DNA from: Amphibalanus amphitrite
Taxonomy: Eukaryota > Arthropoda > Thecostraca > Balanomorpha > Balanidae
NCBI RefSeq assembly: GCF_019059575.1
Contig: NW_024881699.1
Coordinates: 558,001-622,000 of the forward strand
Length of the DNA: 64,000 nucleotides
Direction: 5' to 3'
In this document: piece by piece, positions 1-64,000 of the stretch
Position numbering within the stretch: position 1 is the first letter of the stretch
Layout: each line of letters opens with the position of its first letter
Notes under the pieces: model-generated
What the model was told of the DNA's origin: nothing
What the model saw: only the letters and a program-made list of their open reading frames with translations
The model's database searches: none
Made by a program: the position numbers and the translations under genes

Positions 1-549
1 GTCTGTCATGTGTCGTCTGTTTATGGTGTGAAGTCGGTGAGCTAGCTCGTGTGAAAGGCCGGGCGCAGGACGTGACTCAGATTTTACCGACCCGTGGGCG
101 GGCGCACAGAAAGCCCCAACTGGACGCGTATTGTGATATAACACAGACCATGGTCGGGAGACCAACATACGCAACGGTTAGTTGAAAGATAACCAGCGAA
201 TAGCACGCCACCCGTTTTCACGAGCCACTAATGGGTGCCGGCGTGGGGATGGCATGGGCTCTTCCGGTGTGTCGGCATTTGTACGTGTGTTGCAATTGCA
301 GAGGTAACAGTGAGAAAGCTTAAAATATCGCTGCAACATTCGCAGTACTGATTGAGTTGAGTGTAAAATACTGTTGGCCACAGACTTTCCTTTTCTTAGC
401 CTTTTTACAATTCGGTAATGCGAGCAAGTGTTTTAAAAACTAGGTACGTGTTTAATTTTTGAAATCCTCAATTAAAATCACGCTTTTAGGGCTCAAGACG
501 TGAAAGATTGTGATAGATAGGTACCTAGAATATACTGAACCGTTTTACA
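1..549. other. No gene seen; flank of first TTAA element
   Basis: I see no splice-bounded open frame, RNA gene or repeat structure here. The only open frame of any length is a short antisense one with no recognisable protein content. Confidence 0.5.
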
Positions 550-2016
550 TTAACCCGGCCGGGCCCGGGGGGTAATACCAACCACCGCAGCCCGGGGGCG
601 TTTTTCGCCCCCTGTCTAACTCCGTAAATAAGGGAGCTACGCAAACAAAAGCGATACCAAACGAAAGGTCCTTACGGGACGATTCTAAAGCACCCAAAAT
701 ACCTCAGGTCAATTTTCAAGGTCAGAGGTCAAGGTCAAAGACAAAAACCGGCACATGTGTAGTGATCTCAAAGTAAGCGTTCTAGAGGACGGCAGGATGC
801 ATCAAACCGGCAAAATTGGGTGTCAAACGAAGGAAAAGAATCTGAGGATTCCGAAAATGTGCTCAACATCAAAGGTCAAAGTCAAGGTCATGCTCAAAAT
901 TGACCTCAAACTTTGCGCTTTTTCGTACATCTTGCGTGCTAAATAACTTCCAAGATGTTTTGAAATGTTTTGAGGCTTATCAGGTCCCTATTTGTGGTTC
1001 ATCTTACGATACAAGGCTGCTCAAAGGTCAAGGTCACAGAAGACTGTCCTTGCTAGAGGCTATTTCACTGATTCAAGTTAGTAATAATAAATAAGACATA
1101 CCTATTTACCATCCGGAGGCTCTAAATAAAGACTTAGAGGAAAATAGATGCCAGATTCGTGATCAGCGGGTACGAATCCATCATCAACGACCTTTCATGT
1201 ATCAAGGTCAACCAAAGGTCATTCGAGGTCACATGAGGTCAACATAAAGCTTGACCTTTTCTAAACAGAATATCTATCATTCGACGTGGCTTGACAAGGC
1301 GAATGCTATGGTACACTCGGGGGCAGATTGATGTTCTACAACTCTTTATCCACCGGGTTCCTATGGCTCAGCATTGGCAGCAGCCGCCTGGTACCGGTAG
1401 ACTGTGCCGCTTCACTTACTTGTCAAGCGGCACAGCCTACCCACCCGTATGACACCGGTCTCGGTCGGTAGCTGGAAGGTGATGTGGGCCGCCTGTGACG
1501 TCAGCGCAGCGGTGAGGGCCGAGCCCGGAAGCATGGCTCGGGTCGGTGCGGCGCGGCGGCTGGCGAGGGCTGGGGAGTGGGGAGTGAGGTGGGGTGGGAG
1601 CACGGACATCGCGCGGCTGAGCGAGTATAGTTAACTTTCGCGTCTCAAGGCGCCAATTATTCTACCTAACAATTGTGCTAAAGCAGTTGTTAAAATGTCC
1701 TATCCCCAAGACAGTGCCTATCATCATACTTGCAATGCACATTACGACACACTTAAGCGTGGCAATGGGACAGCCGATAGAACTTATGTCACTCGTGCAT
1801 CAAGGTGCGGAGCTATATTTTGTATAACATATTAGTATTAAGGCCTTGATTGAGCAGATTAGTGTCTATTGTTTCGCACGGCAATCGTCCAGAGACGTGG
1901 GAACTGGGTTATGAGTAGCTTAGCAGCCAACGCCCAAATTTAAAGCGATTATCACTGTTGCTCTTATATGTGGTCGCAGCCCCCAGTAGCAAACCGTTCC
2001 AACTAGGAGCCAAAGA

Positions 2017-2098
2017 TTCGGCCACTCAGGGGGTTTCGAACCGGGCTTCCCCTACCGGCCAAATCACAACGCGAGCGTTCATCCACTGAGCTACCGAA
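2017..2098 (-). repeat. tRNA-like Pol III head, left arm of the palindrome
   Basis: On the - strand the block starts TTCGGTAGCTCAGTGGAT (an A-box-like segment) and contains CCCGGTTCGAAAC (a B-box match), and its ends TTCGG/CCGAA pair. The T stem does not close (CCCGG faces CCCCC), so this is a tRNA-derived SINE-type promoter head rather than a working tRNA. It points away from the palindrome axis. Confidence 0.6.
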
Positions 2099-2201
2099 AA
2101 TGGTCCTTATCTGCACAAAACAAAATGACATTCACCCGCTGACCGCCAATGACAGCATTGTGACATTTGATCGCGTTTGACCGCGGCGGGTGGTCGTTGG
2201 T

Positions 2202-2280
2202 TTCGGCAGCTCAGTGGATACACGCTAGCGTCGTAGGGTGACCGGCTGGAGAAACCCGGTTCGAACCGTCCCAGGTGCGC
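2202..2280 (+). repeat. tRNA-like Pol III head, right arm of the palindrome
   Basis: This is the mirror copy of the left-arm head. The A box CAGCTCAGTGGAT is at 2207-2219 and the B box GGTTCGAACC at 2258-2267. It is diverged at several positions from the left copy and is also not a foldable tRNA. Transcription from both heads would run outward through the arms. Confidence 0.6.
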
Positions 2281-3410
2281 GACTTATTTGTTGCTAGATG
2301 GAACGGTTTGCTATTGGTGGCTGCGACCACACATTAGAGGAACAGTAAGAGTTGCTTAAAGTCGGGACGCCGCGCTATCCAAAAAACCCCATTTCCCACG
2401 TGTCTGGACGATTGCTGTGCGAAATAATAGACACCAATGAGCTCAATCAAGGCCTTAATACTTATCTGTTAAAAACAATGCAGCTCCGCAACTCGATGCA
2501 CGTGTGATATAAATTCTATCGGCTGTCCCAATGCCACGTTTAAGTGTGTCGTAATGTGCATGGCAAGTATGATGATAGGCGCTGTCTTGGGGATAGGACA
2601 TTTTAACAACTGCTTTAGCACAATTGTTAGGTAGAATAATTGGCGCCTTGAGACGCGAAAGTTAACTACACTCGCTCAGCCGCGCGATGGTCCGTGCTCC
2701 CACCCCACCTCACTCCCCACTCCCCAGCCCTCGCCAGCCGCCGCGCCGCGCCGACCCGAGCCATGCATCCGGGCTCGGCCCTCACCGCTGCGCTGACGTC
2801 ACAGGCGGCCCACATCGCCTTCCAACCACCGACCCAGACCGGTGTCATACGGTGTGGGTAGGCTGTGCCGCTTGACAAGTAAGTGAAGCGGCACAGTCTA
2901 CCGGTACCAGGCGGCTGCTGCCAATGCTGAGCCATAGGAACCCGGTGGATAAAGAGTTGTAGAACATCAATCTGCCCCCGAGTGTACCACTGCCGTAGCT
3001 CTAGGACCAGTTTTGTGAAAGTTATTTGCGAAAAACTAAAACCACAGCTCGGGGTCGTTGACCTGACCTCTGACCTCAGGTCACAAAAAACTATTTTTCG
3101 ATTTTTCTCTAGGTCAAACGCTACACAACCGTGCTCGTAATTTGTCTTTATCTCTAAAACTCTATTTTTAGCAGCTATTTGAAGGTTACGTCTGTGAAGC
3201 CGAAGTTTGCCGCGCTGGGGTGTAGAAAAATCGACCCTGTGACGTCATCAATGAAGCAAGGTCCAAATTGTTTACTTCATAAGATGTCAAATTGATGGGA
3301 GAAGAGGTGCTGAAAGCTTCGCTTTTCTATCCCTAAGCATTCAGGAGCTATCGCAAATATTCGCCGGGGGGGGGGGCGAAAAAAAGCCCCCCCGGGTCCG
3401 CGAGGGTTAA

Positions 3411-4481
3411 CCCTCGCCCGTACTGTGTTTTTCCAGCCGCGAACGTATAGGGGGGAAGGGGTCCGTTGGATCCCCCCCCCCTTGCCGTTTCGCCCATGAT
3501 CGAGTTAGAGATTCGCGGAAAAAACAAGCGTGTTGCCCATGACGAGAGGAAGCCGATGATACCCAATTTTAAGGTCCTAGGTCATTGGTTGACCTTCCAG
3601 GTCAGGTCAATGACCCAAAATTCGGGAAAATAGGGACCTGTTAGAACGTCGTAAAATGTGGCTGCTATGGTTTTTTTTTTTTGGGTGCTGATCACGAATA
3701 TCATGCTAGTTTTGATCACAGATGATGTCTTCATGCAGTTAAGCCAGGTCGGGTCAGGTCAAGTCAACCAGTAGGGGTCCTGCCAGGTATTCGTAGTAGG
3801 TGTCAACCGCCTCTGACAGCTTCGTAATATGTTACGAAGGCACCAAAACTACTTCGTAAACGTTCATATGGTTGCTAAATTCGAATTCAGCTCGAAAAAC
3901 TGGCCTAGAACATGTAAAACTCGAAAAAGTGAACCGGGGTCACCAAAGGTCAATGACCTGACCTGACCCTCAGGTGACCTTGACACCCACCCTTATGCAT
4001 GGGACCAACATCATTTCACATGTTTGAACGCTTGAAACCACGAAAGAACTGCAAACGCGCTGCTAATGCAAGCCGACGTTACGCCGAATCACGATTCCGG
4101 CCAAACATGGGCCTCGTTTCATAAAGCGAGTCCGTAACTTACGCCGGTTTTTGGTCTTGTATTGCAAGTGCATGTGAAGCGATGACGATAATTTGAATCG
4201 TTGAGTTTATTTGTCTTGCAAGCAAGAACAGAAGGGAAAAGGGGAAATAAATTTATCGCTTCACATGCACTTGCAATATAAGCCCAAAAACCGGCGTAAG
4301 TTACGGACTCGCTTTATGAAACGAGGCCATGGTCTCGAAAAGTAGGTCTGCAGGTCAAAGGTCATTTTGGTCAGGGTCATGAAATTTTCAGGGTAGGTGT
4401 AAAATTGATTAAAGCGAGGGTACTGAACGTTTCGTTGCGATGGGCTGCTTTTTACGCGAGTTATTCGCGAAAAACCGAGGG
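3411..4481 (+). mobile_element. TTAA-flanked non-autonomous element B, copy 1
   Basis: It starts CCCTCGCCCGTAC just after TTAA (3407-3410), which it shares with the preceding element, and ends CGAGGG before TTAG (4482-4485). The whole sequence, apart from a nested MITE, matches 28992-29865 in reverse orientation; landmarks include GATACCCAATTTTAAGGTCC, the GGTTGACCTGACC block and AACATGTTACGAAG-type palindromes. The interior has many GGTCA/TGACC words. No coding capacity is seen. Confidence 0.75.
4111..4327. mobile_element. 217-bp MITE nested in element B
   Basis: The ends are long inverted repeats: GCCTCGTTTCATAAAGCGAG at the left and its complement at the right, then matching on through GTCCGTAACTTACGCCGG and GCAAGTGCATGTGAAGCGAT. 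CATGG flanks both sides (4106-4110 and 4328-4332). The uninterrupted copy of element B at about 29180 has a single CATG at the equivalent place (...ACCATGTTTGG...), so the insertion is directly visible. Confidence 0.85.
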
Positions 4482-4485
4482 TTAG

Positions 4486-5640
4486 TGTACTTACGTTACA
4501 CTAAACGTTAAGCTAAAGGACTATACGGAAAGTTGCCAAACACTTTTTTGCACCGCGAAACAACAAATAACAAAATGCCAGTAAAATATGTAGGTACTGG
4601 CTCATATCTGTGTGACGGACCTACCTACCGACCTACCGACAAACCTGCGCTTCACCTACACGGTTTCAACGACTTTTTTGATGATAGATCTTTGGTTCGA
4701 AAGTCTCGATTGAATCCTGAATCATTTTTATTAGCTTGGTGGACTGAGTCCGCCAATTGGTATTAACAGTCGCATTCAAAAGTGTTCTGTGAAGTTTCCC
4801 AGCATGATTCGTCGAACGGCGTCATTTCAACCTATATTTTTTTTTAGACGGATGCGCCAGATATCCCAAATATTCAAGAAGAAAGACAGAATTAGTAAAC
4901 TATCGCTTCGCAGAAATATTTCTATTTTGCACTAGCATTGCGTCGCATAAAACAAAGCAGATTGCTTCAATATAGTTTCGCTTCCACGCAAAGACGACAA
5001 CGTTCAGCACTGAACAACTGTTATATAGTCAACGCTACCATTATGTGCAATCAGATTTGATTGCGCAGTGCGCGCAGCGAATCTAAAAGGTAAAATCAAG
5101 CCGTAGTTTGTTAGTACCTACATTGCTACTGCAGGCTGCCGTTGGGAAACAAATGTCTGCATGGTCACTCATATTTTACTGCATACAATGGCGGCTTAGA
5201 TGCATGTGTAATTGTTGGGAGATATGGGCTCATGGACGCTTACTTTTCAATTATGTATGCTTCAAGTAGGCTGGGTGATAACATGGTCGTATGTCATGCA
5301 AGATTATTTTGACAGCGGTGTGAACTATCTGTCTGATAAGCGTGCAGGTAATAGGTTCACTCTGCTTCATTCGTTCCTACTTTCAGCTTAAATGGCATAC
5401 CATATCGGTACCTACGAAGATAGCAATCGCCGAAGCGTGGATTTTATGGTGTTTTGCTTTATAAATCAGTCGAATGCTTTTTAGTTTTAGCTGCAGCTAG
5501 TGGATTTTGATTTTAGCAGCTTCAATGAATTCCCTACATGAATAAATGCATATCGAAATATAATACCTATCGAAACAAAAGCGATGTTGAGCCAGGTAGT
5601 TGAAGTTCACTCTAACCATGCAAAACCGCCCTCTGAACCC
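4486..5640. other. No gene seen (AT-rich spacer)
   Basis: I read this as non-coding spacer. The 77-aa open frame at 4533-4766 has no recognisable content and no splice context. Confidence 0.4.
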
Positions 5641-5668
5641 TATCACTCTTATAAGGCGTCTCGCGCAC

Positions 5669-5674
5669 TATAAA
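5669..5674 (+). promoter_or_regulatory. Candidate TATA box for the PH/actin-fold gene
   Basis: TATAAAGCGC sits at the start of a GC-rich stretch (5655-5780) about 1 kb upstream of the coding ATG, inside otherwise AT-rich sequence. A start site near 5700 would be expected. I cannot define the first exon's donor, so this is a suggestion only. Confidence 0.25.
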
Positions 5675-6185
5675 GCGCCACTTCCGCCGCCGCGCTGCCA
5701 AGCTGTTCGGTAATAGCCGAAAATGGCGCGCCGAAATTGTGCGAACCGTGTGGTCGCCGCCACTTGTCACGGAAAACAGTTTACCCAACACTCAGCGAAA
5801 AGGAGCCTGCGGATATGGAAATCGAGCGGTGTCTCCACGGGTGTCAGAAATGTCCCACGCAGTAGCCGCCGGAGACGTTTATTTAGTAAATTGTGAGACA
5901 ACATTGCCGTGATTTAGCATGGTACCGTGTCTGAAAACTCCAACGATGACTTTCCGGGTTACAAGCCTCTCACTAGTAATCCACACCGAGTATACTGGAC
6001 AAGGGACATGAATATAGCAGAATGCATTCAAAGCAGATCAACAGCGTGATAACATAGCCGTTGGTTCTTGTTTAATTCCAGTTAGGACTATGTTGTCATG
6101 GTACGTGGTTCAGCTGATTTCTTGCTAATTTTAACCACACACTGACTGCAACAAGCAATTAACATTCCTCTCTTCATGTTTACAG

Positions 6186-6679
6186 GACATCACTACACGA
6201 AGCAGTGACGTGAACTGCCAAGGACACTCGACATTGGCATACCTCTCCACCGCAGTCCGATCGCCAGCGTCCGTCATTGCAGCCAGCTTCTGCTGCTGGT
6301 CACCCTTCACCGCCTTCGCATGTGGTCTGCGCGTGTCGTCACGTGGTGATGGCACGTGCCTATGGACACTGTGTCAGTCACAAGCGTGCCTGACACGTCA
6401 CCAGCTGATGCGCCAGCGGAGACCGACAGCGGTGGAGAGCGACCGAACGCCGCGCTGACGGGTGTCTGACACCGAGGTCAGAGGTCAAAGTGCACGCGCT
6501 CGGCCGTTCTGCCGGGCCTGCGGTCGTGCTCGCTAGTGAAAGGGCTCGGGGCGCGCAACCAGGCTGTACTCGTGTTAGTTAATTAACGCCGAGCAAAAGC
6601 CAATGGAAGGGACAGAGCCAGCTAAACTGTGCTGAGGATCGCGCACCAGTTTCCACTACTGACGCCCCTTTCACCAACC
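6186..6679 (+). other. 5' UTR part of the first coding exon
   Basis: A strong acceptor (CCTCTCTTCATGTTTACAG, ending 6185) precedes a GC-rich segment that runs without another obvious acceptor into the large coding exon. An in-frame TAA at 6623-6625 closes the main frame upstream, so coding starts after it. A short upstream ORF (ATG 6603 to TGA 6635, 10 codons) ends 45 bases before the chosen ATG and could dampen translation. Confidence 0.45.
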
Positions 6680-9004
6680 ATGCTCAAGTGGCTGTCCCTT
6701 TCCCAATACGTGGACGGAAGAGGTGACAATCCACCTCAGACAGCGCGCGCCGTCACGACCGAGGCTGGCACGCGGCCGGCACGTGCGATGAAGACCCGAA
6801 CGACCACGCCCGGCGGCTCGCGTCTCCCCTGCTGCCTCTGCTCCTCTGGAGTGACCGGGTCCGGCACTGACGGGTCCGACTGGGACGAACGTGAAGAGCC
6901 GACACCTCTAAGAAGGGAAAACATCCTCGGAACGCTGGAGGCTCGTCTGAAAGGTGCCTGCGTCCGCCGGACTCCCAGTATCGACAGCTGGGCCACGGAG
7001 GTCAGGCGGGGTCGCTCCCCGGTCACGGCGCCGTCCGAGGTCACCGTATCGCCGTCGGAGGTCACGCCTCTGAGCCATGTGGTGAGCTCCGTGAGTCCGG
7101 ACCCGTCCGAGCAGCCCGGCCACGGGCGGCGGCCTGTTCTGGTGCAGCTCCGGCGCCGGCTGGACTCCGGACTGTTCTCCCCCGCTCAGTTCTCTCCCAG
7201 CCTGTCTTCCTCCACTGCCGACACCGCCGACCCCCGGGCGCGCCGCGTTCGCCGCTCGGCGTCGACACTGGGCGAAAGTGAACGCCCACGGCATAAAGCA
7301 CGCAGAACACGCTCATCGGCCGCCGCCGGGAGCTCATTATTGGAGAAAACCCGCGTTCGACACGAACTGCAGCCCACGGCTGCGAACTGCGCTCCGCAGG
7401 GGGTGCCGTGTCTGACACGCTTCCCGGTCGACCCACGCGCTCCCGATTTGTTTGCGCGAGCGATGGGATCGACAGGTAGTGACTCTTTGGGTCGACCTCT
7501 TGGTGAGCTGACAAACGGAGGTGGTGGTGACCTAGTCAAGTCGCAAGATAGCAGGGAGTTTGAGAGCGTTGATCTCGGAAGGCTGAGGACAAGTGATGCC
7601 GTAGACGGACCGAGACATGAATCGATAGGAGAAGGTAACAGTTCTGTTGCTGTAAGGGAGACGGACCGCGAGCGGGCGCTGCGCCGATGGTCGAGTGTGA
7701 TTGCAGAGGACACGGGTGTGACCCGACTCACCGTGTCACTACCCCGGGTCGGACTCCACGGCCGACGGGCGGGGAGGCGGCTGGCGAGGCGACACACTAC
7801 CGAAGTGACACCAACCCACGTCTCCGCAGCCGCCGCTCTCTATCAGCGGCAGGTGCGTGGGACAGATCCTTCTCAGGACAGTTCGCAGAACGTCAGAGAA
7901 GATACCGCGGACCTCTCGACGGACAGCTTGGTGGCGACAGGAGCTTCAGACTCTCTGGGCACAGAAGACTCGAGCCAGCAGTCTTCGGACAGCATGCAAA
8001 GCTCACTAGACGACTGGGACTGGTCAGTCCGACAGTCAGTCCAGAGGAGATCCCGGAGTCTGAGCCCGCCGCGACGGAGGCAGACGACGGTAGCTCTCGG
8101 CGGCCAGACTGCTGTGTTCTGTGACGGAAGGCGTCCGGTCTTCAGCCCGCCGCCGCCGCCGCCTCCACAGCAGCAGCAGCAACAGCAGCAGCAGAAGCAA
8201 CAACTACAACAGCAGCAGCAGCAGCAGCAGTCGACGGCAGCTGCCGGAGACAGCAGCCGACCCAGCAGCCGACAGCTGCGGCGGAGCGCCAGCTGCCTGG
8301 TCACGCCCACTTGGTGTTTAGCTGCCGACGCTAAACGTGTGACCGTCCTGCCGAGGGCGAGCAGCAGCTCTCCATGCCGATCACAGACAGAGACACGGAA
8401 CCACATGGCTGAAGACAGGTCTAACTCAGCAGATTCCGCTGACTCAGCCTCAAATAGAGTAATTCAGAGCGATAACAAGGCTCATGAGTCATCGCAAACA
8501 ATGCACGGCGTGAGAATGTTCCCTGATGCAGCCGCCTCTAATGTAACAGGCTGGCCTCGGCTGCAAAATCGCACGCATGGGGAAAGAACATCAGCAGCTG
8601 AAAGTGAGAAAGAATGCGAGGACTCGTGGGACTCCTGGGATGGCTCACTGACTACGTCTCCCAGTGGCTGGTCGGAATCCAAGCGCGGTACTGACAGGAA
8701 CGAGTCAGCGGTGACATCTTGGGGAGTGACCGAACCGGAGACATCGGTGGACGATAACTCCGAGTGGAGTGCTCTGAGTTACACTCAACTCCAACAGTTG
8801 GGTCGTCACGGTCATCGCCTCAAGGTTCGATATGAAAGACAGACAAACGGCTTAGACGGACTTCAGAGCACGACATCCAGGAGGAGAAACGAACAGCTTC
8901 TTCATGAGAGGCATTATCATCATCAAGGAGACTCTGAAACCGAAGTTCCCCAGGGGCTGCTCGGCGGACTGTCAGAGATCCTGGCATCATCACATCAGGT
9001 TCAG
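6680..9004 (+). CDS. Exon 1: long low-complexity N-terminus with polyP/polyQ and Trp-acidic motifs
   Basis: This exon holds 775 codons. The open frame extends up to TAA 6623, but the first ATG is at 6680 (context CCAACCATGC), which I take as the start; an alternative is ATG 6788. It ends CAG|GTAAGG at 9004, phase 0. The content is Ser/Arg/Thr-rich and largely disordered: P-tract then Q-tract at about 8147-8230, many RRxS-type sites that could be phosphorylated, and repeated acidic-tryptophan clusters (SDWDERE near 6878, DDWDWS near 8010, DSWDSWDG near 8620). No folded domain is recognisable. The antisense polyC/polyG frames across the CAG tract are shadows. Confidence 0.82.
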
Positions 9005-12000
9005 GTAAGGGCTACTCTTTTCTAATGCTTCTTTTGATAATTTGGTTTTGAGCCTAACGTTTGATATCATCAGACAGCCATAAGTAACACGATCCGCTAT
9101 AAATCAACCATTCCGTGGTAAGCCGCACATTTCCGTGAGCACGCACCCTTTCGAACTTCCACTTATATTGTCGTTTGGCTTCCGACCGACTACGACCACC
9201 CTGCGGTCACATGTGTCTTGGCTTGCGTGGAACGGGTGGCTGACCTCTGTCACAGTCCATGCTTTGGTCGCTCCTCGTAACGGAATGTAATAAACACGAA
9301 AGGTCATGGGTGAATGCTTCATCGCCCTCAAGTTAGACGCATGCGTTCATTTTTGACAAATTGAGGCCTATTTCCTCTTCATTGGTTACACACGAGTGGA
9401 GGACCACCTGCTTTAGTGAAATTAAAAGAAAATCCCTCAAACCTCCGACATTTTATATCTGTCGGCCCGCGTATTGAGATGGCGAGTCCAGGCGATGCGA
9501 CGGTGACCGACTCGGAGCGTGTCATCCTGGGTGGCTCGCGGGCGGGCGCCGCTTCAGTGCGCTGTGCCGTGACGAAAACAATGACACAGGGCCACGAGTC
9601 GGTGACCAGGAAGGGCCGTAACAAACCAGCTACATCTTTTAAAAATTATGTGATTGCCGTGATAGCAACCGACTGTGAAAAACAGGCCAGCATCTCAGGA
9701 AAATGTAGCTCGCTCAGTCTGCTTGGGATGACTATGTGCTTTGCTGAAGCGGCAAGAAATAGGCCATTTTTAACTCAAGGGCAGAGCGCCCACTTGGTGA
9801 CACTTTGAATGCGGACCATAAACGTCTGTTTCAGGATCTCACCCATCATCATCCATAATCACATTTATTATGATACCTATTCCATGGGTTGAAAAATTTA
9901 TGCTTTCGTGTCGAGATACAGCAGGCAACCATAGCCGTGCGGCATTCGGCGAGAGACTCCAGCGGCGCACAAAACAGTAGCACCAATACACTGAGGTTGC
10001 GTGGAGAATAGAAGAAGGAGATCATCAGTAACTGAAGTAACTCCCACTAGTCACATCATGTGAGGGGTCTAGTAGTGATCGTGATGTGTAATGACATGAA
10101 GACATCGGTCGAACACCCCTACACCGAAGACACCTACGGAGCTTCAAAAGCACTATTAGAGCTTTTAGGAGGAAGGCAGACTGCGTAAATTGTCCGACAG
10201 AATATTCCCATCCTCAGTTTTTGGATGGCTATTTAACTTGCAGATATAGCCATCGACTTTAAAATTAGCCTTCGCGCGAGCCTTACAATCCCACAATTAG
10301 GCTTCACGTCCTGGAACAGGTCCTTTGGCACGGCGTCACCTGGAGAGCCCATCAGGGGACATCTGTCGCACATGACTCGCCCGGACCTGCCGCGCCCGTC
10401 TCCCACGGGTAGAGCGCCCGGCGCTACCCCGGCGTGGGAGAGGGCCCGGCGGCCGGCCGGCCCGGCGCCGACTGACCCCGCTGACCCCGGCCGACCTTCA
10501 GCGGACCCCGACTGACCTCCGGTGCCCCGCGGCGGTGAGCGGCGGTCTGCCGACAGGGCGCCGGCTCCGTGTCGGCGCGGGTAGTTAGTGAAGGTGTACC
10601 TCCACCCCGGCGGCGGTTGCAGCGCCCACTGGACGTGTCCAATTAGTGAGCCCCGGTCCAGCGCCGGCGGACAGGGGCCAGTGGGGTTACCTTGATCCGG
10701 GCTGTTACGGCCGGTATCCCAGCTGGCCCAGTTGCCGAAATGCTTTGTTGGCAGTTTTTAGGGTTGTTGCATAAGGGGTATTTAGACCCCATGATGAATA
10801 TTGCCACGCACCAATTCAGCCGATGCAATACTTAGGTAAGGATGAAGGCAAGTGTCTCGGGTGTCATGGAGAAACATAAGCCTTTTCATGTCATGATGCC
10901 TACCTACAATTGCTAATCTGTTTGGTGCTTGTATTCTGTGTCGGCATCAGTTTTTCGTGGCTTTAACTAGAAGAGACTAATAGCGGACATTTTTCTGTGA
11001 CGACTGTTATCTAATCTGCAGTAGTGGCCAGCTTCTCTCTGCCCCATCAATCATTTCTGTTGAGTGGAACCACTGAGAAGCTATGGGATGGTGGTTTATG
11101 TTTTTTTTCAAAAGGCTGGCGGTTGTTTTAAGAAATGATTTTGGTAGCTCATCATAAGCTGTCGCATTGTGAAGTGAGCCGTTTCGATATCCTAAAATTA
11201 ATTTGGGAAAGTAACGCCAGTGGCTGATATGTAGGTAGGTATTTCGCTGTAAAATTATAAGTGTTATGAAGTGCGTTTTTCGGTCTTTTCTAGGCAGTCA
11301 TGTCTCGAAGCGTTCCGGTGATATTCCATTTTAATGTTACGGTAAGAATGGTAGTACATACCGTATGCACTCCAAATTGATCCGACTGAAGAAATGCAGA
11401 CGCTAGATGCGACTGTCTAATGCTTCAGCGCTCCACTAGATGGTGGCACAGTCGGGCGCCGCGGCAGGTGGCGCTCTGGTAGTGTGTCTGGTAGTGAGAG
11501 CTGGGGGTGTGGACGGAACGGACAGCAACCTCACGTGTCTATAGCTCCCTCGAACTGTGACCACGGAACCCAGCGCCATCCAGGGGCTGCCTAATCTACT
11601 GAAGGGTCCTCTTAGCTACCGATCGTCCGTTGAGCTACCGAGGGGTCTGCTGAGCTACCCTGACCTGAGCGCGTGGCAGGGGCCACCTGAGGTAACAAGG
11701 GAACCTTAGAGCAAACGAGGGTCATCAGCTGAGCTACCGAGCAGTCATTGAGTGCCTTGAGTTGCAGGCCCCTAAGCTGCCGAGGGGCCCATGAGCTCCC
11801 CCTCCCCCTCTCCAGCTACCACGAGGTTCCTGAGTTAGGTACTGAGTAATTCCCTGAGCTACCGATGTATACCCTTGATAGCGTGGCAGTCAGGCTCTCT
11901 GAGCGCCTGGCATGGACCTCTGAATGCGTTAGGGATCCTTCCGATCACGTAACAGATACCATCTGAGCACTGGAAATACATAAGTATAGGAACGTGAAGA

Positions 12001-15000
12001 AGGAGGAGGGGATGAGAGGCCATTGCCTTCTACCGTACATCGAAAATATGCGCTAAAACCATTCATTTGTAAGCATTATTAGCCGACCATCAATGCCTGT
12101 TTCACCTCTGAGCTCTCTTTTGCACAATTACTTTCCTCCACGAATAGATCAATAGAAATTAAAATTCCCCCGGTTTATTGGCGGCGCGTGTCATCCGAAA
12201 ATTCATCGCCACCTTTCGGCACAATGTTTGGTGAGGCAATTTCTCTTTTCCAGATGTGTGCTGTTGCACAATGCACATTTACCTGCTATTGTTGATTGTT
12301 GAAACCATAGATAACATGAATCATGCTATATATGTTGAAACACATGATGATCGCATCATTGCATACTTGCATACGAATTAAAGTCTATGTTTGTTTTAAG
12401 ACGACAAACAAATGGGCGAAAGACGGGCGAATGTATAAATATGCCAACTCTTAGTAAGCACATCGAAATTCATTCTGGTTGTGTGAATCTGTCCCAGACC
12501 TAAGCAGTTATCGCAAAAGCATTCAAATATGTCTTGACTAGCCGGCCGGCCGGCGTGGCGGCAGACATGGTCAGACCGGTAATGGCTTCATCGGTCGGAC
12601 GTTTTTTCCTTCCACTTTTCTTTCCTCCTGCGGCTTGCTCTAGCCCACAAAACCACCAGGCACCCACTCCAATGCAGATGATGTTCCCCTTTGCCGCATG
12701 GCCAGCATATAAATGCTTATTTCGTGCGAGGCCATGGGCCTCGCACAAAATGGCTTTATCGGGCGGCCCGCTGCGCGGGATTGTGTTATGACGTCACGCG
12801 CCCGACCTCGCGGGTCGGAGCGCGGCAGACTGCCTATTCGGTGACCGGTCACAGTGGTGGACGGAGCGCGCGCATCGGAGCAGGACCGACCTCGCGTCCG
12901 ACGAGCAAAGGTGAGAGCCAGAGTGGTGTTTTAATGGCTTGAAGCAATTACCGGCTCATCATAGCGAGGGAAATGATTTGTGCGCGACACGCGGTATGTT
13001 ATAATAGATATTCCTGTTCGGTCAATTTTTCGTCCCTCCTAGGTCACCCAAGCTTTCATTCAACCAATTTTTGTGTATGCCGTGGCCATGGCTAGCCCAT
13101 ACTGTTTTCTGTTCTGTTTAGCTGTTTTCCCATGACCACGGATATTGGCTGTCGGAATAGCGGTGTACGGATTAATATCATGAGTTTTTTTTCCACCGCC
13201 TCGAATGGTATTACATAGCGGAACTGTAAAACGAAAAGTTTCGATTTCCTAATATCAGTTTTATTTTGCCATAGTTTTATGCAGTTTCATGAAATGCTGC
13301 TGTGTGCTGGTATCAGCTCACGCTACAGAGCTGCTAATCCAATTCACACTCCATTGTTTAATGATATATTGTTTTCACAAACGGTGCATGGTCCATGGAC
13401 CATGCGCACTTCCCGCCAGACGCCCGGGCTGTTTGCCCTCGGGCGCATCGGCTGATAGCCACCGCCCAGACATCGCCGGAGGGCCCAGCCGGCCCAGGCC
13501 CAGCGGTGGGCCGGCGGCTGGTGTGGGGCGGGTGGCGCAGAGGCCAGGCGGTTAGGCCACAGCGTGACCATATCCATTGAATGTTTAAAGCAATTGCGAT
13601 GCTATTAGCAATAATTTTACAGTAATAGGTAATCTTGATAATTGTTAATATGTGATAATGATACCCATATATACCAGAACATATTCATATATGAAATTGA
13701 AGTACGATACCTAATATCGTTGGCAATTCTCTGCCGATAGTAGCTTCGCTTCTACGGTAATGTCTTTGGGATTTTACCATGACCGTTGTTCAATAACTGT
13801 GCCGTCTGGACTTAGTCTATATCCAGGCAGGTGCGTCACTTCTACTATAATGCCTGTGGGATTTTAACCACACTGTTGTTCACTATGATAGTGTCGTCTG
13901 GCATTGGTCTGTACTGACCGGTGTTTCACTTCTACGGTAATGGCCGGGGATTTTGCCCAGACTGGTGTTCACGATAATAGTGTCGTCTGGCATTGGTATA
14001 TCCCAACTGGCCCTTCACCTCTCCGATGATGGTATTACCTTTTACCCAGACTGTTGTTCACTATGATAGTGTCGTCTGGCATTGGTCTGTACTTACCGGT
14101 GTTTCACTTCTACGGTAATGGCCGGGGATTTTGCCCAGACTGTTGTTCACGATAATAGTGTCGTCTGGCATTGGTATATCCCATCTGGCCCTTCACCTCT
14201 CCGATGATGGTATTACATTTTACCCAGACTGTTGTTCACTATGATAGTGTCATCTGGCATTGGTCTGTACTGACCGGTGTTTCACTTCTACGGTAATAGC
14301 CGGGGATTTTGCCCAGACTGGTGTTCACGATCTGGCATTGGTATATCCCAACTGGCCCTTCACCTCTCCGATGATGGTATTACATTTTACCCAGACTGTT
14401 GTTCACTATGATAGTGTCGTCTGGCATTGGTCTGTACTGACCGGTGTTTCACTTCTACGGTAATAGCCGGGGATTTTGCCCAGACTGGTGTTCACGATAA
14501 TAGTGTCGTCTGGCATTGGTATATCCCAACTGGCCCTTCACCTCTCCGATGATGGTATTACATTTTACCCAGACTGTTGTTCACTATGATAGTGTCGTCT
14601 GGCATTTGTCTGTACTGACCGGTGTTTCACTTCTACGGTAATGGCCGGGGATTTTGCCCAGACTGTTGTTCATGATAATAGTGTCGTCTGGCATTGGTAT
14701 ATCCCAACTGGCCCTTCACCTCTCCGATGATGGTATTACATTTTACCCAGACTGTTGTTCACTATGATAGTGTCGTCTGGCATTGGTCTGTACTGACCGG
14801 TGTTACACTTCTACGGTAATGGCCGAGGATTTTGCCCAGACTGTTGTTCACGATAATAGTGTCGTCTGGCATTGGTATATCCCACTGGCCCTTCACCTCT
14901 CCGATCATGGTATTACATTTTTACCCAGACTGTTGTTCACTATACTAGTGTCGTCTGGCATTTGTACGTACCGAGTGTGCTTCCCCTATATGGGGGGTTG

Positions 15001-18000
15001 GCTGGTGCTTTGCTTTTACCCGGACTGTTGTACACTAAGATAGTGTCGTCTGTGGTTGTGCGCCCAGTCGGTATTCACCGTCGCGACGAGGTCTGAGACA
15101 CCCAGTTGCTCACTCCGGATTTAATATCGGTGGCACCTCACCCAGGCTGGCGGTGCCCACATTGGTGATACCGCTTATTTCAATGATCCGATCTTTGCGG
15201 CCAAGTATTAACGTAAACATTCTTCCTTACAACAATGCTATTTTCAGGAGCATGCTACTGGTGCTCGGAGACAGTTACGCGCACTGGGCGCGATATCTGT
15301 GCGACCTGGACTCTGACGTCCAGGCCATTGGCTGAAGAGGTGCGCGGCTTAGCAACGAGGACTTTCGACGCTGGGCGATCAGAACAGTGCACCTGAGGCA
15401 GCCTTGGGACGTCCTGGTCAATGTCGGAGGCAATGATGTGGCCAGCCCACAGTTCAGCCCTAGGCTTCTCAGCCTGTATTTCGAGGACCTGGTCCTCGGC
15501 ATAGCTGCCGCCGGTGCCGAGACGGTGCATATCCTGCCCATACCTCCGCGGGTGGCAGTGCGTGCCGGCAGTGTGTCCGCGTCGATTTGTCGACGGATTG
15601 TAGCGGCGATAACAACACCGGCGACATCGAATGGACTGTTATGTTCTGGCCACTGGGACAATTCGGGCTATCGGCTAGCTAACTAAGCTTTCTTCAGTGC
15701 TAGTCGCTGAATACGTCAATTATGGGTATTTCCCCGGTTGGCGTCGCTGTTTCGGCCGTGCACTGCCTAGCCTTTAGCATGTTGCCCCTCCGGCAGGCTG
15801 CCGACGTTTCGGTCTGACGGCATGTGTCTCTGACCGTAGCGCAGACTTCAGTGCGCTGTATGACTTGCGCCGTCTTAATTTGACCGTTCGGCCCGTGAGC
15901 CGGTCGTACGGCTATGCCGCCATTGCCTTCTTATCTGAGGAAGGGCGGTTTATGTTCTGGCCACTGGGACAATACGGGGCTATCGGCTAGCCAACTAAGC
16001 TTTCGTCAGTGCTAGTCGCTGAATACGTCAATTATGGGTATTTCCCCGGTTGGCGTCGCTGTTTCGGCCGTGCACTGCCTAGCCTTTAGCATGTTGCCCC
16101 TCCGGCCGGCTGCCGACGTTTCGGTCTGACGGCATGTGTCGTCGTAGCGCAGGCTTCAGTGCGCTGTCTGCTAGTTTTTCTATTTGCCCGCCACCTCCTG
16201 GGTGGCCTCGCTCCTGTTATCGATACTGCACACATCAGCGTTCGCTGTCTGCTTAATATTGCATATTTGTCTCCAATCCTTCTTTGGTCTATTTCGCCGC
16301 TTATCTCAGCAACGTTTAGCCTCATTATAAAGGGAACGGCCGAGGCGACATCTGAGATCCGTCCTCTCCTTACTTTTCAGCCCTGTGCTTCTCGTGCTCG
16401 CGGCTAGCTTTGCCCATTGAGTTCGTCCCCAGGGACATGTCACTCCACTTTTGAGCACATCGTAAAGAGGCCTAAGGATATTAATAGGCGTGTGAATTGC
16501 GCCACAATCGCTGTCTCATTCCTGAGCAGTTTTGGTGATCGGTACTCTGGACTAGTGTTGGACTAGTGTTGCCCTTCGTTAGCGGTTGCCTTAACCCCTG
16601 GCAGCCCAAAAAAAAAAAAAATAATAATGTAATTTGGCTATCGGCATCGATATCAAATCGAAGACCTTATTGACAGATAATAAAGTATGCAATGCATAAA
16701 AAGATCAAAGTAAATGAATAAACCCTTTTTAAGCATCAGTTCGCTGTTAGTACTGCGGGTTTTTGAAGGCTATGTACATCTTCGAAATCATCCATTGCTT
16801 AGCAGTTCGGCGTCTTTTTGTCGCCAGAACGTGTTTGCCTAAGTGTCCTCTGCCGTTGATTAATATAACTGCATATTGCATGTTTCACAAATCTTCAAAT
16901 GAAAGTAACAAATTTTTGGGTGTTTGGACTGGTATTACCTTTCTGTTACGTGGGCAAAAGCCATCGCCACTTGCTATCCGCCTCTGTTTTCTTGTTAGGA
17001 GGGTATTTTCTATAGATGGCCCTGATCGTCCCGCCGCCCTTATATGCTAACTTGCCGCTGCCAGTTTTTACGATGACCTTGTAACACTTGGTAGTCGTTG
17101 CCTATCCCATTTGCCCGGCAGACGTTCTCATCGCAATGCGTGAGCTCCCATGGGCGCTGTTTTTTTCATGGGTAGGGATGGCGTCCACCCGTCAAGGGAC
17201 GGCTGGCGTCGCCTGCAAGCCCTCATTAACCATATCGCTGCCATATAACTGTGGATACTAGCGGCCCCCTGCCTGTATCCCTAGGGCTCCCAGGTCTGCT
17301 TGTCTCGTACCGTAGTCCGTAAAACGGACTGTTGTTTTTGGTTTCATCGTTCAGTTTGGCGGATAAAATCTCAGTATCAGTGCACAGTTAACTTGCACGT
17401 TTCTCTGTTATATCTGAAGTATACAGCTCATCGCGATGTGGCATGCGAGGCTCTTTGCTTGCCTTCTCAGCATAAATGTGTGCTCATTACGTCTGTTCCT
17501 TTTCATACGCCGATCATGCCGAGCACGAGGCTGTGGACCCACGCCGGAACGGCCCAGCGAGCACGGAGCTGGAGGCGGACGTCTCCGGGCGGCAGTGGCA
17601 CGCTTCGCAACCCGTGCGCCGAGGCAGCCCTCTCCGCCTGGCAGCCAGCGGCGACGATTGTTCACAAAGCAGCGGCCCAGGCACGAGAGGCCGCTCGAAC
17701 GTCACCAGCACCCCGGCTCGCCGACACTTGCCAGCAACACCCGCGCGCCGACATTCCGGACCCCGGCCGTCGGGCTGCCTCCTGCGCAGATCACAGCAGC
17801 CCGTCGGTCCTCACTTCCGGCTACAACTTCTGGGACACCTTCACCTCGCCTGGCAGCGGGAATCACGTTAGCTCGCCTGCTGCCACAGGCGGCCCCAGCG
17901 CAGCCCCAGCCGTCACGCTCGACGCAGTTCAGCTGTGTAGCTCGCTAAGAAACCCGTGCTGGAGGCCATACCGTCCTCTAGCACGGCCTGCCCGGAGACG

Positions 18001-21000
18001 TCCGAATGCGGCGTCACCTTAGCTCTTCTGGACCTGAACTGCAGCGACCACCGGCACGATTAATGTCGTTTTGGTCGCACGTCCGCAGGTTTGTCATTTC
18101 TCCATTTGCGAGATACCGACACGGCCCGTTGGCCGCGGTATCACTCTATAGTTGCGAGATGCCGTAACGACCCGTTCGGTCGCGGTATCACTCTAGTTGT
18201 GAGATACCATCACAGCCCATTGGCCGCGGTATCGGCCTTAGATTTAGATAAGTCAGGTTACCTACCGTGCTTTCAAACTGGCAGTAAGGGAATGCATCAC
18301 CTAGTCATGTGCTCACGCTTAGCTCATCCCACTTTTCTTATCATGTTTTTATCGCAGTATATGTTTTATCGTGTGTAACGTGGCATTATGTGTATGCACA
18401 ACTTGTCGATATTTTAGCGTCACTTTGCTTTTACACATGTATGACGGGAGACTCGAATAGCCGCGGTGGGATGGTCTCAACAATACACGAAACGAAACGA
18501 AGGTTCACCAGTAGGTAGTGCGGGATGCCGACACGACCCGTTCGGTCGCGGTGTCATTCGTTGCGAGATACCGACACGGCCCATTGGCCTGGGTATTGCC
18601 CTTATGGGTAAGTCAGGTTCACCAGTAGGCAGTATTTTTTTTCTTCTAATTCCTCTCTGAATAACAGACAGTCTGCATGTGCCACGCATTTCTATGTCAT
18701 TGATTCACTTTTGGAAAAGCACCCACGTCCGGCTGTCGGCTGGCTGCCCACAGTTATCACAGTGTTGCCGCCGTTGGCAACACCGCCGACGGGCAGAGCT
18801 CTCGACACGGCTGCTGACAGTATTCCAGTAGCCGCGGAGTTTTTTTTCCGACTCTGGGTGCTTTCCGACACGTCGCAATGCCAGCCTGTAACATGTGTGA
18901 TTCCCCTTTTCCGCATGTAGCAGCGTGCTTTGTGTTCCTATATTTGTCAGCGTTTTCGACGCACTGTGCTGCGGTTTATTTTGTGCTCCTTCGGTGTTTC
19001 GGTGTGGGGGGCTGGGCGTTGCACCTCACCAACGTCGGATCACGTATCGGTAAAAATGTGACGTGTGTACACAGAAAATACAGTCCCGTTTCCACATACC
19101 AGCCTCTGTTGTTATGGAAGCAGCGAGTCGCAGGATAAATGCTTATTTCGTGCGAGGCCATGGGCCTCGCACAAAATGGCTTTATCGGGCGGCCCGCTGC
19201 GCGGGATTGTGTTATGACGTCACGCGCCCGACCTCGCGGGTCGGAGCGCGGCAGACTGCCTATTCGGTGACCGGTCACAGTGGTGGACGGAGCGCGCGCA
19301 TCCCCACCGCCACCCCTGCTGCCTCCTACGTATTATCTGTGCGTGTGAAAATCGGTGAAAATGGTACTGTACAATGGTATGACTCGTGACTCGTGAATGC
19401 TGTTTATAAAACCCGGTTTAGGAATGTATGTACCTACTTTGTTTTCATTGATAGCAGTTCACTACACCTTGTCTGGAAGGTTGACATAAGTTCTTATGGA
19501 CTGTATTTTGGGCGTTGCACCTCACCAACGTCAGATCACGTATCGGTAAAAATGTGACGTGTGTACACAGAAAATACAGTCCCGTTTCCACATACCAGCC
19601 TCTGTTGTTATGGAAGCAGCGAGTCGCAGGATAAATAAGGACAGGGGAGCGCCGAGTCCGTTTTTACCTATACCTACAATGAGTTGGATATGTAAAATAT
19701 GCAAGGGGATATTAGCTAACAAGAAAACGTCGTATCGGTCCATCGCTGATCGGCAGGATCTGTTTGGCTTTGCGCATGGGCTTCGGCTCAATTTCTAGCA
19801 TATAAAGGAATGGGAGCCTCCTCAAATTCCAACAGAAGCTCACTTTTCGTCATGTTTTTCCACACCGCTATACTATAGAACATTTGAGAATTTCCAATGA
19901 ATTTCATGTCTGCGCGCTCTCAATCATTCCCTCTAAATTCACGGAAGCTCGCGTATGCGCATACTCGAGTATCCAATCCATACTAACCCCTGTCGTATAA
20001 TAACAATGAAGCGTCCTCAGATACCCGATCTACCCGTCATGGTTGAACAATGCTGACCCTAGATATTCTACTGATACCCTGAGCCGTGCTGCTCTGGCCC
20101 CGAGTCAGTCAGGTACCGTTGTCGCTCGCCTGGTTCAACGCGCCGAGCTAATTCAACCCGACACCTTTCATACCAAGGTTTTAGTATGCTTCCGGACCAG
20201 ACCCGTCGGCCGGACGAGTTTCTCCCAAGTGTCATCACATGCAGATGACAGCTGACCCCCCCCCCCCCGGCTGTCGGTGACCCACCTCGCTCGCCGGCCC
20301 GATAGTCGAACAAACCAGCCCGGAGCGGCCGGTCCGTCTGCATTGCAGAGTGAGTCACGTGACCGGCCTGGTCGGTCGGAGCCGGAGCTGACGGCCGGTC
20401 ACGTGACCGACCGGATCACCTGGGCCGGCCCGGCGCAGCCGCGGAGCGGCTGGCAGGCAGACGGACAGTGGGTCGGGTGGCTGGCCCGTGAGCTGCGGTG
20501 ACCGGGTGAGGTGCGGTGACGGCGCGGTGACAATTCGGTGACATGTCAGTGACACAGTGACAGCCGACAGGACCTGTGATGAGTTACTGACGAAACTCGG
20601 TGACCTGGAAGCGATTAGTGCCGGAGGTGGTGATTCGGTGATGCTGAACCGGTGTGGTGACAAAGAGAAGTGGTGTGTTGAATAAGAACTCGTAATATGG
20701 ACAGAGATGTATCGACTGCATAGTGATCAGCTTAAAACAAATCAACAAACGACACTCAACAAATCAACATTGTGGAATACCAAACAACTGGACAAGCAAG
20801 AACAACAGGATAAGCAGGGACAAGCTTCGCGTGTTTGTGTCAAGCCGTGGCTCAGTGTCGCAGTGCATCCTATAAACAGGACAATGGACCTCATTAGCGT
20901 CGGCAAATGCAGCTTTGTTCCCGGTAAATATCATCGGTGAGCCTGGACACTAAAAATCAAGCACGAAGTGGCCTAGAATAGCCAACCGAGCGCTGATTTG

Positions 21001-24000
21001 AAGGCTGTTTACGTTTGCAAGCTCTTGGATCAGGATTACTCCTCAAGACTGACTCATTATATGCAGACGGCTCTCAATCCAGGTTGTCTTTAGCTCAGTA
21101 TCGGATCTCACTCGACAGTGCCAAGACCAGTAGCTGCCTCTTTATCTGCGTAGCACCCTTCAACCTCTGAAGCAGCCCTTCGAGCGCACGGCACGCCTCT
21201 CGGCCACTGGGTGTTACTGCTGGCCCCTGAGTGTCACCGGTGACCCCTCTGCATCACCGGTGACACTTCTGCGTCACGGGTGACCCCTCGCTCGCCATGG
21301 CCGGCCTCTACCCCGGCCTGGACGGCCGGCTTTCTGAGTCGGTGAGTGACCACTGACCTGAGGCCGACCAGGAATGTCGCCCGGTCTGGAGACTCTCGAA
21401 AGTCCAGTCCTTAACCCAGCTCTGCGCTGAACGGAAAAGATGCTTAGGATTTTCGTTAAACACATAATACCTAATCATTAGGTAGCTTAGCGCCGGTTTT
21501 CTCTTTAGAATACAAGCTAAGATTTATTTTGCTATCATGGTCGAATGATGACGCTCCTATTATTATTGTTGTTTAGGTACCAACTTCTAGGCCTGTGCTT
21601 TCCAAATAGTTATCTATCCATGGCATATCTTCCTTCAACGTGGTATCAATATTTTGAGTGCTCACAACGGATAGGATTCGCTGGTGTTGCAAGTAACATA
21701 GATCTTGGATATTCACCCCCACGTAACGCATTGTTTCTCGTGCACGTGTCTGTTCACTCACCTCCCACACACCGCATGCAAATACCAGGTCAGAGCTCAC
21801 ACTCACTAGTCAAACAGCATTCATTTCTCCCCTTCCAGTGCATATTAGCATAGCCATTCCCGACGATAAGGAACCCTCGCGGCACGTTTACGCCCGTTAT
21901 GTTGTGCAGCGCGAACCCTGCGCCTCGGCTGTGTGCAGGGAAAACTCGGACAGGGGAGTCTGGGACCACCCGCTCACCTCCCTCCGCGTAACGGTTCGAA
22001 CGGCCGTGTTGCTGGACTGGTGCAATGCATGCATACCTATACCGACTGCGAGGAGACAAGGTGCGACGAGTGGGCTGTGGGGGAGAGCGAGGACTGCAGG
22101 GGAGAGAGCGGGGCTGTGCGGGGCAAGACACTGCCGCAGAGCGAGCTATAGGACTGCGGGAGGACAGCGAGGGTTGTAGCCGTGGGTCATTGCTGACGCA
22201 GCACCGCTGCTTCACGTGCTGCTCGTTTGTCACCGCCTCTCCTCTCTCCTTTCGCTGTCTCCCCACCCTTTTGGCTGACATATAATCCGCCTTGGTTGTT
22301 TAATCACAGCTCGTCTTGTCTAGCTCCTCCGATACTTTTTATCGGGATATATTTTTTGGAATCACTTATTAGATATTTATAGCACCTAATTGCTGTACAG
22401 CAACATAAAGCTTACTGTAACTTAACCCTCGCCGGACCTATTGGTTTTCTACATACGCGCCGGCCGAGGGGCGGGGGTGGGCTACGACCCCCCCCCCCTC
22501 ACCGTTTCGCCCCTGGTGGAGCTAGCGCGTCGCGGAAAAAACGAGCGTGTGCGCCGTTACGAGACGCAGAGATTGATACCCGATTTTAAGGTCCTAGGTC
22601 AACCGGTGACCTCTGAGGTCAGGTCAAGTGCCCCAAGGTACGGTTCAGTTTTTGGTGAATAACTTCGCAAAAAACGGCCGCAGAGCCGCGATTTTGGCAG
22701 CATCGTGTTCGCCTTGCTCAGGCGCGTCGAATGATATACTTTTTGTTCGGGTCAGGTCAACTTAGGGTGTTGACCTCAGGTCAAGGTCAGGTCAGCACCC
22801 CCAGGTCACGAAGCTGGTCGAAAGAGGTCATGTTGCATATCATTCGATTCGGCAGGTCTTCCTGAGTCTATTGGTGGCTTTCCCGAATCGCTAGCTCAAT
22901 TTGATCGGGAGTTATTGACGAAAAACAAATATGACCTTGATGACGTCATAAATGACGTCACGCAAGGTCAACATTGCAAAAGTGACGCATCTAACCTTGC
23001 AAGGAGTGCATCAAATCACGATTCTGTGTGCTTGAGATAGTTGGAGATCGTTCCCAGTGCCAGAATAGCGGTTTTCATTTTTCCTCATTGACTTATTATG
23101 GTGAGGTCACGAAAATGACCTGACCTCATATGACCTTTAGGAAAAATCCGAGATATACAAGTTGTGAGAACCATAATGGATACTAGATCCTGCAAGTTTT
23201 ATTTCCCTGTGACATCTCCTCTGGCAGTGAGGGCGTTGCGAAGTTGCGACATCTGAAGACCTTGCAGAGGTTCACTTATGACGTCATAGGTCAGTGACCT
23301 GACCTGACCTAAAAATGCGGTTGGTGCCAAAAGGTTTGGCTTGAATCAAAGGTCAGGTATGCCAAGTTTCAGCTTTCTATCGCCAGAGTGTTCGGAGCTA
23401 TCGCGAAAAAAATCCCTATTGGGGGCGGCACCCGCCACCCCCCCCCCCCCCCCTCCCCGCTCGGCCAGCGAGGGTTAATAGCTGAATATGGCACTGAAAT
23501 GCTGACATGAAGCCTTTTAATGCCAGGTTGTCCAATCGAAGACTACAGTCGTTTTTTCATAACTACAGTGATTGCTAAATTTGGCTCGAAAATTACAATA
23601 TTTAGCACATATTTCCTTCCGCATTTACCTAACTATCTGCGGCCTTCTTGTCGGATTCGTTCCACCCATCAGACAGAAAATTTACATAGGTAGGTATATG
23701 TTTGTGTGCCTTTTCTCCAAAGTTGTCTCACCTGAGAACTAACAATGGCAGTCAGCGCTGTAATGAAAAAATGTTGATATGGTCTTCCTTAGACGGCCAT
23801 TGTCAGTTTTCATCCCTTCTTCGTGACATTCTTCGTTTGTCCATTTCACTCATCCACCTCCCTATTTTTCCCTATTCACTTTCCCATCTTCCGGGACCAC
23901 TTTCCCACCTGTCTTTCCAACTGCTCGTTCATTTCCCTGTCAGCGTTATCTTTTCATCTACTCACTTACCTACTGTGCCGCGAGAAGCCTGACAAACAGG

Positions 24001-27000
24001 CAGACACAATTAGAAACGACAGTAACAAAGTGTTGGCTCATTTGAGTATGGTTGGGAGCGTACCTGGTCGCAGCATACAATGCTAAGTACCTACTGATTT
24101 CCTGATAACACAAGCTGGTTAAACGGCTTTGAAGTGGGGCCGAGCGACATTGCATCGCCGCAATCAGCAATGCTATCTTCAGGTGACGTTTTATGTGGAT
24201 GTCTCGTTTTCTTTCCCATTTCACGCTTCTTTTCAAAACGTGCATGTGATGTAAGACGAGTTTTATTTTATCGTATGAAGCACGCAGACACGCAATCACC
24301 ATCCTACTTTTACCGCGATATCACGCCATTAGTTATCGCCTGTCTGACGGCTGTGTTGTGGTTCCAGAGCTCTTCCACGTACGAACTGCCGGACTATGGA
24401 AAGGAGCACCTGATGTGGTGTACCGAGCAGCAGTTCGATCACGTGCTTCAGCAGCTGTCACCCAGGGTGAGTCAACCGGGAAATGTATGCAGAACGAACG
24501 GCAAAAAGAACGGGATGTGCTTTTTATGGGTGACTTGAATTGGAAATAAGCAACATGAAAACAGGCAAGAAACCACCCTTAGGAAACTACACTGGAGAAA
24601 GGGCACTTTGAGCTGCATCAGCTATCAATTTAACAATGTGATTTTGCCTGCCAAAGCCATGTAGATCTTGGAAGCGAATATTCAGTGGTAACGATTCAAT
24701 AAAGACGTTATGCAGCTACGCCTTACCCATGAACAAGCTACAGTACGCCAAAACCGCATTTCACCTAGACAAATTTGCATAGCAACTACCAATTTCTCAT
24801 TCATCTTACTCGGTACGATTAGTCCTTTAGCTGATGGTTGTTCACCAAAAATGCAAGCCTTAACAGCATCGCATTTGCAAATTGAGGTGCAGTCTGCAGC
24901 GCAAACAGCGTGACATGTCGCATGGCTCCCGTTCCCGCATTCATATCAGTCAGTGCTTCGCTTCAGCATCACCTACCAAAGGCACGACAGGTATTCACAC
25001 CCGTTAAGCTGTTAAAAACACTCTTTTATATGCAGATCGGACCACCACTCCTCAGGAGGTCCGAGAGCGTGAGGAACAATGAGGTCCATCCGTTAGCCGC
25101 GGACTTTCAGCTCCAGAGCCGTGCCCCCGAATGGAACGTGTCGTGAGGGGCCGTCCACCAACAAACGGAGAGACGGGTCATTGTTTGACGATTTCTTCCA
25201 TGAATTTCGCGTCACGCTGTTGTCAATATGCGATGGTGTGGCGTTCGCTTACTTGCATATTGATTTACTACATTGACGACAGTATGCACTGCAGTATATA
25301 ATTTCCTGTAGTATATGCAGCGTATTTACTGTAGTCCAGTAGTATCACCTGTGTATATCTGCCTAATAACTACTGTCCATGTTTCGTCCTCGTTATGAAA
25401 GCATATGTTTTATATAAAACAAAATATTCAATGATAATAAGCCAACGTTTTTCATTGCCAGTTTCGATAGAAATACGAATAAACAAGGAAATGCTAACCA
25501 CCTCAGAGGTAAACGTAATTACATTGTTTGTATTTGGTTGGTCTATCTGCTGTAATAAGGAAAATTGCCCGTTGATTTTACTGCATGGCTGATGCATTGC
25601 TCATCACACGAATGGATCACGTGAATGAGTCGTTTCGTAAGCTGGCTCAGGGTAACTTGATTCCGGCTGTTGAGGTGCTTGCGCATGTTCCTATCTGCAT
25701 TACATCGCTTAAAGTTAAAAATGATGCACAAGTTTGACAATGGCTTTATTTATCTATGACGGATCGCCTTTCAAGTGATAGTTATAGCGTAAAATAGTGT
25801 TGGCTCGTTATACCCTTCGAAAAGACACTCGATCCGTTCCCCATTTACCGCAGCTGGATATTCAGCAGTTTTGTTTTCTGCGCTGCCTGATAGCAGGATT
25901 ACCAAAGCGGCTCCGTCCCGCCGGAGTCTGTAATACACCCGGTGGCTCCATTTTCTAACCACCGGAGTCTGCAACAGATCTACTGAGCTACGCGCCCGGT
26001 GCTATCTGTATGTAGCGCCGGGCACGTAGCTGCTATGTTGGTCTCTGTAGCTGTTGGCTTCGTGTCCACTGTCCAAGTATAGGTACTGACGGTACTGTCG
26101 GGGTCAGTGTTTTTGATAACCTTGTATCCTCTGCCATCAGGGTCAGTGTATTTACTATCCCTGTATCCCTGCCTTCAGGGTCTTCTGGAGCTGATTCAGC
26201 TGCTGCAGGACGCGATGCTGCTGGAGCAGGCGACGTTCGACAGTCTGCAGCAGCAGCTGGACTCGTCAGCGGCCACAGACCAGCACCGGCACCGACTCAG
26301 TGCCGCCCTCTGCACGTCGCAGGCCCGCCTGACGCGCCTCTGCGGACGCAGCATGCGCTGCTTCTCACAGGTGGGTCGGCCGCGCCGCCCGTGCCGCCCT
26401 CTGCCGCTGGTGGACCCATGCGGAACGCATACTATCCTGTACCGCCCTGTGCCACTCGTGCCGTCCCGAGCCGTCCTGTGCCACTGGACACTGGTCGTCC
26501 GTGCCGTCCTGTACCGACCGCGCCGTCCTCTGCTCGTGCAGCTCATGTCGTCCTTTGTCGTCGGTCACCAGTGGCCGTGTCGCCCTGTGTTTCCCTACAT
26601 TCTCATCGAAATCGTGCTGCTATTTTCCAAGACATTCCCGTTCTCACAGCTGGCAACACGTCACATCCCTGCCCTCATAACACCACTTCCAGTACCTTGC
26701 CAGCACTGGTTACCTATCATATTCACCGCTTCATGATGCTGATGCTTCTGCTCGACACAACTACATCCAAACTAGATGTAGCTCATTAAGCTTGCATTCA
26801 GTTGTCATGCTGATAGAAAATCGATGGCATTACAAAAACTTCTAACACTTCGGGTCTAAGGTATTGCAGAAAATAATTCGTGCAAAAAGTACTAAATTAT
26901 ATTTCTGATAACACCTAGATATAAAGCTATCGACCATATTTGTTACATTACGCCGCACTCTTGGCAGAACCAAACACCGTCGTCTTTTTTCCTGCTTTCG

Positions 27001-30000
27001 CTTTCCGATTTCACGTTTGCAAGAGCGCTTTGTCTGTCGCCACTCGCCATTGCATGTGACAAGAACATCTTCCTGATGAGATGAGCCGGCAGGGGGGGGG
27101 GGGGGGGCAGTTACAGTCCATTTATAGTTATTCGTGTGCACTCCCTTTGCTCCAAACGAGTAGCAAGAAATGACATGCTGCAAGTGGCAATAATCGTTGT
27201 ATAGGAGGTGGAGTGAAAGAGTGAATTCATGACTGAATTTTAGAGCCGTGTCCGAGTATGTGGGCAATCAAGACGTTCAATTTCACACGTCTCCGTCGTC
27301 CGCTTGGAAAGCAGGCTGCAAATTTAATCAGGACTGCAAAATGGCCATGCGTTTGCTAAATCGTTTTATATCGTCGTGGTGTCAACGACTCATTTCATGG
27401 TTTAGCCTGCGGCTCGTCCATAACTTACATAATCGCTAATATCACTCGAACATACCTAAGGTTGAAATTATGCAGTCATCTAGAAAATTGACGCCGGTTT
27501 GATAAATTCGCAAAACGTGACCAAGGGCTGTGAACAATTGTCGTTTGTGTGTGCGAAACTTCTGTCTGCTTGGCACAGAGAAGTCAAAAGTAACATAAAA
27601 ACACTTGACATGCATGAAATGACACATTGACCTACAGCAAGCACATCACCATACCTACCTCATGTTTCAGTTTATAGCTCTAATACGGTGAGAGGAATTG
27701 AAGAACGGCTATTTGCGGCTTGCAATCACTTACGGACATCCGAGAAACTCTTTGAGTGTTAGAAAGCCCTCCACATCCCCTCGCTTCCCTGGCTCTGTGG
27801 CGGTGTTTCAACACAGCTGCGGGTGGCGGCGGTGGCGGGTGTGCCAGTCGGGTCAGTGCGGTGGCGGGTGATACCGGTGCAAAACGACGCTCTCGGTGAC
27901 CTACGGCGCCGCCCGAGGTGGCCGGTGCTGGCAGTGGTGCTTCTGTGAGGGCGTTTGTTTGTCGTGAGGATTAGAAGGCACATATCTACACTGTGCAGCT
28001 GCTCTGCATCGGCTCTCAGTTATGTACTACGCGTGTGCATACTCACCGTTCCAAAAATCGGTAAGCAACACATGATACGATAACAAACTATCAAAATGTT
28101 GTTTAATACTTGTGAAGTTGTGTTATTATTATGATCAATGGTTCCATGCTCACTTGCTTGCTTGAAATGTATTTGTTTTCTAACTGTCGAAGTTTTCTAA
28201 CTTGCTTAATTTTAGAAATCACTTTAGCTTGGTCTCAGCTCTTCTATTCATGCTATTCTATTGCTATTATTCTATTGCTATATTGCTATGCTATTCTATT
28301 CATTCTATTCTCGATTCAACCTTTTTAGTATTAAGGATTTTAGCGACTTTTTTCGGCAGCAACTACAACTAGTCGATGGGACTTGTACGTGATATATTTG
28401 TACTTTTGCGTATATATGTATTGGCTACGCATAACACACGAAACGAAACGATGGTAGCGGAAATGAGAGCATGATTATTGATTACGTTATTGTGTTCCTT
28501 CGACATTTTGTCATTAAAAAGACAATAACTCTACGGATGATCAGCGCTTCGCAATTAAGTGAACTTTTTGTCACCTAATTCTCAGAGCTATTAAAAGTCC
28601 CCAGGTCCCTGTGTTATATTTCCAAAAGCATTCACAATGAGTCCCCCCCCCAAAAAAAAACAACTATAAACACGACCACAATCCAGTCGACCGAATGTCG
28701 AAAGCCCACAAATCGCAACAATGGCTACGTTTCCATGGCACAATCTAAGCCGATTTTGAAAAATGGATTTGCTCCATCATAGCATTTGTAATTTAAAAAT
28801 GTAAATATAGGATTAGGTGCTAGCTAAAACGATATATACGCTCATTTTTTGCATAAGGTAAATAGTTTCCGAGAAAAACGCACGTGAAATTTCGCTAAAT
28901 CGATTTAGACGTGTCATGGAAACGTAGTGAATGATCACCGTATTTACATACATTCCGTGATACAGAAAAAAATGACGACGGTGCGTACTAACCCTCGCCC
29001 GTATAGGGGGGGGGGGGTCGAACGGACCCCCCCATGGTTTTTCGCGAATAACTCGCGTAAAAAGCGGCCGATCGCGACGAAACTTTCAGCACCCTCGCGT
29101 TCATCAATTTCACACCTACCCTGAAAATTTCATGACCCTGACCCAAATGACCTTTGACCTGTGACCTACTTTTCGAGACCATGTTTGGCTGGAATCGCGA
29201 TTCGGCGTATGTCGCCTCGCATTAGAGGCGCGTTTGCAGTCTTTTCGTGGTTTCAAGCGTTCAAACATGTGATATGATGTTGCCCCCATGCATTAGGGTG
29301 GGTGTCAAGGTCACCTGAAGGTCAGGTCAGGTCATTGACCTTTGATGACCTCGGTTCACTTTTTCGAGTTTTACATGTTTCTAGGCCAGTTTTTGGAGCT
29401 GAATTCGAATTTAGCAACCATATGAACATTTACGAAGTAGTTTAGGTGCCTTCGTAACATGTTACGAAGCTGTCAGAGGCGGTTGCCACCTACTACGAAT
29501 ACCCTTACTGGTTGACCTGACCTGACCTGACCCGACCTGGCCTAAATACATGAAGACATCATCTGTGATCAAAACTAACATGATATTCGTGATCAGCACC
29601 CCGAAAAACCCCATAGCAGCCACACTTTACGACGTTCTAACAGGTCCCGATTTTCCCGCCTTTGGGGTCATTGACCTGACCTGTAAGGTCAACCAATGAC
29701 CTAGGACCTTAAAATTGGGTATCATTGGCTTCCTCTCGTCACGGGCAACACGCTCGTTTTTCCCGCGAAGCTCTAGCTCGATCAGGGGCGAAACGGCAAG
29801 GGGGGGGTCCAACGGACCCCCCCCTTATACGTTCGCGGCTGGAAAAACACCAATACGGGAGAGGGCTAACTCACGCCGGAGTAGTTAATTCGCGCCCCAC
29901 TGGGGTCTGCGTATAACACGCCCTACTGGGGGGCTATTCATAACCCCCCTCTGATAGCCCCGGAAAAAAACTCGAGCGAAACCAAATTTTATTGACCTCG

Positions 30001-33000
30001 AGGTCACCGATGACCACAGGTCAGGTCAAAGTAAATGTTTGGCTTGTTCACATTTTGGGCTCTGGACGCCGTCTAACAAGTCAGATCAGGCTCATTTTCG
30101 GTTTACACACTCGTGAACAGATGCTTTAGATACCCTGAGGGTACCAAACTTGTCCTTTAATTTTCAGGTCAGGGTCAGGTCATCACAGGTCACGGAAATA
30201 TTATATCATGCGTCGGTCACGTGACACATGTTTTATGGTCTATGTTGGCCATGTATTTCGAATTTGATGTCTTTTGTGTCATTCGAGGTCATTTTGAGTT
30301 GAATTTAGCTTAGGTCAGGTCACTTTCAGGGAAAAAAGGTCAAATTTTGAAGTTAATCAAAAAGGTGTCTATCGGATGCAGTTTGAGCTCAAAAACACGA
30401 TGGTGCTATTCATATTGGCGTACGACGTCAAATACGTACTGAAAAATTGATTTGAAAATATTTATAATTGTGACATTTTTGCTATAATGCGTATAACTTG
30501 ACCATTTTTAAGATACCTGCTAAAACATGCAAGAGTAGGTTCTAAGCATGTGTTCTATCACATTTATTCCGGTTTTTTGAAAATTCAAAAACTTTTTGAA
30601 AAAAGGTAAAAACATAATTTTTAAAATTAATATGTATTATTTTCAAAACATTCAAAATTTTGAATTTCTGAGATAGCAGTTTGATAGGGCAGTCTATTCT
30701 GAGTCCTCTCATGCAAATAAATTGGATCTAGCTTAAAAACTGAGCTCTTGGGAGCGATTGCCGTGGTTCAATGTTTTGCGTCGAAATCGGCCGAACATGA
30801 CGTTATCTGACGTCGTTTTCGGCCGATCTATGCCAGCTACGAAGTTCATATTTTGGTACAAGGTGTCAAATTGATGCAGCCGAAGGTACTGAAAGTTTGG
30901 CGTTAATACGTCAAGGGGTTTAGAAGTTATTGCAGAAAAACAGGAGGGGGCTATGAATAGCCCCCCCCCCCCCCAGTGCGTGGGGCACGAGTTCGCGATA
31001 TATATTTACTTTTCTACAGAAAGCTTCTGACATAGGATCGGTAACATGAATGTGAATTCATTTAACATCATATCGTTTTTAGTAAAACGTTATAAACGCA
31101 GCAAGTGATTATGCTTTGCATAACTACGTACACAACAGTGCGTAACTGGACACTGGTATCGTTTCAAGGGCGTCGCTCTTGCTTAACGCGATTGCATGCG
31201 ATGTAGGTACGGGACTCTCGTATGCAAAGGATTTCTTCATGTCCTGTGGAAATGGACTTGGGCAGTTGACCACGGTCAAATTGTATGAATGACACTGATG
31301 GGATCAGATTAAACTGTAAATGCTATGTTTCATGTTTTGCAACACATTTCTTACTCACATTTCTATATATGAACTGTTCTCTATATTGGAGAAGTCTGTG
31401 GCTTGCTACAAAATTAATTGCATTACGAGAGTAATGGTATGGTTCCGTTACACCTAACACCTATCAAGAGCCGAAATGTTTGTGCTATTAAAGCATCATC
31501 TCCTGAAACCTGCTCAATATTTATAGCCATGCCATTCTGTAGTAATTATATCGAAGCTTGCCGCTTGCTTAACATTGATATTGAGCTGATGGCTTTTATT
31601 TAGTGCCATCATTGGCAACACAGGACCACACATGCCCATTTAGGTAACCCAACTTAGCATATTTCATTATCACATGATGAAACTACTCAGGAAAACAATA
31701 ATTGCACTTCAGCTTGGGTTTGCGAAATAGCGTGCAAAAAACGGTAGCAAATACATTGCGGTTTATTTTCATGCCTGTTGGTCTCGGCAGCACTATCGGG
31801 CCATCAGTGCTGCACCGTCCCTGTGGTTGCCTAATCGCGTTCGTTTTCACACTGGGACGTCTTTGTTGTTGGCTGCGGATGCGGTTCGCGGCACGCCACC
31901 CCACATTCAGCGCCACTGCGCCCAGCCATTGCGAGACATTCCTTTCAGCGGCGGTGACCTGGTTTGACACGGGACTGCGTAAGGTCACTATCATGCGCCG
32001 CACAGGTCACGCCGCTTCCGTTCGATTTCGCGGCGCAGCGGAAGGCGGAGTCATTACTCAGAATGCTCCCGGCACGTGTTCTCAGCAAATTATAGCGCGC
32101 GTGCTTCGGCCCGGCCGCCGCGCCGACGATCACGTGATCAAGTCATCACGTCATCGCGTTATCACGTGCCATCGCGCTCGGATGCGATTGGTGGGTGACG
32201 TCATTCGCGGGTTGTGTCATTTGTCGAAAAATTGTCCCGTCATTACCTGGAAAGAGTTGGACCATTTATCGCAGCATGTCACGCACATGGCTAAGCATGC
32301 ACTTTTTCAGCTGCTTTTTCCTTTTTAGAACATAAGATAAGTGGCCATCAAAATCATCTAAAAGCTACGAAGACTCATACAAATGATCAGACAATCTTGA
32401 AGCACACCTGTGATAGGCACTCTGGTGGCCGATGTCCCTTGGTAACGAAATTTGCTCATTCAGCGCCTCACCTTCCACCCTCTTAACTCTATACCAACAC
32501 CAATTCGAAGTCTATCTCCACATCTGCACAGTGGCAGTAAAACATGGGTTCAACGCCTCCCAAAGAGCACTTTTGACGGCTTATCGGCCGGCTTAGGGTG
32601 GACGGAAGTGCCGATATTTGCCGCAGTTCCGGACATAACGTCGGCGTGTCACGACATTCACAGAGCTTTCCTTGCCAGGTTCGCGGCTTCATTACACCAC
32701 CGTAAAACGGCGGCTAGTCGCTTCATCTGGCCCACATTTTTATATCGCCGGTGAAAATTGACCTGCTGGCCGATGGTGTATCAGTGAATCTCGTCTTCCA
32801 CATGACAGAGGCCAGCGCTGCACACGGACAATTACTAGTTACTAACACTGCTGGCTACCAGTAGCCGTGATATAGATGGCAGCAGCTCTGTGCACCGGCC
32901 CAAAGAGATGGGATGAAGGATGGCAGTCTGGCATCGCTCTGCAAAAACAAAATACAAGAAGACATGCGGTCGTTTTAGGCAGGAAACGATGGGAGAAGTA

Positions 33001-36000
33001 TGTGTCAGAGACAAGCAGTATGCAAACAGCGCAACGTTTTGCTTTGGAGAGTGTTGATACTTTTTAGGACACAGGAATTACCACAGCAGATGATGACGAT
33101 AGCGCATACAAGAAGTTGACTGCGCTAGACGAATGTCCGAGTGTGCGCAACAGAGGCGTCATCCTGAAAGAGAACACTCAAAGCAAAACAGACATGCCGA
33201 AATGCTGTAATGGCCGACAAAACAGAGCCGTCATGTTGAAAGATAACAACACGCATTCGTAAGAAAAGGTTCAGCCCTGAAAGACTGCAACGGCTCACAT
33301 AACAACATCACTCCTGCGGGGAGACTGCAGCCGCGCACACAAAGGCAGCACCACGGTGATTGGTTACTGTTGTGTTCTCTATTGCAGTTTCTGAGAATTG
33401 TGCTTGAGCCCTGATGTGTGTTCTTACTTCTTACAGCTGTGCACTGTGCAGCATGGTGCATCTTTGTGCTACTAAAGCCATCCAGTGAGGCGATTATGAT
33501 GTTTCTTATGTAGGTATATCAGCTCTGCTGTTATGTAGCTGGAGGCATTTAATGTCATCGTCTATTGATATTAATGGCTGCTAATAACCGACCAGCAGCT
33601 GTAAGCCCATATACTTTATCAATGTAACTTTGCCAACATATCACTCAACCTATTTACTTTTGTGAGCATCTGGGAGCGCTAGTAAACTACACCTGCCATG
33701 TCATTTGCTAATAGTGCAATTTCCGATTCCAGCTAACTTACACGCATTTTTCGTATTTTCATGTTTCATCATAAAGGTGAGCGACCAGTAATTTATTAAA
33801 TCCCATTCCGGATATAGTATTCCAAGACTTTTTACGGCTCCTTTTGGTTTTGTCCAAGGCCGTATAATAGGGCCGTAAGGCTTCTGCCTCTTACTTGCAA
33901 CTGTTCTTTCTTTAATGAGCCTCGACATTTGCGCTGACCACTCGTGACACGATATGCAAACCGCCCACGATTCCGCCGTCACCGCTGACTTCACGCGCCG
34001 CTCGGCGGTGGGTCCGGTACGGACGGGACGCTGCAGCCCTCCCCTCCCCTCCCCTCCCCTCCCTCCCACCGCGCCGGTGACCGACTTGATGAGGCCGATG
34101 TTGGAGCCGGCGTCGGACCGGTGTGCCGGGTCGTCCGGCCGTTCCGGATCACTGAGCACCGGAGGAGGGGTCGCAGCGGCACCCGGGCCACTGTCCAGCC
34201 GGGCCAAATGCTCAGACCGGAACGGTGCAGGGAATGGTGTGTCGCAGGGGAGCTTCCTATCACCAGATTCTCTTTTTTAGATGTGAATAATGAACATTTC
34301 GATATGCTGCCAAACTGTTATATTCGTAACATTTGAGCTTGCGGAATTTGAGATGCAGACTTCTTACCGGTTGGCACAGGCCAAACCGTAGTACTGGAAG
34401 CTATCACAAGCGGCATTAGCATGCTCCTGGAACTAATTTTCTATGATTTTCCTCACCATTGTAATAGCATCTTGTTTAGAATCTAATAATGATCGTCTAC
34501 GAGTATTCCTGACGGTGACATTCGGTGTTCACTGTTCATTGCATGTATTAGCAGGGTATAATGAACTTCGCATTGTATCATTTGTTTGAAGTGTCACGAA
34601 AACTAATGATTACAGCGCTCGGGTTACAGTGACATTGCTTCAACCGACACTTTTCAATACCGCTAGTCATCGTCTTGTGATTAGGCGTCGCCGTTTTGTT
34701 TGGAACAGCGCGGCAGGGAAATAACGCTATGTCACTCGATGTGACGAGGTCGCATCATAGCCTCATCTCATGGCGCATCAGCTCACGCTCATAGCGGCTC
34801 ACGTAAAGATCAATTTCTTCTTATAACGTCACGTCCTTCATTCAGATTAACTCCATGCTTTAATGAATGCAGCGTAAGATAACGTGAAATGGTCAATAAC
34901 ATGGATTTATTCAATCTTCCATGAAGTGAATCTCCACCAAATCATTTTCAGCAATCGATTGAGTTTCTTTTCTTTAAATCCGGACGCCCTGCAAAGTAAT
35001 TTTGGATGCGGTATATATTTACGTCACTTGATTCCGAAACATGAAAATTCAATCCGGCGCAGGAGTCGTCCATTGATCGCATGATTTAACTTTCTCTCTG
35101 TTCCGTCCGTCATTGAATCGCACACCAGTATCGTCCAGTAACTCCAAATCTATTTTTCAATCCCTACCGTTTTTCATCTTTTGCCGCTCCAACTCTTTCT
35201 AATAAAGTATACTAGTTCCGGACTTCAAAATCAAACAGTACCATTTGACAATCCCACTTCGAATTCCGCTCGACTTCCGTCACCATCAGTCACGGAATCC
35301 GTGACAGTCGGTCGTGACGGTCACCGTGACGTCCCGTCGGCCATCCCGGACTCCTTTTGACATCGTGTGGCACCCCGTGACGCTCCGTGACGCCTCGTGA
35401 CGCTCCGTGACGCCAGGCGTCATCAGCGGCGGCGGTCCGCCACCCTTTGTTCGCCGGGATATAAGGCGTCAGGTGGTCGTTTTGGTAGTCACTACTCACA
35501 ATCCCAGTAGGAAGGTGTCATTGCATGGGTGTCGCTTTGTATAGACTTGCTAGAGCCCGATCCCTATCAATAATTTCATAATTTTAACATTAACCATGGC
35601 GGTGCATGGTACGAACGAATGGCTTTGGTATCCTGAAGTTAACCATGAAAGCCCTACCAATAAATTCGGAAAGCGACGCCCGTATGTCATTGCTTTGATG
35701 CCGAAGTCACCAGCATGAGGCTGTCTATGATACTTAGGCGAATGACGGCTACTTCATGTTATTTTTCTTTCGCTCTTTGCCATAAAAAGGGCAAAGAACA
35801 AACCTATTCGTTGACTGTTGTCTTATCTTCCTGGATTCTATCGACACATCGTGTCATTGACAACGGTCTAGGGCTGCCACCTCTAACCTGTTCGTCAATT
35901 AGTTCGAACGATCCTCGGAGGTCAGCGAGGCGTGACGACCACATTACGAGTAATGGGTCTGGCCGTAATCACCCGGGAGGACCGATGCGGTCATATCGCC

Positions 36001-39000
36001 TACTCTAACCGATCACCGCGCGGTGTTATATGTACGCCAGCTGACGGTGGTGCGATCCTCTGCCGCGTTGAAGTCCCCATTAAATGCCGCCGGGGGCCGG
36101 TGGGCAGAGGCGCCCCTCTGTACCAATGACGTCACCGGAGGGAAGGGTGCAGTGAACTCAGGTGTTCACATCCAGTATCCATTTCGAGCCAGTCGCCGCA
36201 TGCATACCGAGTAGCGACAGTGGTCAGTGTAAGTGCAGCTAGCGGTGTTAGCTGTATATCTGATGGTAACCTACTTTGTTTTGAAGTTTGGGGCCTGTAG
36301 CATTATTCACAGCCAGCCAGACCACTCCTCGCCTCGAGATCCTGAATCCTGGTCAAACTCAGGCCGCAGCCCGAGACCGGGCGGAGGTGCAGTCGGGTGT
36401 TTTGTTATGGCCGTAAGTCTTAGTTATCGACGTGAAAGGATGATTGATAATTAATCGACAGTTCCCAGCAAGAACATCAAGTGTCAACTTTTCGAAATTG
36501 AGATTTTTATACCATTCGACTCAGCTCGACGAGCTGAGTCGAATGTTACAAAAACTCAATTTCGAAAATTTGACACTTAGGATGCTCATGCTGGGAACTG
36601 TCGAATTTATTCACGCCGTTTTTTATCGACAATTCACATGAACGAAACCAACTAATTATAAAACGTAACACACGTTTCCCTTTTCTGTTTCAGCAAGCTC
36701 TGCGATCCCGTCAGCAATTCCAAAATGAAGGCGCCTCCGACTCTACCCCAGATAACAGCAGACAACAGAATGCGCCTGTCAACGGATCAGCCTCGCAGAC
36801 GTCTGAACACAGCCAGCAAAGGACACCCGGGGAGGCGGTCTCCTCTACAGAGCACAGGCGGCAGCGCAGGCCGTCACAAGGCTACGAGCCCACTCCTCCC
36901 GCACCTCAGCATGTTCCGCAACGACGATCCACAATATCCCACGAGTCAACGTCTGTTTCAACGTCCAAGACACCTACAGACTCTCACTCCAAATACACAC
37001 TGTATGAAAGTCGCCGTCAGCAGCCAGCATCAAGAAGTCAATCACTCTCGGACCTTGCTCCGAAACAGCCACAGGCCGAGACCGGAGACGCCTTCAAGCG
37101 CAATCTCTCGTTCTTCCAGCGCGCCGCGCACGGTCTGAACGCGCGCATGAGCCAGTCGGCGGCGGCGGCGGCCCGACGGACCAGCAGCGTCGACTCCGAC
37201 GGCAGCATCTCGGGCGCCTCCTCCTCCTCCGACCGTACCGCCTCGTTCGGCTCCGGCCGATTCGGCGGTGTGACGTCACCGTCGGCCCGAGTGACGTCAG
37301 AGCCGGCCCGAGCGGCGCCGATCGGGAGCGGCGCGGCGGACGGCGGAGGAGCCCTGTTCAGAGCCGGTCAGCGGCCGGGCGGAGGTGGAGCGGGAGGGAG
37401 CGCGGCGCCCGGGACGAGCGGAGGTGGGAGGCTGGGCGGTACGGCAGCCGCCAGGATCCGCCAGTCGCTCCGGAGCAGGGAGCTGCGCTGGGAGGAGCCG
37501 CCCCGGTGGGGAGCAGACGACTGGGAGGACGAGCGGCCGCCGCTGTTCGAGCGCCGCTCCAGCGACACGGGTCTGGTGCCGCCACCGCGCCGGCCGCACC
37601 TGCAGCTCCCTGTGGACCAGAGACGCAGCTGCGAGGACCTGAGCGCGTTTGGCCGGCCGAGTCGGCCGCTGTACTCCAGCAGAGTCGGAGTCCGTGGTGA
37701 GGGACTGACCCGAGCGAGGAGCTGTGAGAACGGCCTGGACCGGTCGTCGTTCTCCGCGCCGCCCCTGAGGACAGCCAGTGTCTCTGCTCTGGTCACAGGC
37801 CCCAACGGAGAGCAGAGAGGCCAGTACATCCTTCGGCGAGCTCCTTCAGCAGAGGAGGTTCTCGAGTCAGTCAAAGAGCTCCGTGTGGGCCGACGAAGCA
37901 GTTTAAGAATGGAACGTGATCAACAATCCTCGTCGCGCCTCCCCGAGGCCAACTACCAGAATGTGCTCTTGTCATCAGCCTTTCAACCAACCTTTCAATC
38001 CAACAGATCCCTCGGTACGAAAATATCCATCGGGAGCTCAGGGAACCCACCATCCCGCCGCCGAGGCCCTCCAGAGACAGGTCCCGGCTGCTACCAGAAC
38101 GTCTGGGTCGGCCCCGTCGACCCGCACGGCCCCTGTGAGGTCATCTACGACCACCCAGCGAACCCCAGTCGCAAGATCCGCCCTGCCGAACACGACCAGC
38201 TTTACGAGAACGTCCACTGGTCGGGCGCGCCGACGTACGAGAATATAGCGCTGACCGACGGTGTGACCCCGGCTGAGGTCGCCCCCGAGTACGACGTACC
38301 GCGGAAGTCGCGAGTGTACGACACTCCGAGGGCGGTGCCGACGAGTGACGGGACCTCCCGCTCAGCGGACACGGACTCGGACTGGGACGAGGACTCGCTG
38401 GATGGAGACCTCGGCGGCCGGAGGGACAACTCCCCAGGTGAGATACCGACAGGGAACACAATTATTTTCATCATTTACAATTCATAAAATGTACATGTAA
38501 CTAAAAGCTCTATAATAATGAAAGATCGGGCCGAGACAGTTTCAACAAAGTACCTTGGGCTAGTTTAGTGTCCATCGAAAGAACAAAGTGCTGCTTGACT
38601 TATTTTTAATGATACTCACACATCAGCTCGTGACAGGTTGAGCGGCAAAACGGCTTTCTCATCGGACGTGTCATCGACATGTCCTTTTGCTGTAGCGTCA
38701 AACAGCGAACCCTTTCACCGTAAATTCCAGTGCCGGGCTGGTCTTACCAGGGCGTGTGTCGGGTATATGTGAGTCGACTGTGATCATACGAGCTGGACTC
38801 CACACCACGTCACAGTCAGCAAAAGCTACCTTTTTGACGATCCCATGACAGTTCGGGCTCTAAAGGCACAGGACGTAAATGCCGCGCCCTGCGGGATCTT
38901 TCACAGATGAGACGTATAGTTCAATGACCCGCGATACTGCATTTTATGCTGGTCCTAACTCACTCAGCATTAATAACACAGAACTTGTTTCATCTTTATT

Positions 39001-42000
39001 CACATTTAAAATGATGCTTGTAAAGTGTGTGTAAAGTCGCCATAATAGAAAACCACAGTTCACTAGCCGATCAAATACTCATCAATCATATATCAGATCG
39101 GACCGTAGGATCGAACCTCTGACAGCTCGAAATATCTGCGAAACCATCGATTTTTCCAGTTCCTCGCCCTGCCGTCCATCCAAAGTCCACCGTTATTCCC
39201 GCTCGTTCTGCCTCGTTTAGGCTCTGCCTCGGCCGGTAGTTTGGATCCCAGCCTGCCTCCCACACCCCTCGACGGCTCAGTGTGGAGAGGAGACCGTGCC
39301 CTGGGGCACCCCAGGCCACCGGACCGTTACGGCCATTTCGCCGGCCCGCGGTCAGACCTCACCAGTCGCCGGATTATGACCCACCGGAGGCCGTTCCGAC
39401 GTGAATAATTGGACGCCTTTGTGATGATGCACCGGTGCAAAGCTGCGTCCCTGCACGCGTGCATGTGCACGGCTGCGTTGGGATTATTTCAGGCATATCG
39501 CCGTACCAGGATTCCATGTTTCCCATGGTGACTATAACAGACCATTTCTATTGCCTATTGTCTAGTACGGCGGTCGGCGGGAAGATGTTTATGAATTCCT
39601 GCATTTATCAGCAGCCGACAGCACGAAAAAAAGGTGAACGTACCGTAAGGTGGGGCTATTTGAGACAGTGGGGCTATTTGAGACAGTATTTAAAATTGTA
39701 ATAAAATAAAACCCGTTTGAAATTTATGCCTAATTTTTGCTCAGGCGATTTACTGCTCGATTCCACACCTTCCTGAGCAAAAATATCACATAAAAATCAA
39801 ACGGTCTTCATTTTATAGCGATTCTAAATACTGTCTCAAATAGCCCCACTGTCTCAAATAGCCCCACTTTACGGTACGAATAGTATCTTTGCCCTGAATG
39901 GTGCGGAGCTAGATCCGCTCCATTTGCTTTGCGGTCATCTCCTAGCGGAAACACAAAGTGCCAACATCGCTCTGCACGCTCCGATTGTCGCCACAGCTCC
40001 CAACGCACATCAGAGCGTGCCGCCGTGCGGCCGGTGACGCACGATGGCTGATTGGGCGCGCACGCGCGGCGCCGGCCGGATGGCGAACAGCGGGTCTCGG
40101 GTATGGACGGCGGCACCCCGCGCACTCCGTCACTGATGATGCGAGGGTGCTCCTGGGGTCGGTGCCCCATGCAGCTCTTACAGAGCGGTGTTCACGTGGC
40201 TGGTGATGCGACGGTGCTCCTGAGTTCGATATCCGATATGGAACGGTGCTCCCGGGATTACTTTCCTCGACGAGACGAAACCATACTGGTCTTCATGGGT
40301 TATGTATTCTCTATCACGAGACTGAGGGTATTCTAGGGTCATTGCTCTCCGGTCCAGCACCCCAGACCCGTCACGCTTTTGTGGATTTGGAACATTTAAC
40401 CCGCGCCCCGTAGGGCTATCGGCGGACCCTACCACCCGTAGGGGAGGGGCCGTTTCGGCCCCCCCCCCCCTAAGATCTCGGAAATTTACCGGCCGATTTT
40501 CAAAATTCAAACGGTGTTCGATAGCCCCACCGGGGAACTACCTTGTGACTAAACTTCATTGACCTAGGTCAAACCGATGACGTCACAGGTCAGGTCAAAG
40601 GTCGGATTTTCACCGTTCACAGGCATTTCAAGAAATGTGTTGTGAAATCGAGTAAATTGGTAATTTATTGAAAACCATCGATGGTAAATTGTTCGTCAAA
40701 CACATACTTTACTATCTGAGGTCACTGATACCAGGTCAGGTCACAGCGAGGTCAGGTCACCGGGGGTCACAATATGAAAGTGTCGTGTGATACATGTTTT
40801 ATGGTCCATTTTACATGACAAATGCGATTATGTGGGTTAGGCAGCCTTTGGGGCCAGCCTGGGTCACATTTTGGTGAAGGTCAGGTCAAGGTCAGGTCAA
40901 ATTAGGTCAAATTTCAAAGTTGATATTTTTGCATAAAATGGGTATCGATTCGATGCAGCTCGTCACGGGGAGTCTAATGGTGGTCTTTTTTCTGCTCTAC
41001 GAGGTCTAGAATTGCCAAAAATTGAGTTTGAAAATTTGACGTCATCATTTTTGAACAGTTTTTTTCGCTATAACTTGGCTAAAAAAGGAGGTATCGATCT
41101 GAAATTTAGTATGTAGATAGAAGACGGTAGGTACTATCACATTTGTTCCGGTTTTTTCGAAACTCAAAAAACTTTTTGGATTTTTTGGCTAATATATATA
41201 AAAAAATGCTTTTTTGATTTTTGGGGGTCAAAACTCAAAAATCTCAAAAATCCGAGATAACAGTTTTGTAGCCCTGTCAATTCTACACCTTTTATGTATT
41301 GATCATTTTCCTGTATCTTCAAAGCTGTAGGCCTGACAGGTCTTCTCGCGAAGGTCTGTTTTCGGTCGAAAATGGCAGAACATGACGTCATTCTGACGTC
41401 ATTTGTGGCCACCCTATTATAGCCTCTGAAAAAAATTTGGTCACAATGTGTAAAATTGATGCCCGGAGGAGTCCTGAAAGTTTAGTGGCGATATCTCCAG
41501 CCATTTAGGAGATATCGACGGAAAAGGACAGGGAGGGGCCGTTTCGGCCCCCCCTACGGGGCGCGGGTTAATGGCCAATGCTGACTGGTTATTTGCTACT
41601 AATTAGCTTTGCTTTATGAGTGCAATGGTGAGCTTACAATGGGAACTGAATTTGTGCGATTGCTTGCAGGTCTAATTGGTCGTTATTGCTATTGTTATTA
41701 CATAGTTTTTGGTTTTTTTATTGGAAGTACTGATCCTGCCGTATCATTTCCATTTAAACCATATCAGGTATACAAGGCTAAATTGAAACCAGAATCTGAA
41801 CTTAAGACTGTTCCATAGTTTTATGCAAGCGACGCATTCGCTGGAATCCACTCGTACATTGTTGGCAACGTCTGGTACCTACGTACATTTCAATACACCT
41901 ATTAGACTTTTATCGGCTATGATAGCGCACCAAAATCCCAGCGACACTGGAACTTCCTCGGTGCATCAAACCATGCATGATTTATTCCGCAGAAAAATTG

Positions 42001-45000
42001 ATGGCTCAGGGGCATGCATAATTTCACGCTATTTAATTTTCCTATTACACAGCTGTTTGACCGACCGACAAGGTTATGCAATTATGGTCAGTTCGTCTGC
42101 CGGTCGGTGAACAGACGCTGTTCACGGTCAGCTACCATGACTAAGTGCAGTGCAGGGATGCAGTGCAGGGATGAGGCGGGTCTCAGTGTGAAGGGTAAAG
42201 ATGGGCACTCGTCCACGAGACAATAGACAAGAGCCCAGCTCATGGTATGGTGGCAGTGACTTCGTCATGCATGATGTCAGATGAGGGGACGTTATATCTC
42301 GACTGCAGCGAAATAAGACCAAATTCATCCCCTTGAGATCTCAAAATGATCCGACAAGACAAGTACAGGTCAGATGATTCGACAAAACGCAAGCCAAATG
42401 ACGCCACAATGTGACGTAAGGGTTATATCTTTTTGGACGTGAGTTTTTTCCCGAACTGTACACTTCAGCTTATGTCTTCGATATCACTGGTACTTCCTTC
42501 ACACTTCATTACCCAACCTCACCTGACCACCACCTAACCCTCCGTCACCACCCGACAGACCGCGATGGTGACGGTCTGCGGGGCGGGGGGCACGGGACCC
42601 ACGGCGGCGGTCCGTACCGCGCGCCGGGTCTGTCTGTCAGCCCTCTACCGGAGCAGACCTCGCTCGGCCAGACCCGCGCACCGGGCGCCGGCGCCGACCA
42701 CCGGCTGGACCAACAGGCGGACCAACAGGTGGACCAGCAGGCGGACCAGCAGCTGGACGAACAGCTGGACGAGGGGCTCGGCGAGTCAGACGGCCGCAGC
42801 CACTACAACGAGGAGCCAGGTGCGTTCTGGGAGTATGGGCCGGTGATTTGCCATACTGATGTTTGTAGACAAATAACTAAGGACATGTGTGAAATGGGTG
42901 CTTTCGCTTTATTCCATATACCTAAACATCATACAAATCCTAGTAGGCGGGGCCGAGGCGCTGCCGACCAAAAAACTCCATTGGGGATTCTGTATCTGCT
43001 AAAGCCGTAGGTACCGTAACCTTACTTCGTGTTTAGTGATTAAGTAGATTAGTGCCTGCCCAATGTGCCCATCTACGTGAAAGACACATCCACACGACAA
43101 AAGTGTAACCGTGAAGTCGTCGAGGTGAACGGTGCTTAACGTCACACCTGTCGGTAGTTCCACTCCGTGATAAATGATTCCTTGATAAATTCAGCATGGC
43201 AAGTAAAAATGAACGGTGACGTTAACTAATGACTTCTTTGGAATCGTCCTCCAGCCTCAAAGAACGCTGAGCAGCGAGCGACCGCCAGCTATTCAGAGTT
43301 GATTTCCTTGATATCCCGCTCTACTCGAGAGAACAAAGAGGCCGACAGGGATTCCATTATAGGTCAAGGAAGGGCCTCTGTAGCTATTTATTGACTGGTT
43401 GTGGTCACATATAACGCCATTAATTTTGTGGCGCCGTATAACTGAAAATGCCGGTCCCACTACCGTTAAAATTGTACGGCGCTATTTTGTATGAACTCGA
43501 CTTTCAGTATCATTTGCTCGTTTGTATTTGATAATCTGACGAACACCTCTCCAAGTATTTGATACTTGGCAGGGAAAATTGCGTTATTACTTGATGCTTA
43601 ATTAATGGAATTCGAAAGCAGTTGAAACTTAGAGCGAAGCATGGCAAGGGAAAACAGGCATGTTCAAGTTAGCCCATATCCAAAAGTCAGCTGGACAATT
43701 GTCTTTATTGTCTGATGGGATTTACTGTGTGTTGTCCGCAAGTCTGGAGATAATTGTCGAGGAGGCCCATGGTGTGTAGTGTATACCGTGTGTTATCCCT
43801 AGGTCTGGGGGTGATAATTAAGTATGTGAATTGTCCTCAGGTTTGGAGGTGATTGTCGAGGAGGCTGAGGAGGACTACGTCACCACCTCGGAGGAGGAGG
43901 ATGAGGACGCCGAGCCGGCCGCCTCGCTCGCCTCCATGGAGGGCTCCGAAGGCATCGGCTCGGCGGAGGGCGACCTGCGCTCCAACGGGTCACTGGAGCG
44001 CTGCAGCACCTTGTCCAGCTCAGGTGGGTCAGACGGCGGGACATGATGGGGACTCGGAACCGCTGGTCTCGAGACTGGTGCACCCACCAACGCTCTTAGT
44101 AGAAACCCCAAGCAAAGCTGATCTAGGATTATTTCTTCTTGGCTAGAATAGATATAAAAATGTCTTATTTTTATTTTATTATCGCCCCAATGTCAAAGAA
44201 AGGAGCGAAACTAGGTATGGCAATGTCATTTCGACATCGGTGTTTGATCGGGGCAACAACCCCTGACAGTGCAACAGCCCTGCACTCTAAACGCAAAGTT
44301 GTGTGCGTGACGAACAAACTATTGAAGCATGACAAATAAAGACCAATGCGTCAATCACTAATCGCTGTTTCCGCCCAATGGTCTGCCTATCCATATGCAT
44401 TCCATTTAACAGCTGAGTATCTCAAATCTGAGCACAGCTGCCGCATCTGCACGCAGTGCGCGTCCCATCCACAATGGATGGGACCATTTCAACCTCTCCG
44501 TGCTCTCGGATCAGACCAGATTAGGAGTCCTGTTCCGCCCTGGTGCGCCGGTCGCCCCCGGGGCACGGGCGCCGCCAGACGCCCCGGACAAGTGTGTCAC
44601 TCGGAGTGACTGACAAATCGCTATCTGCTGCGGGATCCTCCGCCACGGGCGTGTCGTAACGACCGAATAATTTGGGAAGTGTCACGGAGCTACTGAACCG
44701 AAGCGCTGATGGATGGCTGGTGTGTCTGGGTTAGGTGGAATGCACTGGCGAGCAATAAAATATGCACGTCGCACACACCCATTGGCTAGCCGTACGAGTA
44801 GATGGGGCTAAGACGTGAAGTGTAGCGTCTTCGAATTGCATTATAATATGTAACACAATCCTAAGCTCTCCAGAGGAAAACGCACCTACGGCCCTCTCGC
44901 ATTGCAGGTGGCCATCGGAGTCTGATGCAAGACGATGACCCCGAAGGACCGCTTCAGAAGGACTGCTCCATCGATATTTACCCAGAAACTATGCGGCAGC

Positions 45001-48000
45001 GCAAACACAAGAGACGGTCGCAGGTATGAACAGCATGACAAGTTTGTAGTTTATTTCCTCATAGCGGTATTGCTTTGTTAGAGCAGTGATAAACACATAT
45101 CCATGCACGATGTATGTCGCGTGAAAATTTAAGTGTCAGATTAATAGGTAAATGTACGAAGTTCTTATTTATGGGTCACAAGCAAATTATGCTAGCCTTT
45201 CGACAAACATATTTAGCTTATATTTCTGGATTTTTTTTCAGACGAGCGATGACAGCGACAGTATGAAGAGCGAGCAGACGCTATCAGCGAGCACCGATCC
45301 GCCGGAGAGCCGCTCGTCGCCCCTGGAGGGTCTCCTGCCGTCCGTGAAGGCGCTCAAGAGCAAGTTCGAGCGGTCGGCCGGGAACCCGTCGGGGTCGATC
45401 GGTCGGCGCGCCGGCCGGCCCCGTCCCGCCGGCGACCCGCTGGCCCTGGACGTGCTGTCGGCCGCCCTCGGGGAGCTCAGTCGTTCCGGCGGCACCCATC
45501 GCCGACCGCTGGAGACCGTGTTCGATAAGTTCCCGCTGGTGGACGAACGTACTGTGAAGCCGGGAATCGCTACCGACGTCTGGGACCCGGTAAGTCAAGG
45601 GCCATTGGTTGGACGCTGTATTAAATGACTGTTACGATAGAGTTCGAGATATCTCTCCTGATCGTATAGAATGTTTTCAGGCAACGTCATTCAAACTGAT
45701 TGATCAAACATGCCGACTGCAGGTGGGGTGTTGTTCTTTACGTTTCTAACAAAGTCGTCCTTCTTCCACCTGGCTTCTCAACCAGAGCGAGCTGCTGAAG
45801 GTGCTGTATGAGGTGCCGCAGCCGAGCGGCCGCTCCCACTCCAAGCTGCGCTTCACCAACATCGAGGGCTGGCTGGAGAAGCTGCCGTCCGGCATGACGA
45901 AGGCCACCTTCTGGAACGCATGGAAACGACGCTACTTCAAGGCCAAGGACGGCTTCCTCTACTACTATCAGGTTTGAACGGCTACTAGACTGTTGACTGT
46001 TATGAATTTAAACATTTTCGCTTGGGATTCGTATGTTTTTTATTAGATTTATCAGGATTAAGGAAAATAAAATATTGATTCAGACAAAAATGCTGGATAT
46101 CAGACAACTGACGCCGCAATAAAATAAACGACAGATCAGCAATAGGAAGGCACCACCAGGAACACTGATCAACAGTCAACACCATATCAGCCACAAATGA
46201 TGACATGACCTTCTCAGCAGAGGCTCAGGCGTGCGCTCAGTTTAAGTTTATTTTATTTTATTTTCAGAACAACGTCACGGAGAAGCCGAGTCTGGTGCTG
46301 CGGCTGATGGGAGGCCGAGTCGAGCTCATGGACTGCTCCTCGTTCGGCACCAACGACGGGGTAAGACCCGGACTGCAATGCATTTTACAGTTTACTTTTA
46401 GAACACATAACTAGCATCTGTTTTAATTATCTGATGGTAGTACAAAAAAATCAGCATTATTTCGGATCTCTCCAGGCAGTGCTAATCTCCCGAGAAAATG
46501 CTGATTTGATGTTTTTTCTCGTTCCAGGTACCGCAAACCGTATTCAGCTTGTACGACGGGGTAAGTGAAATACATCCATACCGATGTCTATCACAAAGCA
46601 GCCGAAACAGTTGGACATGTGCAGAGATGAATTAAAAACTTAATTCCCTATGTGAAAAAAGAGTACGATTACAATGCGAGGAATTCTGTAGCCGTGCACC
46701 CGTTCCTTTCCTATCGCTACTCTGTGTGACATATCTAACCATCCCATCTCTGCACAGGTGGACCGTTTCATGGTGGTGCGCTGCGCCCGCGGGAAGGAGG
46801 CCGACCGTTGGCACCGCGCCCTGCTCACCCACACCACCGACGACGCCAGCGCCACCTACGTCCAGCCCGTGCGGGTGCCGCCGAACCCCGTGTCGGCCCA
46901 GCGGAGGGTCATCATCGACCTTGGCAGCACGGCCGTCCGGGCGGGCCTGCTACTGGACCAGCGTGAGTGGGAAACGAACCGGGCTGTGATTGATGTGCGC
47001 TATTTAGGACTTATTTGCATAAATAAACATAATCTGTCACGTATTGTGGTAATCTATTGTCCAATTAAATAATTAATGTGACCAGCCGGGTTCGCTCATC
47101 ATACTCCCGTCTGGCCTCTTAGCGTAAGCTCTGTCTCACCTTGCTCTCTGCATCTCTCTCCCGCAGCCACGCTGCCACAGCTGTTCTTCCCGGCTGCCGT
47201 GGTGAGCTCCGGTGACGGCCGGCCGTTGGCGGTGGGCTCAGCGGCGCTGCGGCCCGCGGCGCGCGCTGCCGGCCGCCTCTGGTTCCCAGTCCGCTCGGCG
47301 GCGGCCGGCCGGAGGAGGCTGGACGTCCCGGCCGCCGCGGCGCTGGTCCACCTCGCCCTGCGGCGGCTGCAGCTCTCCGGGGAGGTCACCATGGTGCTCA
47401 GCGTGCCGCACGGACTGAGGTCGGCAGTGACCGCTCAGCTGGCGCCGCTGCTGCTGGAGGAGCTCGGTGTGCGCGCCCTGGCGGTGGTGGAACAGAGCGA
47501 GGCGGCGCTGGCGGCGTACGGCGTCACCACCGGTCTGGTGGTCAACGTGGGGGAGAGCACTGACGTGGTGCCCATCATAGACGGTGAGTTATCAAGCGGG
47601 AGTCAGGAGGCATTGCTAAAACTTATAGGGACTACAATACTTGCGTAAGGCGACCAGGTACGCGGAAAAAGAAAAGAAATAAAAATATTACGCTATTCTA
47701 ATAAAAAATAATTTAATTTGACGAGGTGCGTAAGAGATATTTTCATCTGCGACAATGATCCCATTCTATTCCAATACCGTTATATAGCCTCAAATCTGTC
47801 CCCAGGCGCGGTCGTTCCCGCCGGCGTGACTCGTCTCCCTCACGGCGGCTCGGCTCTGCGGGACCAGCTGCGGCCGTTCCTCCTGCAGAGGAGGCGCTCT
47901 CTCACCGGCTCGGTCGAGTCCCTGCTGTTGCGACACGCCTTCGAGCGGCTCTGTTTCGTCTCGGAGCGGTACGAGGAGGACGTGCGTCGGTGTGCGGCCA

Positions 48001-49288
48001 ACCCGGCGCCGTTCGAGAGGACACTGCCGGTCAGCCAGCTGCTGGGAGACAGCTCCGACTGGAGGTCAGAGGGGCGGGCGGAGCGTGCAGGAGCTGGGAG
48101 AGAGCATTGGGAACGGGGTGGGAGTGCCGAGTGTGCTAATGGTGTGGCCGTTTGGGTACAGGATGGGGGCCAGCTGGAGTGAATGGGGAGTGGATTAAGG
48201 ACATTCATTGTGGTGTGGTCGTGATAGCGGTCGGATGTGCCAGCTCCGCGACATTCATTGGATGCTTGATTGGACGTGGATACTGGATGGTGTTTTAATT
48301 CAGCAGTCTCGGGAAATTAGAAGATAACCTTTTTATTTGTCGCGCTGCTCAATCGTAAGTATCTAACACGCCGCTTGCCTCTTTTACAGGGAGATCGAGC
48401 TTGGCGTTGGCAGGTTCCAGGCACCGGAGAGCCTGTTTAGCCCGCACATCTGGGGTCTGGATCAGCCAGGACTTCACGAGCTGGTCCACAAAGCCATCGA
48501 GGTACGGCCAGGCGTTCGAAAACGCCCCATTTGCTACTCTGGTGCGCATGTAAAGTTAAAATTATGTTTACTCTCCTCGTCGGTTTTAAGCGGTAGATGC
48601 ATCTAACCTACAATCATTTGACTTTTTTACCTCACCTGTGGCCTGACCTGACCTTTGACCTCACATGCGACCTGTCCTGTGACCCGACCTGCGATTAATG
48701 ACCTATGACCTGTGCCCCCAGGCGTGTCCGGTGGAGAGTCGCCGGGAGCTGCTGCGCACCGTCTGTCTGTCCGGAGGGGTGACCCAGCTGCCTGGACTGG
48801 CCGAGAGACTGCAGCTGGAGCTCGACCAGCTCGCCACCGGACCGTTCACACCGCGGGTCAGTACAAATCAACAAAGAGTCCGAAGCCGGTATCATCACCT
48901 TATGATTTGGTAACATGGATACAATGCGATATTTCTACATTGCTTAAAAATATAGCCACGAGCCGGTACCGACATAGTGTCTAAAAATGTCGTGTTTCGT
49001 TCCTTGTTTGATAGATAATTATGCAGAGCATCGTAACAAAATCTTTAAATCTGGCTACAATATCGTTATATCTTTCATAATTTACGTAGCTTTCACACAA
49101 TTGCCATTCATCTGACTGACGTTTGTCCGTCTATGTTCTGTCAGGTACACGCGTCGGCGTACCGGTGCCACGCCGCGTACCTCGGCGCCGGGGTACTGGC
49201 CGCCTCGGACCGGTTCCAGCAACGCGCAGTCACCAGAGCCGCCTGGCGGCGACACGGCGCAGCTGCGTTTGACCCGACCACCGCGTGA
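6680..49288 (+). CDS. Large scaffold-like protein with coiled coil, PH domain and C-terminal actin-fold domain (17 coding exons)
   Basis: The model joins 6680-9004, 24368-24466, 26179-26370, 36694-38437, 42559-42819, 43841-44023, 44908-45023, 45242-45589, 45786-45971, 46268-46360, 46528-46560, 46758-46962, 47167-47583, 47806-48064, 48390-48501, 48722-48856 and 49145-49288. All introns are GT/AG, all phases agree, and the total is 6852 nt (2283 aa plus stop). Domains: low-complexity region 1-775 with polyP/polyQ at about 490-518; predicted coiled coil about 780-890; Tyr-motif region in exon 4; PH about 1779-1886; actin fold about 1911-2283 (373 aa against 375 in actin). PH domains bind phosphoinositides or partners at membranes. 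The actin-like part keeps D-x-G-S but has Asn where actin has the Asp154 that supports hydrolysis, so it is probably structural. I do not recognise a named orthologue. Linking exon 1 across the 15-kb intron rests on phase and composition; exons 4-17 are firmer. Confidence 0.8.
9005..11580. other. Intron 1, 5' part: no exon or element recognised
   Basis: The donor is at 9005. GC-rich islands at about 9470-9560 and 10380-10700 (the latter with degenerate CCGACTGACC words) show no splice-bounded frame that fits the phase-0 gap between exons 1 and 2. Confidence 0.4.
11581..11870. repeat. Degenerate minisatellite with TGAGCTACCGAGGGG-type unit
   Basis: TGAGCTACC(G)AGGGGTC or close variants recur every 20-30 bases from about 11585 to 11870, with much substitution. 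It is an old tandem repeat in intron 1. Confidence 0.55.
12709..12876 (+). repeat. Repeat A1 (left end of split-direct-repeat element)
   Basis: This is 168 bp, identical by eye to 19135-19302, and starts ATAAATGCTTATTTCG. It contains strong palindromes: GTGCGAGGCC/GGCCTCGCAC around an AT centre at 12724-12746, CGCCCGACC/GGTCGGAGCG, and a TGACGTCA. Confidence 0.85.
13386..13405. repeat. Perfect 20-bp palindrome
   Basis: GCATGGTCCATGGACCATGC is its own reverse complement. It lies in the element interior between A1 and the tandem array, next to a GC-rich stretch (13395-13560) with no recognisable protein. Confidence 0.7.
13744..15052 (+). repeat. Tandem array, about 178-bp unit made of two related halves
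   Basis: The segment GTTGTTCACTATGATAGTGT recurs near 13874, 14053, 14231, 14400, 14579, 14756 and, changed, 14934, a period of about 178. Each unit has two sub-units of about 90 bp sharing AGTGTCGTCTGGCATTGGT, one followed by CTGTACTGACCGGTG and the other by ATATCCCAACTGGCCC. About seven units are present, the outermost ones degenerate. Open frames across it are repeat artefacts. Confidence 0.9.
15252..15638 (+). pseudogene. SGNH/GDSL-like hydrolase domain, N-terminal part (blocks I and III), one in-frame TGA
   Basis: The frame from ATG 15252 reads M-L-L-V-L-G-D-S-Y-A (GDS block I, nucleophile Ser codon 15273-15275), continues to V-N-V-G-G-N-D (block III, Asn codon 15432-15434), then a hydrophobic helix and ILPIPPR. 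A TGA at 15333-15335 interrupts an otherwise continuous frame. The C-terminal block is missing here but appears 1.4 kb downstream at 17177. SGNH hydrolases act on ester bonds. In a retroelement the role of this domain is not settled. The TGA could come from CGA by CpG decay. Confidence 0.6.
15639..15859 (+). repeat. About 220-bp direct repeat, copy 1 (of 2)
   Basis: It starts TTATGTTCTGGCCACTGGGA and runs to the GCAGACTTCAGTGCGCTGT segment. It is repeated at 15950-16168 with an offset of 311 and a few substitutions. It lies at the point where the SGNH frame breaks off, so it is probably part of the inserted sequence. Confidence 0.8.
15950..16168 (+). repeat. About 220-bp direct repeat, copy 2 (of 2)
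   Basis: This is the second copy of 15639-15859, beginning with the same TTATGTTCTGGCCACTGGGA. Small differences (for example CGGCCGGC for CGGCAGGC) show the duplication is not brand new. Confidence 0.8.
16608..16621 (+). other. Poly(A) tract inside the element
   Basis: A run of about 14 A follows CCTGGCAGCCC and precedes ATAATAATG. It could mark the 3' end of a retroposed insert that split the SGNH frame (left border near 15638, right border not fixed), or simply be low complexity. Confidence 0.35.
17072..17248 (+). pseudogene. SGNH hydrolase domain, C-terminal part (DGVHPSRDG block V), one in-frame TGA
   Basis: The frame from 17072 reads D-D-L-V-T-L-G-S-R-C-L and later G-R-D-G-V-H-P-S-R-D-G-W-R-R-L, ending at TAA 17246-17248. 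DxxH (Asp codon 17177-17179, His codon 17186-17188) is the block V Asp/His pair that completes the catalytic triad begun in the 15252 fragment. There is a TGA in frame between the two parts of this fragment. I infer that one SGNH gene was split by about 1.4 kb of inserted sequence. Confidence 0.6.
17515..18022 (+). other. GC-rich open region inside the element, function unknown
   Basis: A frame open from ATG 17515 to the stop at 18020-18022 (168 codons plus stop) is Ala/Pro/Arg/Ser-rich. Two other + frames are also open for over 100 codons, so the lack of stops may only reflect GC content. Retroelement Gag-like proteins can look like this, but I see no zinc knuckle or other motif. Confidence 0.25.
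18100..18615 (+). repeat. Hairpin-forming short repeats (GATACCG...CGGTATC)
   Basis: A unit of about 30-35 bp with GATRCCG at the left and CGGTATC at the right around ACACGGCCCGTTGGCCG-like cores occurs near 18112, 18158 and 18200, and again in changed form near 18523 and 18565. Each unit can fold on itself. Confidence 0.65.
19013..19140 (+). repeat. Repeat B1 of the split-direct-repeat element
   Basis: This is 128 bp starting TGGGCGTTGCACCTCACC and ending ATAAAT. It matches 19509-19636 with one difference seen by eye (GTCGGATC against GTCAGATC). Its last six bases are the first six of A2. Confidence 0.85.
19135..19302 (+). repeat. Repeat A2 of the split-direct-repeat element
   Basis: This second copy of the 168-bp A repeat directly follows B1. 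The B1/A2 joint is what a circularised element junction would look like. Confidence 0.85.
19509..19636 (+). repeat. Repeat B2, right end of the split-direct-repeat element
   Basis: This second copy of B ends with ATAAAT at 19631-19636; the following AAGGACAGGGG is the presumed host flank. Confidence 0.8.
19637..22421. other. Intron 1, middle: no exon recognised
   Basis: It contains a short homopolymer C run at 20258, a CGGTGAC-rich stretch (annotated separately) and a small cluster of CACCGGTGAC words at 21235-21290. GC-rich open frames at 21790-22280 exist on both strands and overlap, which argues against coding. Confidence 0.4.
20490..20660. repeat. Degenerate CGGTGAC simple repeat
   Basis: CGGTGAC or GGTGA recurs at 5-25-base spacing over about 170 bases without a fixed period. 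Confidence 0.5.
22426..23474 (+). mobile_element. TTAA-flanked non-autonomous element C
   Basis: TTAA at 22422-22425 and 23475-23478 flanks inverted ends CCCTCGCCGG and CCAGCGAGGG. The interior has many GGTCA/TGACC words and two TGACGTCA-type palindromes near 22940-22965. Sub-terminal block (GCTTTCTATCGCC...GAGCTATCGCGAAAAA at about 23380-23410) and a C run at 23440 match element A's right end in layout. No coding frame was seen. Confidence 0.8.
24368..24466 (+). CDS. Exon 2: short helical segment
   Basis: Acceptor TTGTGGTTCCAG ends at 24367 and the donor is CCCAGG|GTGAGT. It is 33 codons, phase 0 to 0, reading S-S-S-T-Y-E-L-P-D-Y-G then a charged amphipathic stretch ending V-L-Q-Q-L-S-P-R. 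It likely starts the coiled-coil region that continues in exon 3. Confidence 0.75.
24467..26178. other. Intron 2: no exon supported; 3' splice region duplicated
   Basis: The last 78 bases hold two tandem copies of a 38-40-bp unit, 26101-26140 and 26141-26178, each ending YCAG followed by GGTC. Upstream is ordinary intron sequence. A possible acceptor at 25035 leads into a frame with an early stop and was not used. Confidence 0.5.
26179..26370 (+). CDS. Exon 3: coiled-coil segment
   Basis: It is 64 codons, phase 0 to 0, from GGTCTTCTGGAG to TTCTCACAG|GTGGGT. The Leu/Gln-rich heptad-like run G-L-L-E-L-I-Q-L-L-Q-D-A-M-L-L-E-Q and a second helix with A-A-L-C-T-S-Q-A-R-L suggest a coiled-coil or helical dimerisation unit. 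The downstream sequence to about 26535 is a degenerate GCCGTCC/CTGTACCG simple repeat, which keeps frames open but is intronic. Confidence 0.8.
26371..28724. other. Intron 3, 5' part: simple repeats only
   Basis: Degenerate GCCGTCCTGTRCC repeat at about 26380-26535, a G run near 27092, and a CTATT/TGCTATT microsatellite at 28242-28312. No exon fits the phase-0 requirement. Confidence 0.45.
28725..28927. mobile_element. 203-bp MITE with CTACGTTTCCATG ends
   Basis: CTACGTTTCCATGGCAC at the left is matched by GTGTCATGGAAACGTAG at the right, and the next bases also pair loosely (TAAGCCGATTTTG / AAATCGATTTAG). The interior is AT-rich. It lies 64 bases from the left end of element B copy 2. Confidence 0.7.
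28992..29865 (-). mobile_element. TTAA-type non-autonomous element B, copy 2 (CTAA target)
   Basis: CTAA at 28988-28991 and 29866-29869 flanks CCCTCGCCC... and ...GAGAGGG. It matches 3411-4481 in reverse orientation along its length but lacks the MITE. Homopolymer G and C runs lie just inside both ends. The CTAA duplication instead of TTAA on both sides supports transposase-made target duplication at a near-cognate site. Confidence 0.8.
29888..30993 (-). mobile_element. TTAA-type element D, degraded right end, same family as element E
   Basis: TTAA at 29884-29887 is followed by TTCGCGCCCCACTGGGG; the right end reads CCCCAGTGCGTGGGGCACGAG with no intact TTAA. It matches 51687-52862 in reverse orientation (the CACTCGTGAACAGATGCTTTAGATACCC and AAACTTTCAGTACCTTC landmarks, given here in part, appear in both). 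GGTCA words cluster at 30000-30330. Confidence 0.7.
30994..36454. other. Intron 3, 3' part: no supported exon
   Basis: The GC-rich island 33955-34260 is open on both strands; its - strand frame (S-D-P-E-R-P-D-D-P-A-H... then S-N-I-G-L-I-K-S-V-T-G-A-V) looks somewhat protein-like but I find no convincing splice pair. 31700-32330 has a 208-codon + frame with no recognisable content. 32100-32220 is rich in ATCACGT/TCATCGCG words. Confidence 0.35.
35292..35414. repeat. Degenerate CCGTGACG(CTC) tandem repeat
   Basis: CGTGACGCTC or CGTGACGCC appears four times in a row at 35374-35414, preceded by looser GTGACGGTC/CGTGACGTCC copies from 35292. Confidence 0.65.
36455..36603. mobile_element. 149-bp hairpin MITE just upstream of exon 4
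   Basis: CGACAGTTCCCAGCA at the left is matched by TGCTGGGAACTGTCG at the right, and pairing continues inward to a perfect 28-bp palindromic centre (TTCGACTCAGCTCG and its complement). It ends 90 bases before the exon 4 acceptor. Flanks are AT-rich (TTAAT / AATTT). Confidence 0.8.
36694..38437 (+). CDS. Exon 4: Ser/Arg-rich scaffold region with Tyr docking motifs
   Basis: The acceptor TTTTCTGTTTCAG ends at 36693. The frame is open from the acceptor through 38437 (581 codons plus one base), although the first in-frame ATG is only at 37147, so a start-based search misses the first 151 codons. The first part continues the Gln-rich helix of exon 3 (Q-A-L-R-S-R-Q-Q-F-Q); the middle is basic and Ser-rich with S-L-S-D-L and R-R-x-S-S sites; the end holds Y-Q-N-V (Tyr codons 37954 and 38092), Y-D-H-P (38146), Y-E-N-V (38203), Y-E-N-I (38236), Y-D-V-P (38290) and Y-D-T-P (38317), then D-S-D-W-D-E-D. 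Donor CCCCAG|GTGAGA, phase 1. Confidence 0.88.
38438..39638. other. Intron 4, 5' part: nothing recognised
   Basis: Ordinary intron sequence. A GC-rich patch at 39160-39380 has no fitting splice frame. Confidence 0.4.
39639..39877. mobile_element. 239-bp MITE with doubled GTGGGGCTATTTGAGACA arms
   Basis: The left arm reads CGTACCGTAAG then GTGGGGCTATTTGAGACA twice; the right arm is the reverse complement, again with the 18-mer twice, ending CTTTACGGTACG. The centre also partly pairs (TTTTTGCTCAGG / CCTGAGCAAAAA). Confidence 0.85.
40400..41567 (+). mobile_element. TTAA-flanked non-autonomous element F
   Basis: TTAA at 40396-40399 and 41568-41571 flanks CCCGCGCCCCGTAGGG and its exact complement CCCTACGGGGCGCGGG. 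GGTCA words lie at 40560-40600, 40720-40770 and 40870-40920. The right sub-terminal block has CCTGAAAGTTT and GGAGATATCGACGG as in other copies. It sits in intron 4. Confidence 0.85.
42559..42819 (+). CDS. Exon 5: Gly-rich then D-Q-Q repeat linker
   Basis: It is 87 codons, phase 1 to 1; the split G codon plus AC gives Asp. After a Gly/Pro-rich start comes a repeated L-D-Q-Q-A-D-Q-Q-V-D-Q-Q-A-D-Q-Q-L-D-E-Q run (about 42710-42770), probably helical and very acidic, ending H-Y-N-E-E-P. Acceptor CACCCGACAG, donor GAGCCAG|GTGCGT. The ATG-started frames nearby in other phases are shadows. Confidence 0.8.
42820..43840. other. Intron 5: nothing recognised
   Basis: An imperfect duplication of GTCTGGAG..GATAATTGTCGAGGAGG near 43742-43770 resembles the start of exon 6 and could be a decayed exon copy. 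Confidence 0.35.
43841..44023 (+). CDS. Exon 6: strongly acidic segment
   Basis: It is 61 codons, phase 1 to 1, acceptor TTGTCCTCAG, donor AGCTCAG|GTGGGT. It reads L-E-V-I-V-E-E-A-E-E-D-Y-V-T-T-S-E-E-E, then more Asp/Glu and a Ser-rich end. It is an acidic, probably disordered linker. Confidence 0.85.
44024..44907. other. Intron 6: nothing recognised
   Basis: Short open frames here have no fitting splice sites. Confidence 0.4.
44908..45023 (+). CDS. Exon 7
   Basis: Phase 1 to 0, acceptor CTCTCGCATTGCAG, donor TCGCAG|GTATGA. It reads G-H-R-S-L-M-Q-D-D-D-P then D-I-Y-P-E-T-M and a basic tail R-Q-R-K-H-K-R-R-S-Q that could act as a nuclear or membrane-targeting patch. It has no ATG-started frame of any length, so only splicing logic finds it. 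Confidence 0.85.
45242..45589 (+). CDS. Exon 8: Ser-rich linker before the PH domain
   Basis: It is 116 codons, phase 0 to 0, acceptor GGATTTTTTTTCAG, donor GACCCG|GTAAGT. Content is T-S-D-D-S-D-S-M-K-S-E, then L-P-S-V-K-A-L-K-S-K-F-E (helix), a Gly/Arg-rich stretch, L-D-V-L-S-A-A-L-G-E-L (helix) and F-P-L-V-D-E-R-T-V-K-P. Confidence 0.87.
45786..45971 (+). CDS. Exon 9: PH domain, first strands
   Basis: It is 62 codons, phase 0 to 0. I-E-G-W-L-E-K-L-P-S-G followed by W-N-A-W-K-R-R-Y-F-K-A-K-D-G-F-L-Y-Y-Y matches the beta1-beta2-beta3 pattern of PH domains, including the basic K-R-R-Y-F after the variable loop, where phosphoinositides bind in family members that do so. Confidence 0.9.
46268..46360 (+). 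CDS. Exon 10: PH domain, middle
   Basis: It is 31 codons, phase 0 to 0: N-N-V-T-E-K-P then L-V-L-R-L-M-G-G-R-V-E-L-M. It continues the beta strands of the PH domain. Acceptor ATTTTATTTTCAG, donor GACGGG|GTAAGA. Confidence 0.88.
46528..46560 (+). CDS. Exon 11: 33-nt micro-exon of the PH domain
   Basis: The 11 codons V-P-Q-T-V-F-S-L-Y-D-G supply one PH beta strand. Acceptor CTCGTTCCAG, donor GACGGG|GTAAGT; the last six bases and donor repeat those of exon 10. Its length is a multiple of three and both phases are 0, so skipping would keep frame but break the PH fold. Confidence 0.82.
46758..46962 (+). CDS. Exon 12: end of PH domain and start of actin fold
   Basis: Phase 0 to 1. D-R-F-M-V-V-R-C-A-R-G-K-E-A-D-R-W-H-R-A-L-L carries the near-invariant Trp of the PH C-terminal helix. 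After a linker (P-P-N-P-V-S-A-Q) comes R-V-I-I-D-L-G-S-T-A-V-R-A-G-L-L-L-D, the phosphate-1 loop of the actin/Hsp70 fold, with D-x-G-S kept. Confidence 0.92.
47167..47583 (+). CDS. Exon 13: actin fold, subdomains 1-2 and phosphate-2 region
   Basis: It is about 139 codons, phase 1 to 1. L-P-Q-L-F-F-P-A-A-V-V matches the strand after the P1 loop in actins; M-V-L-S-V-P-H-G-L-R is the beta strand before the helix; V-E-Q-S-E-A-A-L-A-A-Y-G corresponds to the actin Q137 segment with Gln kept; L-V-V-N-V-G-E-S-T-D-V-V-P-I is the phosphate-2 loop, with Asn in place of Asp154 and GES in place of GDG. Confidence 0.9.
47806..48064 (+). CDS. Exon 14: actin fold, subdomains 3-4
   Basis: Phase 1 to 2. V-V-P-A-G-V-T-R-L-P-H-G-G-S-A-L follows the P2 loop as in actins (the HAILRLDLAGRDL-like segment, here changed). 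The helical R-H-A-F-E-R-L-C-F-V and S-E-R-Y-E-E-D-V correspond to the region before the sensor sequences. The frame runs on past the donor (AG|GTCAGA) for 40 codons, which misleads ORF-based calls. Confidence 0.87.
48390..48501 (+). CDS. Exon 15: actin fold, F-Q-A-P-E-x-L-F segment
   Basis: Phase 2 to 0; the split codon AG|G gives Arg. I-E-L-G-V-G-R-F-Q-A-P-E-S-L-F-S-P then G-L-H-E-L-V-H-K-A-I-E matches the actin-family segment that precedes the adenosine-binding loop. Confidence 0.92.
48641..48713 (+). repeat. TGACCT cluster in intron 15
   Basis: TGACC(T) occurs about eight times in 73 bases right before the exon 16 acceptor. The words are the same as in the TTAA elements, but no element ends are visible here. 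Confidence 0.6.
48722..48856 (+). CDS. Exon 16: actin fold, adenosine-binding loop
   Basis: It is 45 codons, phase 0 to 0. L-C-L-S-G-G-V-T-Q-L-P-G-L-A-E-R-L matches the S-G-G-x-T-x-x-P-G-x-A-x-R adenosine motif of actins, so nucleotide may still be bound. Confidence 0.92.
49145..49288 (+). CDS. Exon 17: C-terminus of actin fold and stop
   Basis: It is 47 codons plus TGA at 49286-49288. Y-L-G-A-G-V-L-A-A-S-D-R-F-Q-Q-R matches the actin W-I-G-G-S-I-L-A-S-L-x-x-F-Q-Q segment, and W-R-R-H-G-A-A the terminal region, which ends about ten residues later as in actins. Confidence 0.92.
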   Translation, partial: VHASAYRCHAAYLGAGVLAASDRFQQRAVTRAAWRRHGAAAFDPTTA

Positions 49289-50050
49289 GGGAGAGAGACG
49301 TCGAGAATCTGAGAGATCGTGTGGCGGAAGAAGTATGGGCACTGGGCAGAGCGATCATGGCCCAGCCTACAGTGATATCGAATGATGCGTCGATGATACT
49401 GTGTGCGATTTTACATGCATATTGATATTGACTTTTGGTGGTTCTCTAGACAAGACGAACAGAAGGAGAGGAGAGTGAGATATGAATGGGAGTCGAAATG
49501 ATTGTGAAATCTATGGAGAGTCAAGTAACTTCTCCGGAGGGGTCAAGCTGTGATTTACTGCGTTTTCGTTTTATAGCAACACTTTGTTATCAACTGTTTG
49601 CTTGTGGGATAAGTGTAAGCTTTATTCGATACATTCCTCTTTTAACTAGTTAGTTTTAATTTCCACTATTGTAAAGTAAATACAGCACGAGCGTCTAGTT
49701 ATCCAAGTGCCACTGGGGGGGGGGGGGGGGAGGAGTAACTCTGCAATCCCGAAACCGTGGTTTCGTGCATTTTGCCAATAAATCACGGCAGACGATGTAG
49801 AAGCTCGTGAAACTGCGACTTATGATGCGGTTTATATGTACGGCCGACCTTTTGATGCCTCCAGACTGTTGATGTGGTCGGTGTATGTGCGTTTTGCATC
49901 ATGGTGGTTGTTTGTTATAAGGGAATAACTGTTTGCAGTATCTATGTCTTCCTGTCGCTATACTGTGCAATTTGCCACGATATGGACTGCTTTGCTCCGT
50001 GTGCTGTTTTCAAAATGTTGGTAGAAGCAATAAATGATATCAGCACTTAA
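49289..50050 (+). other. 3' UTR with two polyadenylation signals
   Basis: AATAAA at 49778-49783 and 50029-50034 offer proximal and distal 3' ends. A G run of about 16 lies at 49716-49731. No further open frame with coding character follows the stop. Confidence 0.6.
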
Positions 50051-51682
50051 TAACAGCATGTTTGGTGTGAAGAACGTCATTGAAAACACGTTTTAAATAG
50101 TTGTGTGTAAATGTCTTCATCCATCTGGGAGCATCCTTACGGCGTGGTGCCTCACGGCATACCGGCCCGCATGCCGACGCAGGTTTATATACGTGCACAT
50201 CAGTGTGTGTGTAATTAATCCGGTCTGGAGGAAAAGTTCGATTTATTCGACAGTGGGGCGATGAAGCGACCATCGAACGTAAACATTAGAAGATAGCTAT
50301 TTTTCTAGACAGCGGTGGAGGTATGAGGTAAGAGTGGGAGTGCTCCTTTATCTAATAACAGCAAGCTAACTGATCAGCCACCAGAGTGACCGGTGAGAAA
50401 ACTAATTACCTACTGCTTAAATATCCATAGAATGAGAGGATGGCAGCATTGCTGTCAACGAACGTATAGGTAATTGACAGTAAGCAGGGTTATTATTATT
50501 ATTAGCATTTATTAAGCCTACTCAGCGTGCCCATACAATTTTAGACAATTTAACCATACAGTGTCCAGACATTTAACTCAGAAAATTTACTGGAGAAGTT
50601 CGCCGAGGATCAGACGGTAAACTACACAATACACATTAAATTCGGCCATGGGGGAGAGGATAGGTATTGGGTTTGTGGTCGCACTATACCTACAGGGTCA
50701 CGTATGTAAGTTCTACCTACATGGTGGAAATAAGAAATCGATCATCAATGTTTGGCTGAACTACTCTATTTAACATGTACGACGCAATATCAATGCCATA
50801 TTGATCATTAAAAAAGTGAATTCTAACTACATAAGCTTATCATCGATTCCGCCCGTATTAGCCATAGACATAGGTACTGCTGGAGAAGCTGGACGCCCAA
50901 TGCTGGCAGAGCCCGGGAGGAGAGAAGAGGGCGGGGGGATCACGCCACCCGGCACGGCTGCCACCCCCTCGCTCACCCCCACCCCCACCCCTAGGGCGTG
51001 CACTTCTGCTTCCTGACGTAAGATAAGCGGCACTGCGTAGCTGCACCTTTTCGAGCAACAATATACGCATAGAACGAAATGCTGGGAACCTCTCTTACCT
51101 TTAGCCGAAACATGAATCGTATTTCGCAAGTAGGAATGGAAGCTTTTTGTCCTAAGATGAATGGAAGGCCGATAACCAAGCCTACAACCTCGCATGCGAG
51201 CGCAGCGCCTCTAGCGGCCGGCCGGCGAGGTACGCCTGCGGGCGGGAAAATCGCCCCTGTTGTCTGCTAGAGGCCGTTGAGGTCGGGTCACCGAAGCTCT
51301 GCTGGCAAAAATTGGGTTCGAGGCGCGGCATTTTCGTAAATGGGGTGTTGATTCGTGTCTGTGTTTGTGTTCAAGTTACTTCGGAGTGACTGGGCGGGTT
51401 GGGTGGACGTGGAGTGCGGTGGGTCAGTGTTCATCAGTGACCACTGACCAGTGCAGTGTCGTGTTGGTGTGGTGAGTGTGACGGGCCGCGCTGAGACCGC
51501 TGGCCGAAGATCCTACGGCTGGATGAGGTGCCGGCACTGGCCACGACTGGATCCAGGGAGTCGTCGGATCATGAAGCGGTCAGTCCGTCCCGACCATTGT
51601 CGGGGCGGTTATTTCGATATCGTTTTATTGTCCTGCATGCATGCAACGGTGGATCCAGACCGGTCCAGAGGGCAACCATAAT
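50051..51682. other. Intergenic: no gene recognised
   Basis: A short TTATTATTATTATTA run at 50490 and GC-rich patches at 50920-51000 and 51190-51560 are present. Open frames on both strands overlap at 50800-51200 and have no recognisable content. Confidence 0.4.
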
Positions 51683-51686
51683 TTAA

Positions 51687-52862
51687 CCCGCGCCCCACTG
51701 GGGGGAGGCTATTCATAGCCCCCGCCGGTTTTTCTGCAATAACTTCTAAACCGCTTGACCGTATTGCCGCCAAACTTTCAGTACCTTCAGCTGCATCAAT
51801 TTGACCAAAATTTGAACTTCGTATCTATCATAGGTCGGCCGGAAATGACGTGAGAGTGACGTCATGTTTGGCCGATTTCGACGCAAAACATTGAACCACG
51901 GGAATCGCTCCCAAGAGCTCAGTTTTTTTAGCTAAATCCAATTTCTTTGCATGAGAGGACTCAGAATGAGCTGCGTTATCAAACTGTTATCTCGAATTTT
52001 CAAAATTTTGAAAATTTCGAAAATTATATACATTAAAATTCAAAATTTGTAAAATTTGTAATTTGTCAAAAACTTTTTGACTTTTCGAAAAAAACGGTAT
52101 ATATGATAGAACACATGCTTGTAACTTACTCGAGCAAGTTTTAGCCAGATAGCTTCAAAAATGGCCAAGTTATACGCATTATAGCAAAAATTTCATAATT
52201 TTAAATTTTTCAAATCAATTTTTCTGTACGAATTTGACATCGTACACCAATATAAATAGCACCATCGTGTTCCTGAGCTCAAACTGCATCTGATAAGACA
52301 TTTTTTTTGTTGAAAAATTTCAACATTGAAATTTGACCTTCTTTGACCTGAAAGTGACCTGACCTCAGCTATATTCAGATGAAAATGGCCTCAAATGACA
52401 CAGGCGACACCGAATTCGAAATCTATGGCCTAAATGGACCATAAAACATTAGTCGGACCATAAACAAAAACGACTTATGACATAAGATTTCCGTGACCTA
52501 TGATGACCTGACCCTGACCTGAAAATCAAAGTACAAGTTTCGTACCCTCAGGGTATCTAAAGCATCTGTTCACGAGTGTGTAAACCAAAAATCAGCCTGA
52601 TATGACTTGTAAGACGGCGGCCAGAGCCCAAAAAGTGAACAAGCCAAATATCGTTATTTTTTACTTTGACCTGACCTGTGGCGTCATGGATGACCTTGAG
52701 GTCAATGAAATTAGGTTTCGCTCGACAGTTTTTCCGGGGCTATCAGATGTTGTTTGAATTTTGACGATCGGCCCAGTATTTTCGGAGTTAGGAGGGGGCT
52801 ATGAATAGACCCCCCCCCCCGCCAGTGGGGCGTGTTTTACACAGACCCCAGTGGGGCGCGGG
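51687..52862 (+). mobile_element. TTAA-flanked non-autonomous element E
   Basis: TTAA at 51683-51686 and 52863-52866 flanks CCCGCGCCCCACTGGGG and its exact complement. Inside each end is a G/C run and a GCTATTCATAG / CTATGAATAG pair. TGACC words lie at 52330-52370 and 52490-52530 and at 52670-52710. It is about 1.18 kb and clearly homologous to element D. Confidence 0.88.
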
Positions 52863-53021
52863 TTAAATTCGGTGATTGGTGAATGATAATAACTCACAAG
52901 GTGTGATTTCAACTCAGGTAATATAGTTCGATGCATATCAGTATGTGATTTGGGAATAACAATAACGTTTTAAACTTATAACACATGATCGATTTAAGAT
53001 ACTTTTATAGTACCTAAGTAT

Positions 53022-53390
53022 TAGTGGTGTCAATTTCAGAAAACGTATGTCCAATGTCCGTCCAATGTCCAATACTTACGTCGACTGTCCGTCCAAAAAT
53101 GTCCAAGCCAGCCATTTGTCCAAAGATGTCCGACATCTACGCAATAGTTTACACTCAACACCGTTATTTAATTTGCTTTTAATGTATCGTTACCAGCTCA
53201 AAAGTGTTAGAAAGCTGAGCTTTCTAATAGCCAATCAATGTTAAACACAATTACTTTATACAAATGTTGAGGTGTAGCAAGCGATTGTCTAAAGTTGTCC
53301 AAAGCCTGCTGTCATTGTCCAACCGAATTCCGAATTGGACATTGGACAAAATCGGAATTCCGAAGATTCAAGTTCCGATTGACACCACTA
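53022..53390. mobile_element. 369-bp hAT-like MITE with GTCCAA-rich arms
   Basis: Ends TAGTGGTGTCAAT and ATTGACACCACTA are inverted repeats. The flanks CTAAGTAT (53014-53021) and GTAAGTAT (53391-53398) match at 7 of 8 bases, the 8-bp target duplication typical of hAT elements. GTCCAATGTCC words in the left part face GGACATTGGACAA in the right part. Confidence 0.8.
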
Positions 53391-53398
53391 GTAAGTAT

Positions 53399-54423
53399 GA
53401 ACGGTATGGAAATCAATATGAAGCTGTATAGGTACCAATATCTGACCGGTCACGAGTCAAGTAATTAACATAAGGTTACTTGTACTACTTACTTGAGTCA
53501 CTAACATATTTTTTTATTAAAAAAGATATGTCCTATGCGCTGTAGTCTGGGATTCTCCGTTTTGTATAGTTCGGTAATGCACCTCTCCTGTCAGCATCCC
53601 CAACCACTTTTTTGGGCTATATATAACCATTTTAAAGCGAAATGACAGGACTTTTGGTACCCACGCGTGCCAATTTGCCGTCGGCCATCATGCTTACAAA
53701 TCCAGTCTAGAGTATAAAAATTTGCTTTTAATAAGGGTGCATGGGCTCAGAATTAAACGAGAGATAACCATCCTAAAAAGTTAGATTAAAGTCATCAATA
53801 AATGTTTTTTTTCGGTGTAGGAGACGTGCATTACTGAACGTTGTGGTTTTGTTTCCTCTTGAAGTGCACCCGATCTATTTTTCCCGAGTGTTCCGATCTA
53901 CCGCGATATTTGCGTGGCCGAGACAAAACTGATTTTTGCAGAACTATTTGCTTTCTGGGGCGTGTATTGCGGTCCACCTTTTTACGCAAACTACCAGTTG
54001 AAGACGTTTTAATCCTAAAGTTACTTCATAACACATTTTATGCTCAATAGACAAATGGAAATTTTAAGAGGAATAGAACGGCGCCGAACAATTCCTTCGT
54101 TAAATTAAAAACCGTAACTAAATAACTATGCATAATTTATGCTAATGAAATTGACAAAATGTTGTAAATTATGAAGGAAGGTCACCTATCCATTTCATCA
54201 AATATTATTTATGCTTATTTCATTTTTTTTTCGCCATCAGTTGTCTTCATCAGTCCGTCAAAAATCAAATCATGCTCGTCTGAGCTGGTAACATAGCGGT
54301 GCTCTTTTTTTCGACCCGCCAGCCCGCAATGAGCGGGTATACAAAGCCGGCATGGGTTTAAGCGGGTTGCATCACCAGTACCTACCCTTTTTGGCACTTT
54401 TAGGGAAACACCCTGTAGACTTA
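53399..54423. other. Intergenic: no gene recognised
   Basis: AT-rich. The 69-codon + frame at 53841-54050 has no recognisable content. Confidence 0.4.
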
Positions 54424-57400
54424 TGTCGTCCCGTGTCGTCACCGTCAAGTTATCTGTCGTCACATCTCGTCACCAGCCAGTCTTCTATCGTCACATCCCG
54501 TCGTCGGGCCGTCTACTCGCCTTCTGTCGTCATATCTCTTCACCAGCTAGTATAGTGTCGTCACATCTCATCACAAGCCAGGCTACCAGTCCTCTCGTCA
54601 CATATCGTCACCAGCTAGTTATCTGTCGTCACATCTCGTCAACAGCTTGTGTTCTGTCGTCACATCTCGACACCAGCCAGTACTTCTAGTCTCCCGTCAT
54701 CACATCTCGTCACTAACTAGACTTCTGTCGTCACGTCTCGTCACCGTCAAGTCTTCTGTCGTCACATCTCGTCGCTAGCTAGTTTTCTGTCGTGGCACAT
54801 CTCGTCACCAACTAGTCGTCTGTCGTCACATCCCGTCACCAGCCAGTATACTTGACTTTTTTTCGTCGTATCTCGTCACCAGCTTGTGTTCTAATGTCAC
54901 ATCTCGTCACCAACTGGTCTTCTGTCGCCACGTCTCGTCACCAGCCAGTGTACCTACTAGTCTGTCGTCACATTTCGTTCACTATCTAGTCTCCCAGTCT
55001 TCAATCGTCGCATCACGTCATCAGCGAGTCTACTAGTCTTCTGTCGTCACATCTCGTCGCCAGCTAGTCTTCTGTAGTCAGATCTCGTCATTATCAAGTC
55101 TTCTGTCCTTGCATCTTGTCATCAGCCAGTCTTCCGTCTTCACATCTCGTCACTACCTAGACTTCTGTCGTCACATCTCGTCACCAGCTAGTCGTCTGTC
55201 GTCACATCTCGTCACCAGCCAGTATACTAGACTTCTGTCGTCACGTCGCGTCACCAGCTTATGTTCAGTTGTCACGTCTCGTCACCAGCCAGTAAACTGT
55301 CTTCCCATCTCGTCACCAGCCAGTCTACGAGTCGTCTGTCGTCACATCTCGTTCACTATCTAGTCTCCTAGTCTTCAATCGTCACATCTCGTCATCAGCG
55401 AGTCTACTAGTCGTCTGTCTTCAAATCTCGTCACGGTCAAATCTTCTGTCGTCGCATCTCGTCTCCAGCTAGCCTTCTGTCGTCAGATTTCTTCGTTATC
55501 TAGTCTTCTGTCCTTGCATCTTGTCATCAACCAGTCTCCCGTCGTCACGTCTCGTCACTATCTAGACTTCTGTCGTCACCTCTCGACACTGTCAAGTCTT
55601 CTGTCGTCACATCCCGTCACCGAACCGTCTACTCGTCTTCTGTCGTCACATCTCGTCACCAGCTAGTAAAGTGTCGTCGCATCTTGTCACCAGCCAGATC
55701 ATATCGTCACAGTCATATCGTCACCGTCTATCATATCGTCCTCGTCACCGGCTAGTCTTTTGTCGTCACATCTCGTCACAAGCTAGTCTACTGTCGTCAC
55801 ATCTAATCACCAGCCAGTGTACTGTGGTAACATCTCGTCACCAGCTAGTCTTCTGTCGTCACATCTCGTCACCAGCTAGTAAACTGTCCGCCCATCTCGT
55901 CACCAGCCAGTCCACTAGTGGTTTGTCGTCACATCTCGTTCACTATCTGGTCTCCTAGTCTTCATTCGTCACATCTCGTCATCAACCAGTCTACTAGTCT
56001 TCTGTCGTCACATCTCGTCATCAACCAGTCTACTAGTCTTCTGTCGTCACATCTCGTCACCGACTAGTCTTTTGTCGACATATCTCGTCACAAGCTAGTC
56101 TACTGTCGTCAAACCTTGTCACCAGCCAGTCTACTGTGGTACCATCTCGTCACCAGCTAGTCTTCTGTCGTCATATCTCATCACCAGCTAGTTTTCTGTC
56201 GTCACATCTCGTCACCAGCCAGTCTATTAGTCTTCCGTCGTCACATCTCACCAGCTAGTCTTCTGTTGTCAAATCTCGTCACCAGCTAGTCTTCTGTCGT
56301 CACATCTCGTCACCAGCCAGTCTATTAGTCTTCCGTCGTCACATCTCACCAGCTAGTCTTCTGTTGTCAAATCTCGTCCCAGCTAGTCTTCTGTCGTCAC
56401 ATCTCGTCACCAGCCATTATTCTGTCGTCACATCTCGTCACCAACCAGTCTTCTGTCGTCTCATATCGTCACCAGCTAGTCTTCTATCGTCACATGTCCT
56501 CACCAGTCAGTTTTCTAGTCAACTGTTGTCACATCTCGTCACCAGCCAGTATACTAGTCTTCTGTCGGCACATCTTACCACCAGCTTGTATTCTGTTGTC
56601 AAATCTCGTCACCAACTAATCTTCTCTCGACACATCTCGTCACCAACTAGTCGTCTGTCGCCACATCTCGTCACCCGCCAGTAGACTGTCCTCCCATCTC
56701 GTCACTAGCCAGTCTACTATTGGTCTGTCGTCACATCCTGTTTACTATCTACTTGTCATCTGTCGTCGCATCTCGTCGTCAGCTAGTCTTCTGTCGTCAG
56801 ATTTCGTTATTATCTAGTCTTCTGTTCTTGCCTCTTGTCATCAGCCAGTCTCCCGTTGTCACGTCTCGTCACTACCTAGACTTGCTTCTGTCGTCACTTC
56901 TCGTCACTGTCAGGTCTTCTGTCGTCACATCCCGTCTTCGGACCGTCTACTCGTTTTCTGTCGTCACATCTCGTCACCAGCTTGTAATCTGTGGTCACAT
57001 CTCGTCACCAACTAGTCTTCTGTCGCCACGTCTCGTCACCAGCCAGTAAACTGTCCTCCCATCTCGTCACCAGCCAGTCTACTAGTGATCTGTCGTCACA
57101 TCTCGTTCAATATCTGGTCTCCTAGTCTTCAATCGTCAAAGCACGTCATCAACCAGTCTACTAGTCTTCTGTCGTCACATCTCGTCACCAGCTAGTCCTT
57201 TGTCGACACATCTCGTCACAAGCTAGTCTACTGTCGTCAAATCTCATCACCAGCCAGTCTACTGTGGTAACATCTCGTCACCCGCTAGTCTTCTGTCGTG
57301 AAATCTCGTCACCAGCTAGTCTTTTGTCGTCACATCTCGTCACCAACCATTATTCTGCCGTCACATCTCGTCACCAACCAGTCTTCTGTCGTCTCATATC

Positions 57401-60400
57401 GTCACCAGCTAGTCTTCTATCGACACATATGCTCAGCAGCCAGTATACTAGTCTTCTGTCGGCACATCTTGCCACCAGCTTGTGTTTTGTTGTCACATCA
57501 CATCACCAACTAGTCTTCTCTCGTCACATCTCGTCACCAACTAGTCGTCTGTCGCCACATCTCGTCACCAGCCAGTAGACTGTCTTCCCATCTCGTCACC
57601 AGCCAGTCTACTAGTAGTGTGTCGTCACATGTCGTTTGCTATCTATTTTTCTAGTAGTCTTCAATCGTTACATTTCGTCATCATCCAGTCTACTAGTCTT
57701 CTGGCGTCACATCTCGTCATTATCTAGTCTTCTGTCCATTTTGTCATCAACCAGTCTCCCGTCGTCACATCTCGTCAATACCTAGACTTCTGTCGACACG
57801 TCTATTCACCGTCAAGACTTCTTTCTTCACGTCTCCTCACCAGCCAGTCTTCTGTCATCACATCCCGTCATCAGGCCGTCTACTCGTCTTCTGTCGTCAC
57901 ATATCGTCACCAGCTAGTCCTCTGTGGTCACATCCCGTCACCAACTAGTCTTCTATCGTCACATCTCGTCACCAGCTAGTCGTCTGTCGTCACATTTCGT
58001 CATCAGCTTGTGTTCTGTTGTCACATCTCGTTACCAACTAATCTTCTCTCGACACATCTCGTCACCAACTAGTCTTCTGTCGCGACGTCACGTCACCAGC
58101 CAGTAACTGTCGTCCCATCTCGTCACCAGCCAGTCTACCAGTGGTCTGTCGTCACATCTCGTTTACTATATAGTCTCCTAGTCTTCAATCGTCACATCCG
58201 GTCATCAGCCAGTCTAATAGTCTTCTGTCGTCACATGTCGTCATTATCTAGTCTTCTGTCCATCTTGTTATCAACTAGTCCCCCGTCGTCACATCTCGTC
58301 AATACCTAGACTTCTGTCGTCACGTCTTATCACCGTCAAGACTTCTGTCTTCACGTCCCCTCACCAGCCAGTCTTCTGTCATCACATCCCGTCATCAGGC
58401 CGTCTACTCGTCTTCTGTCGTCACATCTCGTCACCAGCATATCTACCAGTCTTCTATCGTCACATATCGTCACCAGCTAGTCTTCTGTGGTCAAATCTCG
58501 TCACCAACTAGTCTTCTATCGTCACATCTCGTCACCAGCTAGTCGTCTGTCGTCACATTTCGTCACCAGCCAGTATACTAGACTTTTGTCGTCACATCTC
58601 GTCACCAGCTTGTGTTCTGTTGTCATATCTCGTCACCAACTAGTCTTCTGTCGCCACGTCAAGTCACCAGCCAGTAACTGTCCTCCCATCTCGTCACCTC
58701 TCGTCACATCTCGTTCACTATCTAGTCTCCTAGTCTTCAATCGTCACATCTCGTCATCAGCGAGTCTACTAGTCGTCTGCCGTCACATCTCGTCATTATA
58801 TTGTTTTCTGTCCTTGCATTTTGTCATTAGCCAGTCTCCTGTCGTCACATCTCGTCACTACCCTAGACTTCTGTCGTCACGTCTCGTCACCGTCAAGTCT
58901 TCTGTCATCACATCTCGTTACCAGTCAGTCTTCTGTCGTCACATCCCGTTATCGGGTCGGCTACTTCTGTCGTCACATTTCGTCATCAGCTAGTATAGTG
59001 TCGTCACATCTCGTCACCAGCCAGTCTACCAGTCTTTTGTCGTCACATATGGTCAGCAGCTAGTCTTCTGTCGTCACATCTCGTCACCAGCTTACGTTCT
59101 GTCGTCATACCTCGTCACAAGACAGTCTACTAGTCTCCCGTCGTCACATCTCGTCACTACCTTGAATCCTGTAGTCACGTCTTGTCACTGTCAAGTCTTC
59201 TGTCGTCACATATCTTCGCTAGCTAGTCTTATGTCGTCACATCTCGCCACCAGCTAGTCGTCTCCTCACATTTCGTCACCAGCCAGTATACCAGACTTCT
59301 TTCGCCACATCTCTTCATCAGCTTCTGGTCTGTTGTCACATCTCGTCACCAACTAGTCTTCTGTCGCCACGTCTCGTCACCAGCCGTAAACTGTCCTCCT
59401 GTCTCGTTACCAGCCAGTCTACTAGTCTCTGTCGTCACATCTCGTTCACTGTCTAGTCTCCTAGTCTTCAATCGTCACATCTCGTCGTCAGCCAGTCTAC
59501 TAGTCTCCTGTCGTCACATTTCGTCACGGTCAAGTCTTCTGTCGTCGCATATCGTCGCCAGCTAGTCTTCTGTCGTCAAATTTCGTCATTATCTAGTCTT
59601 CTGTCCTTTCATCTTGCCATCAGCCAATCTCCCGTCGTCGCATCTCGTCACTGCCTAGATTTCTGTCGTCACGTCTCGTCACTGTCAAATCTTCTGTCGT
59701 CACATCCCGTCATCGGACCGTCTACTCGTCTTCTGTCGTCACGTCTAGTCACCAGCTAGTAAAGTGTCGTCGCATATTGTCACCTGCCAGCTTGTCTACT
59801 AGTCTCTTGTCATCACATCTCGTCATCAGCCAGGCTTCCAATTTCCAGTCTTCTGTCGTCACATCTCGTTACCCTCCAACTCGCTGGCGTCACATCGCGT
59901 CATCGGTCAATTTGCTGTTGTCACATCGCGTCATTGGCCAGTCTGCTAGTCTTCTGTGGTCACATCTCATCCAGCCTGCTGTCGTCACATCTCGTCACCA
60001 CCTCGAACGTCACCACCTCGAAACAGTCGCCCCCGGCAACTGTTTTGTCGTTACATCTTGACACCAGCTTGTCTTCTGTTGTCATTTGCTCGTCACCAAC
60101 CACAGATAACATGAACTACCATGTCGTCACCGTTTAATCATTTCTCGCCACATCTCGTCACCAGCTAGTCTTCTGTCGTCACATCTCATCACCAGCTACT
60201 CAACTGTGGTCACATCTCGTCACCAGCTAGTCTTCTGTGTCGCGCACATCTCGTCACCACTTGGCCTCCTGTTTTTACGCGTCGTCACCAGTCAATTTAC
60301 TAGTACTCTACACCTTCCAAGTCTCGTCACCGTTTAGTCTTCTGTCTTCACATCGCGTCACCAGGTTGTCTTCGGTCCTTGCATCTTGTCATCAACCAGT

Positions 60401-61925
60401 TTTTTGTCGTCATATCTCGTCAACAGCTAGTCTGCTGCCGTCACATCTCGTCACCAGTCAGTCTTCTGTCGTCACATTTCGTCAATAGCCAGCCTACTAG
60501 CCTTCCGTCGTCACATCTCGTCACCATCTAGTATATATTAGTCTACTGTCGTTACATCTCGTCACCAGCCAGTCTTCTGTCGTCACATTTCGTCACCAGC
60601 CAGCCTACTAGCCTTCCGTCGTCACATCTCGTCATCATCTAGTATATATTAGTCTACTGTCGTTACATCTCGTCACCAGCCAGTCTTCTAGTCTTCTGTC
60701 GTGACATGTCGTCACCACCCAGTCTTCTGTCGTCGCCAGCCAGCCTACTAGACTTCTGCCGTCACATCTCGTCTCGGTCTAGTCTTTTGTCGTCACATCC
60801 CGTCACCAGCCATTCTGCTGGTCTTTGGTCATCGCATCTCGTCACCACCCAGTCCACTAGTCTTCTATCGTCACATCTCGTCACCGTCTAGTCTTCTCTA
60901 GTGACATCTCGTCACCAGCTAGTTTTTTGTCATCACGTCTCGTCACCAGCCAGTCTTCTGTCGCCACATCTTGTCACCAGCCAGTCTATTTGTTTTTTGT
61001 CGTCACATTGCGTCACCAGCCAGTCATACTGGTGTTCTGTCTTGTCGTTGCATATCGTCACCGTCTACTCTTCTGTCGTTGCATCTCGTTACCAGCCAGT
61101 CTGCTTATCTTTGTCGTCACATCTCGTCACCAGCAAGTCTACTATCGTAGCCTTTCATCACCATCCAGTACATCTCGTCATCAGCAAGACACTTTCGTCC
61201 CAACTCGTCAGCAGCCAGCCTTCTAGTCTTCCGTCGTCTTATCTCGTCACCATCCAGGACAGCTCGTCACCTGCCAGTCATCTCTCGTCACCTGGTAGTC
61301 TTCTGTTATAATTTTTTCGTCAACAGACAGTCTTCTATCCTTCTGTCGTCATATCTCGTCACCACCTATCCTGCTGTCGTCACATCTCGTTCCCATCCAG
61401 TGTACTAGTTTTGTCGTCACACCGCGTCGCCAGCTGGTCTTCTTTCGTCACGTCTCGTCATTAGCCATTCTACCAGTCCTGTGCTGTCTCGTCTCGTCAC
61501 CAGCCAGTAAACGGTCGTCACATCTTGTCACCAGCCAGTCTACTGTCGTCACATCTCGTCACCAGCTAGTCTACTAGTCTGCTGTTGTCTCATCTGCTCA
61601 CCAACTAGTCTTTTGTCGTCACATCTTATGGCCATCTATCTCATCTTTTCTCCAGCCAATCTACTCATGTTCTTCGTCACATGATCGACACCAACCAGTC
61701 TACTGTCGTATCATCTCGTCACTAGCAGTCTATTTGTCCTATGTCTTCACATCTCGCCACAGCTCGCTACTAACTGGTCTTTAATCGCCACGTCTCGTTA
61801 CCAGCTAGCCTTCTGTGGTCACATCTCGTCTTTGTTTGTTTTAAGTCGTCACACCTCGCCACTAGCAAGTCTCCTGTCGTCATATCACTTCACCAGCTAG
61901 TCCTCTATCTTGTCTCAATGTCTCG
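54424..61925 (+). repeat. 7.5-kb minisatellite, 31/39-bp units with higher-order organisation
   Basis: The basic unit is TCGTCACATCTCGTCACC followed by AGCTAGTCTTCTG (31 bp); a longer form has AGCCAGTCTACTAGTCTTCTG (39 bp). It recurs over 150 times by rough estimate from the length, with substitutions everywhere. A marker variant (TAGTCTTCAATCGTCACATC) recurs near 55370, 55950, 57126, 58168, 58731 and 59462, which indicates higher-order blocks of some 500-700 bp in the middle of the array. The 31-bp period shifts frame each unit, so the many His/Ser/Val-rich open frames are artefacts. Confidence 0.95.
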
Positions 61926-62576
61926 TAAGCAGGCAGGCCTATTTAAATCGGTACATTTTTACCTAGTGGGCTGGTCTGCTGTTCAACTTTTTATCACCAG
62001 CCAGTCAACATGCATGGGTGTCAGCTCGCCCGCATATTTCCAATGTTGCCAACCACCAGTTGCTCTGAGCTAAGGCCTTGTTTCATTCAAGTAATTTTTA
62101 TATCGTAGCACATACTGCTTCTGCTCGTATGATCAGCTTAACTTATGATGAATTTGGAAAGATGTATTGAGCTGGCATCTCGTCTTTTGCATGAAATTGA
62201 TCGTGTCCTGTATGTAGTATGCTAACGACGTCTTTATAATCTGTGTTCTATTATTATCAAATCCGTTGCGTCTACAAATCCAATTACTCCAGAGTGTTAT
62301 GCCAATAGGGAAGATCACTGTGGGGTGATCTGATGTGGCACTATCCGTTAGTGATCACAAAAGAAGTTTTGGGTTAGACTTGGTTTACGCTGAGCACCAA
62401 GCGGCATTGAAGCATTGCAACTCCGGCTACCGCTAATTCCAACTACCTTTTCTCTTAGATGTCTAATTTTTGCTAGCCTCGGGTCGTTTATCTCATCGCA
62501 ATCAAAATATGGACTGACATTTAGTCTACTCAGCACAGTTAAAATTTACGGGTTTGTCGTCATCCAAGCAAAGTTA

Positions 62577-62744
62577 GACGTAGTTTGTGTTTCAAGGAAT
62601 GAGTTCGGCGCTTTTTACACCAATTTGTCACCATTTTTTATAATTATTTGTAGGTACTGAGACGTAGTTTGTGTTTGAAGGAATGGGTTCGGCGCTTTTT
62701 TACACCTATTTGTCACCATTTTTTATAATTGTAGGTACTGGTGC
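62577..62744 (+). repeat. 84-bp tandem duplication
   Basis: GACGTAGTTTGTGTTT at 62577 and again at 62661 start two copies that share GGAATGRGTTCGGCGCTTTTT and TTGTCACCATTTTTTATAATT. Confidence 0.85.
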
Positions 62745-64000
62745 TAATTCGTTGACTGTGTGCCAATTATGGAAGGTTACTGAGAAAACCTGTATGATCT
62801 TTTAGCATTTTCTTAACGATTGAATTTCTTTCAACCTAGTTTTGTCTCGGCCATGTTTTGAAGTTAAACGTACCTTTTTTGTGTAACTCATTTTTATTTC
62901 ATTTATGACGGCTGATGCGCGTATCTTTGGCTTCATTTTAAAACGAGTCTTTTTGGTAATGCCTACAAGACTACTGAAGAAGCGACTTCCGGATGCGGTG
63001 TGTATAATCTTACATCGGTAAGTAAGTGAAAATCCTATATCCTCAGCATTAATGCCTTTCGTTTCAATCCTATCGTATCACCGGGGTTCCTACCAGCTCT
63101 AATTGGTTTAGATTTAATATTGTCATCACAATACAACGCCAGAATAAAACGCACGTACACCGACGTTCATTCAATTGACATATAACACTATAAATGATGC
63201 GCTACGCACGCTGCCTATAGAAACAGACAAACAACAAACACAGACTTACGTAAGTATATAGTTGAGTGACGGTAGAAATCGCACAGACAGCGCCGATTTA
63301 TGAAGTATAAAAATGCAATTTCAGCTTCATTTTAAGCCGAAGGATGTGTTATTTTTGGATCTGCTGATCCTCAAAAGGAAACAAAATAAACCTTCGCATT
63401 TACACATGCTAATACGTTTTTTCTACTTTTTGACATATTCCGTCGCAGCGTACGTAAACTCCGTCGCATTTACGTTGCTATTTATTTTCTGCGACAATTT
63501 ACTTTACGGTGAAGATTTTGAAGAAGCCGTGACAACGTTTCCTAAGCAATGTTTTTGTGTGATTCGTGTGTGCTCTGATCAAACAAGGAATGCAGAGTGA
63601 TTGTGAAAATAGCGACTTCTTGGTAAGTACCTTTAAGAATTATTAAAATATGTGCGAGAAGTAGGTATATTTGATTTGTATATTGACGTGTTGGCATGGT
63701 GCATGGAAGCTTTTATTTGAATGCTCTTAAGTATTTTTTTATGGTTAAGAATTCATTTGTATGTTTTATACGTTGTTTTGTGCTTAGAGAGTTAGGTGAT
63801 ATCTTGTATTACGATGAATTTAAAGCAGAAGCATTGCATACGATGCTTCTGCAAAATAGTAGGTACAAAGTTTGGCATTAGTTATAGGTTTAGGTATTAG
63901 TGACCGTAGACCTCTGCATCTGTATACCTACCTCCTACCATATATAGACTTGGGCATACAGAGGTCAATGTCGTAATTTTATTGAATGCGTGACCCATGT
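62745..64000. other. Intergenic: no gene recognised
   Basis: The 95-codon + frame at 63313-63600 is hydrophobic (possible membrane helix L-I-R-F-F-Y-F-L-T-Y-S-V-A-A-Y-V) but I do not recognise it and see no clear splice partners; it could be an exon of a gene that continues past the window. Confidence 0.35.

What the first reader, a model, noticed from the sequence alone, without database searches (positions are those of the whole stretch)
12709..19636. Recent split-direct-repeat element (A1 - interior - B1A2 - B2) with a shared ATAAAT core at three junctions
Sequence shows two identical 168-bp A repeats and two nearly identical 128-bp B repeats in the order expected for Ngaro/PAT-like tyrosine-recombinase retrotransposons, and the same six bases at the left end, the internal joint and the right end. 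The inside has an SGNH domain, reported in some Ngaro-type elements, but no visible reverse transcriptase or recombinase. It would be a non-autonomous, recently moved member, which is seldom described in arthropods.
Basis: partly seen in the sequence, partly recalled or inferred. Interest (0 to 1): 0.82.

Follow-up and report, generated by a model that had tools for sequence, protein, structure and literature searches.

The report
Gene-stripped Ngaro retrotransposon with empty site
This is a recently inserted, gene-stripped jumping element of the rare Ngaro kind in a barnacle-like genome that also holds a coding relative with the same ends, and the same genome contains a matching stretch without the insertion, which shows letter by letter how the element joined the chromosome.

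Summary
The main interpretation holds. Two siblings with the same repeats lie in this genome: C489, with open SGNH, gag-like, reverse transcriptase and recombinase frames, and C275, with split gag and recombinase frames. Six paralogous empty sites for the C489 copy read GTAAAT; its left end carries GTAAAT, its right end ATAAAT. So the left core is the target's and the right core the element's, as expected when a recombinase joins a circle to a similar genomic core. The window copy has no detectable RT or recombinase; its middle 3.2 kb is a foreign block related to C220 that splits a broken SGNH frame. Two additions: SGNH lies upstream of gag, not after the recombinase as in Xenopus; and the joint folds into a 34-bp hairpin kept in a divergent family. 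Filed as a non-autonomous Ngaro-like element, a new variant of a known kind.

The parts
12709..12876 (+). A1 repeat, left end of the element
   Evidence: identical to A2; 98% to A repeats of siblings on C489 and C275
12709..12714 (+). left core ATAAAT (the target's copy by analogy with the C489 copy; here target and element letters are the same)
   Evidence: siblings read GTAAAT and CTATAT here
12877..15251 (+). 5' non-coding part with the 89-bp (178-bp dimer) tandem array at about 13745-15040, shared with siblings
15252..15596 (+). N-terminal part of the SGNH hydrolase frame, one in-frame TGA at 15333-15335
   Evidence: 93% identical over 115 residues to the open SGNH frame of the C489 sibling
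15597..18775 (+). foreign block in the place of the rest of SGNH plus gag, RT and recombinase of the siblings
   Evidence: C489 and C275 share a different 4-kb segment here; pieces of window 15856-18759 match C220 at 93-97%
15639..16170 (+). about 220-bp direct duplication (15639-15862 and 15950-16170) inside the foreign block
17147..17245 (+). C-terminal SGNH fragment (DGVHPS block) of another lineage
   Evidence: 79% over 33 columns to A. amphitrite P0017, 73% over 26 to the C489 sibling; also in C220
18260..18501 (.). nested dispersed repeat of about 242 bp with AGGTT on both sides, absent from C220 at the same place
19013..19140 (+). B1 repeat
19120..19200 (+). hairpin spanning the B1|A2 joint (34 bp)
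   Evidence: z -7.6, 0 of 200 shuffles
19135..19302 (+). A2 repeat; 19135-19140 is the joint core ATAAAT shared with B1
19303..19508 (+). 206-bp single-copy spacer between A2 and B2, kept in both siblings (96-97%)
19509..19636 (+). B2 repeat, right end; right core ATAAAT 19631-19636

Best explanation
A non-autonomous Ngaro-like retrotransposon of 6,928 bp (12709-19636), made of the ends of one Ngaro-SGNH family around a foreign core, inserted recently. Working model: its transcript is copied by the RT/RNase H of a coding sibling. The internal B1|A2 joint is the template for the circle junction B-ATAAAT-A. The sibling's tyrosine recombinase then joins the circle to a genomic hexamer resembling ATAAAT, so that the left end keeps the target's core, the right end carries the element's, and no extra bases are made. 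Shown: the repeat architecture, siblings with the same ends, a sibling coding for RT and recombinase, empty sites, and the origin of the left core at the C489 locus. Inferred: the RNA and circle intermediates, mobilisation in trans, and a role for the joint hairpin.
For: Architecture and identity of repeats. Three copies with different flanks share A1, joint and B2. C489 copy: RVT_1 E 4e-9, Phage_integrase E 5e-6 (26.8 bits, just under Pfam's 27.1 cut-off), Lipase_GDSL_2 E 4e-7 (31.3 bits, cut-off 32.9); its four frames have no stop inside. Its recombinase has 31 homologs at E <= 1e-10 among the 8,000 candidates scored, best 63%. Two reported contig lengths (6,677 and 9,303 bases) each go with both an SGNH and a recombinase homolog (P0011/P0068, P0023/P0061; that each pair shares one contig is inferred from length only). 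Empty site for the window copy, on a contig collinear on both sides. Empty GTAAAT site in 6 of 6 informative paralogs for C489, out of 8 loci returned. In C489, A1 and A2 differ only at core position 1. Left cores match ATAAAT at 15 of 18 letters, which random flank hexamers reach in 0 of 200,000 draws.
Against: No RNA or circle was seen. The chimeric interior could have formed after insertion, in which case this copy never moved as a non-autonomous element. The window copy's own core is uninformative because target and element letters are the same. No empty site was obtained for the C275 copy. One divergent right end, on C863, reads ATAAAA instead of ATAAAT. C158 may be a paralog rather than the other haplotype (88-96% identity). 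No RNase H match was listed for C489. RT phylogeny was not done.
Confidence: 0.86

Rival explanations
1. A coding-type Ngaro copy inserted here and was later rearranged in place: its SGNH-to-recombinase part was replaced by a C220-like block through gene conversion or ectopic recombination, so this copy never moved as a non-autonomous element.
For: The block boundaries share a similar short motif (CAACACCGGCGAC at 15613, CAACACCGCCGAC at 18778, read). C220 carries no A or B match of this family. Only one chimeric copy is known: the search with the middle finds all 3,179 bases at the window alone (40 of 896 candidates scored).
Against: The window copy's shared blocks differ from C489 and C275 by about 4-8%, while those two differ from each other by 1.1-4.5% in theirs, so the window lineage was probably separate before insertion. 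Its A and B pairs have 1 difference in 296 compared positions, which leaves little time after insertion.
Confidence: 0.2
2. PAT- or DIRS-type element rather than Ngaro.
For: PAT elements have the same split direct repeats (PMC4157794, passages).
Against: No methyltransferase match was listed in six frames of the C489 sibling, the domain that separates DIRS/PAT from Ngaro; an SGNH frame is reported for amphibian Ngaro (PMC9210276, passages).
Confidence: 0.07
3. Two unrelated dispersed repeats that happen to lie in A-B-A-B order.
For: One A-like stretch (C1639) occurs without a B match in the 18 kb fetched around it.
Against: All 6 B matches lie in three elements with the same order, and filled and empty sites have exact boundaries.
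Confidence: 0.01

Closest known systems
Ngaro-like element DIRS-53_XT of Xenopus tropicalis (PMC9210276, passages read)
   Same: A1 at the 5' end and B1, A2, B2 at the 3' end, of similar size (A 236, B 152 there; A 168, B 128 here); RT/RNase H, recombinase and SGNH frames
   Different: SGNH follows the recombinase in Xenopus; in this family it precedes gag. The window copy has no RT or recombinase and a foreign core. A joint hairpin is not mentioned in the passages read.
Ngaro elements of Cafeteria burkhardae (PMC8547959, passages read)
   Same: A1-[ORFs]-B1A2B2; isolated AB repeats in the genome
   Different: No SGNH (the word hydrolase does not occur in that text); here one unit from A start to B end (1,025 bp, C333) was seen
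SIRE, the short non-autonomous relative of VIPER in Trypanosoma cruzi (PMC6681497, passages read)
   Same: A non-autonomous form of a recombinase retrotransposon with split direct repeats
   Different: SIRE corresponds to the A2-B2 region only; here all four repeats remain around a 6-kb interior without RT or recombinase
DIRS1-like elements (PMC3266345, passages read)
   Same: Model of a circle junction recombining with a matching short genomic sequence, no target duplication
   Different: Inverted repeats and a 3-bp junction there; split direct repeats and a 6-letter core here

Membership tests
Ngaro-like retrotransposon | Split direct repeats A1 - interior - B1 A2 - B2 | tested here: met
   window and two siblings
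Ngaro-like retrotransposon | Tyrosine recombinase | tested here: met
   in the C489 sibling (PF00589 E 5e-6, 26.8 bits against 27.1; many homologs carry precomputed PF00589); not found in the window copy itself
Ngaro-like retrotransposon | Reverse transcriptase with RNase H | tested here: inconclusive
   RT met in C489 (PF00078 E 4e-9); no Pfam RNase H match listed; neither found in the window copy
Ngaro-like retrotransposon | No DIRS-type methyltransferase | tested here: met
   six frames of C489 and of the window element, none listed
Ngaro-like retrotransposon | RT/recombinase phylogeny within Ngaro | not tested
   no named Ngaro reference proteins were in hand
PAT-like (DIRS) retrotransposon | Methyltransferase domain | tested here: not met
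DIRS1-like retrotransposon | Inverted terminal repeats with internal complementary region | tested here: not met
   A and B are direct repeats; the one inverted pair of 20 or more letters reported for 11500-21000 is a palindrome at 19943-19974, outside the element

The most novel reading that the evidence does not exclude
The B|A joint is a structured recombination site: a hairpin of about 34 bp that is complete only when B is joined to A (in the internal joint and, by inference, in the circle), pairs the core with an inverted TTTAT, and is kept with paired changes in a family about 72% identical. The recombinase, or the reverse-transcription step that makes the circle junction, would recognise this fold, in the manner of folded single-stranded attC sites of integrons (recalled comparison), and only joined circles would integrate.
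Probability: 0.2. Interest if true: 0.82.

Novelty: new variant of a known kind. Interest (0 to 1): 0.62.

Why it matters
How split-direct-repeat retrotransposons join their targets rests largely on models (passages). Here filled and empty sites in one genome show which core letters come from the target and which from the element, and a gene-less chimera beside a coding relative makes mobilisation in trans testable. The SGNH-first gene order equals the Xenopus order if the circle is opened on the other side of SGNH, which suggests that the junction can move relative to the genes. The joint hairpin gives a testable signal for circle formation or recombinase choice.

Tried and rejected
SGNH relatives in viral contigs (122 stretches matched a pattern, none encodes a relative) and in bacterial and archaeal genomes (with P0003: 69 stretches, none). 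Exact 18-letter B-end and A-start patterns in viral contigs: 0 and 0. Rfam (gathering thresholds) and tRNA scans of the window: nothing. PDB sequence search with the C489 recombinase: 0 at E <= 0.01. C182 as an empty site for the C275 copy: rejected, only the right flank matches. C863 and C333 as coding relatives: no SGNH, gag, RT or recombinase match at E <= 1e-3 in the stretches fetched. The 45-bp repeats at 18100-18600 as structured RNA: weak (z -1.6, -0.1, -0.8). The joint hairpin is not unique by length or energy: 5 of 3,196 windows of 86 letters (step 20) fold into a single hairpin of 33 bp or more, the joint among them, and 12 of 7,990 windows (step 8, many overlapping) fold more stably than -51.6.
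Full report
Observation. At the joint the two homologies overlap by those six letters. A spacer of 206 letters lies between A2 and B2.

Inside the element. An 89-bp tandem array (dimer 178 bp) fills about 13745-15040. An SGNH frame starts at 15252 and has one in-frame stop. It matches P0017 up to residue 122 and stops at 15596; its last block reappears at 17147-17245. No RT, RNase H, recombinase or methyltransferase match was listed in six frames (asked up to E 5, though HMMER's filters drop most matches above about 0.1).

Siblings in the same genome. The window is G000:C202:558001-622000 of an 807.6-Mb assembly with 2,644 contigs. The A repeat has 11 matches (11 of 11 candidates scored): two in the window, a pair on C489, a pair on C275, one single on C1639 (98% over 164 letters, no B match in the 18 kb fetched) and four divergent or partial ones. 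The B repeat has 6 matches (6 of 6 candidates), all in the three elements. The tool calls such counts lower bounds. The C489 copy (L009 1019-8112, 7,094 bp) has SGNH 2876-3397, a gag-like frame with a Cys-rich end (by eye) 3452-4675, RT 4452-6275 and recombinase 6173-7180, without stops inside. Pfam: Lipase_GDSL_2 E 4e-7 (31.3 bits, cut-off 32.9), RVT_1 E 4e-9, Phage_integrase E 5e-6 (26.8 bits, cut-off 27.1); no RNase H match was listed. The C275 copy (L010, L011) has gag and recombinase split between frames and an insertion of about 4.4 kb in B1.

Chimeric interior. Window 12710-15596 and 18776-19636 align to C489 at 92.6-96.0% in the main blocks (C275 91.9-96.3%), but 15597-18775 does not; C489 and C275 share a different 4-kb segment there, inside a block of 98.4% identity. 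Searching the genome with 15597-18775 (40 of 896 candidates scored, 57 matches) shows that pieces from 15856 to 18759 match C220 at 93-97%, with two further stretches present only in C220, and that 18260-18501 is a dispersed repeat of about 242 bp with AGGTT on both sides, missing from C220. C220 has the same SGNH end block but no A or B match of this family. The window copy is thus a chimera of two lineages. Whether they were joined before or after insertion is not proved. The near-identity of its A and B pairs (1 difference in 296), against 4-8% divergence of the shared blocks from the siblings (which differ from each other by 1.1-4.5%), favours before.

Empty sites. The 300 letters right of the element have one other match, on C158, at 89% (2 of 2 candidates). 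On that contig the left and right flanks are contiguous and read CAGCAT-ATAAAT-AAGGAC, and blocks of 88-96% identity run collinear from window 4648 to 26729, with gaps. This fits an uncollapsed second haplotype without the element, but a paralog is not excluded. The right flank of the C489 copy lies in a repeat (2,310 candidates, 40 scored). Of 8 loci returned, one is the filled site itself (L020), one covers only a later part (L025), and the other 6 read GTAAAT once between both flanks. In the filled site the left core is GTAAAT and the right core ATAAAT. C275 has CTATAT at the left and ATAAAT at the right, with no empty site in hand. A divergent unit on C333 runs from an A start with C before TAAAT to a B end with ATAAAT, 1,025 bp apart; the divergent right end on C863 reads ATAAAA, an exception or a later change. 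The three family left cores match ATAAAT at 6, 5 and 4 of 6 letters; random hexamers from the 500 letters of left flank reach 15 of 18 in 0 of 200,000 draws. This is what is expected when a recombinase joins a circle carrying ATAAAT to a similar target. With one informative empty site, whether the left end always keeps the target's core is open.

Joint hairpin. The RNA fold of 19115-19200 pairs 34 bp across the joint (-51.6 kcal/mol, z -7.6, 0 of 200 dinucleotide shuffles). At the left end the same stem is partial (-39.3) and at the right end absent (-17.2). Both siblings keep it. In C863, whose B1|A2 region is 72% identical, the joint again folds into one long hairpin (z -5.3 against 100 mononucleotide shuffles; the B2 ends of C863 and C333 give z 0.4 and 1.8). 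On the four-row alignment 98.5% of cells pair (39-47% when slid; 95.5% on average when 3' letters are shuffled, 5 of 500 shuffles reaching the observed value), with 3 of 33 pairs changed on both sides. These are two families only, so the covariation is suggestive, not proof. Single hairpins of 33 bp or more occur in 5 of 3,196 windows, and 12 of 7,990 windows fold more stably.

Host. Of 42 SGNH homologs, 3 bear an organism name, the barnacle Amphibalanus amphitrite; of 31 recombinase homologs 2 do, the same species.

Known or new. Nine papers were seen as passages only (PMC9210276, PMC8547959, PMC6681497, PMC4157794, PMC3783388, PMC3266345, PMC6327564, PMC5408684, PMC12440569). Ngaro elements, split direct repeats, SGNH in amphibian Ngaro, isolated AB units and a non-autonomous relative (SIRE) are in print. 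Searches: Ngaro with crustacean and retrotransposon gave 10 papers, of which I opened 3 (passages) and saw 7 as listings; Ngaro with barnacle gave one paper, with a single Ngaro mention in its introduction; Ngaro with empty site gave one paper on Camelus, not opened. None of what I saw describes such an element in barnacles or its empty site; this covers only the open-licence library and, for the unopened papers, only titles and starts of abstracts. SGNH upstream of gag differs from the Xenopus order, where it follows the recombinase. On a circle the two orders are the same, with the B|A junction on the other side of SGNH.

Noticed in passing
window 54416-61611: About 7 kb of degenerate tandem array with a 31-bp unit (consensus) and strong strand asymmetry (GC skew -0.29 to -0.37).
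   Followed up: no
window 13745-15040: 89-bp tandem array in the 5' part of the element; the siblings carry it too, aligned in several registers.
   Followed up: partly
window 18100-18240 and 18519-18600: 45-bp repeats each able to form a small hairpin (GATACCG..CGGTATC), also present in C220.
   Followed up: partly
L010 8480 to L011 2987 (C275): An insertion of about 4.4 kb inside B1 of the C275 sibling.
   Followed up: no
C333:348163-349187: Unit of 1,025 bp from an A-like start to a B-like end of a divergent family, possibly an isolated A-B unit.
   Followed up: partly
window 47082-47645: Frame that by eye resembles an actin-related protein exon (recalled motif, not searched).
   Followed up: no
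C294, C221, C407, C233, C107: Five loci 68-80% identical to the longer pieces of the foreign block that they match, probably a further related family.
   Followed up: no
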